Positions 1-40,512 of a stretch of 40,512 bases of DNA are shown here, one piece after another. A program made the position numbers and the translations under genes. The DNA is from a virus. The DNA is taken from positions 1 through 40,512 of IMG/VR virus record IMGVR_UViG_3300017772_000033. One strand, 5' to 3'. Positions within the stretch are counted from its first letter, which is position 1; the number at the start of each line of letters is the position of its first letter. Below the pieces are notes generated by a model. It had not been told where the DNA came from. It was given only the letters and a program-made list of their open reading frames with translations, and made no database searches.

Positions 1-470
1 CTCCAAGCAGGGGCGTCGGCATCCGGGCGAGCTGCGCCACGTTCGGCCCAGTCTACAGTGCGGGAGCAGGTCGTGGGTGCGTCCGTCGATGTCACGACGC
101 GACAATCGGCGACCATGGACCAGCGAGCCTGCCAGTCACGAGCGTAGAGATCGGCAGCTGCCGCAGACGGGAACCGCAGCCCGTTGCTGTGCCAGTCACC
201 ATCAACAAAGACCTCAGCCACATAGCTGCCGTCGTGTTCATCGCATCGCCCGATCACCTCCGGCGTCACCTCCGGCGCCGTACCGTGTCCAGCAGTGCCA
301 TTACCAACACCATGGTTGCCATCACCACCACCACCACCAGCAGCTGTGCGGTTGCTTTCATCGCTGACCGCCGAGTCTGCCCAGCTGTCGCCGTTTGCAA
401 TGCTGCGGGGTCCGCCAGTCAGGCGGTAGGTCTTCCCCTGTTCGGGCCTGTCGTTGTTCGTGTTGCTCAT
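1..470 (-). CDS. Partial uncharacterised protein, runs off the left edge
   Basis: An open minus-strand frame begins with ATG at 470 and continues without a stop to position 1 (156 codons), so the C-terminus is missing. The start overlaps the stop of the upstream gene in an ATGA arrangement (467-470), which indicates translational coupling and supports a real gene. I do not recognise the family. The N-terminal half is low complexity, with a run of five glycines followed by Gly/Asn/His-rich sequence near residues 45-65. The later part (about residues 75-130) looks folded, with an Asp/Trp/Arg-rich segment. If position 1 is joined to position 40512, the frame ends 18 codons later. It is the last visible gene of the left minus-strand operon. 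The opposite strand also has open frames here, but they lack start signals and coupling. Confidence 0.6.
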   Translation of the reverse strand, partial: MSNTNNDRPEQGKTYRLTGGPRSIANGDSWADSAVSDESNRTAAGGGGGDGNHGVGNGTAGHGTAPEVTPEVIGRCDEHDGSYVAEVFVDGDWHSNGLRFPSAAAADLYARDWQARWSMVADCRVVTSTDAPTTCSRTVDWAERGAARPDADAPAW

Positions 471-814
471 ATCTGTAGATCTCCAAAGTCATCGTCTGCG
501 GTTGGCTGCTCGATCAGCAGCGCGTAATGGTCGGCCAGCTGCTGCCAATCGACCGGGGAAGGGTGCGACGTGATCGCACCGACCGCGAGGGCCAGCACAA
601 ACGCATCATTTGCAGGAACTGTCTTGACCAGCTCCCGCGCCCTACTCGCCAACATGGCAGGAAGGGCCTCAGCAAAGAACTGCGCCAGGGGTTCGGGCGG
701 GTCCTCACGTTCTGCCAGCAGGCGCAGAACATCCACCAGCCCGGCATGCGTAGCCCACTGGGCCAGCAGTTGGGTTGGTGCATTTGTCCAGCCATCGAAT
801 GGCTTGGCGATCAC
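467..814 (-). CDS. Uncharacterised small protein downstream of DUF932 gene
   Basis: A 115-residue protein on the minus strand. I place the start at the GTG at 814 because it overlaps the TGA of the DUF932 gene as GTGA (811-814), the same coupling style used elsewhere in this operon. The frame is open further upstream to 877, but that would overlap the neighbour by 67 bases. The protein appears all-helical, with Ala/Leu-rich helices and an acidic C-terminus (TADDDFGDLQI). There are no membrane segments or metal motifs. I do not recognise the family. Its stop overlaps the start of the next gene by ATGA. Context suggests a co-translated accessory set with the DUF932 gene; no function can be assigned. 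Confidence 0.6.
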   Translation of the reverse strand: MIAKPFDGWTNAPTQLLAQWATHAGLVDVLRLLAEREDPPEPLAQFFAEALPAMLASRARELVKTVPANDAFVLALAVGAITSHPSPVDWQQLADHYALLIEQPTADDDFGDLQI

Positions 815-1827
815 TGGGCCAGCTCCATAGCGACATCGAGCGCGGTGCTTTTGAAAGCTGCCGAGCTGCCGAGCCAATTGGACGTAGCGCGGGCATCGTC
901 GCGCAGCTGCTGCCGTTCGTCATTAGTGCTCGCACCAACCACGCGCACCGTTCGCTTGTGGTCGCTCCACTCGGTGACCGCATTGAGCGCAGCCCAGGCG
1001 GTGCCGCGCATCGCTGGCAATTGATTCTTCTCGCCATGTAGCAATGCGATCCACTCGCCAACCGTTGCCACTGCCCGCCTCTGCTGCCGTTCCTCTTGTG
1101 CATTCTGCGGGTTGGTGGGGATCAGGACACCGTTCGCCTTCTCGTAAGCCTGAGCAAAGAACTGCTCAGTTTGTCGTGCGCTCCACTGCTCACGACCGAG
1201 CTGCTGCGCCACGTCGGCAAACTCTTCGCCCATTGCTTCCGCGAGGCCCAGCGTGCGCTTGGCGTCCTCGATTGCGTCATGGATGCCAGCGGTATGCCGC
1301 AAGGTCAACACATCGCTGCGAACACCACGCAGAGCCATGCTCAGCGTATTGGCGCAAACCACGCGAACGGATGTTGGCAGGATCTTCGCCTTCTTGATTC
1401 CGCCATGGTTATTGCTGAACAGTGCGTATCGGTTGACGCGATCACCACGCACCGCATCGAAGGGTTGAAGCTGTGCCAGGATGAACACATCTTGACCACG
1501 GCGCAGGGATCCTGCCGATTCCAGGGGAACATCATTCCCGCAGACATCTGCCACCAGCTGCGCCAGCTGTTCGTTTTGCAGAGCCTCATAGGCATGCGTA
1601 ACAGTGCCCAGATAAGTGCCGTCATCGCTGCGACAATTGGCGACCGTGTTCGGGACCTGCCGACCGTCTGCAAGGTAGCAGGGGCGAGCCTCGACCTTCC
1701 AATCCAGCCCGGCGACCTGCAACACTTCAGCAGGCGTAAAGGTCTCCGGCAGCACATTGCCGAGGCCATGCCAAGCGCGGGTTTTGGAAAGGGCGAGAGA
1801 GTCGTTTTCGTATATTTCGTGAGCCAT
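811..1827 (-). CDS. DUF932 (TIGR03299-type) phage/plasmid-like protein
   Basis: A 338-residue protein. Start chosen at ATG 1827 (MAHEIYEND...), preceded by an AGG-containing stretch; the frame stays open a further 25 codons upstream but that part has no conserved look. Residues 10-30 carry the family-typical W-x-G-LG segment (TRAWHGLGNVLPE), and the middle has the hallmark segments VANCRSDDGTYLGTVTHAYEA and a Phe/Ser-Asn-Asn-His-Gly region followed by a 'VCANTLSMAL' motif. Length fits the family (about 300-350 aa). DUF932 proteins are widespread on phages, plasmids and integrative elements; their biochemical role is not settled, so none is assigned. It sits in the middle of a GC-rich minus-strand operon that differs in base composition from the phage core, consistent with acquisition from a plasmid or other element. 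Confidence 0.85.
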   Translation of the reverse strand: MAHEIYENDSLALSKTRAWHGLGNVLPETFTPAEVLQVAGLDWKVEARPCYLADGRQVPNTVANCRSDDGTYLGTVTHAYEALQNEQLAQLVADVCGNDVPLESAGSLRRGQDVFILAQLQPFDAVRGDRVNRYALFSNNHGGIKKAKILPTSVRVVCANTLSMALRGVRSDVLTLRHTAGIHDAIEDAKRTLGLAEAMGEEFADVAQQLGREQWSARQTEQFFAQAYEKANGVLIPTNPQNAQEERQQRRAVATVGEWIALLHGEKNQLPAMRGTAWAALNAVTEWSDHKRTVRVVGASTNDERQQLRDDARATSNWLGSSAAFKSTALDVAMELAQ

Positions 1828-1907
1828 GTTTTTACCTGTCGTTGATGGTCGAGGATCGACCGCGAGAAGCCTGCAAAGTGCAAGCCGCTCGCCCCGATCC
1901 ACGGGGG

Positions 1908-2078
1908 TTACTTGATTTCCTCTACTTCATAGGAATTGGGTTGCACCTCGCTCCAATCACATGGGATTAAAGAGCGCGTGGTTGTGTTGTGCTTTTCTAG
2001 TGCCTCTTCGGGACTGTCAGCCTCTACGTCATCGACGAAAACTTGCTCGACGATGAACGATACTTGGTATTTCGGCAT
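1908..2078 (-). CDS. Small acidic hypothetical protein (56 aa)
   Basis: A short minus-strand gene, ATG at 2078 and TAA at 1908. The product begins MPKYQVSFIVEQVFVDD and is strongly acidic, with the segment VEADSPEEALEKH near residues 17-30. The pattern of a beta strand, a 'V-x-A-x-S-P-E-E-A-L' helix start and another strand resembles small alpha/beta proteins commonly seen in phage and plasmid accessory operons. No name can be given. It lies 14 bases after the stop of the 91-aa gene and 80 bases before the DUF932 start, in the same direction, so it probably belongs to the same transcript. Confidence 0.6.
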   Translation of the reverse strand: MPKYQVSFIVEQVFVDDVEADSPEEALEKHNTTTRSLIPCDWSEVQPNSYEVEEIK

Positions 2079-2092
2079 ATTAGTGAGCCGCC

Positions 2093-2368
2093 CTAGTCGG
2101 CGAATGATGTAGGGGATTCGATGCCAGCCAGCCCGGCGCAGTGCTTCCGCTCGTATTGCTCAGCAGTCACGACGGCAGCAACATGTCCGCGCATCCGCAG
2201 CTGTTCAATGCCATGCTGCGTGACGATGTAACCGCCAGTGACCAAGCTGCGAGCGATCAGGCACCGCGTCAGCAGTGCATGCTTGGTGTTCGTGTGAATC
2301 AGGCCCCAGTCATGGGGGTTGCTGGCGAGGGCGAGCATGCCTGCAATTTGTGGCTTGGTGATCTTCAT
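2093..2368 (-). CDS. Small protein with possible winged-helix pattern
   Basis: A 91-residue minus-strand product starting at ATG 2368, which overlaps the TGA of the 76-aa gene (ATGA, 2365-2368). Residues about 28-58 read as a helix followed by a beta wing (TKHALLTRCLIARSLV, then GGYIVTQHGIEQLRMRG), the pattern seen in small winged-helix DNA-binding domains, where a recognition helix is followed by '-x-Y-x-[LV]-T-x-x-G-x-x-x-L'. This is suggestive only. If real, it would be the only visible candidate regulator in the window, and it lies close to the repeat-rich control region at 2596-3016. It could equally be a structural or adaptor protein. Confidence 0.6.
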   Translation of the reverse strand: MKITKPQIAGMLALASNPHDWGLIHTNTKHALLTRCLIARSLVTGGYIVTQHGIEQLRMRGHVAAVVTAEQYERKHCAGLAGIESPTSFAD

Positions 2369-2595
2369 CGCGTCAGCCCCAACGCGCTGCGGATGAAAGC
2401 AAGCTCGGCGATCTCTGCCCGCGCAGGATCGACCTGAGCAGGTCGAAGGGCGCAGCCGTCCGCATCGCAGCCGCCCTCGGCATGCTGTTCTAGATCGTTC
2501 TGCTCGATCCAGGTGATCAGCCCTGGCTCACCAGTCTGTGGATTGTCGGCGAGCAGTAGCAGGCGGGCGGCAAGTTGTTCTGTTTGGTTGGTCAT
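2365..2595 (-). CDS. Small hypothetical protein, first gene of minus-strand operon
   Basis: A 76-residue protein, ATG at 2595 and stop at 2365 overlapping the next start (ATGA). The sequence starts MTNQTEQLAARLLLLADNP and is rich in Ala, Glu and Leu. There are two cysteines close together (CDADGC, about residues 43-48), too few for a clear zinc site. I do not recognise the family. It is the promoter-proximal gene of the left minus-strand operon; the 400 bases upstream hold the repeat families described separately. An inverted repeat at 2429-2446 (8-base arms, 2-base spacer) lies inside the coding sequence and may be incidental. Confidence 0.55.
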   Translation of the reverse strand: MTNQTEQLAARLLLLADNPQTGEPGLITWIEQNDLEQHAEGGCDADGCALRPAQVDPARAEIAELAFIRSALGLTR

Positions 2596-2716
2596 CTGTT
2601 TGAATCTCTGAAATAGGGGAAACGGTGAGCCGGAAAGGTAGCCCAGCCCGGCAGGGATTGCACGCAGTAGCTAAGAAAAGCAACAGACCAGCAGCTGCGA
2701 GCAGTCTGCCGTGCAG

Positions 2717-2821
2717 GCTTGGCGGTAGGCACGAAACCAGGCCCATGCCGGCAGTCTGCCAGGTTGCACGATTGGCCGCAGGTCGTTGCAGGTCCTGCCC
2801 AAGCTTGGCGGTAGGCACGAA
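2717..2821. repeat. 19-bp direct repeat pair
   Basis: The sequence GCTTGGCGGTAGGCACGAA occurs at 2717-2735 and 2803-2821, an exact 19-bp match 86 bp apart. A 10-bp string GCAGTCTGCC also occurs twice in the same area (2701-2710, 2751-2760). Both lie upstream of the minus-strand operon and may be regulator sites or traces of a local duplication. Confidence 0.8.
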
Positions 2822-2829
2822 GCTGGCCG

Positions 2830-2877
2830 GATCCCGGAAATGGGATCGACCGAAATCCTGGTCCCGGATTTGGGATT
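2830..2877. repeat. Paired near-palindromic operator-like sites
   Basis: Site 1 (2830-2847) is an inverted repeat with six-base arms, GATCCC and GGGATC, around GGAAAT. Site 2 (2861-2877) has the same core, TCCCGGA followed by TTTGGGAT. The shared TCCCGGA starts are exactly 30 bp apart, close to three helical turns, so a dimeric regulator could bind both on the same face. No regulator is identified. Confidence 0.6.
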
Positions 2878-2905
2878 GCGTAGCATTTCGCAAATCAGGG
2901 CCGAT

Positions 2906-2943
2906 GTTAGGGTCCTGTTCAGGTTAGGGTCCCGTTAGGGTCC
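2906..2943. repeat. GTTAGGGTCC triplet
   Basis: Exact copies of GTTAGGGTCC start at 2906, 2923 and 2934 (spacings 17 and 11). They sit between the near-palindromic sites and the 16-bp iterons. They may be binding sites for a regulator or replication/recombination protein. Confidence 0.75.
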
Positions 2944-2968
2944 GGCCCGCCCACCACCAGGATCCGGC

Positions 2969-3016
2969 TTAGCTGCGCTCTAGCTTAGCTGCGCTGTGAA
3001 TTAGCTGCGCTCTAAT
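2969..3016. repeat. Three tandem 16-bp iterons upstream of integrase
   Basis: Three contiguous 16-bp units (2969-2984, 2985-3000, 3001-3016) share TTAGCTGCGCT and differ only in the last few bases. Perfect 16-bp periodicity without gaps is typical of iteron or arm-type binding arrays. Possible roles are integrase arm-binding sites (attP), a replication initiator array, or an operator. The location just upstream of the integrase favours the first or last. Confidence 0.8.
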
Positions 3017-3199
3017 GCTTGCGTGAAGCTTTTCCAGCGTTTAGGAATAGATACGGTCCAACTCGTCATTGGACTTCCCATCTGCAAGTCTCCCTTAGAG
3101 AGGTATCGGACAACGCTCAACGTCCGGTGCCTCTCTTTTTTGGGAGGCTACACGATAGATGTTGACTCTGTCAGGCTCCTCCTTACCATCCGGCGCAGT

Positions 3200-4243
3200 A
3201 TGACGATTACCCGGAGAGACAGCAGTTACCAAGTCTATGTGTGCCGTGGGGCACGTCGTTGGAGGAAGAGCGTAGCTACAGAGCAGCTAGCCCGCCTCCT
3301 AGAAGCAGAGTGGCGTCTAGCCCTACTGCAAGGAAGAGAACCTGTGATTGAATCAGATGAAGAAGTATCGGAGGAGTCTACGGATTCCAGTTTAGGGTGC
3401 ATGGCCGAACGCACTTTCAACCTCTATTGGGAGGGCACTAAGGGTGCGAAGACTGCCCGGTCCAACATCAACGACATCGTGAGGTTGGTGGGGGATGACT
3501 TGTGCATCACCAAGCTAGATCAGCGGGTGGTGAACGACCTGCTGAGTGAGCTGAGGGCGCGGGAGCTTTCCCCAGCCAGCATCAATCGGAAGATGGCAGC
3601 TCTCGGGAAGGTGCTCTCTCTGGCTTTTGAGGAGGGGACTATCGAGAAGCGGCCTAAGCTGCCGAGGCTGAAGGAGAACAACCAGAGGACCAAATGCTTC
3701 ACGCAGGAAGAACTCGACAGCATCTACACCCACATGGAGACCAACGGCCACAACGATGTGGCTGACTTCTGCCGGTGGCTAGTCGAGACAGGGATGAGAG
3801 TCTCAGAAGCTCGGCGCATTAGCTGGGAGAACTCAGGTATGAGGGACGGGGTATCCAGGGTCTACCACACCAAGACAGGGGATCCACGGTCCCTCCCGCT
3901 CACATCAACCGCTCGGGACCTGCTGTGCAAGCGTCACGAACGGCAGGTTGCTATGAAGCAGTCACTCTTAGACGCCACTCCCTGGGAGTCGGTGAGTCAG
4001 TCCAGGCTGACGTATGTATGGAACCAAGCACGGGAGAACCTGGGTATGACGGATCCTGACTGTGTGCCTCACTCACTCCGTCACACATGCGCTTCCCGCC
4101 TTGCCCGTAGCGGTGTGGATCTCCTCTCAATCAAGGAATGGCTAGGACATCGCACCTTGGCGATGACCCTCAGATACAGCCACCTAAGTAAGAATCAACT
4201 ACAGTCAGCCAAGCAGGCTTTGGAGGTATGGAGCGATGAATAG
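3200..4243 (+). CDS. int: Tyrosine integrase / site-specific recombinase
   Basis: A tyrosine recombinase that would integrate and excise phage DNA at att sites. Start taken at ATG 3200 (MTITRRDSSYQVYV...), giving 347 aa with a typical N-terminal arm-binding domain; the frame is open to a GTG at 3023, but those extra 59 residues do not look conserved. A SAM-like core-binding domain follows (roughly residues 70-165). The catalytic domain shows the full set: Arg in ETGMRVSEARR, Lys in YHTKTGDPRS, the H-x-x-R box HSLRHTCASRL, the His of LGHRTLAMT and the nucleophilic Tyr in LRYSHLS. All catalytic residues are present, so it should be active. It overlaps the next gene by eight bases and heads the transcript leading to the phage RNA polymerase, the position seen in other temperate T7-like phages. 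Confidence 0.95.
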   Translation: MTITRRDSSYQVYVCRGARRWRKSVATEQLARLLEAEWRLALLQGREPVIESDEEVSEESTDSSLGCMAERTFNLYWEGTKGAKTARSNINDIVRLVGDDLCITKLDQRVVNDLLSELRARELSPASINRKMAALGKVLSLAFEEGTIEKRPKLPRLKENNQRTKCFTQEELDSIYTHMETNGHNDVADFCRWLVETGMRVSEARRISWENSGMRDGVSRVYHTKTGDPRSLPLTSTARDLLCKRHERQVAMKQSLLDATPWESVSQSRLTYVWNQARENLGMTDPDCVPHSLRHTCASRLARSGVDLLSIKEWLGHRTLAMTLRYSHLSKNQLQSAKQALEVWSDE

Positions 4244-4562
4244 TGTCCGCAGTTGCCCGAATGGGCATCCCAGAATCCCTGAGAACCGGACCAATGCAGA
4301 CAAATGCAAAGTCTGCGCTGCTGAGCGGAGACGCAAGCTGTCAGAAAGGAACAGGGCGGCAAAGCGACTACAAAAGGACCGAGAACGGACCCAAATCAAC
4401 ATCAAGCTGCGAGGGTCAGCCACACGTTCAACCATCCAAGAAGACATCTACTTGGAGAACAGGAGGGTCGATAAGATTTTCAATCTGATGGACCAGCTCG
4501 AACTGGCTACGAGCAAGGCTGAACGGAATGCAATCCAGTCAGCAATCAATGAGCTATCGTGA
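4236..4562 (+). CDS. Small zinc-finger-like basic protein
   Basis: A 108-residue protein starting inside the end of the integrase gene (overlap 4236-4243) and ending in an overlap with the RNA polymerase start. The N-terminus has a Cys-x-x-x-His pair (SCPNGHPR) followed after about 15 residues by C-x-x-C (KCKVCAAERRRK), a plausible zinc knuckle like those in HNH-type or DNA-binding proteins. It continues as a highly basic helical region (RNRAAKRLQKDRERT) and a C-terminal helix pair. There is no HNH catalytic signature. I cannot name the family. Tight coupling to int and RNA polymerase suggests an early DNA- or RNA-binding accessory protein, for example an integration or transcription helper; this is inference. 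Confidence 0.75.
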   Translation: MNSVRSCPNGHPRIPENRTNADKCKVCAAERRRKLSERNRAAKRLQKDRERTQINIKLRGSATRSTIQEDIYLENRRVDKIFNLMDQLELATSKAERNAIQSAINELS

Positions 4563-6982
4563 GTCCTTCCCCCTCTGAAGAGCGCATCATTGAGCTAGGG
4601 AAGGAGAGGTATTGGTCCTCTGTCAATAAGCTCAAGCAGGCGGGTCGAGTATCCGCCACCCCAGCGGGGAACTACATCCTTCGCGAGGCTACCGCCCAAC
4701 TGTCTACAGGTCTGGAGGACTGGCTAGTTAATGCAGAGTCTAAGCCTGGGCGGCGTCACACATCTTGTGCCCTGTTTCGGAAACTCTCTACGGATGTAGC
4801 AGCGTTCATCATCACTAGGGCATGTCTAGATGCTGTAGCTCTACGTCGCTCATTCATGTCAATAGCACAACATATAGGGGCACTGCTTGAAGACGAGTAT
4901 CGCTTTACTGAGATTAAGAAGCAGGACCGGACAGCCTGGGGCGGAGTCTTGCGCTCGATGCGTGGTCGCTCATACACCAGGAAGAAAGATAAGCTCCGTG
5001 CTTTGGTAGGTCAGCGGGAGATTGAGATTGAGGCGTGGACGATGAAGGAGAAGGCTCACCTGGGGGTCATATCTATTGAGCTACTCAGGAAACACACAGG
5101 CATCGTTGACATCGAGAACATCAACTTAGGTTGTAAGACACAGACACACGTTAGCCCTACACCAGCCTTCCTAGACTGGCTACGCAACGCAGAGAAGCGC
5201 AACGAAGGATGCCGACCTCTGCTCATGCCCCTGTCGCAACCTCCCCTCCCCTGGAGCAATCTCTACAGCGGGGGGTATCGACATGAGAAGCTCAGCGGGA
5301 AAGCCCTTGTCAAGACACGCAGCAACGAGCAGCTCCGCCTTTTGGAGAGTGCAGACTTAAGCAGAGTCTTCCGTGCAGTGAATGCCCTTCAAGAAACTAG
5401 CTACCAAATTAACACCAAGGTCTACAGCGTGTTCGAGGAGTTACATCTTAGGGGGATGGACATCGCTGGCTTGCCTCGACTTGAGCCACACCCAGATCCT
5501 CCGCAACCTGCGGACATAGGCACTAACAAAGAAGCCCGAGACGCATGGAGGAAGGACAAGTATCGAGTGAAGATGCTGAACGTAGAATTAGTAGCGAAGC
5601 GGCTGGCTGTAGCAAACCTGAAGATGACAGCTTCGGAGTGCCTTGGCAGCGCCTTCTACTACCCATACTTCTGTGACTTCCGGGGCCGGATGTATGCTCG
5701 TGGCTTCTTCCTCAACCCCATGGCGGGGGACCTGTCTCGCGGGATGCTTCAATTTGGTGAAGCTAAGCCAATCACTACCGAAGAGCAGGCCGACTACCTA
5801 CGGGTGCAAGGTGCTAACTGCTACGGCCAAGGTATCAACCTGAACTCTCTCCAAGAGAGGGTGAGGTGGGTTCGTGAGAATGCTGAGCGGATCCAATCAG
5901 TAGCTGCTGACCCTCTTGCTGACTTGTGGTGGTCTACTGCGTCGGATCCCTGGCAATTCCTGTCGTTCTGTATCGACTACGCAGCATTCATTAAGGAAGG
6001 GCTGGGCTACTCGTCTCGCCTGTGCGTGGCTATGGATGGTAGGAACAACGGACTTCAGAACTACGCCATGTTGCTACGTGATGAGCAGCTTGCCGCAGCC
6101 ACTGGGTGCCGACCTACAGCGGATCCTCCCGACATCTACACCAGAGTTGGTTTGATTGTGACTAAGAAGCTCCGTGAGCTGATCGGGTTAGACAAAGGTG
6201 CCGAGCAGGTTCTAGAGTTGTTTAACGGGGAGATTCCTAGATCCATCTGTAAAGGCCCAGTCATGGTCATCCCTTACGGCTCAACCATTAAGTCTATCCA
6301 AGACCATCTGATCCAGTGGTATTACGACGAAGGTAGGCACATGAACATTTCAGGTGTGAGCACTCAGGGATTCCGTGAATGCGGATTACTTGCTTCGCTG
6401 ATTTGGAAGGCCATCCAGCAAGAGGACATAGCTGCCTCAGCTCTGCGAGGTATGGACTACTTCCGCCAAGTTGCTAGGACGATGGCTAACGAATCCGAGC
6501 ACCTTACGTGGCAGACTCCATCGGGGTTTGTCGGCATGCAATCATACGTCAACCAGTCTACTACAGTCATCAAGACCACACTGGGAGATGGGGTCCGCAA
6601 GCATCGATTGAATGTCCCTACTGATGACATCGATAGGAAGCGGTCAGTGTCGGCCTTCCCTGCCAACTTCATCCATAGCCTGGATGCTTCGTCACTAGTA
6701 GGCACGATCAACCTGTCCTTAGACCAAGCAGAAGGTGAGCCGATGTCTTACTGGTGCATTCACGACAGCTACGGGACTCATGCGGCATGTGCTCCAGACT
6801 TGGCTAGGCAGTTACGGGCAGCACACATTCAGACATTCGACTCCGACCCGCTCACTGTTTTCCATCACGACACATCGAAAAGGTTGCGGAGTCTTTCGTC
6901 ACCCGCTACGCTCCCAGACCCACCTACGGCAGGTCCGTGGGTTCCACAAGAATTAGAGAGGTCTACTTACTTCTTCTCTTAA
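4559..6982 (+). CDS. Single-subunit T7-like DNA-dependent RNA polymerase
   Basis: An 807-aa single-subunit phage RNA polymerase (T7 gp1 is 883 aa). The GTG start at 4559 overlaps the stop of the preceding gene (GTGA). The polymerase core is clear: a fingers/palm approach segment FYYPYFCDFRGRMY (about residue 364), motif A AMDGRNNGLQ (about 491) with the metal-binding Asp, motif B KGPVMVIPYGS (about 564) with Lys and Tyr-Gly, and motif C IHDSYGTH (about 733) with the second catalytic Asp, plus NFIHSLDASSL just before it. It is expected to transcribe the middle and late genes from phage-specific promoters after early transcription by host polymerase. The shorter N-terminal domain suggests altered promoter recognition relative to T7. 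Confidence 0.97.
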   Translation: MSPSPSEERIIELGKERYWSSVNKLKQAGRVSATPAGNYILREATAQLSTGLEDWLVNAESKPGRRHTSCALFRKLSTDVAAFIITRACLDAVALRRSFMSIAQHIGALLEDEYRFTEIKKQDRTAWGGVLRSMRGRSYTRKKDKLRALVGQREIEIEAWTMKEKAHLGVISIELLRKHTGIVDIENINLGCKTQTHVSPTPAFLDWLRNAEKRNEGCRPLLMPLSQPPLPWSNLYSGGYRHEKLSGKALVKTRSNEQLRLLESADLSRVFRAVNALQETSYQINTKVYSVFEELHLRGMDIAGLPRLEPHPDPPQPADIGTNKEARDAWRKDKYRVKMLNVELVAKRLAVANLKMTASECLGSAFYYPYFCDFRGRMYARGFFLNPMAGDLSRGMLQFGEAKPITTEEQADYLRVQGANCYGQGINLNSLQERVRWVRENAERIQSVAADPLADLWWSTASDPWQFLSFCIDYAAFIKEGLGYSSRLCVAMDGRNNGLQNYAMLLRDEQLAAATGCRPTADPPDIYTRVGLIVTKKLRELIGLDKGAEQVLELFNGEIPRSICKGPVMVIPYGSTIKSIQDHLIQWYYDEGRHMNISGVSTQGFRECGLLASLIWKAIQQEDIAASALRGMDYFRQVARTMANESEHLTWQTPSGFVGMQSYVNQSTTVIKTTLGDGVRKHRLNVPTDDIDRKRSVSAFPANFIHSLDASSLVGTINLSLDQAEGEPMSYWCIHDSYGTHAACAPDLARQLRAAHIQTFDSDPLTVFHHDTSKRLRSLSSPATLPDPPTAGPWVPQELERSTYFFS

Positions 6983-6996
6983 ACACACAGTCAGAT

Positions 6997-7623
6997 ATGA
7001 AACGCGAAAACATCAACACTCCTGTCGGCACTGCAATCTGGCCGACCCTCAACGAACCATCTACACGATTCAAACCAGAAGGGGAGTTTAGCTGCACTCT
7101 ACGCTTAGAGGCTAGCAGCGCACAGAAGGTCATTGAGCAGATCAACAGCTTCCATGATCGTGCTTACCGGCATTTCTGTGAGCTTGAGGGAAAGAGCAAG
7201 CTAAAGAAAGCGGGTATGTGCTACTCAGTTGTTACCGGCGACAACGGTGAAGAAACTGGTGAGTTTGATTTCAAGTTCAAGCTTAAGCACCGTGTCGAGC
7301 CTCGCCGGGGTGATGCTTACGAGCAGACGGTTGCCCTATTTGATGCTCAAGGCACACCGATGAAGGATCACGTTGGGGGTGGTAGCAAGCTCCGTATCAA
7401 CGGACTTCTCAACCCATGGTATACCGCCAGCCTTGGCTTTGGCGTCTCTCTATGGATCAAGGCTGCTCAGATTATTGAGCTGGTAGAAGGTGCTGGTGGC
7501 GGCTCTTCTAAATCATTCGGGTTTGAGGCGATGTCGGGAGGCTTCACTACATCTGGCGAGTCGTTTGACTTTGAAGATGATGCGAAGAAGACTGCAAAGC
7601 CTAGCTCACCTGAAGATTTTTAA
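6997..7623 (+). CDS. Single-stranded DNA-binding protein (T7 gp2.5-like)
   Basis: A 208-aa protein, start taken at ATG 6997 (MKRENINTPVG...); the frame is open upstream to 6937, but that part overlaps the polymerase gene and looks unrelated. The body has an OB-fold-like alternation of strands, with the segments FSCTLRLE and LRINGLLNPWYTASLGFGVSLWIKAAQI, the latter typical of gp2.5-family proteins, and the acidic C-terminal tail (FDFEDDAKK...SSPEDF) that in T7 contacts DNA polymerase and helicase. It should coat single-stranded DNA during replication and recombination. It sits between RNA polymerase and the resolvase, as in T7-like early-middle regions. Its stop shares a base with the next start. 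Confidence 0.88.
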   Translation: MKRENINTPVGTAIWPTLNEPSTRFKPEGEFSCTLRLEASSAQKVIEQINSFHDRAYRHFCELEGKSKLKKAGMCYSVVTGDNGEETGEFDFKFKLKHRVEPRRGDAYEQTVALFDAQGTPMKDHVGGGSKLRINGLLNPWYTASLGFGVSLWIKAAQIIELVEGAGGGSSKSFGFEAMSGGFTTSGESFDFEDDAKKTAKPSSPEDF

Positions 7624-8081
7624 TGAGGGGGCTAACCTTCCGGGTGTGTGGTAGCCCTGTTCCGCAGGGTTCCATGCGTGGATTTGTTGTGAACGGCAGA
7701 GCTGTTCTCACCAGCAGTTCTAAGAACCTGAAGGAGTGGCGAAACCTAATAGCTGCCCAAGCCAATCATGTGATGGCTGACAGCGGGAAGGTATTCTTCA
7801 CATCCAAAGAGCCTGTGGAGGTTACAGCCAAGTTCAGCTTTGTTCGGCCCAAGAGTCATTTGAAGAGCAGCGGGGAGTTGACCAAGTCAGCACCACGATA
7901 CAAATACTCTAAGCCGGACTCGGATAAGCTCGCCCGGTCAGTTTTAGACGCACTGACTGGGGTGCTTTATGAGGACGATAGCCAAGTGGTTCGTCTGTTA
8001 GTTACCAAGGGATATGCAGACCCTGGCATTGGGCCAGGAGTGGAGATTTCAGTTGAGCGATACGAGGGAACAAGAGAGTAA
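7623..8081 (+). CDS. RusA-family Holliday junction resolvase
   Basis: A 152-aa endonuclease of the RusA type. The N-terminus has the family opening G-x-P-x-PQGS-x-R (about residues 10-18), followed by SSKNLKEWR. The catalytic core is DSDKLARSVLDALTG (about residues 99-113) and YEDDSQVVRL (about 116-125), which hold the conserved Asp residues that bind Mg2+. It would cleave branched DNA intermediates during recombination and before packaging. In T7 this step is done by gp3 endonuclease I, an unrelated fold, at the same map position, so this looks like a functional replacement. Its 3' end overlaps the primase-helicase open frame. Confidence 0.88.
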   Translation: MRGLTFRVCGSPVPQGSMRGFVVNGRAVLTSSSKNLKEWRNLIAAQANHVMADSGKVFFTSKEPVEVTAKFSFVRPKSHLKSSGELTKSAPRYKYSKPDSDKLARSVLDALTGVLYEDDSQVVRLLVTKGYADPGIGPGVEISVERYEGTRE

Positions 8082-9681
8082 TTTCATAGCGCGTGGCCCA
8101 TGCCCGAGCTGTGGATCAAGTGACGCATGTGCATCATTTGACGATGGACATACACACTGCTTTAGTTGTGGTGAGCATGTAAATGCGCCGACAGCAGGAG
8201 AGCAGCAAGCACCAGCTAAGGAAGTCTATTCAGGCGACCTACTCAAAACAGAACACCGCAGTTTAGATATGCGGATGATTAGCCGGGAGACCTGTGCTAA
8301 GTGGGGATACGGATACTCCTCATACAAGGGCCAGTCAGTTCAAGTAGCTGATTACAAAGACCCAGAGGGGCGAGTCATTGCACAGAAGATTCGGTTCAAG
8401 TCGAAAGACTTCCGTTGGCTAGGAGACTCTAAGGCAACACGCCTTTACGGCGAGCATCTTTGGCGCGATGGCGGGAGGATGGTTGTAGTCACCGAAGGTG
8501 AGATCGATGCGCTCTCAGTAAGCCAACTCTACGGAAACAAGTATCCTGTAGTGAGCCTACCGAACGGTGCCCAGTCAGCTAAGAAATCCATTCTAGGGAG
8601 CCTGGACTGGTTAGAGAAGTTTGAGTCAGTGGTGTTCTGCTTTGACTCAGACGAACCTGGGATGAAGGCAGCAGTAGAGTGCTCTGTCCTACTGTCTCCA
8701 GGTAAAGCAAAGATCGTCACTCTTCCTCTTAAGGACGCGAACGACATGCTCCGCGAAGGTAAGGGTAAGGAGCTAATCGATCAGATATGGGGAGCCAAGG
8801 TCTACCGCCCAGACGGCATTGTCAGTGGTGAAGACGTGTGGCAGTTGGTAGCTAAGAAGAACACAGCCAAGTCAATCCCATATCCTTGGCAGGGCATGAA
8901 TGCTGTGACTCGTGGCTTGCGTATGGGTGAGCTGGTCACTCTCTGTGCTGGAACAGGGGTAGGCAAATCACAGGTATGTCGAGAGATCACTCACTGGCTT
9001 CTTCAAGAAGGGGAGAAGGTTGGCTACATCGCTCTTGAGGAGTCGGTAAAGCGCAGTGCCCTTTCACTGATTGGGCTTCACCTGAATAAGCCTATCCATT
9101 TAGACGAGACGCTCAGCACACCGGAGGAGATACGGGGAGCATTCGACAACGCTATCGGTGCAGATCGAGTGGTCTTTTACGATCACTGGGGAAGCCTCGA
9201 CAACGACAACCTACTGAACCGAATCAAATACATGATCCGATCCTGTGGGTGCAAGTGGATCGTGTTAGACCACCTGAGTTTGGTTGTCTCTGGTCTTTCT
9301 GATGGTGACGAGAGGCGGAACATCGACAACGCGATGACTCGTCTGCGCTCGCTAGTGCAGGAGACAGGGGCGGGGATGCTGCTAGTGTCTCACCTGAAAC
9401 GCCCGGATGGAAACAAGGGCCATGAGGAGGGGCAGCGGACAGCTCTATCGCAGCTCAGAGGCTCCGCTTCAATTGGACAGCTGAGTGATATTGTGCTTGG
9501 CCTAGAGCGGGACTTGCAGGACGAGGACTCTAAGAACGTCACGACAATACGTTGCCTGAAGAACAGGTTCAGTGGTGTTACTGGTGTGTGCTGCAACCTG
9601 AAGTTTGACCCTGATACTGGGAGAATGACGGAAGCTTACGATCTATTTGACAGTGACGATTCTGAAGGAGCGCAGTTCTAA
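8014..9681 (+). CDS. T7 gp4-like DNA primase-helicase
   Basis: A bifunctional replication protein of up to 555 aa. Start is uncertain: ATG 8014 overlaps the resolvase gene by 68 bases, while TTG 8053 has a better ribosome binding site (GTGGAG seven bases upstream). Domains in order from 8014: zinc ribbon (CPSC at about 30-33, HCFSC at about 48-52), TOPRIM primase with TEGEIDALS (about 162) and CFDSDEPG (about 209), then a RecA-like DnaB-type helicase with Walker A AGTGVGKS (about 311), Walker B IVLDHLS (about 415), VSHLKRP and the arginine-finger region KNRFSG. The C-terminus is acidic (YDLFDSDDSEGAQF), as in T7 gp4, where it docks DNA polymerase. It unwinds DNA at the fork and primes lagging-strand synthesis with the adjacent polymerase. 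Confidence 0.96.
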   Translation: MQTLALGQEWRFQLSDTREQESNFIARGPCPSCGSSDACASFDDGHTHCFSCGEHVNAPTAGEQQAPAKEVYSGDLLKTEHRSLDMRMISRETCAKWGYGYSSYKGQSVQVADYKDPEGRVIAQKIRFKSKDFRWLGDSKATRLYGEHLWRDGGRMVVVTEGEIDALSVSQLYGNKYPVVSLPNGAQSAKKSILGSLDWLEKFESVVFCFDSDEPGMKAAVECSVLLSPGKAKIVTLPLKDANDMLREGKGKELIDQIWGAKVYRPDGIVSGEDVWQLVAKKNTAKSIPYPWQGMNAVTRGLRMGELVTLCAGTGVGKSQVCREITHWLLQEGEKVGYIALEESVKRSALSLIGLHLNKPIHLDETLSTPEEIRGAFDNAIGADRVVFYDHWGSLDNDNLLNRIKYMIRSCGCKWIVLDHLSLVVSGLSDGDERRNIDNAMTRLRSLVQETGAGMLLVSHLKRPDGNKGHEEGQRTALSQLRGSASIGQLSDIVLGLERDLQDEDSKNVTTIRCLKNRFSGVTGVCCNLKFDPDTGRMTEAYDLFDSDDSEGAQF

Positions 9682-11417
9682 TGAGTGATTCTCTTTGGTT
9701 TGACTGTGAGGCTGATGGACTCCTCGACTCGGTAACGAAGATCCACTGCCTTGTAACGATTGATGATGATGACAAGGTCCAAACCTACGTAGGCAGCGAA
9801 GTGGCAACAGGGGTTGCTACGCTGATGAAGGCTAGACGCATCGTGGCTCACCACGCTCTGGGGTATGATGTTCCCCTGATTAAAAAGATGTGCGGCGTAG
9901 ACCTGCACCAGGGGCCTGAGATATTCGACACTCTGGTCATGTCACGACTGTGCTGGCCGGACCTGCGAGAGAAGGACTTCGCAAGGGCTAGCAAAGATGA
10001 TGATTTCCCCAAGCGTCTAATCGGTAGTCACTCACTTGAAGCCTGGGGGTTCAGGCTGGGGACCGAGAAGGCTGAGAAGCCTGGGTTCGACATCTACACG
10101 CAAGAGATGCTCGACTACTGCATCCAAGACGTGAAGGTGCTTAAAGAGTTGGAGTGGGTCATAGCTAAGAAGAAACCCAGTCCGCATGCCTGCCGTATGG
10201 AGCACAAGTTTGCTTGGCTCATGCTTAAGCAGGAAGAACATGGATTTCTGTTCGACCGTAAAGCAGCTGAGGAGCTGCACGTAGAATTGCTTGGGAAGAA
10301 GTATGAGTTAGAGGAGCTGGCTAAGAAGTCTTTCCCTCCTAAGATCATTCAGCTGAAGACCAAGGAGAAGGTCATCCCCTTCAACCCAGGAAGCCGGAAC
10401 CAGATAGCTGCGGGCTTCACAGGTAAGTATGGGTGGAAGCCTACGGAGTTTACTCCTGATGGGAGACCGAAGATTGACGAGTCAGTCTTGAAGGGTATGG
10501 ACTACCCAGAAGCGGCAATCCTCTTGGATTACCTGCTGGTCCAGAAACGAATCTCCCAACTAGCGGATGGGAACCAAGCTTGGATAAAGACGCAGAGTGC
10601 AGACGGCAGGATCCATGGCCGAGTCAATCCAATAGGTTGCGTAACAGCTCGCTGTAGTCACAGCTCCCCGAACGTGGCACAGGTTCCTAACTCAGGGTCA
10701 CCTTATGGCAAGGAGTGTCGCTCACTCTTCACTGTCCCTGAAGGGTTCAAGCTAGTCGGGGCGGATGCTTCAGGGTTAGAGCTTAGATGCTTAGGCCACT
10801 ACCTCCACCCATACGACAAAGGTAAGTTTGTAGATACTCTGCTGAGCGGTGACATCCACATGGCTAACGCCAAAGCGGCTGGTCTCGACAAGATGCCGAA
10901 CGGTAGGAACCTCAGCAAGACAATGATCTATTGCTTCCTCTACGGGGGAGGGCCAGAGCGTCTAGGTGCTATCGTTGGGGGAGGCCGGAAGGAGGGCTTG
11001 GCTCTCCGTAGAAGATTCCTTTCTAAGACGCCTGCGCTGAAACGCCTGCGCGAAGAAGTCACATCGAAAGCTGAAGACAAGGGATGTCTCAAGTCTATCG
11101 ACCGAAGAGTCCTTCCTATCCGAAGTCCCCACTCCGCGCTCAACACTCTGCTGCAATCTGCTGGAGCAATCCTAGTCAAGCGTGCGACCTGCCTGCTCTA
11201 CGACATGCTCTTGGAAGAGGGGCTTGTGTTTGGGGTGGACTACGCCAACGTGGCGAACATCCACGACGAGATCCAACTCGAAGCTAAAGAGGAAGTAGCT
11301 GATCTAGTTGGTCAGAAAGCGGTGGAGGCAATGAAGGAAGCTGGGATCTCCTACGCATTCAAGTGCCCACTAGATGCGGAATACAAGGTAGGGAACAACT
11401 GGAGCGAGACACACTGA
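9681..11417 (+). CDS. Family A DNA polymerase (T7 gp5-like)
   Basis: A 578-aa replicative polymerase with proofreading, shorter than T7 gp5 (704 aa). The 3'-5' exonuclease domain shows Exo I WFDCEADG (Asp and Glu at about residues 8 and 10) and Exo III YCIQDVKVL (about 148). Polymerase motif A GADASGLELRCLGHYL (about 360), motif B with the Lys and Tyr of KTMIYCFLYGGG (about 414) and motif C NIHDEIQLE (about 526) are all intact. The shortening falls between the exonuclease domain and motif A, i.e. the thumb region, where T7 binds thioredoxin, so processivity may be achieved differently; this is inference. The start overlaps the primase-helicase stop (TAATG). Confidence 0.96.
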   Translation: MSDSLWFDCEADGLLDSVTKIHCLVTIDDDDKVQTYVGSEVATGVATLMKARRIVAHHALGYDVPLIKKMCGVDLHQGPEIFDTLVMSRLCWPDLREKDFARASKDDDFPKRLIGSHSLEAWGFRLGTEKAEKPGFDIYTQEMLDYCIQDVKVLKELEWVIAKKKPSPHACRMEHKFAWLMLKQEEHGFLFDRKAAEELHVELLGKKYELEELAKKSFPPKIIQLKTKEKVIPFNPGSRNQIAAGFTGKYGWKPTEFTPDGRPKIDESVLKGMDYPEAAILLDYLLVQKRISQLADGNQAWIKTQSADGRIHGRVNPIGCVTARCSHSSPNVAQVPNSGSPYGKECRSLFTVPEGFKLVGADASGLELRCLGHYLHPYDKGKFVDTLLSGDIHMANAKAAGLDKMPNGRNLSKTMIYCFLYGGGPERLGAIVGGGRKEGLALRRRFLSKTPALKRLREEVTSKAEDKGCLKSIDRRVLPIRSPHSALNTLLQSAGAILVKRATCLLYDMLLEEGLVFGVDYANVANIHDEIQLEAKEEVADLVGQKAVEAMKEAGISYAFKCPLDAEYKVGNNWSETH

Positions 11418-11418
11418 G

Positions 11419-12162
11419 ATGGGAACCACACTACTTATTGACGGTGACGTGTTTGTCTACCAACACACGACCGCTGTAGAGACGCCAATCCATTGGGGAG
11501 ATGACTTCTGGACCTTGCATGCTGATGCGGGAGTGGCGAAGGCTCAGCTAGATATTCAGCTGCACATTATCAAAAGCGAGCTACAGGCTACTGACGTGCT
11601 GATTGCTTTTAGCGATAGCCTCAACTTCAGGCACAGCGTCTTGCCTTCCTACAAGTCGAACAGGAAGAAGCGGAAGCCAGTCGCTTACAAAGCGGTTCGT
11701 GATTACTGCCGCCATACCTACAAGTGCCTAACTCTCCCAACCCTGGAGGCGGATGACACACTAGGGATCCTTGCTACAGGTGGGTGCTTATACGGACTCT
11801 CAGGAGACCGGGTAGTAGTCACAGTAGACAAGGACTTAAAGTCCGTCCCTTGTAATCTGTTTAACCCTCAACACCCAGAGGATGGTGTTGTCGCAATTAG
11901 CGAGCAAGAGGCTGACAGGAATCACCTGACTCAGTCGCTGATGGGTGATACTACAGATGGATACTCAGGGTGCCCAGGCATCGGAGCAAAGAGGGCAGAG
12001 CGCATACTAGATGCAGACCCGACGTGGGCGGCTGTCCTCAATGCTTACGAGAAGGCTGGTCTAAGTGAAGACGAAGCTCTTAAGCAAGCTCGCGTGGCCC
12101 GCATATGCCGCCAATCCGATTACGATATTGAAAACAAGAAGGTGAAACTATGGCAACCATGA
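11419..12162 (+). CDS. 5'-3' exonuclease, FEN-like (T7 gp6-like)
   Basis: A 247-aa flap/5' exonuclease. It opens with LLIDGDVFVYQ (metal-binding Asp residues at about 8 and 10) and has LEADDTLG (about 110) and TVDKDLKSV (about 137), the acidic cluster that coordinates divalent metals. GDTTDGYSGCPGIGAKRA (about 175-192) is the helix-three-turn-helix DNA-binding element. It is expected to degrade host DNA and remove RNA primers and flaps. It starts one base after the polymerase stop, as in the T7 gene 5-6 order, and overlaps the next gene by 13 bases. Confidence 0.92.
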   Translation: MGTTLLIDGDVFVYQHTTAVETPIHWGDDFWTLHADAGVAKAQLDIQLHIIKSELQATDVLIAFSDSLNFRHSVLPSYKSNRKKRKPVAYKAVRDYCRHTYKCLTLPTLEADDTLGILATGGCLYGLSGDRVVVTVDKDLKSVPCNLFNPQHPEDGVVAISEQEADRNHLTQSLMGDTTDGYSGCPGIGAKRAERILDADPTWAAVLNAYEKAGLSEDEALKQARVARICRQSDYDIENKKVKLWQP

Positions 12163-12512
12163 CCTCCTCAAAACTTCTCGACCACGCAGCCAAGATGGCG
12201 GAGAAAGCTCACAAGCTCATGGCGAACAAGAACCATGATTACGCAGGGTCTGAAGGAGTTACGCCCTTTAAGAACTTCACGATGTGTGAAGCTGCTGGGA
12301 TCTGCCCAACCGAGAAAGGGATCCTAGTCAGGATGACAGACAAGATGTCGAGGCTGGCGAACTACCTTGACCGTGGGGAGCTGAAGGTTACAGACGAGTC
12401 TTTCGACGATACACTACTTGATCTAATCAACTACTCGATTATCTTGTCCGCCTACATGACGCAGAAACGTGAAGAGCTTTACCTAGCCCAGACAAAGAGG
12501 GGAGAAATCTAA
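12150..12512 (+). CDS. DUF1599 / nucleotide-modification-associated-domain-like protein
   Basis: A 120-aa protein starting at ATG 12150 with a good Shine-Dalgarno (AAGGTG) six bases upstream, inside the end of the exonuclease gene. The pattern NKNHDYAG near residue 30, followed by F-x-N-F, then RMTDKMSRLANYL (about 70-82) and DDTLLDLINYSIIL (about 95-108) matches DUF1599-type domains found in many phages. This helical fold resembles MazG/dUTPase-like pyrophosphatases in its spacing of acidic residues. In phages such proteins are thought to act in nucleotide metabolism or base modification; the substrate here cannot be read from sequence. It ends the replication block. Confidence 0.75.
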   Translation: MATMTSSKLLDHAAKMAEKAHKLMANKNHDYAGSEGVTPFKNFTMCEAAGICPTEKGILVRMTDKMSRLANYLDRGELKVTDESFDDTLLDLINYSIILSAYMTQKREELYLAQTKRGEI

Positions 12513-12712
12513 TGGATGACAATGAAGACCTATCGGAGTTTGGTGAGAAGCCATTCCCCCCGGTATCCGAAGCCCTAGTAACACACTTAGAGTTGCTATT
12601 CCCAAATCGTTGCCCCGAGATGACAGATCCTGATAGACTTATCTGGGTTAAATCAGGACAACACACCGTTGTGAAGTTCCTCCGTGCTCGTTTTGAAGAG
12701 CAACAACCTTAG
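12512..12712 (+). CDS. Small acidic protein upstream of portal operon
   Basis: A 66-aa protein whose ATG overlaps the previous stop (TAATG at 12510-12514). It starts MDDNEDLSEFGEKPFPPVSE and has a C-terminal helix with the HTVVKFLRARFEEQ pattern. Short proteins of this look commonly precede the portal gene cluster in aquatic T7-like phages, but I cannot name a function. Tight spacing on both sides supports expression. It could be a small virion or assembly factor. Confidence 0.65.
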   Translation: MDDNEDLSEFGEKPFPPVSEALVTHLELLFPNRCPEMTDPDRLIWVKSGQHTVVKFLRARFEEQQP

Positions 12713-12727
12713 CCTTTGGTAATACTC

Positions 12728-12916
12728 ATGTGCTCCAGCCCTAAGATGCCGGGTCCCACCCCTCAACCACCCGCTCCCCCACCTAAGGCGGAGGAGTCTG
12801 CCAAGTTCTTCAAGACTAAAGGCAAGAAACAGGCTTCGGAGGTAGCGGAGTCCGGGACAGACAGGTATCGCAACAGCCCCCTCACTCTCCAGACTGATGT
12901 CGGCGTGAACGCTTAG
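12728..12916 (+). CDS. Small proline-rich protein (T7 gp7.3-like position)
   Basis: Start taken at ATG 12728, giving 62 aa (MCSSPKMPGPTPQPPAPPP...); a TTG at 12716 is also in frame. The N-terminus is a Cys followed by a polyproline stretch, then a Lys/Glu helix, and the C-terminus (GTDRYRNSPLTLQTDVGVNA) resembles the C-terminal region of small virion proteins encoded just before the portal in T7-like phages, such as T7 gp7.3, which is needed for tail assembly or adsorption. The assignment rests on position and weak similarity. The portal gene starts five bases after its stop. Confidence 0.7.
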   Translation: MCSSPKMPGPTPQPPAPPPKAEESAKFFKTKGKKQASEVAESGTDRYRNSPLTLQTDVGVNA

Positions 12917-12920
12917 AACT

Positions 12921-14507
12921 ATGCAGTATTCCCCAACCTCTAGTGGCAACAGCAGTGAGGACAAGACTGCGTCTGGCCTTTACCGAGATCTAGAGGTTAG
13001 GCGTCAGCCATTTTTAGATCGAGCGCGGGACTGCGCTAGGCTCACTATCCCAAGCATCCTGCCGCCAGAGTCCCATAACTCTCACAGCAGGCTGCCAACT
13101 CCGTTCCAGAGTCTTGGCGCACGGGGCATCAACAACCTAAGCAGCAAGCTGCTGCTGACGCTTCTCCCACCGAACGCAACCTTCTTCCGCCTGTCGATTG
13201 CACCTCAGCAGATGGAGGAGATCGGAGGTTCGGAAGAGATTAAAGCAGAGGTAGAAGAGTCCCTCGCCAAGATGGAGCGAGCGGTGATGTCGGAGATCGA
13301 AACGACAGGCATCCGAGTCGCTACGTTTGAAGCACTGAAGCATTTGCTATGCACAGGCAATGCACTCCTCTACTTCCCGGAGCAAGGAGGGATGCGCCTG
13401 TTCCATCTAGACTCCTACGTCGTTGAGCGTGACCCCGAGGGTAACGTCTTAACCATCGTTACTAAGGAAGAGGTGACGCCCAAGTCCCTACCTAAGTCGA
13501 TGCTTCCCCATGTGAAGGACAGGCTTTCCCAGACTGATAAGACTGTGGAGGTCTATACCTGCATCCATAGGACTGAGGCCGACACATTCAAAGTGTGGCA
13601 GGAAGCTGCTGGGATCATCATCCCAGGATCCGAAGGATCTTACCCAGCAGAGTCGATGCCCTTCCTCCCGTTGAGGTTGTCCACCATTGCAGGCGAGGAC
13701 TTTGGTCGGGGGATCGTTGAAGAGTATATGGGTGACCTCCGATCTCTGGAGTCACTTACTCAATCCATCGTTGAGGGTAGTGCAGCTGCTAGCCGCATCC
13801 TATTCCTGGTCAACCCTAACGGCACAACCCGTGCTCGCGTCCTAGCCGAAAGCCCTAACGGTAGTATCCGAGAAGGTAACGCCGCTGATGTCACCACACT
13901 ACAGGTCAACAAGGGAGCTGACTTCCGAGTGGCTTTGGAGGCAGTAAGCCAGATTAGGGAAAGGCTCATGCACGCATTCCTTTTGAATGCTAGTGTGCAG
14001 CGTCAAGCCGAGCGAGTCACTGCTGAAGAGATCCGCTTCATGGCTCAGGAACTGGAGCAAGCTCTAGGTGGAGTCTTCTCAGTCCTATCCAGCGATCTTC
14101 AAATGCCTCTCGTCACTATCTTGATGAGTAGGCTCGCCAAGAACGGAGGTATTCCGAAGCTGCCGAAGGGGCTAGTCAGGCCCAAGATCGTTACCGGGTT
14201 GGAAGCACTTGGGCGTGGGCAGGACCTCAACCGTTTGGACATCTTCATTAGTGGGGCAATCCAGCAACTCGGCCCCGATGCCTTGATGCAGTATGTCAAC
14301 ATCCCTGACTACCTCACTAGGAGAGCAACGGCAGTAGGCATTGATACAGAGGGACTAATCAAGTCCGAAGAAGAAGTTCAACAAGCACAGCAACAAGCAC
14401 AGCAACAACAGCAAATGATGCAACTAGCTGAGAAGCTAGGACCCACCGCTTTGAAAGAAATGAATAACAACCCACCCCCACAACCTCCTCAAGAAGGTGA
14501 ATCTTAA
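12921..14507 (+). CDS. Portal / head-tail connector protein (T7 gp8-like)
   Basis: A 528-aa portal, close to T7 gp8 (536 aa). The N-terminus contains the family segment RAR-x-CARLTIPSILPP (about residues 35-50), then FQSLGARGINNLSSKLLLTLLPPN (about 64-88). The centre is the conserved stem/wing region, with FGRGIVEEYMGDLRSLESL (about 260-278) and the helical RVTAEEIRFMAQELE (about 368-382). The C-terminus has a Gln-rich stretch (about 490-503). Twelve copies would form the ring at the capsid vertex through which DNA is packaged. The scaffold gene starts at its stop (TAATG). Confidence 0.95.
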   Translation: MQYSPTSSGNSSEDKTASGLYRDLEVRRQPFLDRARDCARLTIPSILPPESHNSHSRLPTPFQSLGARGINNLSSKLLLTLLPPNATFFRLSIAPQQMEEIGGSEEIKAEVEESLAKMERAVMSEIETTGIRVATFEALKHLLCTGNALLYFPEQGGMRLFHLDSYVVERDPEGNVLTIVTKEEVTPKSLPKSMLPHVKDRLSQTDKTVEVYTCIHRTEADTFKVWQEAAGIIIPGSEGSYPAESMPFLPLRLSTIAGEDFGRGIVEEYMGDLRSLESLTQSIVEGSAAASRILFLVNPNGTTRARVLAESPNGSIREGNAADVTTLQVNKGADFRVALEAVSQIRERLMHAFLLNASVQRQAERVTAEEIRFMAQELEQALGGVFSVLSSDLQMPLVTILMSRLAKNGGIPKLPKGLVRPKIVTGLEALGRGQDLNRLDIFISGAIQQLGPDALMQYVNIPDYLTRRATAVGIDTEGLIKSEEEVQQAQQQAQQQQQMMQLAEKLGPTALKEMNNNPPPQPPQEGES

Positions 14508-15310
14508 TGGGCGAAGTCCACGCAGTAAGTCTGACAGGTGAAGAGTCGGGTCCCGACGCACCGGCACCTCAAGTCAACAATCAGCAAACCCCGCACCAGA
14601 TCGACGGTCAGTCAGAGCCACTAGGTGGGGTGGGTGTTCCCGACAAGTTCAAGAATGCAGAGACAGGCGAAGTTGATGTCCAAGCTCTCTTGGCCTCTTA
14701 CAACCATCTGGAGCAGAAGCTCGGAGGAGGGGCTGAGGTGGTCGAGGAGACTCCCACGGAAGAACCAGATTCCACTGAAGAAGTGGAGGCTTCAGAGGAG
14801 GAGGACGCGCCGCCACCAGAAGGTGCGCTCGATAAATACAGCCAAGAGTTCTTTGAATCAGGAGAGCTAAAGGAAGAGAGCTACACTGCTCTCGAATCGA
14901 TGGGCTACCCGAAGGATCTGGTCAACTCCTTCATTGAAGGCCAGAAGGCTTTGGTTGCCAATGAGCAGGAAAGCCTCTACGCCGAGGTTGGGGGAGCAGA
15001 AGCCTACTCTAAAATGTCTGAGTGGGCTGCTATGAACATGACTGAAGAGGCCAAGCTGGCTTACAACAGTGCAGTTCAAAGTGGAGACATGGAGCAAGCT
15101 CGTCTCGCTATCCGTGGACTTCGAGACAGCTACTCTCAATCAGAGGGTGTCGCACCTAACCTCTTGCAGGGTAAGGCGAACCGGATGCCAGCTGCTGCCC
15201 CCTTCCGCTCTACAGCTCAGCTTGTTGAGGCGATGAGTAACCCTAAATACAAGACTGATCCCGCTTACCGCGAGGATGTAGAGAACCGATTACGGGGATC
15301 TCAGCTGTAG
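14507..15310 (+). CDS. Capsid assembly scaffolding protein (T7 gp9-like)
   Basis: A 267-aa strongly acidic protein between portal and capsid, the canonical scaffold position. It has a Gln/Pro-rich N-terminus, the segment GVPDKFKNAETGEVDVQALL (about residues 43-62) which is typical of T7-like scaffolds, a Glu-rich stretch (about 80-105), and a helical C-terminus ending in DPAYREDVENRLRGSQL that would contact capsid subunits. A good ribosome site (AAGGTG) precedes the start. It would guide procapsid assembly and then leave the head. Confidence 0.92.
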   Translation: MGEVHAVSLTGEESGPDAPAPQVNNQQTPHQIDGQSEPLGGVGVPDKFKNAETGEVDVQALLASYNHLEQKLGGGAEVVEETPTEEPDSTEEVEASEEEDAPPPEGALDKYSQEFFESGELKEESYTALESMGYPKDLVNSFIEGQKALVANEQESLYAEVGGAEAYSKMSEWAAMNMTEEAKLAYNSAVQSGDMEQARLAIRGLRDSYSQSEGVAPNLLQGKANRMPAAAPFRSTAQLVEAMSNPKYKTDPAYREDVENRLRGSQL

Positions 15311-15535
15311 TCGGGGAATTAGATCTTCAGTATTACTGTTGACACAATCCTATTTCACTAGTCTAAAATAGGACCTTAGAGCGGTAGGTATGTTCCTACT
15401 GCCTAATTAGACGCTCCCCTGACGCTCGAATACGCTTAGGCCCATTTCGGTGGATAACCTACAGGTCTGGATCGAAGTTCAGAGTCTTACCTGCCTGTAA
15501 ACCTGACTGACAAACCCCCCCTGTAGAGAACCGTA
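15311..15535 (+). promoter_or_regulatory. Capsid leader with promoter-like box and hairpins
   Basis: The longest gap within the morphogenesis region. It contains TTGACA at 15339-15344 with TCTAAA 17 bases downstream (15362-15367), a sigma-70-like arrangement with a poor -10. An inverted repeat (CCTATTT 15349-15355, AAATAGG 15366-15372) overlaps this box and may be an operator. A further hairpin (15381-15402, eight-base arms with one G-U pair) follows. A phage-RNA-polymerase promoter is expected here by analogy with T7 phi10 but cannot be assigned with certainty. Confidence 0.5.
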
Positions 15536-16585
15536 ATGGTAAACGCAACTGTAAGTAATCCCGGCTATATCGACGGCAGTGGAGATAGCTATGCCTTGTT
15601 CCTCAAGAAGTGGTCTGGAGAGATCCTCACTACCTTTGAAGAGACGAATGTGATGAAGGCTCTCCAGACTCATCGCACCATTCAGAACGGCAAGTCCGCT
15701 CAATTCCCTGTCGTGGGCACTGCCACCACGGCATACCACACCCCTGGTCAATCACTACTTGATGGGTCTTACCCTAACACCATCAAGCACGCAGAACGCT
15801 TGATCTTTGTTGATAAGATGCTGACCTCTAGCGTCTTCATCGCTAAGGCGGATGAACTCATCAACCACTATGACGTTCGTTCGGTATACGCCACTGAACT
15901 GGGGCGTGCGATGGCGAAGAAGTTCGACGAACAGCTTCTCCTCCTTAGTGTGATTGGTGCCTATCAGCAGACCCCAACTCCTGGCACCACACAAAAGGGT
16001 TCGATTATCAAGGCTGCTGGATCTACCGCTGCTAACATCCTGTCAGGTATCCGAGTTGCGATGCAGACTCTGGACGAGAAGGACATCCCCGCAGAGGATC
16101 GAGCCATCATCGTCAACCCAGAGACCTTCTACAAGATCATCGAGCAGAAGGATATGATTGATCGGGATGTGAGTCCTGACAATGGTTCAATGGCTGGTGG
16201 CACGTTGTTCCGTGCATGGGGTGGCAAGATCTACGTATCCAACCACATCCCAGCTAGCGTCAACCATGCCAACACTGACCACTTGCATGTTGGCGGGACC
16301 GCTAGCACCAACGGTAACAACTACTCGATTAACCTTGCACTCGGAGGTAACAACACTGGAGCCGGTGCATTGGACGCAGCTGCGGGTATTAATGCTGTAG
16401 TCCTACAGAAGAGTGGACTCGGCACAGTGAGCCTCATGGATCTGGCAATGGAGTCAGAGTATCAAGTGGAACGGCAGGGTAGCCTGTTCGTCTCTAAGTA
16501 TGCGATGGGTCACGGCGTGCTTCGCCCAGAGTGCTGCGCTGTTGTCCAGCAAGCTGACTGCACGGCTGCAATTGATGCTGACTAG
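15536..16585 (+). CDS. Major capsid protein (T7 gp10A-like)
   Basis: A 349-aa capsid subunit, close in length to T7 gp10A (345 aa). Typical features are an early 'F-x-G-E-[IV]-x-x-x-F' region (KKWSGEILTTFEETNV, about residues 24-39), SAQFPVVGTATTAYHTPG (about 53-70), the conserved ELGRAMAKKFDEQLLL region (about 120-136) and EDRAIIVNPETFYKIIEQKDMIDRD (about 187-211). These belong to the HK97 fold used by T7-like heads. It has its own leader and is followed by a terminator-like hairpin, consistent with a need for high expression. There is no obvious slippery site giving a gp10B form. Confidence 0.96.
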   Translation: MVNATVSNPGYIDGSGDSYALFLKKWSGEILTTFEETNVMKALQTHRTIQNGKSAQFPVVGTATTAYHTPGQSLLDGSYPNTIKHAERLIFVDKMLTSSVFIAKADELINHYDVRSVYATELGRAMAKKFDEQLLLLSVIGAYQQTPTPGTTQKGSIIKAAGSTAANILSGIRVAMQTLDEKDIPAEDRAIIVNPETFYKIIEQKDMIDRDVSPDNGSMAGGTLFRAWGGKIYVSNHIPASVNHANTDHLHVGGTASTNGNNYSINLALGGNNTGAGALDAAAGINAVVLQKSGLGTVSLMDLAMESEYQVERQGSLFVSKYAMGHGVLRPECCAVVQQADCTAAIDAD

Positions 16586-16617
16586 CCCCATCTGATCGGT
16601 CTGCTAACGGGGGCTAG
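16582..16617 (+). terminator. Hairpin after the capsid gene
   Basis: Arms CTAGCCCC (16582-16589) and GGGGCTAG (16610-16617) form an eight-base-pair stem overlapping the capsid stop codon. Only a weak T-containing tract follows (TTCCTATG). The position matches T-phi, the T7 late terminator downstream of gene 10, which is also leaky. Partial termination here would favour capsid mRNA over tail mRNA. Confidence 0.6.
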
Positions 16618-16647
16618 TTCCTATGTGGAGCTGGTCCCCATCTCATT

Positions 16648-17253
16648 ATGCCACTCTCAGCAACTACAAAGCTGGAAGCCATCAACACTATGCTCAGTGT
16701 TATTGGCGAAGCACCAGTCTCCTCTTTTGAGCCTAATGCCACAGGGGATGTAGCAATCGCAGGGAACATCCTTGATGAGACTCTTAAGGAAGTCCAATCC
16801 CGTGGGTGGTATTGGAACACTGAGCACAAAGTCTCCCTCGCTAAAGATGTCGAGGGCAAGATTGCTGTAGCAGGTAACGTGTCTAGGCTGGATGTAGATC
16901 CCACTGCCTCAGATGCGAGATACACGATCCGTGATAACTACCTCTACGACCTCACTAACCACACCGACATCTTTACTGCCGATGTATCAGTCACTGCGGT
17001 CTACCTGCTCGAATGGGCACAGATCCCTGAAGTGGCTAAGAGGTATGTGACTGTGCGTGCTGGTCGCGTATTTCAAGACCGCATGGTTTCTAGCCAGCTT
17101 CTAAACGCCTTCAATCTAAGGGACGAGATGATGGCACTTGCCGATCTCAAGAATGTAGAGATGGAAGTGGCTGACTACTCGATCTTCGATAACGCAGGGA
17201 CATTCAACACCATCAACCGCACAGCACCAATCAACTCGATAGGCCGATACTAA
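16648..17253 (+). CDS. Tail tubular protein A (T7 gp11-like)
   Basis: A 201-aa protein (T7 gp11 is 196 aa). Conserved opening L-x-A-I-N-x-M-L-x-x-I-G-E-x-P-V-S-S (about residues 9-26), followed by the helix LDETLKEVQSRGWYWNTE (about 43-60) and LYDLTNHTDIF (about 98-108). The C-terminal half has the RYVTVRAGRVFQDR helix (about 131-144). Twelve copies form the adaptor ring under the portal that receives tail fibres and the gp12 nozzle. The next gene follows after one base. Confidence 0.94.
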   Translation: MPLSATTKLEAINTMLSVIGEAPVSSFEPNATGDVAIAGNILDETLKEVQSRGWYWNTEHKVSLAKDVEGKIAVAGNVSRLDVDPTASDARYTIRDNYLYDLTNHTDIFTADVSVTAVYLLEWAQIPEVAKRYVTVRAGRVFQDRMVSSQLLNAFNLRDEMMALADLKNVEMEVADYSIFDNAGTFNTINRTAPINSIGRY

Positions 17254-17254
17254 T

Positions 17255-20164
17255 ATGTCCTTAGTTAGCTGGTCCACTTCTAGCCTCATCTCTGGGGTAA
17301 GCCAGCAGCCTGAGACTCTGCGCTATGCGTCTCAAGCCGAGCTGCAAGAGAATGCCTACAGCTCTGTGGTGGATGGCCTAGTTAAGAGGCATCCTACGTC
17401 CCACCTAAACTTGATGGAGACCACGGCTGCTATAGCCGGAAGGTCTTCAGCGGTACACGCAATCAACCGCGATGTAGGAGAGAGGTATCTAGTTGTCTAC
17501 ACAGGTGGGGCTTCGTCCACTTCCCCAGGTATCAAAGTCTGGGACATTGGTGCCCGCCAGTTCCGGGAAGTCGAAGGTCCAGGAGGGACTGGGAATGGCT
17601 CTACGGCTGCTGACTTCTCGTATCTGAACAACCTAGACCCCAACAAGATCCGCTCAACCACGGTTGCTGACAACACGTTTGTTCTCAACCCTCAAAAGGC
17701 TGTAGAGCAGGATGCAGCAGTTAGTGCTGCCATGAGCACGGACGCCTACATTTTCGTAAAGCAAGGTGCTTACAACTCGAAGTATACGGCTGAAATCACA
17801 CTTTACGATTCTTCAGGCAACACGAGCGATGTGACTTTTACGGTCAATACTTGGAATGGTGACAGGGAGCCAGCAACAAGTCAGCAACCAAACGCTGGTC
17901 AGCCCATCAATGCCGGGAGTGTTACGGATCAGCAGAGGATCGTAGTGGGTTCTATCCCCACACTGGTATCGGGTGATCCGCCTGTCGCTTGGACTGCTTC
18001 GTTTCTTGGAACAAGCCATACAGTTATGCAGGGAGTCAATTGGCAGATTTCTGACATCCACAATCAAATGTATTTCCTGTGGAATGCTACCAACGGACTG
18101 TTTGCCTCTAGAATTGGGACTCAAGCCGCCGGTTACACTTCAACGGAAGTCAAGGGGAGATACACAGGTCTGGAAATCCGGCCTGTTCTTTCGGCTGCTC
18201 CCAGCGGAGGTTCTTGGACAGTAACACAGATACAATCCCCTTCGACAGACGAGGAGACATCGATCCAAACAAGCGACATCGCAGATAGGCTCATGGATGG
18301 GCTGGTTGCTGCAACGTCTTTGGCGACATTCACACGCTCTGGATCTGTCATCAAGTGTGTCCCCAAGTATGGGCCAGGAGGTTCTACTACGGACACAAGC
18401 TTCCACCTCTTCTCCGTCACGGACTCGAATGCGGACAGCATGATGAGGTTGGTCCACAAGAAGATCGATGTCCTCACTGACCTCCCTTTAGTATCTACGC
18501 ATGGCTTCAAGATCGAGGTGCAGGGCGACAAGAGCGAAGCAGCTGATAACTTCTATTTAGAGTTTGAAGCTAAAGATGGAGCAGGGGCATTTGGTGAGGG
18601 TGTATGGAAGGAAGCGGCTCTTGGGGGTCTTAGATACAAACTCAAAGCCGATACGATGCCTCACCGCCTTGAGCGGTTCTTCACCGCAGGAGGGGACCCA
18701 TATTTTGTGTGGGGTCCGATGCCTTGGGTAGACCGAGAAGTCGGGGATGACGATACTAACCCGTTCCCTAGCTTTTGCTCTCCCATAGGGCAGAACACTA
18801 CACGCATCACAGACATCTTCTTCCATCGCAACAGGATGGGACTTCTCTCAAATGACAACGTCATCTTGTCGGAGAGTGGTATCTACGAGAACTTCTTCCG
18901 AACGTCCACTACCACGTTATTGGATAGCGATGTCATCGATGTAGGCGTCTCCCACGTATCTGTCTCGTCACTCCATCACGCAGTCACTCTCAACGAGAAG
19001 CTAGTATTGTTCTCGGACCAGACGCAGTTTGTCTTGAGTGGTGAGCCTTACCTTACTCCCGCTACTGTTCAAATATCAGCAGTCACGGACTACGAGAACT
19101 ACACGACAATCCGCCCAAAGAATACTGGTAGGGGTGTGGTGTTCGGCTACAGCCACGGAGACTTCTCAGGAGTTCGGGAACTCACTCAGATCAACACAGA
19201 TGTTTATGATGCAGAGGACCTAACCGCCTCAGTTCCTAAATACATCAAGGGCACGCTCACCTCTTTTGCCACTTCAACATTGGAGAATATGGTGGCGGCC
19301 CTGTCAGACGAGGACACTTCATCCATCTTCGTCTACAAGTATTTCTTTGGAGCAGAGGGGCGAAGAGTTCAGTCCTCTTGGAGCAAATACAAGCTAGGCA
19401 CTAACTCAAACGTCCAGCACATCTCGTTCATTGAGAACACGCTTTACATCGTGGTGCTCCGCCCTGAAGGGCTGTTCTTAGAGCAGATGGTCATCTCGGA
19501 TGGGGGCACTGACCCCGACTCTACTTACATCACTACTCTTGACCGGCGTCTGAGTGATGCAGATACAGGGGTAAGCACGTCCTATTCTGCCGCAAATAAC
19601 ACAACCACGGTCACCCTGCCTTACAAGATTGAATCAGGTGTAGTGTATCAAGTTGTGTCTCGGGCTACTTCCTCAGTCTTCCCAGGCAACATCTACACCC
19701 TCCCTTCTGCACCTGTCGTGGGTAGCAACACCATCACTGTCGAAGGTGACCTTACCTCAGCACCTTTCTGGGTCGGGGAGCAATACAAGATGCTCTACGA
19801 GTTCTCCGCACCCCGCATCCGGGAAGCGTCAGGAACTACAGGAGGTCGTGGGGCAGTAGCTACAGGCCGCCAGCAGATCAAGTATGGCACAATTGTCTAT
19901 GACGAGTCCGGTCACTTTAAGGTCCATGTGACGCCGCAAGGTCGTGACACACAGACGCATGAGTTTTCAGCTACTTTGCTCAACTCTTCGGGAAGCCTTA
20001 TTGGGAACGTCGTTCTGGGTAGTGGTAACTACCGCTTCCCCATCCACTCTAAGAACAATCAAGTCTCAATTCAGATTGAGAACAGTTCGCCTCAGCCATC
20101 CAACCTCGTCTCTATCGAATGGGAAGCAGATTACACTTCCAGGACTTCCCGTTACCGGGGGTAG
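17255..20164 (+). CDS. Tail tubular protein B / nozzle (T7 gp12-like)
   Basis: A 969-aa nozzle protein, larger than T7 gp12 (794 aa). The N-terminus LISGVSQQPETLRYASQAELQENAYSS-type segment (about residues 11-35) with VDGLVKRHPTSHL is diagnostic for the family. Other hallmarks are the PFPSF..PI segment with DIFFHRNRMGLLSNDNVILSESG (about 528-550) and KLVLFSDQTQFVLSG (about 583-597). The extra length lies mainly in the first half and the C-terminal beta-rich part. Six copies form the tail tip that contacts the cell surface. Its 3' end overlaps the next gene by 46 bases. Confidence 0.95.
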   Translation: MSLVSWSTSSLISGVSQQPETLRYASQAELQENAYSSVVDGLVKRHPTSHLNLMETTAAIAGRSSAVHAINRDVGERYLVVYTGGASSTSPGIKVWDIGARQFREVEGPGGTGNGSTAADFSYLNNLDPNKIRSTTVADNTFVLNPQKAVEQDAAVSAAMSTDAYIFVKQGAYNSKYTAEITLYDSSGNTSDVTFTVNTWNGDREPATSQQPNAGQPINAGSVTDQQRIVVGSIPTLVSGDPPVAWTASFLGTSHTVMQGVNWQISDIHNQMYFLWNATNGLFASRIGTQAAGYTSTEVKGRYTGLEIRPVLSAAPSGGSWTVTQIQSPSTDEETSIQTSDIADRLMDGLVAATSLATFTRSGSVIKCVPKYGPGGSTTDTSFHLFSVTDSNADSMMRLVHKKIDVLTDLPLVSTHGFKIEVQGDKSEAADNFYLEFEAKDGAGAFGEGVWKEAALGGLRYKLKADTMPHRLERFFTAGGDPYFVWGPMPWVDREVGDDDTNPFPSFCSPIGQNTTRITDIFFHRNRMGLLSNDNVILSESGIYENFFRTSTTTLLDSDVIDVGVSHVSVSSLHHAVTLNEKLVLFSDQTQFVLSGEPYLTPATVQISAVTDYENYTTIRPKNTGRGVVFGYSHGDFSGVRELTQINTDVYDAEDLTASVPKYIKGTLTSFATSTLENMVAALSDEDTSSIFVYKYFFGAEGRRVQSSWSKYKLGTNSNVQHISFIENTLYIVVLRPEGLFLEQMVISDGGTDPDSTYITTLDRRLSDADTGVSTSYSAANNTTTVTLPYKIESGVVYQVVSRATSSVFPGNIYTLPSAPVVGSNTITVEGDLTSAPFWVGEQYKMLYEFSAPRIREASGTTGGRGAVATGRQQIKYGTIVYDESGHFKVHVTPQGRDTQTHEFSATLLNSSGSLIGNVVLGSGNYRFPIHSKNNQVSIQIENSSPQPSNLVSIEWEADYTSRTSRYRG

Positions 20165-20613
20165 AAGTCAGGACTTCCACGATTGGGGACTGTCTCCGTC
20201 TTGGGCCAAATCTGCGTAATGAGGACAAGGAGGAGATCCTTGCAGCTCTGGGCTGTGAGCCTACTGAAGGACTTACGCACACCTTCTTTAACTCCCAAGC
20301 ATGTCTGACTATCGTTCAGGATGGTGAACCAACTACCATGTTCGGTTCAGGCCGCATGCCTGATCAGAAAGGGGTAGGGATGATCTGGATGCTGTCATCA
20401 CCTGAACTACTAAAGATCAAAAAGCCCTTCTTGAGGGAATCTAAACGGTTCATAGCCCTACTAACTGCACCTTACGATGTAGTTATGAACTATGTTGACT
20501 GCCGGAATCTGCTACATCGTCGGTGGTTGGAGTGGTGTGGGTTCGTATTCATTGCAAAACACGATAGTTTTGGGGTAGGTAAGCTGCCTTTTTACGAGTT
20601 TGTGAGGATCTAA
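20119..20613 (+). CDS. Internal virion protein A-like, acyltransferase fold (T7 gp13-like, DUF2833)
   Basis: A 164-aa protein with the pattern of the T7 gp13/DUF2833 family: RNEDKEEILAALG (about residues 33-45), a segment with GEPTTMFGSG, GVGMIWMLSSPELLK (about 89-103), and VDCRNLLHRRWLEWCGFVF (about 126-144). This resembles a GNAT acyltransferase fold. The only in-frame start before the conserved region is the ATG at 20119, inside the nozzle gene. In T7 gp13 is needed for proper virion morphogenesis. Its enzymatic activity is unproven. It lies exactly where T7 places gene 13. Confidence 0.85.
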   Translation: MGSRLHFQDFPLPGVEVRTSTIGDCLRLGPNLRNEDKEEILAALGCEPTEGLTHTFFNSQACLTIVQDGEPTTMFGSGRMPDQKGVGMIWMLSSPELLKIKKPFLRESKRFIALLTAPYDVVMNYVDCRNLLHRRWLEWCGFVFIAKHDSFGVGKLPFYEFVRI

Positions 20614-20616
20614 AAT

Positions 20617-21198
20617 ATGTGTTTGATAACAGCAGCAGTTGCAGGCACGGCAGTAGCCGCCGCCACAGCGAACATGGCAATTATGGCGGTCATCACAACC
20701 GGCATTCAGATGCAGCAGCAGAGAGCTAATGCCAAGTCCATGGAGAGAGCAGGCAAGCAGAGGCAAGCCGAACAAAAGCAGATCAACGATGCAAACGCTA
20801 TGAGTCAGTATGCAGCTATCGCTGATGCAGACCGGGAAAAGGAGATTGCGATGTCGGCCAAGAAACGAGCTAATCAGCTAAAGGCAGATGAAGCTCGGGC
20901 GTTTGCTGTGAGTCAGGCTGGCGAGACTGGGGTGAAAGGTCAATCCGTAGGGTTAATGCTGGATGACCTGGACAAGCAGGACTCAGCTTTCGTCACAGCT
21001 CTAGACCAGCAGGAGATGTTTCAGAACGCACAGTTCATTAGGCAGGGTGAGCGCATCCGAGCGGGTCATCAAGCCGGGTATCTGGCAGCTGTTCCTGATC
21101 CTGTCCCACAGCCTAACTACTTGCAGGGCATCGTGAACATCGGCAGCACCGCGCTAGGGACTTACATTGATGCTGGTGGCACGTTTGGAGAAGACTAA
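20617..21198 (+). CDS. Internal virion protein B (T7 gp14-like)
   Basis: A 193-aa ejection protein (T7 gp14 is 196 aa). A hydrophobic N-terminal segment (about residues 3-28, Ala/Ile-rich) would insert in the outer membrane after ejection. It is followed by a long Gln/Ala/Lys coiled coil (about 32-130) and a short Pro-containing C-terminus. Gp14 forms the outer-membrane part of the channel through which T7 DNA enters the cell. The start lies three bases after the gp13-like stop, and the stop overlaps the next start. Confidence 0.9.
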   Translation: MCLITAAVAGTAVAAATANMAIMAVITTGIQMQQQRANAKSMERAGKQRQAEQKQINDANAMSQYAAIADADREKEIAMSAKKRANQLKADEARAFAVSQAGETGVKGQSVGLMLDDLDKQDSAFVTALDQQEMFQNAQFIRQGERIRAGHQAGYLAAVPDPVPQPNYLQGIVNIGSTALGTYIDAGGTFGED

Positions 21199-24100
21199 TG
21201 GCAAGTAAAAAGAGAGCTAAACTCCGCAGGCTAGCGGATCCTGAAACTGTTTCTAGAGCACAACCTTTAGGAGACATTTCCAGGCCCGTAAACACAGACT
21301 TCGTGCTTCCCCGCATCAAGCCGAAGATCCGAAATGTGACGGACCTGAGTCAGTTGAGTGCGACTGTTGGTAAGGCACTAGCTGTCAAAGCTCAGATAAA
21401 GACGAAGAAGGAGGAGGATGAGGACCTTACTAAAGGTCAGGCTTTCTATAGGGCGCACCCGGAGTTCCGAAAGAATCTAACTACATTTGCCAATGCTGTA
21501 GAGGCTAGGTTAATTGACCCCACTACTCGACCTATGTTTTGGCGGGGGATGGCTGAGGCGCATGGTCAGCAGGTAGTTCAAGATTTTGCCAACCCCGACA
21601 CGGGTCCCCTAAACGATCTCGAAAATAGCCTCAGTAGCCCTGACCGTGAGGAAGGCGTAACCATAGACGGTGAGTTTGATCGCGTCTGGGCAGAGGGTCC
21701 AGGGAAGCTAACGGATACTGACTCCCTTAGAGTAGTCAACGGATTGTATGCCAAGCTCAAGAGCAACTTCGTGGCGAGAGTTGGGCAAAAATACAATAAT
21801 AACGTAGCGGAACGCAGTCAGTCATTAGAGGTCAATAACATAACTGGGGGTTTGACCGCCAGACTAGCCCAAACTCCCGGCAATCTAACACCTGAAAATG
21901 CTCAAGAGTTAGCTCGACAGTTAGAGGAGAAAAGAAATACAGGTAATTTGGGGGATCTCTCAGCAGATGCCGCGATGCACCGTGGGGGTATGGCGTATCT
22001 CGACAGTCTTAACCCCCCCACCGATGGGAACCTGTCTGCTACCGAGCAGCTGGAACACATCGATATGGCACTCGATGCGGCTCGGTCGTTTTTGGGGGAC
22101 GGAAAGGAGAATAAGGGTCTGGTCGTAGGAACTGACGTAATTGGAGGGAAAGGCTTCCGTAGCGTTTACGTCGGTGGGGGTAACAAGGAACAGATTAAAC
22201 ACCGGGGAGAATTGGAGGCTTTCATCAACGATCGGGAAAGTGATCAGAGGACGTTAGAAAGGGAACAGGATCGGCAAGGGATTGCAGCTCAGAACAAGTC
22301 CACGACGATTATGAGGCAAGTGGAGACCAGCCTCGCCCTGATGCAAGCGAGGAACCCTCAAGGTCTGAGGAATGTGGCTACAACAGTCGCAGGCATATTT
22401 GAACAGGCACAAACAGATAACCTGTCTAATGAGGATCTGACGAAGAAGCTCCAAGAAGTCTTTGGAGAGAACCATTGGGAGCTAAAGCAGACTGAAGTTG
22501 TCAATGCTGACAAGGTTTCGAGGGGTCTGTTCGTGGCAGGTCTACAAACCTCATCCAGAAGTATTAGACAGGAGCCAACAGATGAAGCTATTAACGCCGA
22601 AGCTGCTTTCCGTGTGAGTGTAGAGGATAACGACTTTCGAGGTGCGAGAGACATCCTGGATCATTCCCCTTTCTCTGTCGCAGAGAGGACCAGACTTGAA
22701 GCAGTACTCCGTAAAGCAAAGTCTGCGGCCAGCGCACATGAAGATCCAAAGGTGAACCCCTCGTTCCTAATAGCTAAGGGCCGAGTGACAGAACAGGATA
22801 AGAGGTTTGCAGCTCTGGGTCTGGGTCTGACCCCTACAAACAATGCGCTAGTAGGTGAGCTGGGACGTAAGCGCGATGCTCTTTGGGACCGAGTCTACGA
22901 AGGTTTGCTTGAAGATGCCGAAAGGGCGAGCGGCCAGCTGCGCGAGCTGAGTGAGTCTAATGTTACTCTATCAGGAGTTGTTACTGACGCCCTGATGAGA
23001 GAGGCGTTGAACCGCACTCCCGAATATCAGGAGATACTTGATGAAATTGACGGGGTATACAAAACAACGGAAGATACTCAAAATAAGAATGCTAGGGATA
23101 TTCGCGACAAGTTGGATAAGGGGGAAAAGCTAGGCAAGGATGAGCTTAACAACCTGCTGAGTGAGGGAGGTATCTCTCAAGCCCAACACAGTCAATTGGA
23201 TGCAGCTAGCCGTAGGTTGAATGGGAAGACTGCGGTGGTAACGCAAAAGACAATCGAGTTTGCTGAGCTGTTAGCAGACATCACCGCCAAAAGACCGTTG
23301 AATATAGCAGGAGTTGTTACCGATCAGACAGTGACCGCCGCTTTTACGGAGAGCCACGAACATGCCAAGCTTGCTGTGAGGGACTTTGTGCAGGAAGCGG
23401 CTAACAACATAGTCTTAAGTTACGGCGATAAAGCCTGGAACGCAGCCGATCTTAAGAACGCGGTTGATAACCACCTCAGACAGAAGGGTGTAATCAATGC
23501 GGCAAAGCAGGTGTATAAGGACGCTTTTGAGGGTCGTAAGGACAAAGCATCAGCTCCAAAGCCAGCCTCTAAGGACGGAGGGGAGGTTGAAGTGGCGTCC
23601 ACTGAGGCACCCACCCGACCTCAAAGTATGACCGATGAGGAAGTGTCTCTTCGTGAGTCCTCAATGAATTATGTGAAGGGATCAGAAGCTAGCCCGGAAC
23701 AAGGTAACTGGGAGGCTCTACAAAGAGTCCGGGTTATGAACCCTGAAAGCGGCGTGGATAGTGCAAACCTCTTCGGTCTTGGCCCGAAGTTTATGAGTCA
23801 ATTCCCCTCGTCTTATGATTGGTGGTGGGATGATACTCAAAGCTTTGCAATGGAGGAGATTCTGGGTAGGGCTTTAGGCAGACTTACAGATCCTGGAACA
23901 GACTGGTCTAAAGTGAAGGAAGTTGTTCCTGTCCCCATTGCTGAAGGGTCAGAAGTGGTGATGGACATCTCGAACGTCGTGTTGGGGGGTCCTACACCCA
24001 GGCCCCCTAGCGGTAGTGTGGATATTTATAATCCACCATTCTTCACACCGAGTCGTACGATTGGGAATACGATTACCTTGAATCCTTCTTTAGTGAAGGG

Positions 24101-25058
24101 TGTAGTTCCTAAAGGTTCAAACATATACATCAATACCCACCGTTCTCCCTTCCTATACAGCAGCCCTACTGGTGAGTTTGCGTCGGGCGGAGCAGGGGCG
24201 CAGGGTATATTCTCAGCCCTGATGGGCGAACTTTACAGTCCAGAGCTGGCCGATAGTGAGAACCTGACAGAATCACTAAGTGGTCCGGTGTTAGGTAAGG
24301 TAGCCGCTCATTCCGGGGCCAAAGTTACGCGATCACTAACCGTAAAAGGCTTCAGCAAGAACAAAAAGCTCCCTTACTCCGATTCAATGATATCGGAAAG
24401 AGCAAGGGCTGAAGGGTTTGGACGGAACATTGCCCCGCACTACCAGGAAGTCGGGGGTAACGGGATGGCTGATGTAGAAACTCTAGCTCGTCACTCTATC
24501 TCTGAGATGTTGATGTCGGATGATCCAGAGGCGGTTTCAAAAGCTCAGCAAATGAGTCGCGTGCTAGTTATCCCCATGTCATGGGTCATCAATAGGAGGG
24601 CGGAGGTAACAGTAGAGACGAAGCTATTAGCTGAAGTGTCCGCTAGTAGGACGCCGTCGTGGGAGCCTCACGTAGGAGTGCCAAGATTCAATCGCAATCC
24701 TGAGCCGCACACAGACGTGGACTTGCTGATCAGCACTACATACAGCTTCCCCTATAATAATGACCCTGAAGAGACCCCAGACGAGAAGCGGACGGACATC
24801 TGGAAAAGCCGGAACTTCAAGAACCTAGCTCAGCTTGATAAGCTACTTTCAGATCCTTCTACGTATGACGAGAAGACTGGTTCCTTTGTAAAGGGGAGTG
24901 AGCCTGCTCAATTTTTGAAGGCCCAAGGACTCAACGTCACACCGGAAGTGACAGCGGCCTACATTAAGATGCAAGCGTATCTGATTGCGCCATTCGACCC
25001 TTCGGCAAACGAGGATACCATGTCCCGCTTTGTTGGGACTATGCGTAGCACGAAATAG
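21198..25058 (+). CDS. Internal virion protein C-like giant (T7 gp15 position)
   Basis: A 1286-aa protein, much longer than T7 gp15 (747 aa). It starts MASKKRAKLRRL with a basic N-terminus and is mostly helical through about residue 800, with repeated Glu/Lys/Gln-rich coiled-coil segments. The early segment YRAHPEFRKNLTTFANAVEARLIDP (about 83-107) resembles the gp15 N-terminal region. From about residue 800 the composition changes: a Pro/Ala/Ser linker, then a beta-rich section with Gly/Pro/Ser and Tyr (about 890-1100) I cannot assign. No lytic transglycosylase or other catalytic motif is apparent. By position it would be a periplasmic part of the DNA-ejection channel. The C-terminal extension may carry an unrecognised effector domain. 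Confidence 0.8.
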   Translation: MASKKRAKLRRLADPETVSRAQPLGDISRPVNTDFVLPRIKPKIRNVTDLSQLSATVGKALAVKAQIKTKKEEDEDLTKGQAFYRAHPEFRKNLTTFANAVEARLIDPTTRPMFWRGMAEAHGQQVVQDFANPDTGPLNDLENSLSSPDREEGVTIDGEFDRVWAEGPGKLTDTDSLRVVNGLYAKLKSNFVARVGQKYNNNVAERSQSLEVNNITGGLTARLAQTPGNLTPENAQELARQLEEKRNTGNLGDLSADAAMHRGGMAYLDSLNPPTDGNLSATEQLEHIDMALDAARSFLGDGKENKGLVVGTDVIGGKGFRSVYVGGGNKEQIKHRGELEAFINDRESDQRTLEREQDRQGIAAQNKSTTIMRQVETSLALMQARNPQGLRNVATTVAGIFEQAQTDNLSNEDLTKKLQEVFGENHWELKQTEVVNADKVSRGLFVAGLQTSSRSIRQEPTDEAINAEAAFRVSVEDNDFRGARDILDHSPFSVAERTRLEAVLRKAKSAASAHEDPKVNPSFLIAKGRVTEQDKRFAALGLGLTPTNNALVGELGRKRDALWDRVYEGLLEDAERASGQLRELSESNVTLSGVVTDALMREALNRTPEYQEILDEIDGVYKTTEDTQNKNARDIRDKLDKGEKLGKDELNNLLSEGGISQAQHSQLDAASRRLNGKTAVVTQKTIEFAELLADITAKRPLNIAGVVTDQTVTAAFTESHEHAKLAVRDFVQEAANNIVLSYGDKAWNAADLKNAVDNHLRQKGVINAAKQVYKDAFEGRKDKASAPKPASKDGGEVEVASTEAPTRPQSMTDEEVSLRESSMNYVKGSEASPEQGNWEALQRVRVMNPESGVDSANLFGLGPKFMSQFPSSYDWWWDDTQSFAMEEILGRALGRLTDPGTDWSKVKEVVPVPIAEGSEVVMDISNVVLGGPTPRPPSGSVDIYNPPFFTPSRTIGNTITLNPSLVKGVVPKGSNIYINTHRSPFLYSSPTGEFASGGAGAQGIFSALMGELYSPELADSENLTESLSGPVLGKVAAHSGAKVTRSLTVKGFSKNKKLPYSDSMISERARAEGFGRNIAPHYQEVGGNGMADVETLARHSISEMLMSDDPEAVSKAQQMSRVLVIPMSWVINRRAEVTVETKLLAEVSASRTPSWEPHVGVPRFNRNPEPHTDVDLLISTTYSFPYNNDPEETPDEKRTDIWKSRNFKNLAQLDKLLSDPSTYDEKTGSFVKGSEPAQFLKAQGLNVTPEVTAAYIKMQAYLIAPFDPSANEDTMSRFVGTMRSTK

Positions 25059-25063
25059 AATCT

Positions 25064-28000
25064 ATGGGTAACTGGTATAACGAATCTTCCCAAGCTCCCC
25101 AAGCTCCCCAAGCTCCCCAAGCTCCTGAAGAGAAGATTGAGGAGTTTGGCTTTTTCGATCATGTGGGCGATCTGGCTATGTCAATCCCTCGCGGGGTCGA
25201 GGGGATGGTCCAAGATGTCTATGGACTTGCCGATACTCTGACGGGGGACATCCTCCCTGACTACGATCAACGTCTACTAGGCGAGAGTGAGACGTTCGCT
25301 GGTGGCATGATCGAGGGGCTTGCCAACTTCGCATCTGGTTTCATCCCGGTTGTGGGGTGGGTAGGTAAAGGTGCGAAGGTGGGTCGATCACTTACGCTAG
25401 CTAAGGGCCTGACAAAGGAAGCCCAGGTTCTTGCAAAGGCTGCGGGTAAGTATGGAGTTCGGGGTTCCACGAAGGCAGGAGTGCCAATTCTAGGGAACGC
25501 CGGTATCGATGTGACTCGTGCGGCGGTTGCTAGTGCGATTACAGACTTTGCGGTCTTCGACGGACACGAAGCGCGTCTTGCTAATCTGATTCAGTCTGTC
25601 CCTGAGCTGGCTAACCCTGTTACGGAGTTTCTGGCTGCGGATGACTCGGATGGAGAGATCGAAGGCCGACTCAAAGCCATGCTTGAAGGCTTCGGGTTAG
25701 GGTCCATCATCGACACCTTCATCCTCTCAGTTAAGCACTTCAAGGGCTACAAGATCGCCAGGGCTGAGGGAGCATCTCCCCGCGAAGCCCAGAATCGTGC
25801 AGACGAGGCTGTGGACCCGAAGCAGATTCAGACTGCAATGAATGCTGCGAGACACGGGCCAAATCCAGATGACCCTTACTCATTTGCACGGCTCGTAGAT
25901 GATGAAGATGAGATCAACACGAATGCTGGGCAAGGACCTACTGGTGTATACAAAGGCACGAGCGGCATCAATGGTGAGGGCGGGCTTAGCAAGCGTAGCC
26001 AGCTAAACCACATCCGTAACTTGGCTTTGATGGGGGCTAGGCAAGGTGAAGTTGGTAAGGAGTGGTATGAGAAGTCTGGTCAAGAGATCCTAAAACTGAC
26101 TGGTGGTAATATCGACGAGGCTGACAAGATCGCTCAACTTGTTGCAGTGTTCTCTCCTCAGACGGGGGTTGAGGCTAACTTTGAACGGGCACTTCGCGCT
26201 TACTACATGGCGAAGAGGGTCAACAAGACCACGTGCCTCCGGGAGAAGTCGCAAATCAACACGTCGGTCATGCAGGAGCAGGCTGCGGCAATCCTCTACG
26301 ATGACCAGTGGCTTCCCGATGTCGTTAGACACTTGGGGGTGAAAGGCGAGCACATCAACCGTGGTGCTGGTCGGAAGATTTCCAACTTCTACAACGACAT
26401 CATGTCGGGGATTGATCCAACAAGGACTAGGGTCAAAGGCTCCACGATGGATATGTGGATGTCCCGCTACTTTGGGTTTGCTCCTACTAAGGGGTCTACT
26501 GGAGGGTCCGAGTGGAAGGTGACCAACGCTCAGTATGACTACATGCAGCGGACGGTGAAGTCAGTAGCCGACGAGCTAGGTTGGGAGCAGCACCAAACAC
26601 AGGCTGCAATCTGGTCCTACGCTAAAACACTCTGGGAGTCCATGACTGGTGAAGTTGAGACTCTTGCTGAAGCTGCGGGGCTGAAGCGGAACAAGAAGGG
26701 CAACTTCGACCTTAAGAGCAACGTCGAGTATGGGAACTTCTATCAGGATCAATTTCAGAAGCGTCTGAATGTTGAAGCAGGAGCTTCTCAGAAGTTTGCA
26801 GCTGCTGAATCATTTGACTTGAGCAGCTTGCTGCGTAAGAAGTCGATTGTCCTCCCTGACACATCCATCCCTTCACAGGGTTCCGGGATCCTTGAAGGAC
26901 TTCACCACGCTTCTTGGGAAGAGAAGGTGCAGTTCCAGGCGGATATGGAGCTAGCCCGTGTTGGGGACCAAGGTCAAGATCTCATTGAAGAGGCTTTAGG
27001 GTTCGGCTCACGGTCGAAGGTTGATCCTTCAGATGCAACGCTCATGCCTGGGCCTGCTTCTAAATCTGGGACTGTGCAGGACAGGGTTAAGGGTAGAGGG
27101 AGTAAGAGCGATCCAGCTGCGCGTTCCCAAGCTCAGGCGTATGCGATGGTCGAAGGTCTTTACCACGGGCGAGGAGTTGTGCAGGGTGTGCAGATTCTGC
27201 GTGGTAAGCAGATCCCCAAGAAGTCCGCTAACGCTTTTGAGATCACGTTAGGACGCAGGCGTGGTGATGGGGATCTAGAAGCTATTCAGCACGCTGTGAA
27301 GTCAGCTTTTGGATCCAGGAAAGTTACGGTCATCCCTTTAGATGACGGGTTTGCCCTGCTTTCCGAGGGTAAGTTGAAGGGACTCCCATTCGTCAAAGAG
27401 TCGGAGAAGATCCTGGCTGACCTCAACCTTCCAGAATCCCAGTTAAGTGGTGAGCATGTTTTTGCTGACCACTTTCGAGTTGATAGTAAGACCTCAGATG
27501 GAAGTGGATTTAGGAATCTACTAGAGAAACAAGGACATGAAAAAGCTCTCAAACGGTTGGATGATGTTTACGGACCTAATGTCGCAGACACCCAGCGGAA
27601 ATACCAAGGCAAGGGCCACGGAGATGCCCCTCGAAAGCCCGGTTCCGAAACCGGCCCAGATGGCACCCCAGGAGGATCCCCAGCCAAGTCCCAGCCCGAT
27701 GGTCCAGCCCTCGACCGAAATGCCGCCCGCCTTGAAGACCTCAGAGGAAAGCCCATTGCCGTCAACTCCGATGGAACAATCACCCTCTACCATCGAACCA
27801 CCAAAGAATCCGCTCAGCGGATCTTAGACACCGGAGTCTTCCAGCCGGGGTCTTTTGATAAAGATGGTAAGTTCCAACCTTTTGATAAGGATACCTACCC
27901 AGCAGCTAATGAAGGGACGCAGCGGCGTATGGAAGGAACCTTCTTCAGTAACCTGGAGCAGGGCCATGCCGATGGTTACGGGTCTTCGGTCGTTTCTATC

Positions 28001-29026
28001 AAGATCGATCCAGCTCACGTAGAGTTGGATGACGCCTTCCATAACGGTGAGATCCATGTTCGAGTGGGTCCTGATGAACTCGGATCGGCATCGGTTGTAG
28101 GTGCCAACGATCCCAGGTTCACTCCTGAGCAAATTGCAGCCGCTAGCAAGACTAACATTGCTTGGACCACTACTGCGGTATCCAAGGCAGTTCTCAAACT
28201 TGCGGCGTCCTTCATGCCTGATGGTGGGAGAATCTTGGATTTCGGGTCGGGTAAGTGGGGAACGGAAGGGGCTGCGCCTGGGTGGGACAAGAGCCGTTAT
28301 TACGGCAACCCTATCGAGGCTATGGGCTACAAGATCGACCTATACGACTTTGAGGTAAACACAGGTCCGCATCACAACCCCAATGCGCTAGCCGAGCAGT
28401 ATGACTTGGTCATGGCTAGCAATGTCCTGAATGTTCAGGGTGCAGGAGCACGCACTTTAGAAGATGCAGTGAGGATGCTTGATAACACCATTGAAGAGAT
28501 CGCTAAGTCGGTAGACAGCGGAGGTAGAGCAATCGTCAACCTTCCGGTGGATCCGCGAAAGAAGGCGTTTGACGGGCTGTCGCCAGAAGGAGGTAAGAAG
28601 TCTGAGAAGCAGAGGACTCAAGCAGAGTTCTTGCGGGGTAAACTTCTTCAGCGTTTTGGGCGAGTTGAACTTGTCAGCGGTAAGATGACTGCTGCTCCAG
28701 TATTCATGGCTTCTAATAAATTGGCTGACCCTCACATCGATGGGATGCTACATCCTAAGTTCGAGGAAGCGGCTCCTGGTATCAGCGAGTTTAAGCAGCT
28801 TCTCATCCGCCAAGGTTACTCAATGGATAACCCAGCAGATATGGAAGTAGTTGTTAGAGCCATCCAAAAAGAGTTCGGAGGGGCGATTATGAAAAGCAAG
28901 AAAGGTGGTTCTGACTATCTGTGGAACAAGATGCCTGATGGGACCGAGCTTGATTTTCATGGGGAAGCTATGAATGACGGCAACGGTTGGGACGCAACTA
29001 TTAACGAGAAGGGTGGCTGTCAATGA
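25064..29026 (+). CDS. Giant ejection protein with ART-like and methyltransferase-like domains
   Basis: A 1320-aa protein between the gp15-like and gp16-like genes. It has a QAP repeat at residues 10-21, a hydrophobic/helical N-terminal part (about 30-240), and a helical module (about 300-520) with VFSPQTGVEANFERALRAYY and QTQAAIWSYAKTLWE, resembling modules of phage polyvalent proteins. A Pro/Gly-rich linker follows (about 850-890). A segment at about 905-1010 looks like an ADP-ribosyltransferase: LYHRTTKESAQRILDTG, then GTFFSN, then a Glu in GEIHVRVGPDEL. At about 1040-1170 a Rossmann methyltransferase pattern appears: ILDFGSGKWG (motif I) and YDLVMASNVLNVQ (motif IV). Being among the internal virion genes, it is probably ejected into the host. 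Domain calls are by motif only. Confidence 0.8.
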   Translation: MGNWYNESSQAPQAPQAPQAPEEKIEEFGFFDHVGDLAMSIPRGVEGMVQDVYGLADTLTGDILPDYDQRLLGESETFAGGMIEGLANFASGFIPVVGWVGKGAKVGRSLTLAKGLTKEAQVLAKAAGKYGVRGSTKAGVPILGNAGIDVTRAAVASAITDFAVFDGHEARLANLIQSVPELANPVTEFLAADDSDGEIEGRLKAMLEGFGLGSIIDTFILSVKHFKGYKIARAEGASPREAQNRADEAVDPKQIQTAMNAARHGPNPDDPYSFARLVDDEDEINTNAGQGPTGVYKGTSGINGEGGLSKRSQLNHIRNLALMGARQGEVGKEWYEKSGQEILKLTGGNIDEADKIAQLVAVFSPQTGVEANFERALRAYYMAKRVNKTTCLREKSQINTSVMQEQAAAILYDDQWLPDVVRHLGVKGEHINRGAGRKISNFYNDIMSGIDPTRTRVKGSTMDMWMSRYFGFAPTKGSTGGSEWKVTNAQYDYMQRTVKSVADELGWEQHQTQAAIWSYAKTLWESMTGEVETLAEAAGLKRNKKGNFDLKSNVEYGNFYQDQFQKRLNVEAGASQKFAAAESFDLSSLLRKKSIVLPDTSIPSQGSGILEGLHHASWEEKVQFQADMELARVGDQGQDLIEEALGFGSRSKVDPSDATLMPGPASKSGTVQDRVKGRGSKSDPAARSQAQAYAMVEGLYHGRGVVQGVQILRGKQIPKKSANAFEITLGRRRGDGDLEAIQHAVKSAFGSRKVTVIPLDDGFALLSEGKLKGLPFVKESEKILADLNLPESQLSGEHVFADHFRVDSKTSDGSGFRNLLEKQGHEKALKRLDDVYGPNVADTQRKYQGKGHGDAPRKPGSETGPDGTPGGSPAKSQPDGPALDRNAARLEDLRGKPIAVNSDGTITLYHRTTKESAQRILDTGVFQPGSFDKDGKFQPFDKDTYPAANEGTQRRMEGTFFSNLEQGHADGYGSSVVSIKIDPAHVELDDAFHNGEIHVRVGPDELGSASVVGANDPRFTPEQIAAASKTNIAWTTTAVSKAVLKLAASFMPDGGRILDFGSGKWGTEGAAPGWDKSRYYGNPIEAMGYKIDLYDFEVNTGPHHNPNALAEQYDLVMASNVLNVQGAGARTLEDAVRMLDNTIEEIAKSVDSGGRAIVNLPVDPRKKAFDGLSPEGGKKSEKQRTQAEFLRGKLLQRFGRVELVSGKMTAAPVFMASNKLADPHIDGMLHPKFEEAAPGISEFKQLLIRQGYSMDNPADMEVVVRAIQKEFGGAIMKSKKGGSDYLWNKMPDGTELDFHGEAMNDGNGWDATINEKGGCQ
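25091..25126 (+). repeat. Four tandem 9-bp units encoding Gln-Ala-Pro
   Basis: Four consecutive CAAGCTCCC units (the last ends in T) encode QAP repeats at residues 10-21 of the 1320-aa protein. The near-perfect nucleotide identity suggests recent slippage expansion. Copy number changes would stay in frame, altering only linker length. Confidence 0.9.
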
Positions 29027-32000
29027 GTGCTCAAGGTCCAGTTTGTCGCATCAATACCGTCAGTCCTGATGCGTTAAAGCATGTCGATCAGGATGCTGAA
29101 GCACTCTCTAACAGGATGGCCGCAGATGCGCTGAGAGATCCAATCTCAAAAGCTGTCACGGACATTGATGAGATCACCAAGATGAAGATTGCCATGAACT
29201 CGGATGGCAGTCACTCGGTGGGGACTTCACCAGACAACCCTACTGGCATGCTTCCAGAGGACCTCAAGGTCAAGAAGCGGGGGATGGATCACATCATGAA
29301 CCGGGTCAGGTTCAACCGCAACCTGATCCGAGATGCGGCGAATAAGCCTTCGCATAAGCGGACTAAGTCGGAAGAGAAGCTGGCTGGTCAGATTCTGACG
29401 GATCGAGACCAAAAGATCGTTAGTAGGTTTGCGGAAGCGATGGGCGAATCGCTTTTCGATAACATTCACCTCCGCTTCAGCGACCGAACTTCTGAAGAAG
29501 TGAGGCGGAACATAAGGCCCAAAAGGAATGAGCCACCCTTTGAAGGCGAGTTTAGCTTTCTTGAGGACATCATCACGATCTCATCAAAGGCATTACAGCT
29601 GGGGGCCTTCCACGAGACAATGATCCACGAGATGTGGCACCATATGTCTAGGTATGTGGACGATAAGACAGTTGTAAAGCTTCACAAGCAATACAAGAGA
29701 GACCGTGCTCACTACATGAAGGCCAATCCTGGTGCGGAGGCTCGCGTTCGCAACCGTAAGTGGACACCCGAGGAATACCGATGGGTGAACTTCGACGAGT
29801 GGTTTGCCGAGACCGCGAAGGATAGGTCTCTCGATAAGCTCAAGGATTTTGGCGATAGGGAGCGAAGTGTGATGCTCCATATTAAGCAGTGGATGCTAGA
29901 AATGGTGGCTGCGATCAAATCCAAGTTTGGGTGGGAGCACACCGAGAAACTGGTCAATGACTTCTTCTACCGGAAACCTCAAAATGCTTCCTGGAGCGGA
30001 GCCAAAACTAAATCGATCCTGGTCAACCCCACGGATTGGGCTTTTACTCCAGCCCCAAATAGAACGAAGCGTTCTGGTCAGCCAAAGAACCCCTATAACT
30101 CGCGGACAAGCAAGCATCGCCAATGGGGTTTAGAAGATGGGCTAACAGCTTTTTCAAAGAAGAGGGCGGGTGGTAAGTCAGCAACGAGGGTTAAGAAGAA
30201 TGAGCCTGAAGACGGGCGAATCGGACTTCTCCGTCCTTTAGGACTCGATGAGAATGCAGCTCGTGTCCTCCTAAGTAACGTCGATAAACGCTTGGGGCTA
30301 ACTGCAAAGCTAGGTATCAATCCCCGAGCTAAAGTCAAAGACCCTGATGGGAAGCTAGTATACAAATACTCTAAGGCTGACCTTCTTGACCGCTACCTCA
30401 GCCGTCGTGACCTCAACCTGTCTCACTACTCCGGGCCAGAGGATGCCATTTCAGTTATTCGGACTCACGAAGACTTGTTCCGGTCAGTCATCGGGGAAGA
30501 TGTAGAAGCAGTGAACCCAAGAACTCAGGCACAGCAGCTTGCTGATGCTAGAGAAGAGCTAGGGGTCATGGTGGCTACAACCTCTAAAGATGACCAAGCT
30601 TTGCAAGTCAACATCGAGAGGGGATTGACTGAAGATGTGCGCCAGCTGTCGGAGATCCATGCGCGTGTCTTAGCGTATAAGAATCTTCAGCAGTCGATGG
30701 GGCAGATGATCCTCAAAGACCTACAGAACTTTAAGACGCCTGGAGGCGATTCAAGCGAGGCTATGGCGAGGCTCCACAGCAACGTGGAGTTCATGGCTAA
30801 CCTAACTGCGGGGGTGAAGGGCCTCACCGCGCTACAAGGACGTGGCTTGAGTTCTGGCAATATCCCGATTGAAGGAATTATTGCAGACCCTGCGAAGCTT
30901 CAAGATTTCCTTCAGATGCGGGGCGGAAAGAAAGGCACCGACAGATTGGTGAAGATCCTCGAAACCACTCTGACTGAAGGAAAGATGGATTCCCAAGGGA
31001 TTGGCAGGGTCAACCAGCTAATTAAGCCGAGTGTCGGTAAGCGGGTGATGAACATCACTACCGAATACTGGATCAACTCCATCCTATCAGGAGGTAAGAC
31101 GCTCTTCGTTAACGGGCTAGGCGGGGTAATGATGTCCGTCTACCGTCCAATGGAGAAGATGCTTGGAGCTTCTCTCACACTTAATGGTCAGGCTTTGACC
31201 GACGCGACTGCGGAGCTTACCTACCTGTTTGTCCACGCAAACGATGCGTTCAAGATGGCGTGGAAGTCTCTAAAGCAGGGGGACAACATCCTTGATCCTG
31301 GATCACGAGTCCTCGACCTGCCTGAAAATAACTTCAAAGCTATCTCGGCTAGAGGGGTGGGTCTTAAAGATGACAGCTTGATGGGTAGTGGTGTGAACTT
31401 CTTAGGGAACACCTTCCGGCTCCCTAGTCGAATCCTTACTGGAACTGACGAGTTCTTTAAGCAGCTCAACTACCGAGCAAAAGCTCACAGGATGTTGGTG
31501 CGCGAAGGTATGGGCCTTGGAATGAAAGGCGACGATCTGGCAACCCACGTCCATGATCGCCTTGCCATGATGACCGAGGATGGTCAGGCTTACTCAGCTG
31601 CAACTGCTTACAAGCGAGGAGTCCAAGCTGCGAAGGAATCAGGCATTATTGATCCTGAAGAGATAAAGATATTTGCTCAGAAATACACTCAGAGACCTCC
31701 TGAGCAAGGCGGGTTCGATCACGCCATGAACACGATTTCAAAGGAGTCACTGAAGGTGGCTGAAGAAGTCACGTTTACTAGGGCACTTGCTGCGGGGTCT
31801 ACTTCGGCGGGCATTCAAGCCATGGTCATTCGTCAGCCTTGGATGCGCTTCATTGTCCCGTTCGTTAGGACGCCAGTGAACATCGCTATGACGGCAGGGC
31901 GTCGGTTTGACTTCTTGGGGGCATCGCGGGTTGCTTACCATAAGCTTAGCGGTTCAACCCACCACTTGAGAGAGTCTCAGAATCAGCTAATGAAGGACTT

Positions 32001-33081
32001 CGGTTCTGCTGATCTAGGTAAGAGAGCAGAAGCTGCCGGTCGAGCTGCCGCTGGCAGTATGGCGGCGGTAGTGCTGTATGGGTATGCAAACCAAGGAAGG
32101 ATGACCGGGCGGGGTCCAGCAGACCCTGAGCTACGCCAGATCCTCAAGGATGCAGGGTGGCAACCATACTCCTTCAAGACCAAGGACGGATACGTGTCCT
32201 ACGCCCGAGTTGACCCATTCGCAACAGTCATGGGCACGATGGCAGACATCCACGACTACATCCGCTATTCAGACATTGAGGATCAAGAAGAGCTATCAAC
32301 AGCGTTGACGGGTTTGGTTGTGGCTTTGACACAGAACTTCACAAACAAGACCTACCTCGCAGGTTTGTCTAATGTCCTTCAAGCTTTGGAGCAGCCTGAC
32401 AGGTTTGTGCCAAAGTTGGCGAGAACCTACGCAGCTTCAATGATCCCATTCAGCAGTGCTCAAGGTCAGTCGCTGTATGCCATGGGCGATCCATACATGA
32501 GAGACGTGCAGTCCATGACTGAGGCGTTGATGGCTAAGACTCCCTACTACAGTGACCAAGTCAGGCCACTTCGGAACTTCTTAGGAGAGCCGGTTAAGCG
32601 AGTCACTGCCGCAGGGACAGATGCGATTGGTTCTGTGATGGACCTTTTTCAGCCTATCTCTTACACGCAGTTTACAGATGACACCCTTAAACTGGAGTTT
32701 TTGAAGCTTGGTCACGGGTTTACTCCTCCAAAGCCTATGAAGTATGGGCTGAACCTCACTAATTATGTCAACCCTGATACAGGTCAGGATGCGTTTGACA
32801 GGTGGCAAGAGCTTAACGGGGAGATCAAAATCAATGGCAAGACTCTGAGGGGTTCGATGTTGAGCCTCGTCCGTAACAGCCAATACCAAAAGCTCACCTA
32901 CATGAGTGACCAAAGTGCTGAAAGCCCCCGAATCGGGTTAATTAAGCGTATTTTGGAGGCTTACAAGAAAGTCGCTTTTGAGCAAGTTAAGAAGGAATAC
33001 CCCGACCTTGCCGAAGACTTTGTGAACGTCTTTAATATCAAGAACCTAAGAAAGCGCGGCGTTGTCGCAGGCGGCTACTAA
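29023..33081 (+). CDS. Giant ejection protein with zincin protease motif (T7 gp16 position)
   Basis: A 1352-aa protein (T7 gp16 is 1318 aa), start overlapping the previous stop (ATGA). Residues about 140-320 contain a zincin metallopeptidase pattern: HEMWH at 202-206 (HExxH) and a downstream NFDEWFAE (about 256-263) that could supply the third zinc ligand. A basic linker follows (about 340-400). The C-terminal two thirds is helical, with RLPSRILTGTDEFFKQLNYR, PWMRFIVPFVRTP and the hydrophobic AAGSMAAVVLYGYANQGRMTG (about 1010-1030), a pattern typical of the large polyvalent-protein-associated C-terminal domain (LPD38-like) of ejection proteins. The lytic transglycosylase domain of T7 gp16 is absent, so the protease may replace it. 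It is likely to be the largest internal core and inner-membrane channel protein. Confidence 0.85.
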   Translation: MSAQGPVCRINTVSPDALKHVDQDAEALSNRMAADALRDPISKAVTDIDEITKMKIAMNSDGSHSVGTSPDNPTGMLPEDLKVKKRGMDHIMNRVRFNRNLIRDAANKPSHKRTKSEEKLAGQILTDRDQKIVSRFAEAMGESLFDNIHLRFSDRTSEEVRRNIRPKRNEPPFEGEFSFLEDIITISSKALQLGAFHETMIHEMWHHMSRYVDDKTVVKLHKQYKRDRAHYMKANPGAEARVRNRKWTPEEYRWVNFDEWFAETAKDRSLDKLKDFGDRERSVMLHIKQWMLEMVAAIKSKFGWEHTEKLVNDFFYRKPQNASWSGAKTKSILVNPTDWAFTPAPNRTKRSGQPKNPYNSRTSKHRQWGLEDGLTAFSKKRAGGKSATRVKKNEPEDGRIGLLRPLGLDENAARVLLSNVDKRLGLTAKLGINPRAKVKDPDGKLVYKYSKADLLDRYLSRRDLNLSHYSGPEDAISVIRTHEDLFRSVIGEDVEAVNPRTQAQQLADAREELGVMVATTSKDDQALQVNIERGLTEDVRQLSEIHARVLAYKNLQQSMGQMILKDLQNFKTPGGDSSEAMARLHSNVEFMANLTAGVKGLTALQGRGLSSGNIPIEGIIADPAKLQDFLQMRGGKKGTDRLVKILETTLTEGKMDSQGIGRVNQLIKPSVGKRVMNITTEYWINSILSGGKTLFVNGLGGVMMSVYRPMEKMLGASLTLNGQALTDATAELTYLFVHANDAFKMAWKSLKQGDNILDPGSRVLDLPENNFKAISARGVGLKDDSLMGSGVNFLGNTFRLPSRILTGTDEFFKQLNYRAKAHRMLVREGMGLGMKGDDLATHVHDRLAMMTEDGQAYSAATAYKRGVQAAKESGIIDPEEIKIFAQKYTQRPPEQGGFDHAMNTISKESLKVAEEVTFTRALAAGSTSAGIQAMVIRQPWMRFIVPFVRTPVNIAMTAGRRFDFLGASRVAYHKLSGSTHHLRESQNQLMKDFGSADLGKRAEAAGRAAAGSMAAVVLYGYANQGRMTGRGPADPELRQILKDAGWQPYSFKTKDGYVSYARVDPFATVMGTMADIHDYIRYSDIEDQEELSTALTGLVVALTQNFTNKTYLAGLSNVLQALEQPDRFVPKLARTYAASMIPFSSAQGQSLYAMGDPYMRDVQSMTEALMAKTPYYSDQVRPLRNFLGEPVKRVTAAGTDAIGSVMDLFQPISYTQFTDDTLKLEFLKLGHGFTPPKPMKYGLNLTNYVNPDTGQDAFDRWQELNGEIKINGKTLRGSMLSLVRNSQYQKLTYMSDQSAESPRIGLIKRILEAYKKVAFEQVKKEYPDLAEDFVNVFNIKNLRKRGVVAGGY

Positions 33082-34419
33082 ATGGCATTTTCAAGCACAA
33101 CCTACACTTACTCTGGAAGCCTTACATTTGCGGTCCCTTTTGAGTTCCTTAAAAACGAGCACTTAAAGGCTAAGATCGATGTGGCGGGTTCAGGGACGTT
33201 TACTGCGGAAGCTCGCTTTACTGTAGCGGGTGATGGCAACAGCGTGGCATTTACTGCTGCTACAACTGTAGTAGGGTCAGGTGAAGTAGCATGGTCTTCC
33301 GGGACTACGCTAGTAACGCTTTACCGTGACACACCGCTTGATGCTGCGAGTCGGGTAGTCGAGTTTCAAGCAGGGGCTATTCTGACTGAAGCTGACCTAG
33401 ATAACTCGGCGTTGCAGTCTTTGTATGCCGCCCAAGAGAGCAAGGATGTTGTTGACGGGTCTTTGAAGAAGAACCCTGCCGAAACAGCTTGGGATGCAGA
33501 GTCAGAAAAGATCACTAATGTCACTGATCCCGCCAGTGCTCAGGATGCAGCTACAAAAGCCTACGTTGATGCAGAGGATGCCAAAGCTCTGAATCGGACA
33601 GACCCTGATGTAACTACCACGGACTGGGATGCCACTGGCGAGAAGATTACTAATCTTGGCACTCCTACGGCAGGCACAGACGCTTCAACCAAACTCTATG
33701 TTGATAACGTCACCGCTGTTGCAGGTAACCTCCCAACTGTGACCGGAAGTGATAATGACTCCGGGGTATTTGTGGACAGTGGGGTTTGGTCTACAAGGAC
33801 CCCTGCTCAAAGTCGCGCACACTTAGGTATTCCGTTTGCTGTTGGGACTGGAGCTTCTGTCAATACTGGTGTGGGAGCGGGAGATGTCCCTCTTAACAGC
33901 AGCCTAACGTCTGGAGGAGTTGCGCTCGGATTGCCTATCTCTACATGGAATTGGAGGTTTGTGAGTCCTCTCGTAGAGAATACCTCTGCATCCAACACTG
34001 GCCTGAGAGTTACGCAGAGTGGCTTAACTCACTACAATGGTGGATCGAGCTATGCTGCTAATGGGACAGTGGAAACTGGGTCTAACTACTACAGCGTGGT
34101 CCTTCAATCAGGACTATATTTCTGGTCTTCGTCGTTTGTAGTCCACAACTCACATGCTTCTGAAACCGGGACACTGACAGCAAGCATCCGCAGTGAAGAC
34201 GGGACCACAGAGCATGAGTTGCTAGTAGGCACAATGGATATTGTATCCGAAGGTCGTGTTACAGTTAGCTGTGGCAGGTTAATTGACATTACGAGTGACG
34301 GAACGGAATGGACGCTTTTTGTCGGCAACAAGCAAGCGTCAGGAAATGGCACTCTTACCCTGCTCGGATTTAGTAACACTGTAATCCAAAGCACCCTCAT
34401 TCGTCTCGGCAACACCTAA
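33082..34419 (+). CDS. Tail fibre protein with T7-like N-terminal attachment domain
   Basis: A 445-aa fibre. The N-terminal 125 residues match the T7 gp17 virion-attachment domain: YTYSGSLTFAVPFEFL (about 8-23), repeated beta strands, and LYRDTPLDAASRVVEFQAGAILTEADLDNSALQSLYAAQE (about 90-130). The middle has two copies of a collar-like repeat, ending in AATKAYVDAED and ASTKLYVDNVT (about residues 157-212). The C-terminus (about 260-445) is beta-rich and probably the receptor-binding part. It is a single gene, shorter than T7 gp17 (553 aa). The start directly follows the stop of the gp16-like gene. Confidence 0.93.
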   Translation: MAFSSTTYTYSGSLTFAVPFEFLKNEHLKAKIDVAGSGTFTAEARFTVAGDGNSVAFTAATTVVGSGEVAWSSGTTLVTLYRDTPLDAASRVVEFQAGAILTEADLDNSALQSLYAAQESKDVVDGSLKKNPAETAWDAESEKITNVTDPASAQDAATKAYVDAEDAKALNRTDPDVTTTDWDATGEKITNLGTPTAGTDASTKLYVDNVTAVAGNLPTVTGSDNDSGVFVDSGVWSTRTPAQSRAHLGIPFAVGTGASVNTGVGAGDVPLNSSLTSGGVALGLPISTWNWRFVSPLVENTSASNTGLRVTQSGLTHYNGGSSYAANGTVETGSNYYSVVLQSGLYFWSSSFVVHNSHASETGTLTASIRSEDGTTEHELLVGTMDIVSEGRVTVSCGRLIDITSDGTEWTLFVGNKQASGNGTLTLLGFSNTVIQSTLIRLGNT

Positions 34420-34430
34420 CGGACACTATT

Positions 34431-34748
34431 ATGAAGCACCTATTAAACGCTGCTACCGGCAACGTAACTATCGGCACTACTATCATCCAACCTCGTCGGG
34501 TTAGGGATGAGAAAGGCATCTGGCAAGTAAGCATCACTACCGGGGCTACGGGTGCTGCTACTATCAGTATCTATGGGCGAGCAGCCCCCGATGCACCCTG
34601 GCATCTTGTGCTAGCCTCTACTGCGACGGCTGTCACTGCGGCTACCAACGATACTGATGCCACGCTTATTGACCTGTTCCCTGAGATGACTGTCGCAGTT
34701 ACTGGTCACAGTGCTGGTGCAACCTACAACGGGTGGCTAGTGGATTAA
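34431..34748 (+). CDS. Small beta-rich virion-type protein, unknown
   Basis: A 105-aa protein rich in Thr, Ala and Gly, starting MKHLLNAATGNVTIGTTII. The regular alternation of hydrophobic and polar residues and the Thr/Ala-rich strands suggest a beta-sandwich, as in small head-decoration or fibre-tip proteins. It lies directly after the tail fibre and before a similar protein, with a three-base gap to the next ATG. The second half of that neighbour's first 100 residues follows a similar plan (a 'GRAAPDAPWHLV'-like versus 'GKASTDAPLYEI'-like segment), which points to an ancient duplication. Function unknown. Confidence 0.7.
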   Translation: MKHLLNAATGNVTIGTTIIQPRRVRDEKGIWQVSITTGATGAATISIYGRAAPDAPWHLVLASTATAVTAATNDTDATLIDLFPEMTVAVTGHSAGATYNGWLVD

Positions 34749-34750
34749 GC

Positions 34751-35521
34751 ATGACGTGCCAACTCCTCAATAAAGTAGCGGCTACGGGTTCAGGTCCTTG
34801 GACTATCCAATGGTTTCCTAGAGCTTACCGCACAGATGCAATTCGTGTTCATATCGAATGCCGAGGGTCATCTACACAAGCGGGTGCTACTGTCCAGGTC
34901 CGTCTTATGGGGAAGGCTTCTACAGATGCCCCACTTTACGAGATCCAGAAAGTTGTAGGGACGTGGGAGGCTAATACCGCTCCAGTTATCGGGTGCAATG
35001 ACACTGATACAGCTGCATTCGAGGGGACTGCGTTCCCAATCATGGTCGCAGAGGTAGTGGCGTTTTCAGCAGGGACAGGATCTGCATTTGCAGCAGCAGC
35101 TGCGGGGCTGACTTTTAACTCGCAGCCTAATAATGGGGACACACTCATTATTAACGATGGTTGGGGTAACAGTCCGGTTTTCAGATTTCATACATCTGGG
35201 ACTACTCCTGAAAGCGGGGTTCCTATTGTTATTGGTGCTAACACTGCCGCAACTGTGGTGAATACAGCAGCAGCTATCAACGCTTACAATGATGAATCAG
35301 CATCCCCAGAAAACACACGGACTGCCGGTAGGCAGCTGTATCTGTCTGCCACAGGAGGTGATTCAGCCAATGTGGTTGTGATGACTAGCACTATTCCTGG
35401 AACTACAAGCAACTCAGCTTCGTTCACAGCATCCAACACTTCGTCGATCACTACAGCTAACCCTTCAGGGGGTGCTGGGACCGACACATACGCTTCTTTG
35501 TGGATCGATGACCAACTCTAA
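34751..35521 (+). CDS. Beta-rich virion-type protein, unknown
   Basis: A 256-aa protein, start taken at ATG 34751; a GTG at 34733 would overlap the previous gene. Residues 1-100 resemble the preceding 105-aa protein in plan. Residues 110-256 are Gly/Thr/Ser/Asn-rich with a segment NSPVFRFHTSGTTPESGVPIVIG and a pattern of VVNTAAAINAYNDESAS, similar to domains in phage tail or fibre proteins that bind surfaces. No enzyme motif. Context between fibre and terminase suggests a fibre-associated or decoration protein. It overlaps the next start by 14 bases. Confidence 0.7.
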   Translation: MTCQLLNKVAATGSGPWTIQWFPRAYRTDAIRVHIECRGSSTQAGATVQVRLMGKASTDAPLYEIQKVVGTWEANTAPVIGCNDTDTAAFEGTAFPIMVAEVVAFSAGTGSAFAAAAAGLTFNSQPNNGDTLIINDGWGNSPVFRFHTSGTTPESGVPIVIGANTAATVVNTAAAINAYNDESASPENTRTAGRQLYLSATGGDSANVVVMTSTIPGTTSNSASFTASNTSSITTANPSGGAGTDTYASLWIDDQL

Positions 35522-35738
35522 AGACACTGTCGAGCAGATCACAGAAAAGCTCCATTTCGGCTTGGCTGAAGACCTGCTTCAACGCATTCAAACGGGTCAG
35601 GCAACAGCCGCAGAATTGAATGTTGCTAGACAGTTTCTTAAAGACAACGGAATTGATAGTGTTTCATTTGCTAGTAGTCCTTTAGTCAAACTGGCTGAAG
35701 TGCTCCCTTTTGAAGACCAGCAAGCATCGGGTCAGTAG
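35508..35738 (+). CDS. Small terminase subunit (T7 gp18-like)
   Basis: A 76-aa protein starting at ATG 35508 inside the end of the previous gene; an upstream GTG-frame extension to 35472 looks spurious. It has a helical N-terminus (VEQITEKLHFGLAEDLLQRI) and the pattern TAAELNVARQFLKDNGI (about residues 31-47), followed by SPLVKLAEVLPF. This helix-loop-helix pattern is common in small terminase/DNA maturase A proteins of T7-like phages (T7 gp18 is 89 aa). It would recognise concatemeric DNA and help the large terminase start packaging. Confidence 0.8.
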   Translation: MTNSKDTVEQITEKLHFGLAEDLLQRIQTGQATAAELNVARQFLKDNGIDSVSFASSPLVKLAEVLPFEDQQASGQ

Positions 35739-35743
35739 CATCT

Positions 35744-36028
35744 ATGATGAACGATGACGATGGAGGTTGGCGCGAGTATCAGAAGTTAGTGTTAAACGAA
35801 CTACAGAGACTCGACGCTTCGCTGGAGAAGCTGACTGACCGCATTGAGACCGCTATCAAGCATGAGAGGGGGAATCGTATGCAAACTGAACAGAACTTTG
35901 CTGCTGAACTCCAAAAGGTGACGATGGATGTTCATTCCTTAAAGCTCAAAGCCTCTTTGTTTGGGTGCTTATTTGGGCTGGTAGGTGGCTTAGTCCCGGT
36001 CATTGTCGCTACATGGCTGAGAGGCTGA
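35744..36028 (+). CDS. Coiled-coil protein with C-terminal membrane segment
   Basis: A 94-aa protein. Residues 10-68 form a polar coiled coil (LNELQRLDASLEKLTDRIETA...), and residues about 71-90 are a single hydrophobic helix (SLFGCLFGLVGGLVPVIVA) with Gly and Pro, ending in TWLRG. This tail-anchor layout is seen in several phage lysis proteins, including XhlA/BhlA-type holin-like proteins. Located between the small terminase and another membrane protein, it is a plausible lysis component. It could also be a structural membrane protein. Two ATG codons in a row start the frame. Confidence 0.7.
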   Translation: MMNDDDGGWREYQKLVLNELQRLDASLEKLTDRIETAIKHERGNRMQTEQNFAAELQKVTMDVHSLKLKASLFGCLFGLVGGLVPVIVATWLRG

Positions 36029-36029
36029 G

Positions 36030-36524
36030 ATGACCAAAACGCCTGTTGGAGAAGATGAATACGATGACACTCCTAAGCAGACATTCATCGTGAAAGACGA
36101 ACGCGCAGCACTCCGAATGCGTCGGGAAGAGACTCGTGAGGCCGAGGCTAAATACAAAGCTATCGTGGCTCGGGAGCGTGAAGCCGCCAAAGCAGCGCAG
36201 CAATTGCGCCGAGAAGAGGTCAAGCTGGAGCTAGCCAAGCTGCGTATCAATCAAAGCGCGTCAGAAAAAGCCCGCACAAATCTGGCACTTACTACGCCAG
36301 CCATTCTGGTGCTGCTCATCGGTGGCTTCATCCTCTGCTTGGCATGCGGGTCAATTCCTGATGAGTCGATCAGTGTCGCTTCTGCACTGTTAACCCTGCT
36401 GGTTACTGGACTTATGGCTAATCTTAGGTCTATTATTAGTGAGGGCGCAGCAGAAGAGACTAACGGTCATACTTCTCCGACTAAGCCTAAACCTAAACCA
36501 GACGCACCTAAGACTAAGGCATGA
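36030..36524 (+). CDS. Candidate holin with two membrane segments
   Basis: A 164-aa protein. The N-terminal 90 residues are a highly charged coiled coil (Arg/Glu/Ala-rich, about 24-85). Two hydrophobic helices follow: TTPAILVLLIGGFILCLACG (about 89-108) and SVASALLTLLVTGLMA (about 115-130), then a Pro/Lys-rich tail. Two closely spaced membrane helices joined by a short loop fit a class II holin topology, although the long N-terminal coiled coil is unusual. It sits in a run of small membrane proteins before the terminase. The stop overlaps the next start (ATGA). Confidence 0.7.
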   Translation: MTKTPVGEDEYDDTPKQTFIVKDERAALRMRREETREAEAKYKAIVAREREAAKAAQQLRREEVKLELAKLRINQSASEKARTNLALTTPAILVLLIGGFILCLACGSIPDESISVASALLTLLVTGLMANLRSIISEGAAEETNGHTSPTKPKPKPDAPKTKA

Positions 36525-36622
36525 TCCAATACCTCGAAGACGGGCTAGATCTGCTTGATTCAATTGGGGGTAAGGTTGTTGCTTGCTTTATTGTTGTAGC
36601 CCTTTTTGACTACCTCACCTAA
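36521..36622 (+). CDS. Tiny membrane protein (33 aa)
   Basis: A very short gene: ATG at 36521 overlaps the previous stop (ATGA), TAA at 36620-36622. The product has a polar, acidic N-terminus (MIQYLEDGLDLLDSIGG) followed by a hydrophobic helix (KVVACFIVVALFDYLT). The coupling on the left and the two-base gap to the next ATG make it likely to be translated. It may be a lysis regulator (anti-holin-like) or a small pinhole protein; no family is recognised. Confidence 0.65.
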   Translation: MIQYLEDGLDLLDSIGGKVVACFIVVALFDYLT

Positions 36623-36624
36623 CC

Positions 36625-36849
36625 ATGAAGAAACTGATCCCTTTTGCAGCTCTTGCGCTGCTCTCCGGCTGTAACGGCATCTCTGTCGCAGGAGCTTACC
36701 TAACTGCTGACCAAGCTACATTTGATGCGATTGCTCCTGAGTATGAGCGTTACGTCCAGACAGACGAGCATTTGACTGAGGACAGTAAGGCTTCTCGTAT
36801 GCGAACTCTCATGAGCTGGAAAATGCGTTTGGAGGCGAACTCGAAATGA
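36625..36849 (+). CDS. Small lipoprotein, spanin-like position
   Basis: A 74-aa protein with a signal peptide and lipobox: MKKLIPFAALALLSGC, with the Cys at residue 16 as the lipidation site. The mature part of about 58 residues is helical and charged (TADQATFDAIAPEYERYV...). In Gram-negative phages a short lipoprotein in the lysis cluster is often the outer spanin subunit. No overlapping inner spanin with a clear N-terminal anchor is seen, so it may be a different type of disruption or exclusion lipoprotein. The stop overlaps the next start. Confidence 0.75.
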   Translation: MKKLIPFAALALLSGCNGISVAGAYLTADQATFDAIAPEYERYVQTDEHLTEDSKASRMRTLMSWKMRLEANSK

Positions 36850-37130
36850 GTGACGAAATCATGAACGAAGTAGACGTGTTGTTGGGGTCACTCAAGAAAT
36901 CCGTCACTGACCCAGCGAAGCAAGAGATGCTTAGAGCTATTGCCGCTGATGCTGTCCGAATCACATCAATGATGATGATGGACCCAGAGGGTGCGGCTCG
37001 TGAAACTGCTCACGTCAAAGCAACAATGGCAAACCTCGGCAGTGCTGAAGCTAGCAACGTCGCCATGATTTGGACTGAATGGGCGACTGGGGTAGTTTCC
37101 CGAGTGATGACGAAAGTCATGCCGATCTGA
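36846..37130 (+). CDS. Helical hypothetical protein upstream of terminase
   Basis: A 94-aa protein with ATGA overlap at its start. It is acidic at the N-terminus (MSDEIMNEVDVLLGSL), then helical with a Met-run (MMMM, about residues 42-45), and ends with WTEWATGVVSRVMTKVMPI. It has no membrane helix or metal motif. I cannot name it. It lies seven bases before the terminase start and could be a packaging cofactor or a lysis protein. Confidence 0.65.
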   Translation: MSDEIMNEVDVLLGSLKKSVTDPAKQEMLRAIAADAVRITSMMMMDPEGAARETAHVKATMANLGSAEASNVAMIWTEWATGVVSRVMTKVMPI

Positions 37131-37137
37131 GGCTTGA

Positions 37138-38823
37138 ATGAATCCTGAAGTAGACCCACGTCTTTTAGACTTCAGGAACTTCTTATACCTGTGCTGGAAG
37201 CAGCTCAATCTCCCTGAGCCGACTCCAGTCCAGTATGAGATTAGTGACTTCCTCCAAACAGGGCCAAAACGACTCTTAGTCCAGGCGTTTCGAGGGGTAG
37301 GCAAAAGCTGGATCACTTCAGCTTACGTCTGCCACATCCTACTCCTAGATCCGACAAAGAACGTCTTGGTGGTCTCCGCCTCTGCTCAGAGAGCGACGGA
37401 CTTCACTACATTTACCCAGCGTCTCATTCGTGAGATGCCTATCCTCCAGCACCTCCAGCCAAAGGATGGGCAGAGAGACAGTAAGGTAAGTTTTGATGTT
37501 GGTCCTGCTCCTCCGGCCCATGCACCGTCCGTAAAGTCGGTAGGTCTGTTGGGTCAGATGACAGGGTCCCGTGCTGACGTAATTGTCTGTGATGATGGGG
37601 AGTCCCTGAACAACAGCCAGACTCAGCAGATGCGCGACAAGCTCTCTGAGGTGATTAAAGAGTTCGAGGCAATCATCAAACCAGGAGGGCGCATCCTCTA
37701 CCTGGGAACCCCGCAGAGCGAAGCGTCTATCTATGCTGTGCTTCCTTCACGGGGGTATAACACTCGGATCTGGCCTGCTAGGTATCCATCTCCAAAACAG
37801 ATCAAGGTGTTTGCCGACTCTCTAGCTCCAAGAATGATTGAGGCTTTAGAGAAGGGTGAAGCCCAGTCAGGAGACCCTACAGACTCGCTACGCTTCAGTG
37901 ACACTGACCTGAGAGAGCGTGAAGCCTCTTACGGTAAGACAGGGTTCCAGCTCCAGTTCATGCTCGACACGAGCCTGTCTGACGCAAACAAGTTCCCACT
38001 AGCCTTGTCTGACCTGTGCGTGATGTCGCTGCCAGGGGATCTCCTCCCTGAGAAGGTGGTGTGGGCTAGCTCTCCTGAACTCGGATATAACGATCTGCAC
38101 TGTGTAGGTATTTCGGGGGACCGCTTCTACCGACCTATGGCTGTGCAGGGTGAGTGGATCAAACCACAGGGTTCTGTCCTCAGCATTGACCCAGCGGGCC
38201 GAGGAAAGGACGAGACGGCCTTTAGCGTTGTGAAGATGCTAAACAGCCAACTCTTTTTAACACGCGCAGGAGGCTTCCAGGGAGGCTACAGCGATGACGT
38301 GCTCCAGTCCTTAGCTGACATCGCTAAAGAAGAGCAAGTCAACTACATCATTGTTGAGAGCAACTTTGGTGACGGGATGTTTGAGAAGCTACTGACTCCC
38401 TTCGTGGGGCGGACATATCCCTGCACGATTGAGGGTGTGAAGCACTCTGTGCAAAAGGAGAAGAGGATCATTGATGGGCTAGAGCCTGTGATGAACCAGC
38501 ACCGTCTTATTATCGACCGTAAGGTGATTGAGGCTGATGTAGCTTCGACTAAGAATCTCCCTCCTGAGCAGGCTGTGCGCTACCAGCTGTTCTACCAGAT
38601 GAGTCGGATCACGAGGGAGAAGGGGAGCTTAGCCCACGATGACAGGCTTGATGTGCTCAGCATTGCCGTGAACTACTGGGTTGAGCAGATGTCTAGGGAC
38701 ATCGACACAGCAGTCAAAGACAGGAGAGAAGAACTCCAAGACGCTGAACTAGAGCGTTTTAGAGACAACTGCTTAGGACTCGACAAGAAGAGAGAAGGTC
38801 CTAATTGGATCACTCTTCCTTGA
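37138..38823 (+). CDS. terL: Large terminase subunit (T7 gp19-like)
   Basis: A 561-aa packaging motor (T7 gp19 is 586 aa). ATPase domain: Walker A FRGVGKS (residues 51-57), Walker B DVIVCDDGES (about 147-156) with the catalytic acid, and coupling motif LYLGTPQSE (about 186-194). Nuclease domain: first acid in LSIDPAGRGKDE (about 348-359), then IVESNFGDGMF (about 404-414) and HDDRLDVLSIA (about 501-511). All key residues are present. It cuts the concatemer and pumps DNA into the procapsid through the portal. It is preceded by a GAGG ribosome site. Confidence 0.97.
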   Translation: MNPEVDPRLLDFRNFLYLCWKQLNLPEPTPVQYEISDFLQTGPKRLLVQAFRGVGKSWITSAYVCHILLLDPTKNVLVVSASAQRATDFTTFTQRLIREMPILQHLQPKDGQRDSKVSFDVGPAPPAHAPSVKSVGLLGQMTGSRADVIVCDDGESLNNSQTQQMRDKLSEVIKEFEAIIKPGGRILYLGTPQSEASIYAVLPSRGYNTRIWPARYPSPKQIKVFADSLAPRMIEALEKGEAQSGDPTDSLRFSDTDLREREASYGKTGFQLQFMLDTSLSDANKFPLALSDLCVMSLPGDLLPEKVVWASSPELGYNDLHCVGISGDRFYRPMAVQGEWIKPQGSVLSIDPAGRGKDETAFSVVKMLNSQLFLTRAGGFQGGYSDDVLQSLADIAKEEQVNYIIVESNFGDGMFEKLLTPFVGRTYPCTIEGVKHSVQKEKRIIDGLEPVMNQHRLIIDRKVIEADVASTKNLPPEQAVRYQLFYQMSRITREKGSLAHDDRLDVLSIAVNYWVEQMSRDIDTAVKDRREELQDAELERFRDNCLGLDKKREGPNWITLP

Positions 38824-38952
38824 TCGACAGTCCATTAGTCCTCCTATAGAGGAAACCGTACAGTACAAGCCCATCACAGCCCTTCACATGTCTAGGGGAA
38901 GTTAGGGGGAAGAGGTGTTAGGATAGTCCATAACAGTTCTATAAGGAGATCT
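38824..38952 (+). promoter_or_regulatory. Intergenic region after terminase with candidate phage promoter
   Basis: The 129-base gap holds a CATTAGTC box followed by CTATAGAGGAAACC (38832-38855), reminiscent of the TATAG core of T7-like promoters and of a CACTAGTC...ATAGGA string in the capsid leader (15356-15373). A GTTAG-rich stretch (38900-38921) and a strong AAGGAG ribosome site just before 38953 follow. Promoter assignment is tentative. Confidence 0.35.
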
Positions 38953-39276
38953 ATGCTGCCCATCAAATTAGGACCCATCAAGCTAGTCCTCAGCCTCGAA
39001 AATGATGAAGAGTCATATGAGGAGTTCCAGGAAGCTTCTGAACCTACCACCTGTCCTCCCCTAGCTATTGCTAGCCCTTCTAGTGAGCACCGTGATGCTT
39101 ACCTGAAGGACATGAAGAGGAAGAAACAGCTACAGATGCTGGCATCGTCCCTATACCACAGGGGTAGTCGAGAGCCTTACCACTACAGGTATCAAGATGA
39201 TGATGACCAGAACATCCCTGCTGACCTCCAAGCTCAGCACTACTCCCTCCTTAACAACCCAATTCGACCTATCTAG
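38953..39276 (+). CDS. Small hypothetical late protein
   Basis: A 107-aa protein with a strong ribosome site (AAGGAG four bases before ATG). It starts MLPIKLGPIKLVLSLEND, then an acidic stretch, a basic helix (AYLKDMKRKKQLQMLASSLYHRG, about residues 52-74), and a Tyr/Asp-rich C-terminus with DDDD. No family recognised. Its position after the terminase corresponds to T7 gene 19.2-19.5. The strong site implies substantial expression, possibly as a minor virion or late-acting protein. Confidence 0.7.
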   Translation: MLPIKLGPIKLVLSLENDEESYEEFQEASEPTTCPPLAIASPSSEHRDAYLKDMKRKKQLQMLASSLYHRGSREPYHYRYQDDDDQNIPADLQAQHYSLLNNPIRPI

Positions 39277-39288
39277 GTAAGGAATCTT

Positions 39289-39489
39289 ATGGCTAAGAAA
39301 ACTAAGAAGGCTTCTAAGAAGAAGAAGAAGGCTACTTCTGGGAAGCGATCAGCAATGGCTGTAGCTCCTCGTCGCGCTAAGAGCAGCTCGCAACGCTCTA
39401 AACCCATCTCAAGTCGTGGTGACTACTCCACTGGTGGAGGTGGTGACGGTGAGGGTGGTGGAGGTGGCGGAAGAGGTGGTGGAGACTAG
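39289..39489 (+). CDS. Lys-rich basic protein with Gly-rich tail
   Basis: A 66-aa protein. Residues 1-25 are dominated by Lys (MAKKTKKASKKKKKATSGKR), residues 26-45 add Arg, Ser and Pro, and residues 49-66 are almost only Gly with a few Asp, Glu and Arg. The first half resembles histone H1-like tails and small DNA-binding proteins; the tail is probably disordered. AAGGAA precedes the start. It may neutralise packaged DNA or bind nucleic acid late in infection. Low complexity limits any firm call. It is the last plus-strand gene. Confidence 0.65.
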   Translation: MAKKTKKASKKKKKATSGKRSAMAVAPRRAKSSSQRSKPISSRGDYSTGGGGDGEGGGGGGRGGGD

Positions 39490-39628
39490 GAATAATTTGG
39501 GGCAAAAATGCGAGAGCCTTACTATACGTGATCCCTACCGCCGCTCCCCCCTTGCCCCTTTCTTCTGTGGGGGATAGGGGCCTGTTAGCCTCGCCACACC
39601 ACGCCCAGACGCCACGAATCGCCTGAAA
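39490..39628. other. Boundary region between phage core and GC-rich segment
   Basis: No gene is seen here. An inverted repeat GCCCCT (39554-39559) / AGGGGC (39576-39581), overlapping a C-run/G-run pair, could fold into a hairpin downstream of the late genes but lacks a U-tract. A TTACTATACG string lies near 39520. Base composition shifts from the phage core to the GC-rich type across this stretch. Confidence 0.4.
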
Positions 39629-40018
39629 TCAGCAGGTTTCCAGGTTTCCTGGCGCTTTGCGATAGACTAGGGATCGCCAACACAGACCAACGGCCAGCTG
39701 CTGCCAAGCATGCAGAGATGTTCGGGCATGCTTGTCAATTGTGGCGAACGTTTCAAGCATACCGGGCACCGCTAGCCAACTGTCGGCCAACGTCTGCAAG
39801 CTGTGCAGGGTCCGGGCGTCGATGTCGTAATCCTGAGCAGCTGCGAATTGTTTGCCGCAGCCATGGCGAGGACCTGCCCAGCTGCCCAGGCACAGAGGCT
39901 GTGCGGTCCTCTGCTGCCCGATAATCCGGGCCATGCCATAGCATCCGGGCAAGGGCGATAGGCCAGCAGGCGCGACCTCAGGCGGTCGATGATTCGCCAG
40001 ACACGACCAACCCAACAA
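39629..40018 (-). CDS. Possible small protein, unknown (start uncertain)
   Basis: A minus-strand open frame ending at 39629. The full frame from a TTG at 40018 is 129 aa; an ATG at 39934 gives 101 aa and seems more plausible (MARIIGQQRTAQPL...). The last 65 residues look protein-like, with helical segments (DIDARTLHSLQTLADSWLAVPG, then HARTSLHAWQQLAVG). No family is recognised. It lies downstream of a strong minus-strand terminator, so it would need its own promoter or read-through. A frame on the opposite strand (39718-39924) is less convincing. It may be a decayed or unexpressed gene. Confidence 0.35.
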   Translation of the reverse strand: MLGWSCLANHRPPEVAPAGLSPLPGCYGMARIIGQQRTAQPLCLGSWAGPRHGCGKQFAAAQDYDIDARTLHSLQTLADSWLAVPGMLETFATIDKHARTSLHAWQQLAVGLCWRSLVYRKAPGNLETC

Positions 40019-40056
40019 AAAAGGCCCCGCATCGCTTGGTCATGCGATACGAGGCC
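40017..40056 (-). terminator. Rho-independent terminator of minus-strand operon
   Basis: On the minus strand a 13-base-pair stem (arms at 40044-40056 and 40023-40035, two G-U pairs) with an 8-base loop is followed by six T residues (40022-40017). It stands 28 bases after the stop of the last tiny gene (40085), and would end the minus-strand transcript. Confidence 0.9.
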
Positions 40057-40084
40057 CAAGCCTAGCTAGGATTGTCTCAGGTGC

Positions 40085-40195
40085 TCAGTGCCAGCAGATC
40101 CACAGGATCACCGCCCACATTCCGAGCGAGAAGCAAACGACCAGCATCAGAGGACCGCAGCCGGTTGCGGGTGGCTGTTGGTTAGTCCTCGCCAT
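40085..40195 (-). CDS. Tiny membrane protein (36 aa), overlapping start
   Basis: ATG at 40195, TGA at 40085. The product has a short polar N-terminus (MARTNQQPPATGCG) and then one hydrophobic helix (PLMLVVCFSLGMWAVILWIC), ending WH. The ATG lies inside the last codons of the upstream Cys-rich gene, within the 30-bp repeat, with GGAG nine bases upstream. It is the last gene before the terminator. A single-helix membrane peptide of unknown role; toxin-like or regulatory functions are possible. Confidence 0.6.
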   Translation of the reverse strand: MARTNQQPPATGCGPLMLVVCFSLGMWAVILWICWH

Positions 40196-40340
40196 GGCGC
40201 AGTGCTCCGAATACACGCAGGCTTGATAGCACGATGCCACAACGGCCGAAGTAGTTTGGGCACTTGCCCTTCACTGTCAGGTGGAACAAGCAGTTCGGGC
40301 ACTTGCGTTTGCTGGACGCCATTTGATTAGTCCTCGCCAT
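40182..40340 (-). CDS. Tiny Cys-rich zinc-ribbon-like protein (52 aa)
   Basis: ATG at 40340 gives MARTNQMASSKRK..., 52 aa; an internal ATG at 40322 would give 46 aa. It carries CPNC (residues 14-17) and a second cluster CPNYFGRC (27-34), four cysteines that could bind one zinc ion. The C-terminus VFGALRHGED is identical to that of the upstream gene because both are encoded by the 30-bp repeat. The upstream start also lies in a repeat copy, overlapping the previous stop by 14 bases. Probably a small nucleic-acid- or protein-binding zinc ribbon. Confidence 0.65.
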   Translation of the reverse strand: MARTNQMASSKRKCPNCLFHLTVKGKCPNYFGRCGIVLSSLRVFGALRHGED

Positions 40341-40356
40341 GGCGCAGTGCTCCGAA
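40182..40356. repeat. Exact 30-bp repeat spanning two gene junctions
   Basis: The 30-bp sequence is identical at 40182-40211 and 40327-40356 (starts 145 bp apart). On the minus strand it encodes FGALRHGED plus TAA in one frame and, in another, the start MART of the following gene, with GGAG nine bases before the ATG. Each copy therefore holds a C-terminus, a ribosome site and a start codon. Confidence 0.9.
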
Positions 40357-40509
40357 CACGTCACCCTGACAAGGGCCGCACATCGCAGATATGCCATACT
40401 CCGCCAGCACAATGCCGGTGCTGTCCTCAGCTGTCGGCGCAGGACCGCCACAGCTCAGACAGAGCCGGGCGGCGAAGCACTCACGCCGGGACCTGCCGAA
40501 CGCCTGCAA
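40327..40509 (-). CDS. Small Cys-rich protein, 5' end uncertain
   Basis: A minus-strand frame open to the right edge; the first possible start in the window is TTG 40509 (60 aa), and the true start may lie beyond the window. It has CLSC (about residues 18-21) and CGPC (about 44-47), two pairs fitting a treble-clef or ribbon zinc site, and ends with VFGALRHGED, the same ten residues as the next gene. No family is recognised. If the window ends are joined, its start would overlap the end of the gene at 1-470. Confidence 0.55.
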   Translation of the reverse strand: MQAFGRSRRECFAARLCLSCGGPAPTAEDSTGIVLAEYGISAMCGPCQGDVFGALRHGED

Positions 40510-40512
40510 GCC

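What the first reader, a model, noticed from the sequence alone, without database searches (positions are those of the whole stretch)
27770..28100. ADP-ribosyltransferase-like domain in a virion ejection protein
Near residue 905 of the 1320-aa protein, LYHRTTKESAQRILDTG is followed by GTFFSN and later by GEIHVRVGPDEL. The order His/Tyr, Ser/Thr-containing strand, Glu matches ART/PARP-like folds used by toxins and phage host-takeover enzymes such as T4 Alt, which is also packaged and injected. The gene sits among the T7-type internal virion genes, so the domain may enter the host with the DNA.
Basis: partly seen in the sequence, partly recalled or inferred. Interest (0 to 1): 0.85.

Follow-up and report, generated by a model that had tools for sequence, protein, structure and literature searches.

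The report
ADP-ribosyltransferase fold in T7-type ejection protein
A T7-like phage carries, inside a protein related to the one T7 pushes into the host cell with its DNA, a small domain with the fold of NAD-using toxin-like enzymes, so the phage may chemically modify host molecules the moment infection starts.

Summary
AlphaFold2 with 32 relatives gives a confident model (pLDDT 86). The 50 best chains by VIA-align are almost all ADP-ribosyltransferases (ARTs): diphtheria-toxin catalytic domain, Rhs toxins RhsP2/TreTu, Tpt1/KptA, cholix, ExoA. Relatives weakly match several Pfam ART models. The domain is phrog_6170 (function unknown), scattered through phage polyvalent-type proteins.

The ORF's N-terminus is homologous to the N-terminal module of T7-type internal virion protein D (gp16); the gp16 C-terminal half is the next ORF. 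Two other T7-like contigs (L007, L008) carry the same domain, 33% identical, in an otherwise unrelated gp16-position protein, so it looks like exchanged, co-injected cargo.

Corrections: it is a His-type ART, not a T4 Alt (Arg-Ser-Glu) relative. The proposed catalytic Glu996 is conserved only in its own subclade; a sister clade has Arg there and a His-Tyr-Asp set. Here the matching set is His910-Phe960-Glu996-x-His998, so activity is unproven. Virion presence is inferred. ARTs in injected phage proteins are known; a gp16 fusion appears undescribed in the searchable literature.

The parts
25064..29026 (+). 1320-aa ORF: N-terminal module of T7-type internal virion protein D (gp16) fused to a multi-domain cargo region
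   Evidence: aa 14-308 match phrog_6651 internal virion protein, E 1.5e-12; aa 36-236 match gp16-type proteins of ProddE, HTVC041P, S30C28, S45C18
26039..26617 (+). DUF7178 / phrog_3842 domain, aa 326-518, function unknown
   Evidence: PF23802 E 2.3e-6, over its cut-off; phrog_3842; same module at 35-39% identity in large ORFs beside a terminase-like ORF in L021 and L022
27764..28066 (+). ART-fold domain, aa 901-1001; His910, Phe960, Ser962, Glu996, His998
   Evidence: phrog_6170; AlphaFold2 pLDDT 86, pTM 0.77; best structural matches are ARTs; family alignment
28106..28783 (+). possible SAM-methyltransferase-like region, aa 1015-1240 (ILDFGSG, YDLVMASNVLNV, GGRAIVNLP)
   Evidence: phrog_24759 methyltransferase E 0.0029, Methyltransf_23 E 0.06, below cut-off; single-sequence model failed, pLDDT 34: tentative
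29023..33081 (+). next ORF, 1352 aa, start overlapping the stop of the first (ATGA): C-terminal half of gp16 (aa 562-1348) with an HEMWHH metallopeptidase-like motif at aa 202
   Evidence: ProddE gp16 E 4e-60 and HTVC041P gp16 E 2e-46 over the C-terminal half; motif position; overlap seen in sequence
20617..21198 (+). gp14-type internal virion protein
   Evidence: PF24072 T7_gp14 E 9.5e-18
21198..25058 (+). 1286-aa ORF at the gp15 position
   Evidence: position; weak match of aa 33-218 to HTVC041P gp15, E 0.012
33082..34419 (+). T7-type tail fibre, marks the downstream border of the ejection-protein cluster
   Evidence: PF03906 E 5e-20

Best explanation
The domain is a compact ART-superfamily enzyme domain of the His-type, carried as cargo in a T7-type ejection protein. 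The gp16 equivalent of this phage is split into two adjacent, overlapping ORFs; the first joins the gp16 N-terminal module to DUF7178, the ART and a methyltransferase-like region. The protein is built into the internal core and ejected with the DNA; once the ART reaches the cytoplasm it binds NAD+ through His910 and transfers ADP-ribose to a host protein or nucleic acid, disabling defence or redirecting host machinery before phage genes are expressed. Shown here: fold (by prediction), homology to gp16 modules, recurrence of the domain in an unrelated gp16-position protein. Inferred: virion packaging, entry into the cytoplasm, catalysis, target.
For: ART fold: model pLDDT 86; VIA-align rows nearly all ARTs, Z up to 8.3; Foldseek PDB best hit TreTu, prob 0.91; BFVD hit E 6e-6 to a mycobacteriophage protein named ADP-ribosyltransferase. 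Relatives weakly match Tpt1/KptA (10 of 37), Tox-ART-HYD1 (9), ART-PolyVal (3), DRAT, PARP; profile-profile match of strand1-helix-strand2 to the KptA ART lobe, probability 83-92%. Virion link: gp16 N-terminal module in the same ORF and gp16 C-half in the next. Cargo behaviour: same domain in L007/L008 gp16-position ORFs that share nothing else detectable with this protein; in L001 and L040 in one protein with PF18760 ART-PolyVal, in L001 also LPD23. gp16-C is placed in the cytoplasm in T7 (PMC8954989).
Against: Foldseek E-values against solved structures are above 0.1 and no Pfam ART model reaches its cut-off. The canonical strand-2 Tyr is Phe and the third catalytic residue is ambiguous, so the domain could be inactive. 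No virion proteomics. The domain lies before the gp16 C-half and in a separate ORF from it, so its arrival in the cytoplasm is an inference.
Confidence: 0.6

Rival explanations
1. An ART-fold domain that no longer catalyses: a structural or NAD/nucleotide/RNA-binding spacer within the ejection protein.
For: Strand-2 Tyr is Phe and the Asp of the sister clade is His; the window's domain has a roughly 25-residue insertion modelled with lower confidence.
Against: His910, Glu996 and His998 are kept across divergent phages: E and H invariant in the 12 members of the subclade in that alignment (the wider alignment places Arg at the Glu column of one of them, L005). Strand-2 Phe/Tyr changes together with the strand-5 pair, as expected of one active site, though shared descent confounds this.
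Confidence: 0.2
2. An ART-fold enzyme with different NAD+ chemistry, such as KptA-like transfer to a phosphate on RNA or a small molecule, or NAD+ hydrolysis, rather than ADP-ribosylation of a protein or nucleic acid.
For: KptA/Tpt1 is among the closest relatives by sequence profile and fold, Z 6.4; mycobacteriophage stand-alone relatives lie inside tRNA arrays, in two records next to a gene annotated nuclease.
Against: The KptA N-terminal lobe is not detected; the sister clade has the His-Tyr-Asp pattern reported for polyvalent-protein ARTs that are predicted to modify host proteins (PMC5512222).
Confidence: 0.15
3. The ORF is not a virion protein; gp16-like similarity at the N-terminus is residual and the protein is made only inside the host.
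For: No proteomics; only about aa 36-236 match gp16.
Against: Position exactly between the gp15-position ORF and the gp16 C-half, with overlapping start; L007 and L008 show the same domain in the gp16-position ORF.
Confidence: 0.1

Closest known systems
ARTs of phage polyvalent proteins (N4-like/HYD2 family, PF18760 ART-PolyVal; Iyer et al. 2017, PMC5512222)
   Same: His-type ART, in giant multi-domain phage proteins encoded with virion genes and predicted to be injected; some relatives of this domain sit in the same protein as PF18760 (L001, L040)
   Different: Not recognised by PF18760 at its cut-off; window has F and E-x-H instead of Y and D; host protein is a T7-type gp16, not vRNAP, MuF or portal
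T4 Alt
   Same: Proposed logic: ART enters with the DNA and modifies host targets before phage gene expression
   Different: Alt is of the Arg-Ser-Glu clade (PMC5512222) and a separate head protein; this has His in strand 1 and is fused to a core ejection protein
Tpt1/KptA RNA 2'-phosphotransferase (PF01885)
   Same: LYHGT-helix-strand-S/T core, fold Z 6.4
   Different: No N-terminal lobe detected; strand-2 H of KptA is F/Y here; second half not confidently alignable
Tox-ART-HYD1 (PF15633); separately, the Rhs toxin TreTu as structural match
   Same: Compact ARTs of similar size; best Foldseek hit is TreTu; weak PF15633 hits in 9 members
   Different: Known from bacterial polymorphic toxins; no member seen over the PF15633 cut-off in the tables shown; whether TreTu belongs to PF15633 was not tested here
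T7 gp16 / internal virion protein D
   Same: N-terminal module here and C-terminal half in the next ORF are homologous to gp16-type proteins of T7-like phages
   Different: Known gp16 cargo is a peptidoglycan hydrolase (PMC8954989); here DUF7178, ART and a methyltransferase-like region, and two ORFs in place of one

Membership tests
ART superfamily | ART fold | tested here: met
   AlphaFold2 pLDDT 86; nearly all of the 50 VIA rows are ARTs, Z 5.6-8.3; Foldseek E above 0.1 but top hits ARTs
ART superfamily | Strand-1 His (or Arg) that holds NAD | tested here: met
   His910 invariant in all 37 aligned members, though the search pattern itself required this His for the loci found by it; NAD contact itself not tested
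H-Y-[EDQ] clade | Tyr in strand 2 | tested here: not met
   Phe960 in the window; Tyr in the sister clade and in L006, L043
H-Y-[EDQ] clade | Acidic or Gln residue at the strand-5 site | tested here: inconclusive
   Glu996 or His998 could fill the site; sister clade has R-x-D; no coordinates to superpose
T4 Alt / VIP2 (R-S-E) | Arg in strand 1 | tested here: not met
   Tyr-His at that strand; clade definition from PMC5512222
KptA/Tpt1 | N-terminal lobe plus ART lobe | tested here: not met
   PF01885 does not match the 1320-aa protein; the two relatives shown match only from profile position 102 of 177
ART-PolyVal PF18760 | Score over the curated cut-off | tested here: not met
   No hit for the window; best relative 19 bits against 31.2
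Polyvalent proteins | Several unrelated enzymatic domains in one large phage protein encoded with virion genes | tested here: inconclusive
   DUF7178 + ART + possible methyltransferase among T7-type virion genes, but only the ART has a supported enzyme fold
T7-type internal virion protein D (gp16) | Sequence homology and position between gp15 and tail fibre | tested here: met
   (N-terminal module here, C-terminal half in the next ORF)
T7-type internal virion protein D (gp16) | Packaged in the virion and ejected | not testable with these tools
   needs proteomics

The most novel reading that the evidence does not exclude
T7-like phages repeatedly use gp16 as a loading platform for swappable enzymes delivered in the first moments of infection, and this one uses an undescribed ART subfamily with a His-Phe-Glu-x-His site whose chemistry or target differs from known ARTs.
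Probability: 0.25. Interest if true: 0.75.

Novelty: new variant of a known kind. Interest (0 to 1): 0.55.

Why it matters
In one survey 30% of myoviruses but only 3% of siphoviruses and podoviruses code for ARTs (PMC9503650). A gp16-fused ART in T7-like phages would extend the head-delivered ART strategy to the best-studied ejection machine, where delivery, timing and topology can be tested, and would suggest a function for phrog_6170.

Tried and rejected
Kinship with T4 Alt: rejected, wrong catalytic class. Sequence search of PDB with the domain alone: nothing; with profiles: only Tpt1 at E above 1 and unrelated chance hits. Methyltransferase region: no relatives in phages or IMG/VR, no PDB relative and a failed single-sequence model, so left tentative. 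Search for the domain in 398 bacterial genomes found none, but had no positive control. Tox-ART-HYD1 search of 249 genomes found none, nor in the control genomes, so no direct profile comparison with that family was made. Papers on internal virion protein plus ADP-ribosyltransferase: two, neither with the terms in title or abstract, and neither read. No paper combined ADP-ribosyltransferase domain, Autographiviridae and virion; none named DUF7178.

Full report
Observation. The ORF and motifs are as described. The region aa 902-1001 matches phrog_6170, a 118-aa phage family of unknown function (E 1.4e-6). Relatives occur in mycobacteriophages (stand-alone, about 115 aa) and in many IMG/VR contigs, mostly inside ORFs of several hundred to about 3100 aa.

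Fold. An alignment of 32 sequences gave a model with pLDDT 86 and pTM 0.77. Foldseek against solved structures ranks the Rhs toxin TreTu first (prob 0.91, E 0.12) with PARP and RhsP2 catalytic domains among the next; several unrelated chains, many of them phage tail or baseplate proteins, have similar E-values but low probability (mostly 0.05 or less). VIA-align gives Z 8.3 to the diphtheria toxin catalytic domain, 6.8 to RhsP2, 6.5 to TreTu, 6.4 to Tpt1, and nearly all of the 50 rows shown are ARTs; the exceptions are Agrobacterium protein 6b and the CNFy fragment, which I did not classify. The tool warns that Z near 8 alone is middling; what persuades is that the list is so uniform and that sequence profiles agree: members weakly match Tpt1/KptA, Tox-ART-HYD1, ART-PolyVal, DRAT and PARP models, and hhalign aligns the strand1-helix-strand2 core with KptA (probability 83% for the full family, 92% for the sister clade, 57% for the window's own subclade). 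In BFVD the second hit is a Silverleaf protein named ADP-ribosyltransferase (E 6e-6).

Active site. His910 is invariant in the alignment, but most loci were found with a pattern that requires it. Two main subclades exist. One (18 sequences) has H, Y in strand 2 and R-x-D in strand 5, the pattern described for polyvalent-protein ARTs (H, Y, D; PMC5512222). The window's subclade has F (rarely Y) in strand 2 and E-x-H in strand 5. Strand-2 F goes with H and Y with D in most rows (exceptions L006 and L043, with Y and H), as expected of one site, though relatedness confounds it.

Genome and protein context. The window is a T7-like phage record of 40,512 bases with RNA polymerase, primase/helicase, DNA polymerase, head-tail adaptor, capsid, tail proteins, gp14 and T7 tail fibre. 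Cultured relatives ProddE and HTVC041P have one gp16-type protein between gp15 and the fibre. Here the N-terminal module (aa 36-236) is in the 1320-aa ORF and the C-terminal half in the next ORF, whose start codon overlaps the stop codon of the first. Between them lie DUF7178, the ART and a possible methyltransferase, and a metallopeptidase-like HEMWHH motif in the second ORF.

Recurrence. L007 has T7-type gp12, gp13, gp14, an 801-aa ORF, then a 1690-aa ORF with the same ART domain, then the tail fibre; L008 carries a related ORF followed by a T7-type fibre. Apart from the ART domain these proteins show no detectable similarity to the window's. A tree forces at least two changes of the gp16-position label, though two of its five labelled rows rest on weaker context. 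L040 has the domain and two ART-PolyVal stretches in a 2677-aa ORF next to a tail fibre.

Mechanism. T7 gp16 has an N-terminal hydrolase in the periplasm and a C-terminal part placed in the cytoplasm (PMC8954989). A domain placed after the N-terminal module and before the C-half could reach the cytoplasm with the DNA. I propose that the ART then modifies a host macromolecule. Predicted fold and gene context are shown; packaging, topology, catalysis and target are inferred.

Known or new. Packaged ARTs are established (T4 Alt) or predicted (polyvalent proteins). The main texts of the two surveys read here do not use the words gp16, ejection or Autographiviridae, and my literature searches found no report of a gp16 fusion, within an incomplete library and with some hits not read. 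I rate it a new variant of a known kind.

Noticed in passing
window 29626-29643: HEMWHH metallopeptidase-like motif in the N-terminal part of the ORF that carries the gp16 C-half; no significant Pfam or PHROG match there.
   Followed up: partly
window 21198-25058: ORF at the gp15 position is 1286 aa, about twice the gp15 of cultured relatives (530-646 aa), so it may carry extra domains too.
   Followed up: no
window 26039-26617: DUF7178 (PF23802) domain; also found in large ORFs beside a terminase-like ORF in L021 and L022; no paper in the library names it.
   Followed up: partly
window 3023-4243: Integrase (phrog_1, E 1e-49) in a T7-like genome, suggesting a phage capable of lysogeny.
   Followed up: no
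L010, L101, L102: Stand-alone relatives of the ART domain in Mycobacterium phages sit among tRNA genes, next to a gene annotated nuclease in L101 and L102.
   Followed up: partly
window 28106-28783: Methyltransferase-like motifs without detectable relatives in the phage collections.
   Followed up: partly

Follow-up and report, generated by a model that had tools for sequence, protein, structure and literature searches.

What is a methyltransferase-like domain, following directly on a segment that resembles an ART, doing in the middle of a giant protein encoded among the internal virion proteins of a phage? A first-pass annotation of the sequence had pictured an ejected 'unusual double effector' here that might protect incoming DNA or alter host factors, and its several claims are taken up below where the evidence bears on them. 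The window, meaning the whole stretch of DNA analysed, is the entire IMG/VR record IMGVR_UViG_3300017772_000033 (40,512 bases, classed linear); contigs with relatives are given L numbers.

The phage and its gp16-like protein

Pfam and PHROGs matches in the window comprise portal, major head protein, tail protein, terminase, primase/helicase and DNA polymerase, with internal virion proteins and a T7-type tail fibre in addition, and the phage is a T7-like podovirus carrying an integrase. The integrase is shortly upstream of the T7-like RNA polymerase (window 3023-6982) and, given this, the phage is probably temperate. The features relevant to the giant protein and its surroundings are:

3023-4243: integrase
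4559-6982: single-subunit RNA polymerase
20119..20613, + strand: internal virion protein, phrog_308 match, same cassette as ORF A
20617..21198, + strand: internal virion protein, phrog_805 match, same cassette as ORF A
21198..25058, + strand: large ORF of 1286 aa at the gp15 position, same cassette, its role assigned from position
25064..29026, + strand: ORF A (1320 aa), N-terminal half of a giant internal virion protein resembling gp16; phrog_6651 at residues 14-308; aligns in the same order with the L144 protein's first half
25103..25987, + strand: N-terminal region of ORF A, phrog_6651 (profile positions 64-332), E 1.5e-12
26039..26617, + strand: DUF7178 domain (PF23802), E 2.3e-6, above the gathering cut-off
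29023..33081, + strand: ORF B, 1352 aa, gp16-like second half; phrog_6651 at residues 906-1172; collinear with the second half of the L144 protein
29626..29640, + strand: HEMWH, zincin metallopeptidase-like motif, ORF B residue 202

The cassette is made up of the phrog_308, phrog_805 and phrog_6651 proteins, and the tail fibre is downstream. Phrog_6651 is matched in both ORF A and ORF B, phrog_805 comes before them and a T7 tail-fibre N-terminus after, all of which mark a T7 gp16-like protein. The claim that the ORF A protein is ejected into the host is supported by this position, ejection itself being what a protein so placed would be expected to undergo.

Why two reading frames? ORF A and ORF B overlap by ATGA, with purine-rich GAAGGGTGG preceding the ORF B ATG. 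L144, a contig found by the scan with motif I only that is described below, encodes a single 2613-aa protein that aligns with ORF A (900 bits, 41.6% identity over residues 29-1314) and then runs on in the same order over ORF B, so that the two ORFs are halves of one gp16-like protein. Regional identities to L144 are 51% for the N-terminus, 56% for DUF7178, 49.5% for the ART-like segment, 41.7% for the methyltransferase and 33-53% for ORF B. The joined L144 protein has HExxH at residue 1501, and in the window the HEMWH of ORF B, judged by its motif, likely adds a metallopeptidase to the presumably ejected complex of ORF A. The polyvalent-protein theme raised at first pass is supported: ORF A has a secure methyltransferase and a probable ART-like segment, ORF B a zincin motif, the two ORFs are one protein in L144, and relatives of the methyltransferase occur in polyvalent giants. 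No helicase family was found in ORF A or ORF B with Pfam or PHROGs.

Was the enzyme block there from the start? The region containing DUF7178, a domain mentioned in no paper that a literature search returned, is common to ~50 viral contigs, including giant proteins of up to 4853 aa, and since among these contigs L144 only has the methyltransferase, the block looks like a module gained in the window/L144 lineage. In L129 a DUF7178 region and a methyltransferase region are combined in another giant protein.

The methyltransferase domain and its family

The domain had been placed at 28195-28620, which is right as to location and too narrow as to extent, the actual span being about 28106-28735:

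28106..28735, + strand: class I SAM-dependent methyltransferase domain by sequence and model, ORF A residues 1015-1224
28232..28261, + strand: motif I, ILDFGSGKWG, residues 1057-1066, strand 1 and Gly-rich SAM loop
28331..28354, + strand: strand 2, KIDLYDFE, whose acidic D1095 stands where the ribose would be expected to bind
28400..28438, + strand: motif IV, YDLVMASNVLNVQ, residues 1113-1125
28538..28561, + strand: conserved loop NLPVDPRK after strand 5 (N-x-P-x-[ST]-P-R-K in the family)

Motifs I and IV are present as originally placed, their starts 56 residues apart (about 55 had been given). FMPDGG, then taken for a predicted helix, contains the end of one (model helix 24-36, i.e. residues 1038-1050) and is otherwise loop before strand 1.

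Might two such motifs have come together by chance? Against a profile of 45 homologues, with the window itself left out, the window scores 124 bits, and with the same profile it retains 88 bits when motif IV is masked and 65 when motifs I and IV both are; the best of 1000 shuffled domains reaches 3.6 bits, and these scores rule out a chance motif pair. With PF13489 (Methyltransf_23) the window domain scores 12.1 bits, below the curated cut-off of 27, which is passed by relatives L043, L051, L053 and L125, and the profile is matched by 38 of the 46 family members. A PHROGs search matches the window domain to a methyltransferase family (E 0.0017). NCBIfam gave it no match, and a PDB sequence search with the single window domain gave chance matches only. 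There was likewise no match when the window domain, L043 and L053 were run by tblastn against 50,697 phage records, or, against plasmids, the window domain and L079, and peptide-pattern scans based on the window alone did not find the methyltransferase relatives.

AlphaFold2 with a 46-sequence alignment gives the window domain a Rossmann-like fold (mean pLDDT 83.6, pTM 0.83), with ILDFG as strand 1, DLYDF as strand 2, YDLVMAS as strand 4, GGRAIVNLP as strand 5 and two further C-terminal strands; a single-sequence AlphaFold2 model of ART-like segment plus methyltransferase (pLDDT 35) was of no use. The top Foldseek matches listed from the PDB either are SAM-dependent methyltransferases or share that fold, and among the matches listed VIA-align Z reaches 13.0 (rmsd 3.0 over 153 residues), the first two rows having rmsd 2.7-3.0 over 139-153 residues. 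As SAM methyltransferases with many different substrates tie in this comparison, the fold is secure and the substrate not indicated. The class I assignment made at first pass, with structure prediction and comparison to class I methyltransferases as its proposed check, is upheld by the profile score and by this Rossmann-like model with its SAM methyltransferase matches. The Gly-rich loop is also kept across homologues, both glycines of FG[AS]G being at least 98% conserved in the family; S-N-x-[LI]-N of motif IV and NxPxxPR are conserved in it too. By sequence and model together, then, ORF A residues 1015-1224 are a class I SAM-dependent methyltransferase domain, for which SAM binding and catalysis are predicted.

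Could it be a catalytically dead remnant, kept as a structural element of the ejection core? The family's TSR has an Arg that is almost invariant (96%); in the window it is Ile1032, and L109 has Val at that position and then the same Trp (TSVGW, as against TNIAW in the window). This loss in both would suit a remnant, as would the great differences in domain composition between gp16-like proteins (PMC8954989). Yet the SAM loop, the acid of strand 2, motif IV and NxPxxPR all remain intact, and the 42% identity to L144 is similar to that elsewhere in the protein, which does not look like decay. We consider a dead remnant unlikely, and comparison of the sequences indicates that loss of the TSR Arg in the window and L109 may mark a subfamily instead of reflecting decay.

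The first IMG/VR scan, for DNA encoding A-x-N-V-L-N-V-Q, yielded 40 stretches, about two thirds of which hold the whole domain, recognised by N-terminal A-N-x-T-S-R, LDFGAGK, strand-2 [DE]F, HDxxAL, motif IV, NxPxSPRK and C-terminal GGxxxAP. A wider scan added members, to which 257 billion bases of prokaryote contigs contributed only four relatives; the methyltransferase family is mostly viral. Some of the contigs are near-duplicates, and the counts given here are of contigs rather than of independent events. The invariance of ASNVLNVQ in the resulting alignments is circular, motif IV having been the search pattern. A retest scanned with motif I only ([IV]LDFGAGK) and gave ~12 strong family members, whose motif IV reads ASNVLNVQ, CSNVLNVQ, ASNVINTQ, ASNVLNVC, ASNVINVQ, ASNMINTQ, ASNVLNVM, VSNVINVQ or VSNVLNVQ. 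Motif IV being kept in relatives picked by motif I alone, the conservation of S-N-x-[LI]-N does not depend on its use as bait.

The family tree joins the window first to L144 (98/87) and next to L109 (99/90), and the distribution of fused, solo and capsid-targeting-like forms over it requires at least seven changes. Some relatives that are parts of giant proteins are accompanied by LPD38, ART-PolyVal, GP88 or a GHKL-type ATPase domain. Further away is a second group of small methyltransferase-like phage proteins (L127, L128, L140, L108), with NVLNV[IL] as motif IV and LDFGAGK or FDFGAGK as motif I.

ART company and small relatives in T4-like phages

The segment upstream of the methyltransferase is:

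27767..28066, + strand: ART-like segment, phrog_6170, with the His of LYHRT, the Asp of ELDD and the aromatic pair of GTFFS

The LYHRT His and ELDD Asp are invariant in four relatives, and at the aromatic second position the window has Phe and L144 has Tyr. Phrog_6170, a family of unknown function, matches the window and L144 at E ~1e-9 and L080 weakly, and the segment is 33-34% identical to small mycobacteriophage proteins. One stand-alone relative of it, mycobacteriophage CELFI gp111 (L208:2968-3321), is inside a tRNA gene cluster. In an H-Y-D type ART the His is in strand 1, the Tyr in strand 2 and the Asp in strand 5; the founding survey of polyvalent proteins gives the H-Y-D pattern for their ARTs, and the residues of the window segment may fit it (PMC5512222). 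The PF18760 (ART-PolyVal) profile does not match the segment, and comparison of its profile with the ART-PolyVal sequence profile gave a probability of 3.5%, no match; we reject assignment to PF18760 on both counts. An ART label is plausible from the residue pattern, and we write ART-like rather than ART. Of the claim that a methyltransferase is fused right after an ART-like segment, the fusion is conserved in L144; for a true ART there is neither a PF18760 nor a profile-profile match.

Does the partnership extend beyond the fusion? PF18760 is on 9 of the 51 contigs with the methyltransferase, and in four of these nine (L029, L050, L052, L096) the ART-PolyVal is at most 250 bp from the methyltransferase, on one side of it or the other and on its strand. 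Random placement reproduced this adjacency in none of 20,000 trials, a result that overstates the significance since effector genes cluster. ARTs are described in the survey as the commonest protein-modifying domain of polyvalent proteins (PMC5512222), so some co-occurrence is expected. Counting the window/L144 fusion, ART plus methyltransferase is a repeated association. 'Unusual double effector' was too strong a term, for the combination is on record in the polyvalent survey (PMC5512222) and recurs in relatives.

Small stand-alone relatives, of ~180 aa, are found on T4-like contigs. Their N-termini include MKNFKQFIQE (L085), MSKFEKYLAE (L057), MKTLKQFLKE (L071), MITFKRFLAE (L021) and MLSFKQYMTE (L026). 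The capsid targeting sequence (CTS) of T4 IPIII is its first 10 residues, with positions 4 and 7 mainly responsible for targeting and 8 and 10 for processing (PMC9026906), and the first four of these N-termini fit it at positions 4, 7, 8 and 10. Among 3013 first-ATG ORFs from all loci the CTS-like pattern occurs in 16, nearly all within the contigs with small relatives, and a T4-type prohead protease is on 5 of the 20 contigs with small relatives. In L029 an ART-PolyVal gene and a small methyltransferase gene are separate, have CTS-like starts and overlap at their ends (L029:3571-4786). On another T4-like contig (L017:5237-8580) an ART-PolyVal gene is close to a small methyltransferase gene, with CTS-like N-termini, and the same contig has a further CTS-like protein, of 118 aa, with YHGTS.

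Might the enzyme act at home, modifying a virion component or its own protein during assembly rather than a host target? By position ORF A is a late virion gene, and the small relative L021 shares its 8.8-kb contig with a prohead protease. This has little to commend it all the same: nothing specific speaks for it, and the CTS-like N-termini, the ART company and the zincin point to delivery.

Proposed role and known systems

Virion-borne enzymes act prior to any phage gene expression and so must hit targets that are vital in the first minutes of infection. As an explanation of the whole we lean towards a methyltransferase and ART-like module in the gp16-equivalent that would be ejected and would modify a host protein, RNA or small molecule. 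The methyltransferase with its upstream ART-like module would be an insert midway along the ejection protein equivalent to gp16; the internal core of the virion would package the ORF A protein; upon infection this would be expelled into the cell, with its middle or C-terminal part projecting into the cytoplasm, which offers SAM and NAD+. There the methyltransferase, and probably also the ART-like module, would modify host macromolecules ahead of all phage gene expression, to the benefit of the phage. T7 gp16-C is located in the host cytoplasm after ejection (PMC8954989), and since the enzyme block is flanked by internal-virion family matches it would by analogy be exposed there during genome entry, a topology borrowed from T7 gp16, which is a distant relative.

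And the substrate? Polyvalent proteins often carry a DNA adenine methylase, and DarB of P1, which is carried in the virion, acts against restriction (PMC5512222), so that a DNA methyltransferase protecting the incoming genome from restriction, as DarB does, would have precedent. The methylases described in the passages of that survey that were searched are DNA adenine methylases, EcoKI/TaqI-like with NPP[Y/F] and nearly always fused to a SWI2/SNF2 helicase (PMC5512222), whereas NPP[Y/F] is absent from the window, the wider [DNS]PP[YFWH] is in 1 of the 46 family members, a PCQ-type motif is in none, ORF A and ORF B have no helicase and Pfam places the family with PF13489/PF08242/PF13847. The missing NPP[YF] and PCQ signatures speak against a DNA adenine or cytosine methylase, a reading that we reject, and, being missing from the family, make DNA protection disfavoured, so that this part of the first-pass annotation fares badly and genome protection by base methylation is improbable. 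With DNA bases disfavoured as substrate on these motif grounds, the ejected methyltransferase would most likely act on protein or RNA of the host, or on a small molecule.

A wider proposal, which we put forward tentatively and hold to be somewhat less probable than its negation, is of an undescribed family of virion-delivered methyltransferases that would be a standing partner of ARTs in unrelated phages, hitting host protein or RNA at infection and deployed in three ways: by fusion to a T7-like ejection protein, as a capsid-targeted small protein in T4-like heads, and within polyvalent giants. That relatives in unrelated phages have both enzymes or a head-packaging signal suggests a widely used, uncharacterised early-infection enzyme. 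To our knowledge few virion-borne enzymes have been studied, T4 Alt and P1 DarB being examples. A methyltransferase family of non-DNA type that recurs beside ARTs and as small CTS-like genes offers compact proteins of ~180 residues that can be assayed for a new host target.

How does all this compare with what is familiar? Among class I enzymes (PF13489, UbiG, TehB-like, PrmA, Trm9) the fold and layout of the SAM site are shared and 38/46 relatives match PF13489, but identities in structure alignments with UbiG, TehB-like, PrmA, Trm9 and others are 9-19%, and the family has its own SN[VM][LI]N motif IV and NxPxxPRK loop. The T4 internal proteins and Alt are head-carried and delivered with DNA, and the small methyltransferase relatives resemble them in their CTS-like N-termini, and the one in L029 has for a neighbour an ART gene that itself begins CTS-like; the window copy differs in being fused into an ejection protein and in having no CTS. 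P1 DarB is, as here proposed, a virion-carried methyltransferase within a large multidomain protein, but DarB is an adenine methylase with NPP[Y/F] that is joined to a helicase, and the window protein has neither. T7 gp16 (internal virion protein D, phrog_6651) is matched by the window protein at both N- and C-terminus and by its place in the genome, behind the genes at the gp14 and gp15 positions and ahead of the tail fibre; in contrast to gp16 the window protein has roughly double the length, is divided between two ORFs, and has DUF7178, ART-like, methyltransferase and zincin-like parts in its middle. With polyvalent proteins, as their survey has them (PMC5512222), it shares the giant size and would share the several unrelated enzymatic domains, here methyltransferase, ART-like and, in the adjoining half, HExxH zincin-like, and relatives of its methyltransferase carry LPD38 and ART-PolyVal; unlike them, its block sits in a T7-gp16-type ejection protein and its methyltransferase is not an NPP[Y/F] adenine methylase with helicase. 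A polyvalent-type enzyme block is thus a known thing; what is new is to meet it in the ejection protein of a T7-like phage, and with a class of methyltransferase that the passages searched in the founding survey do not describe (PMC5512222).
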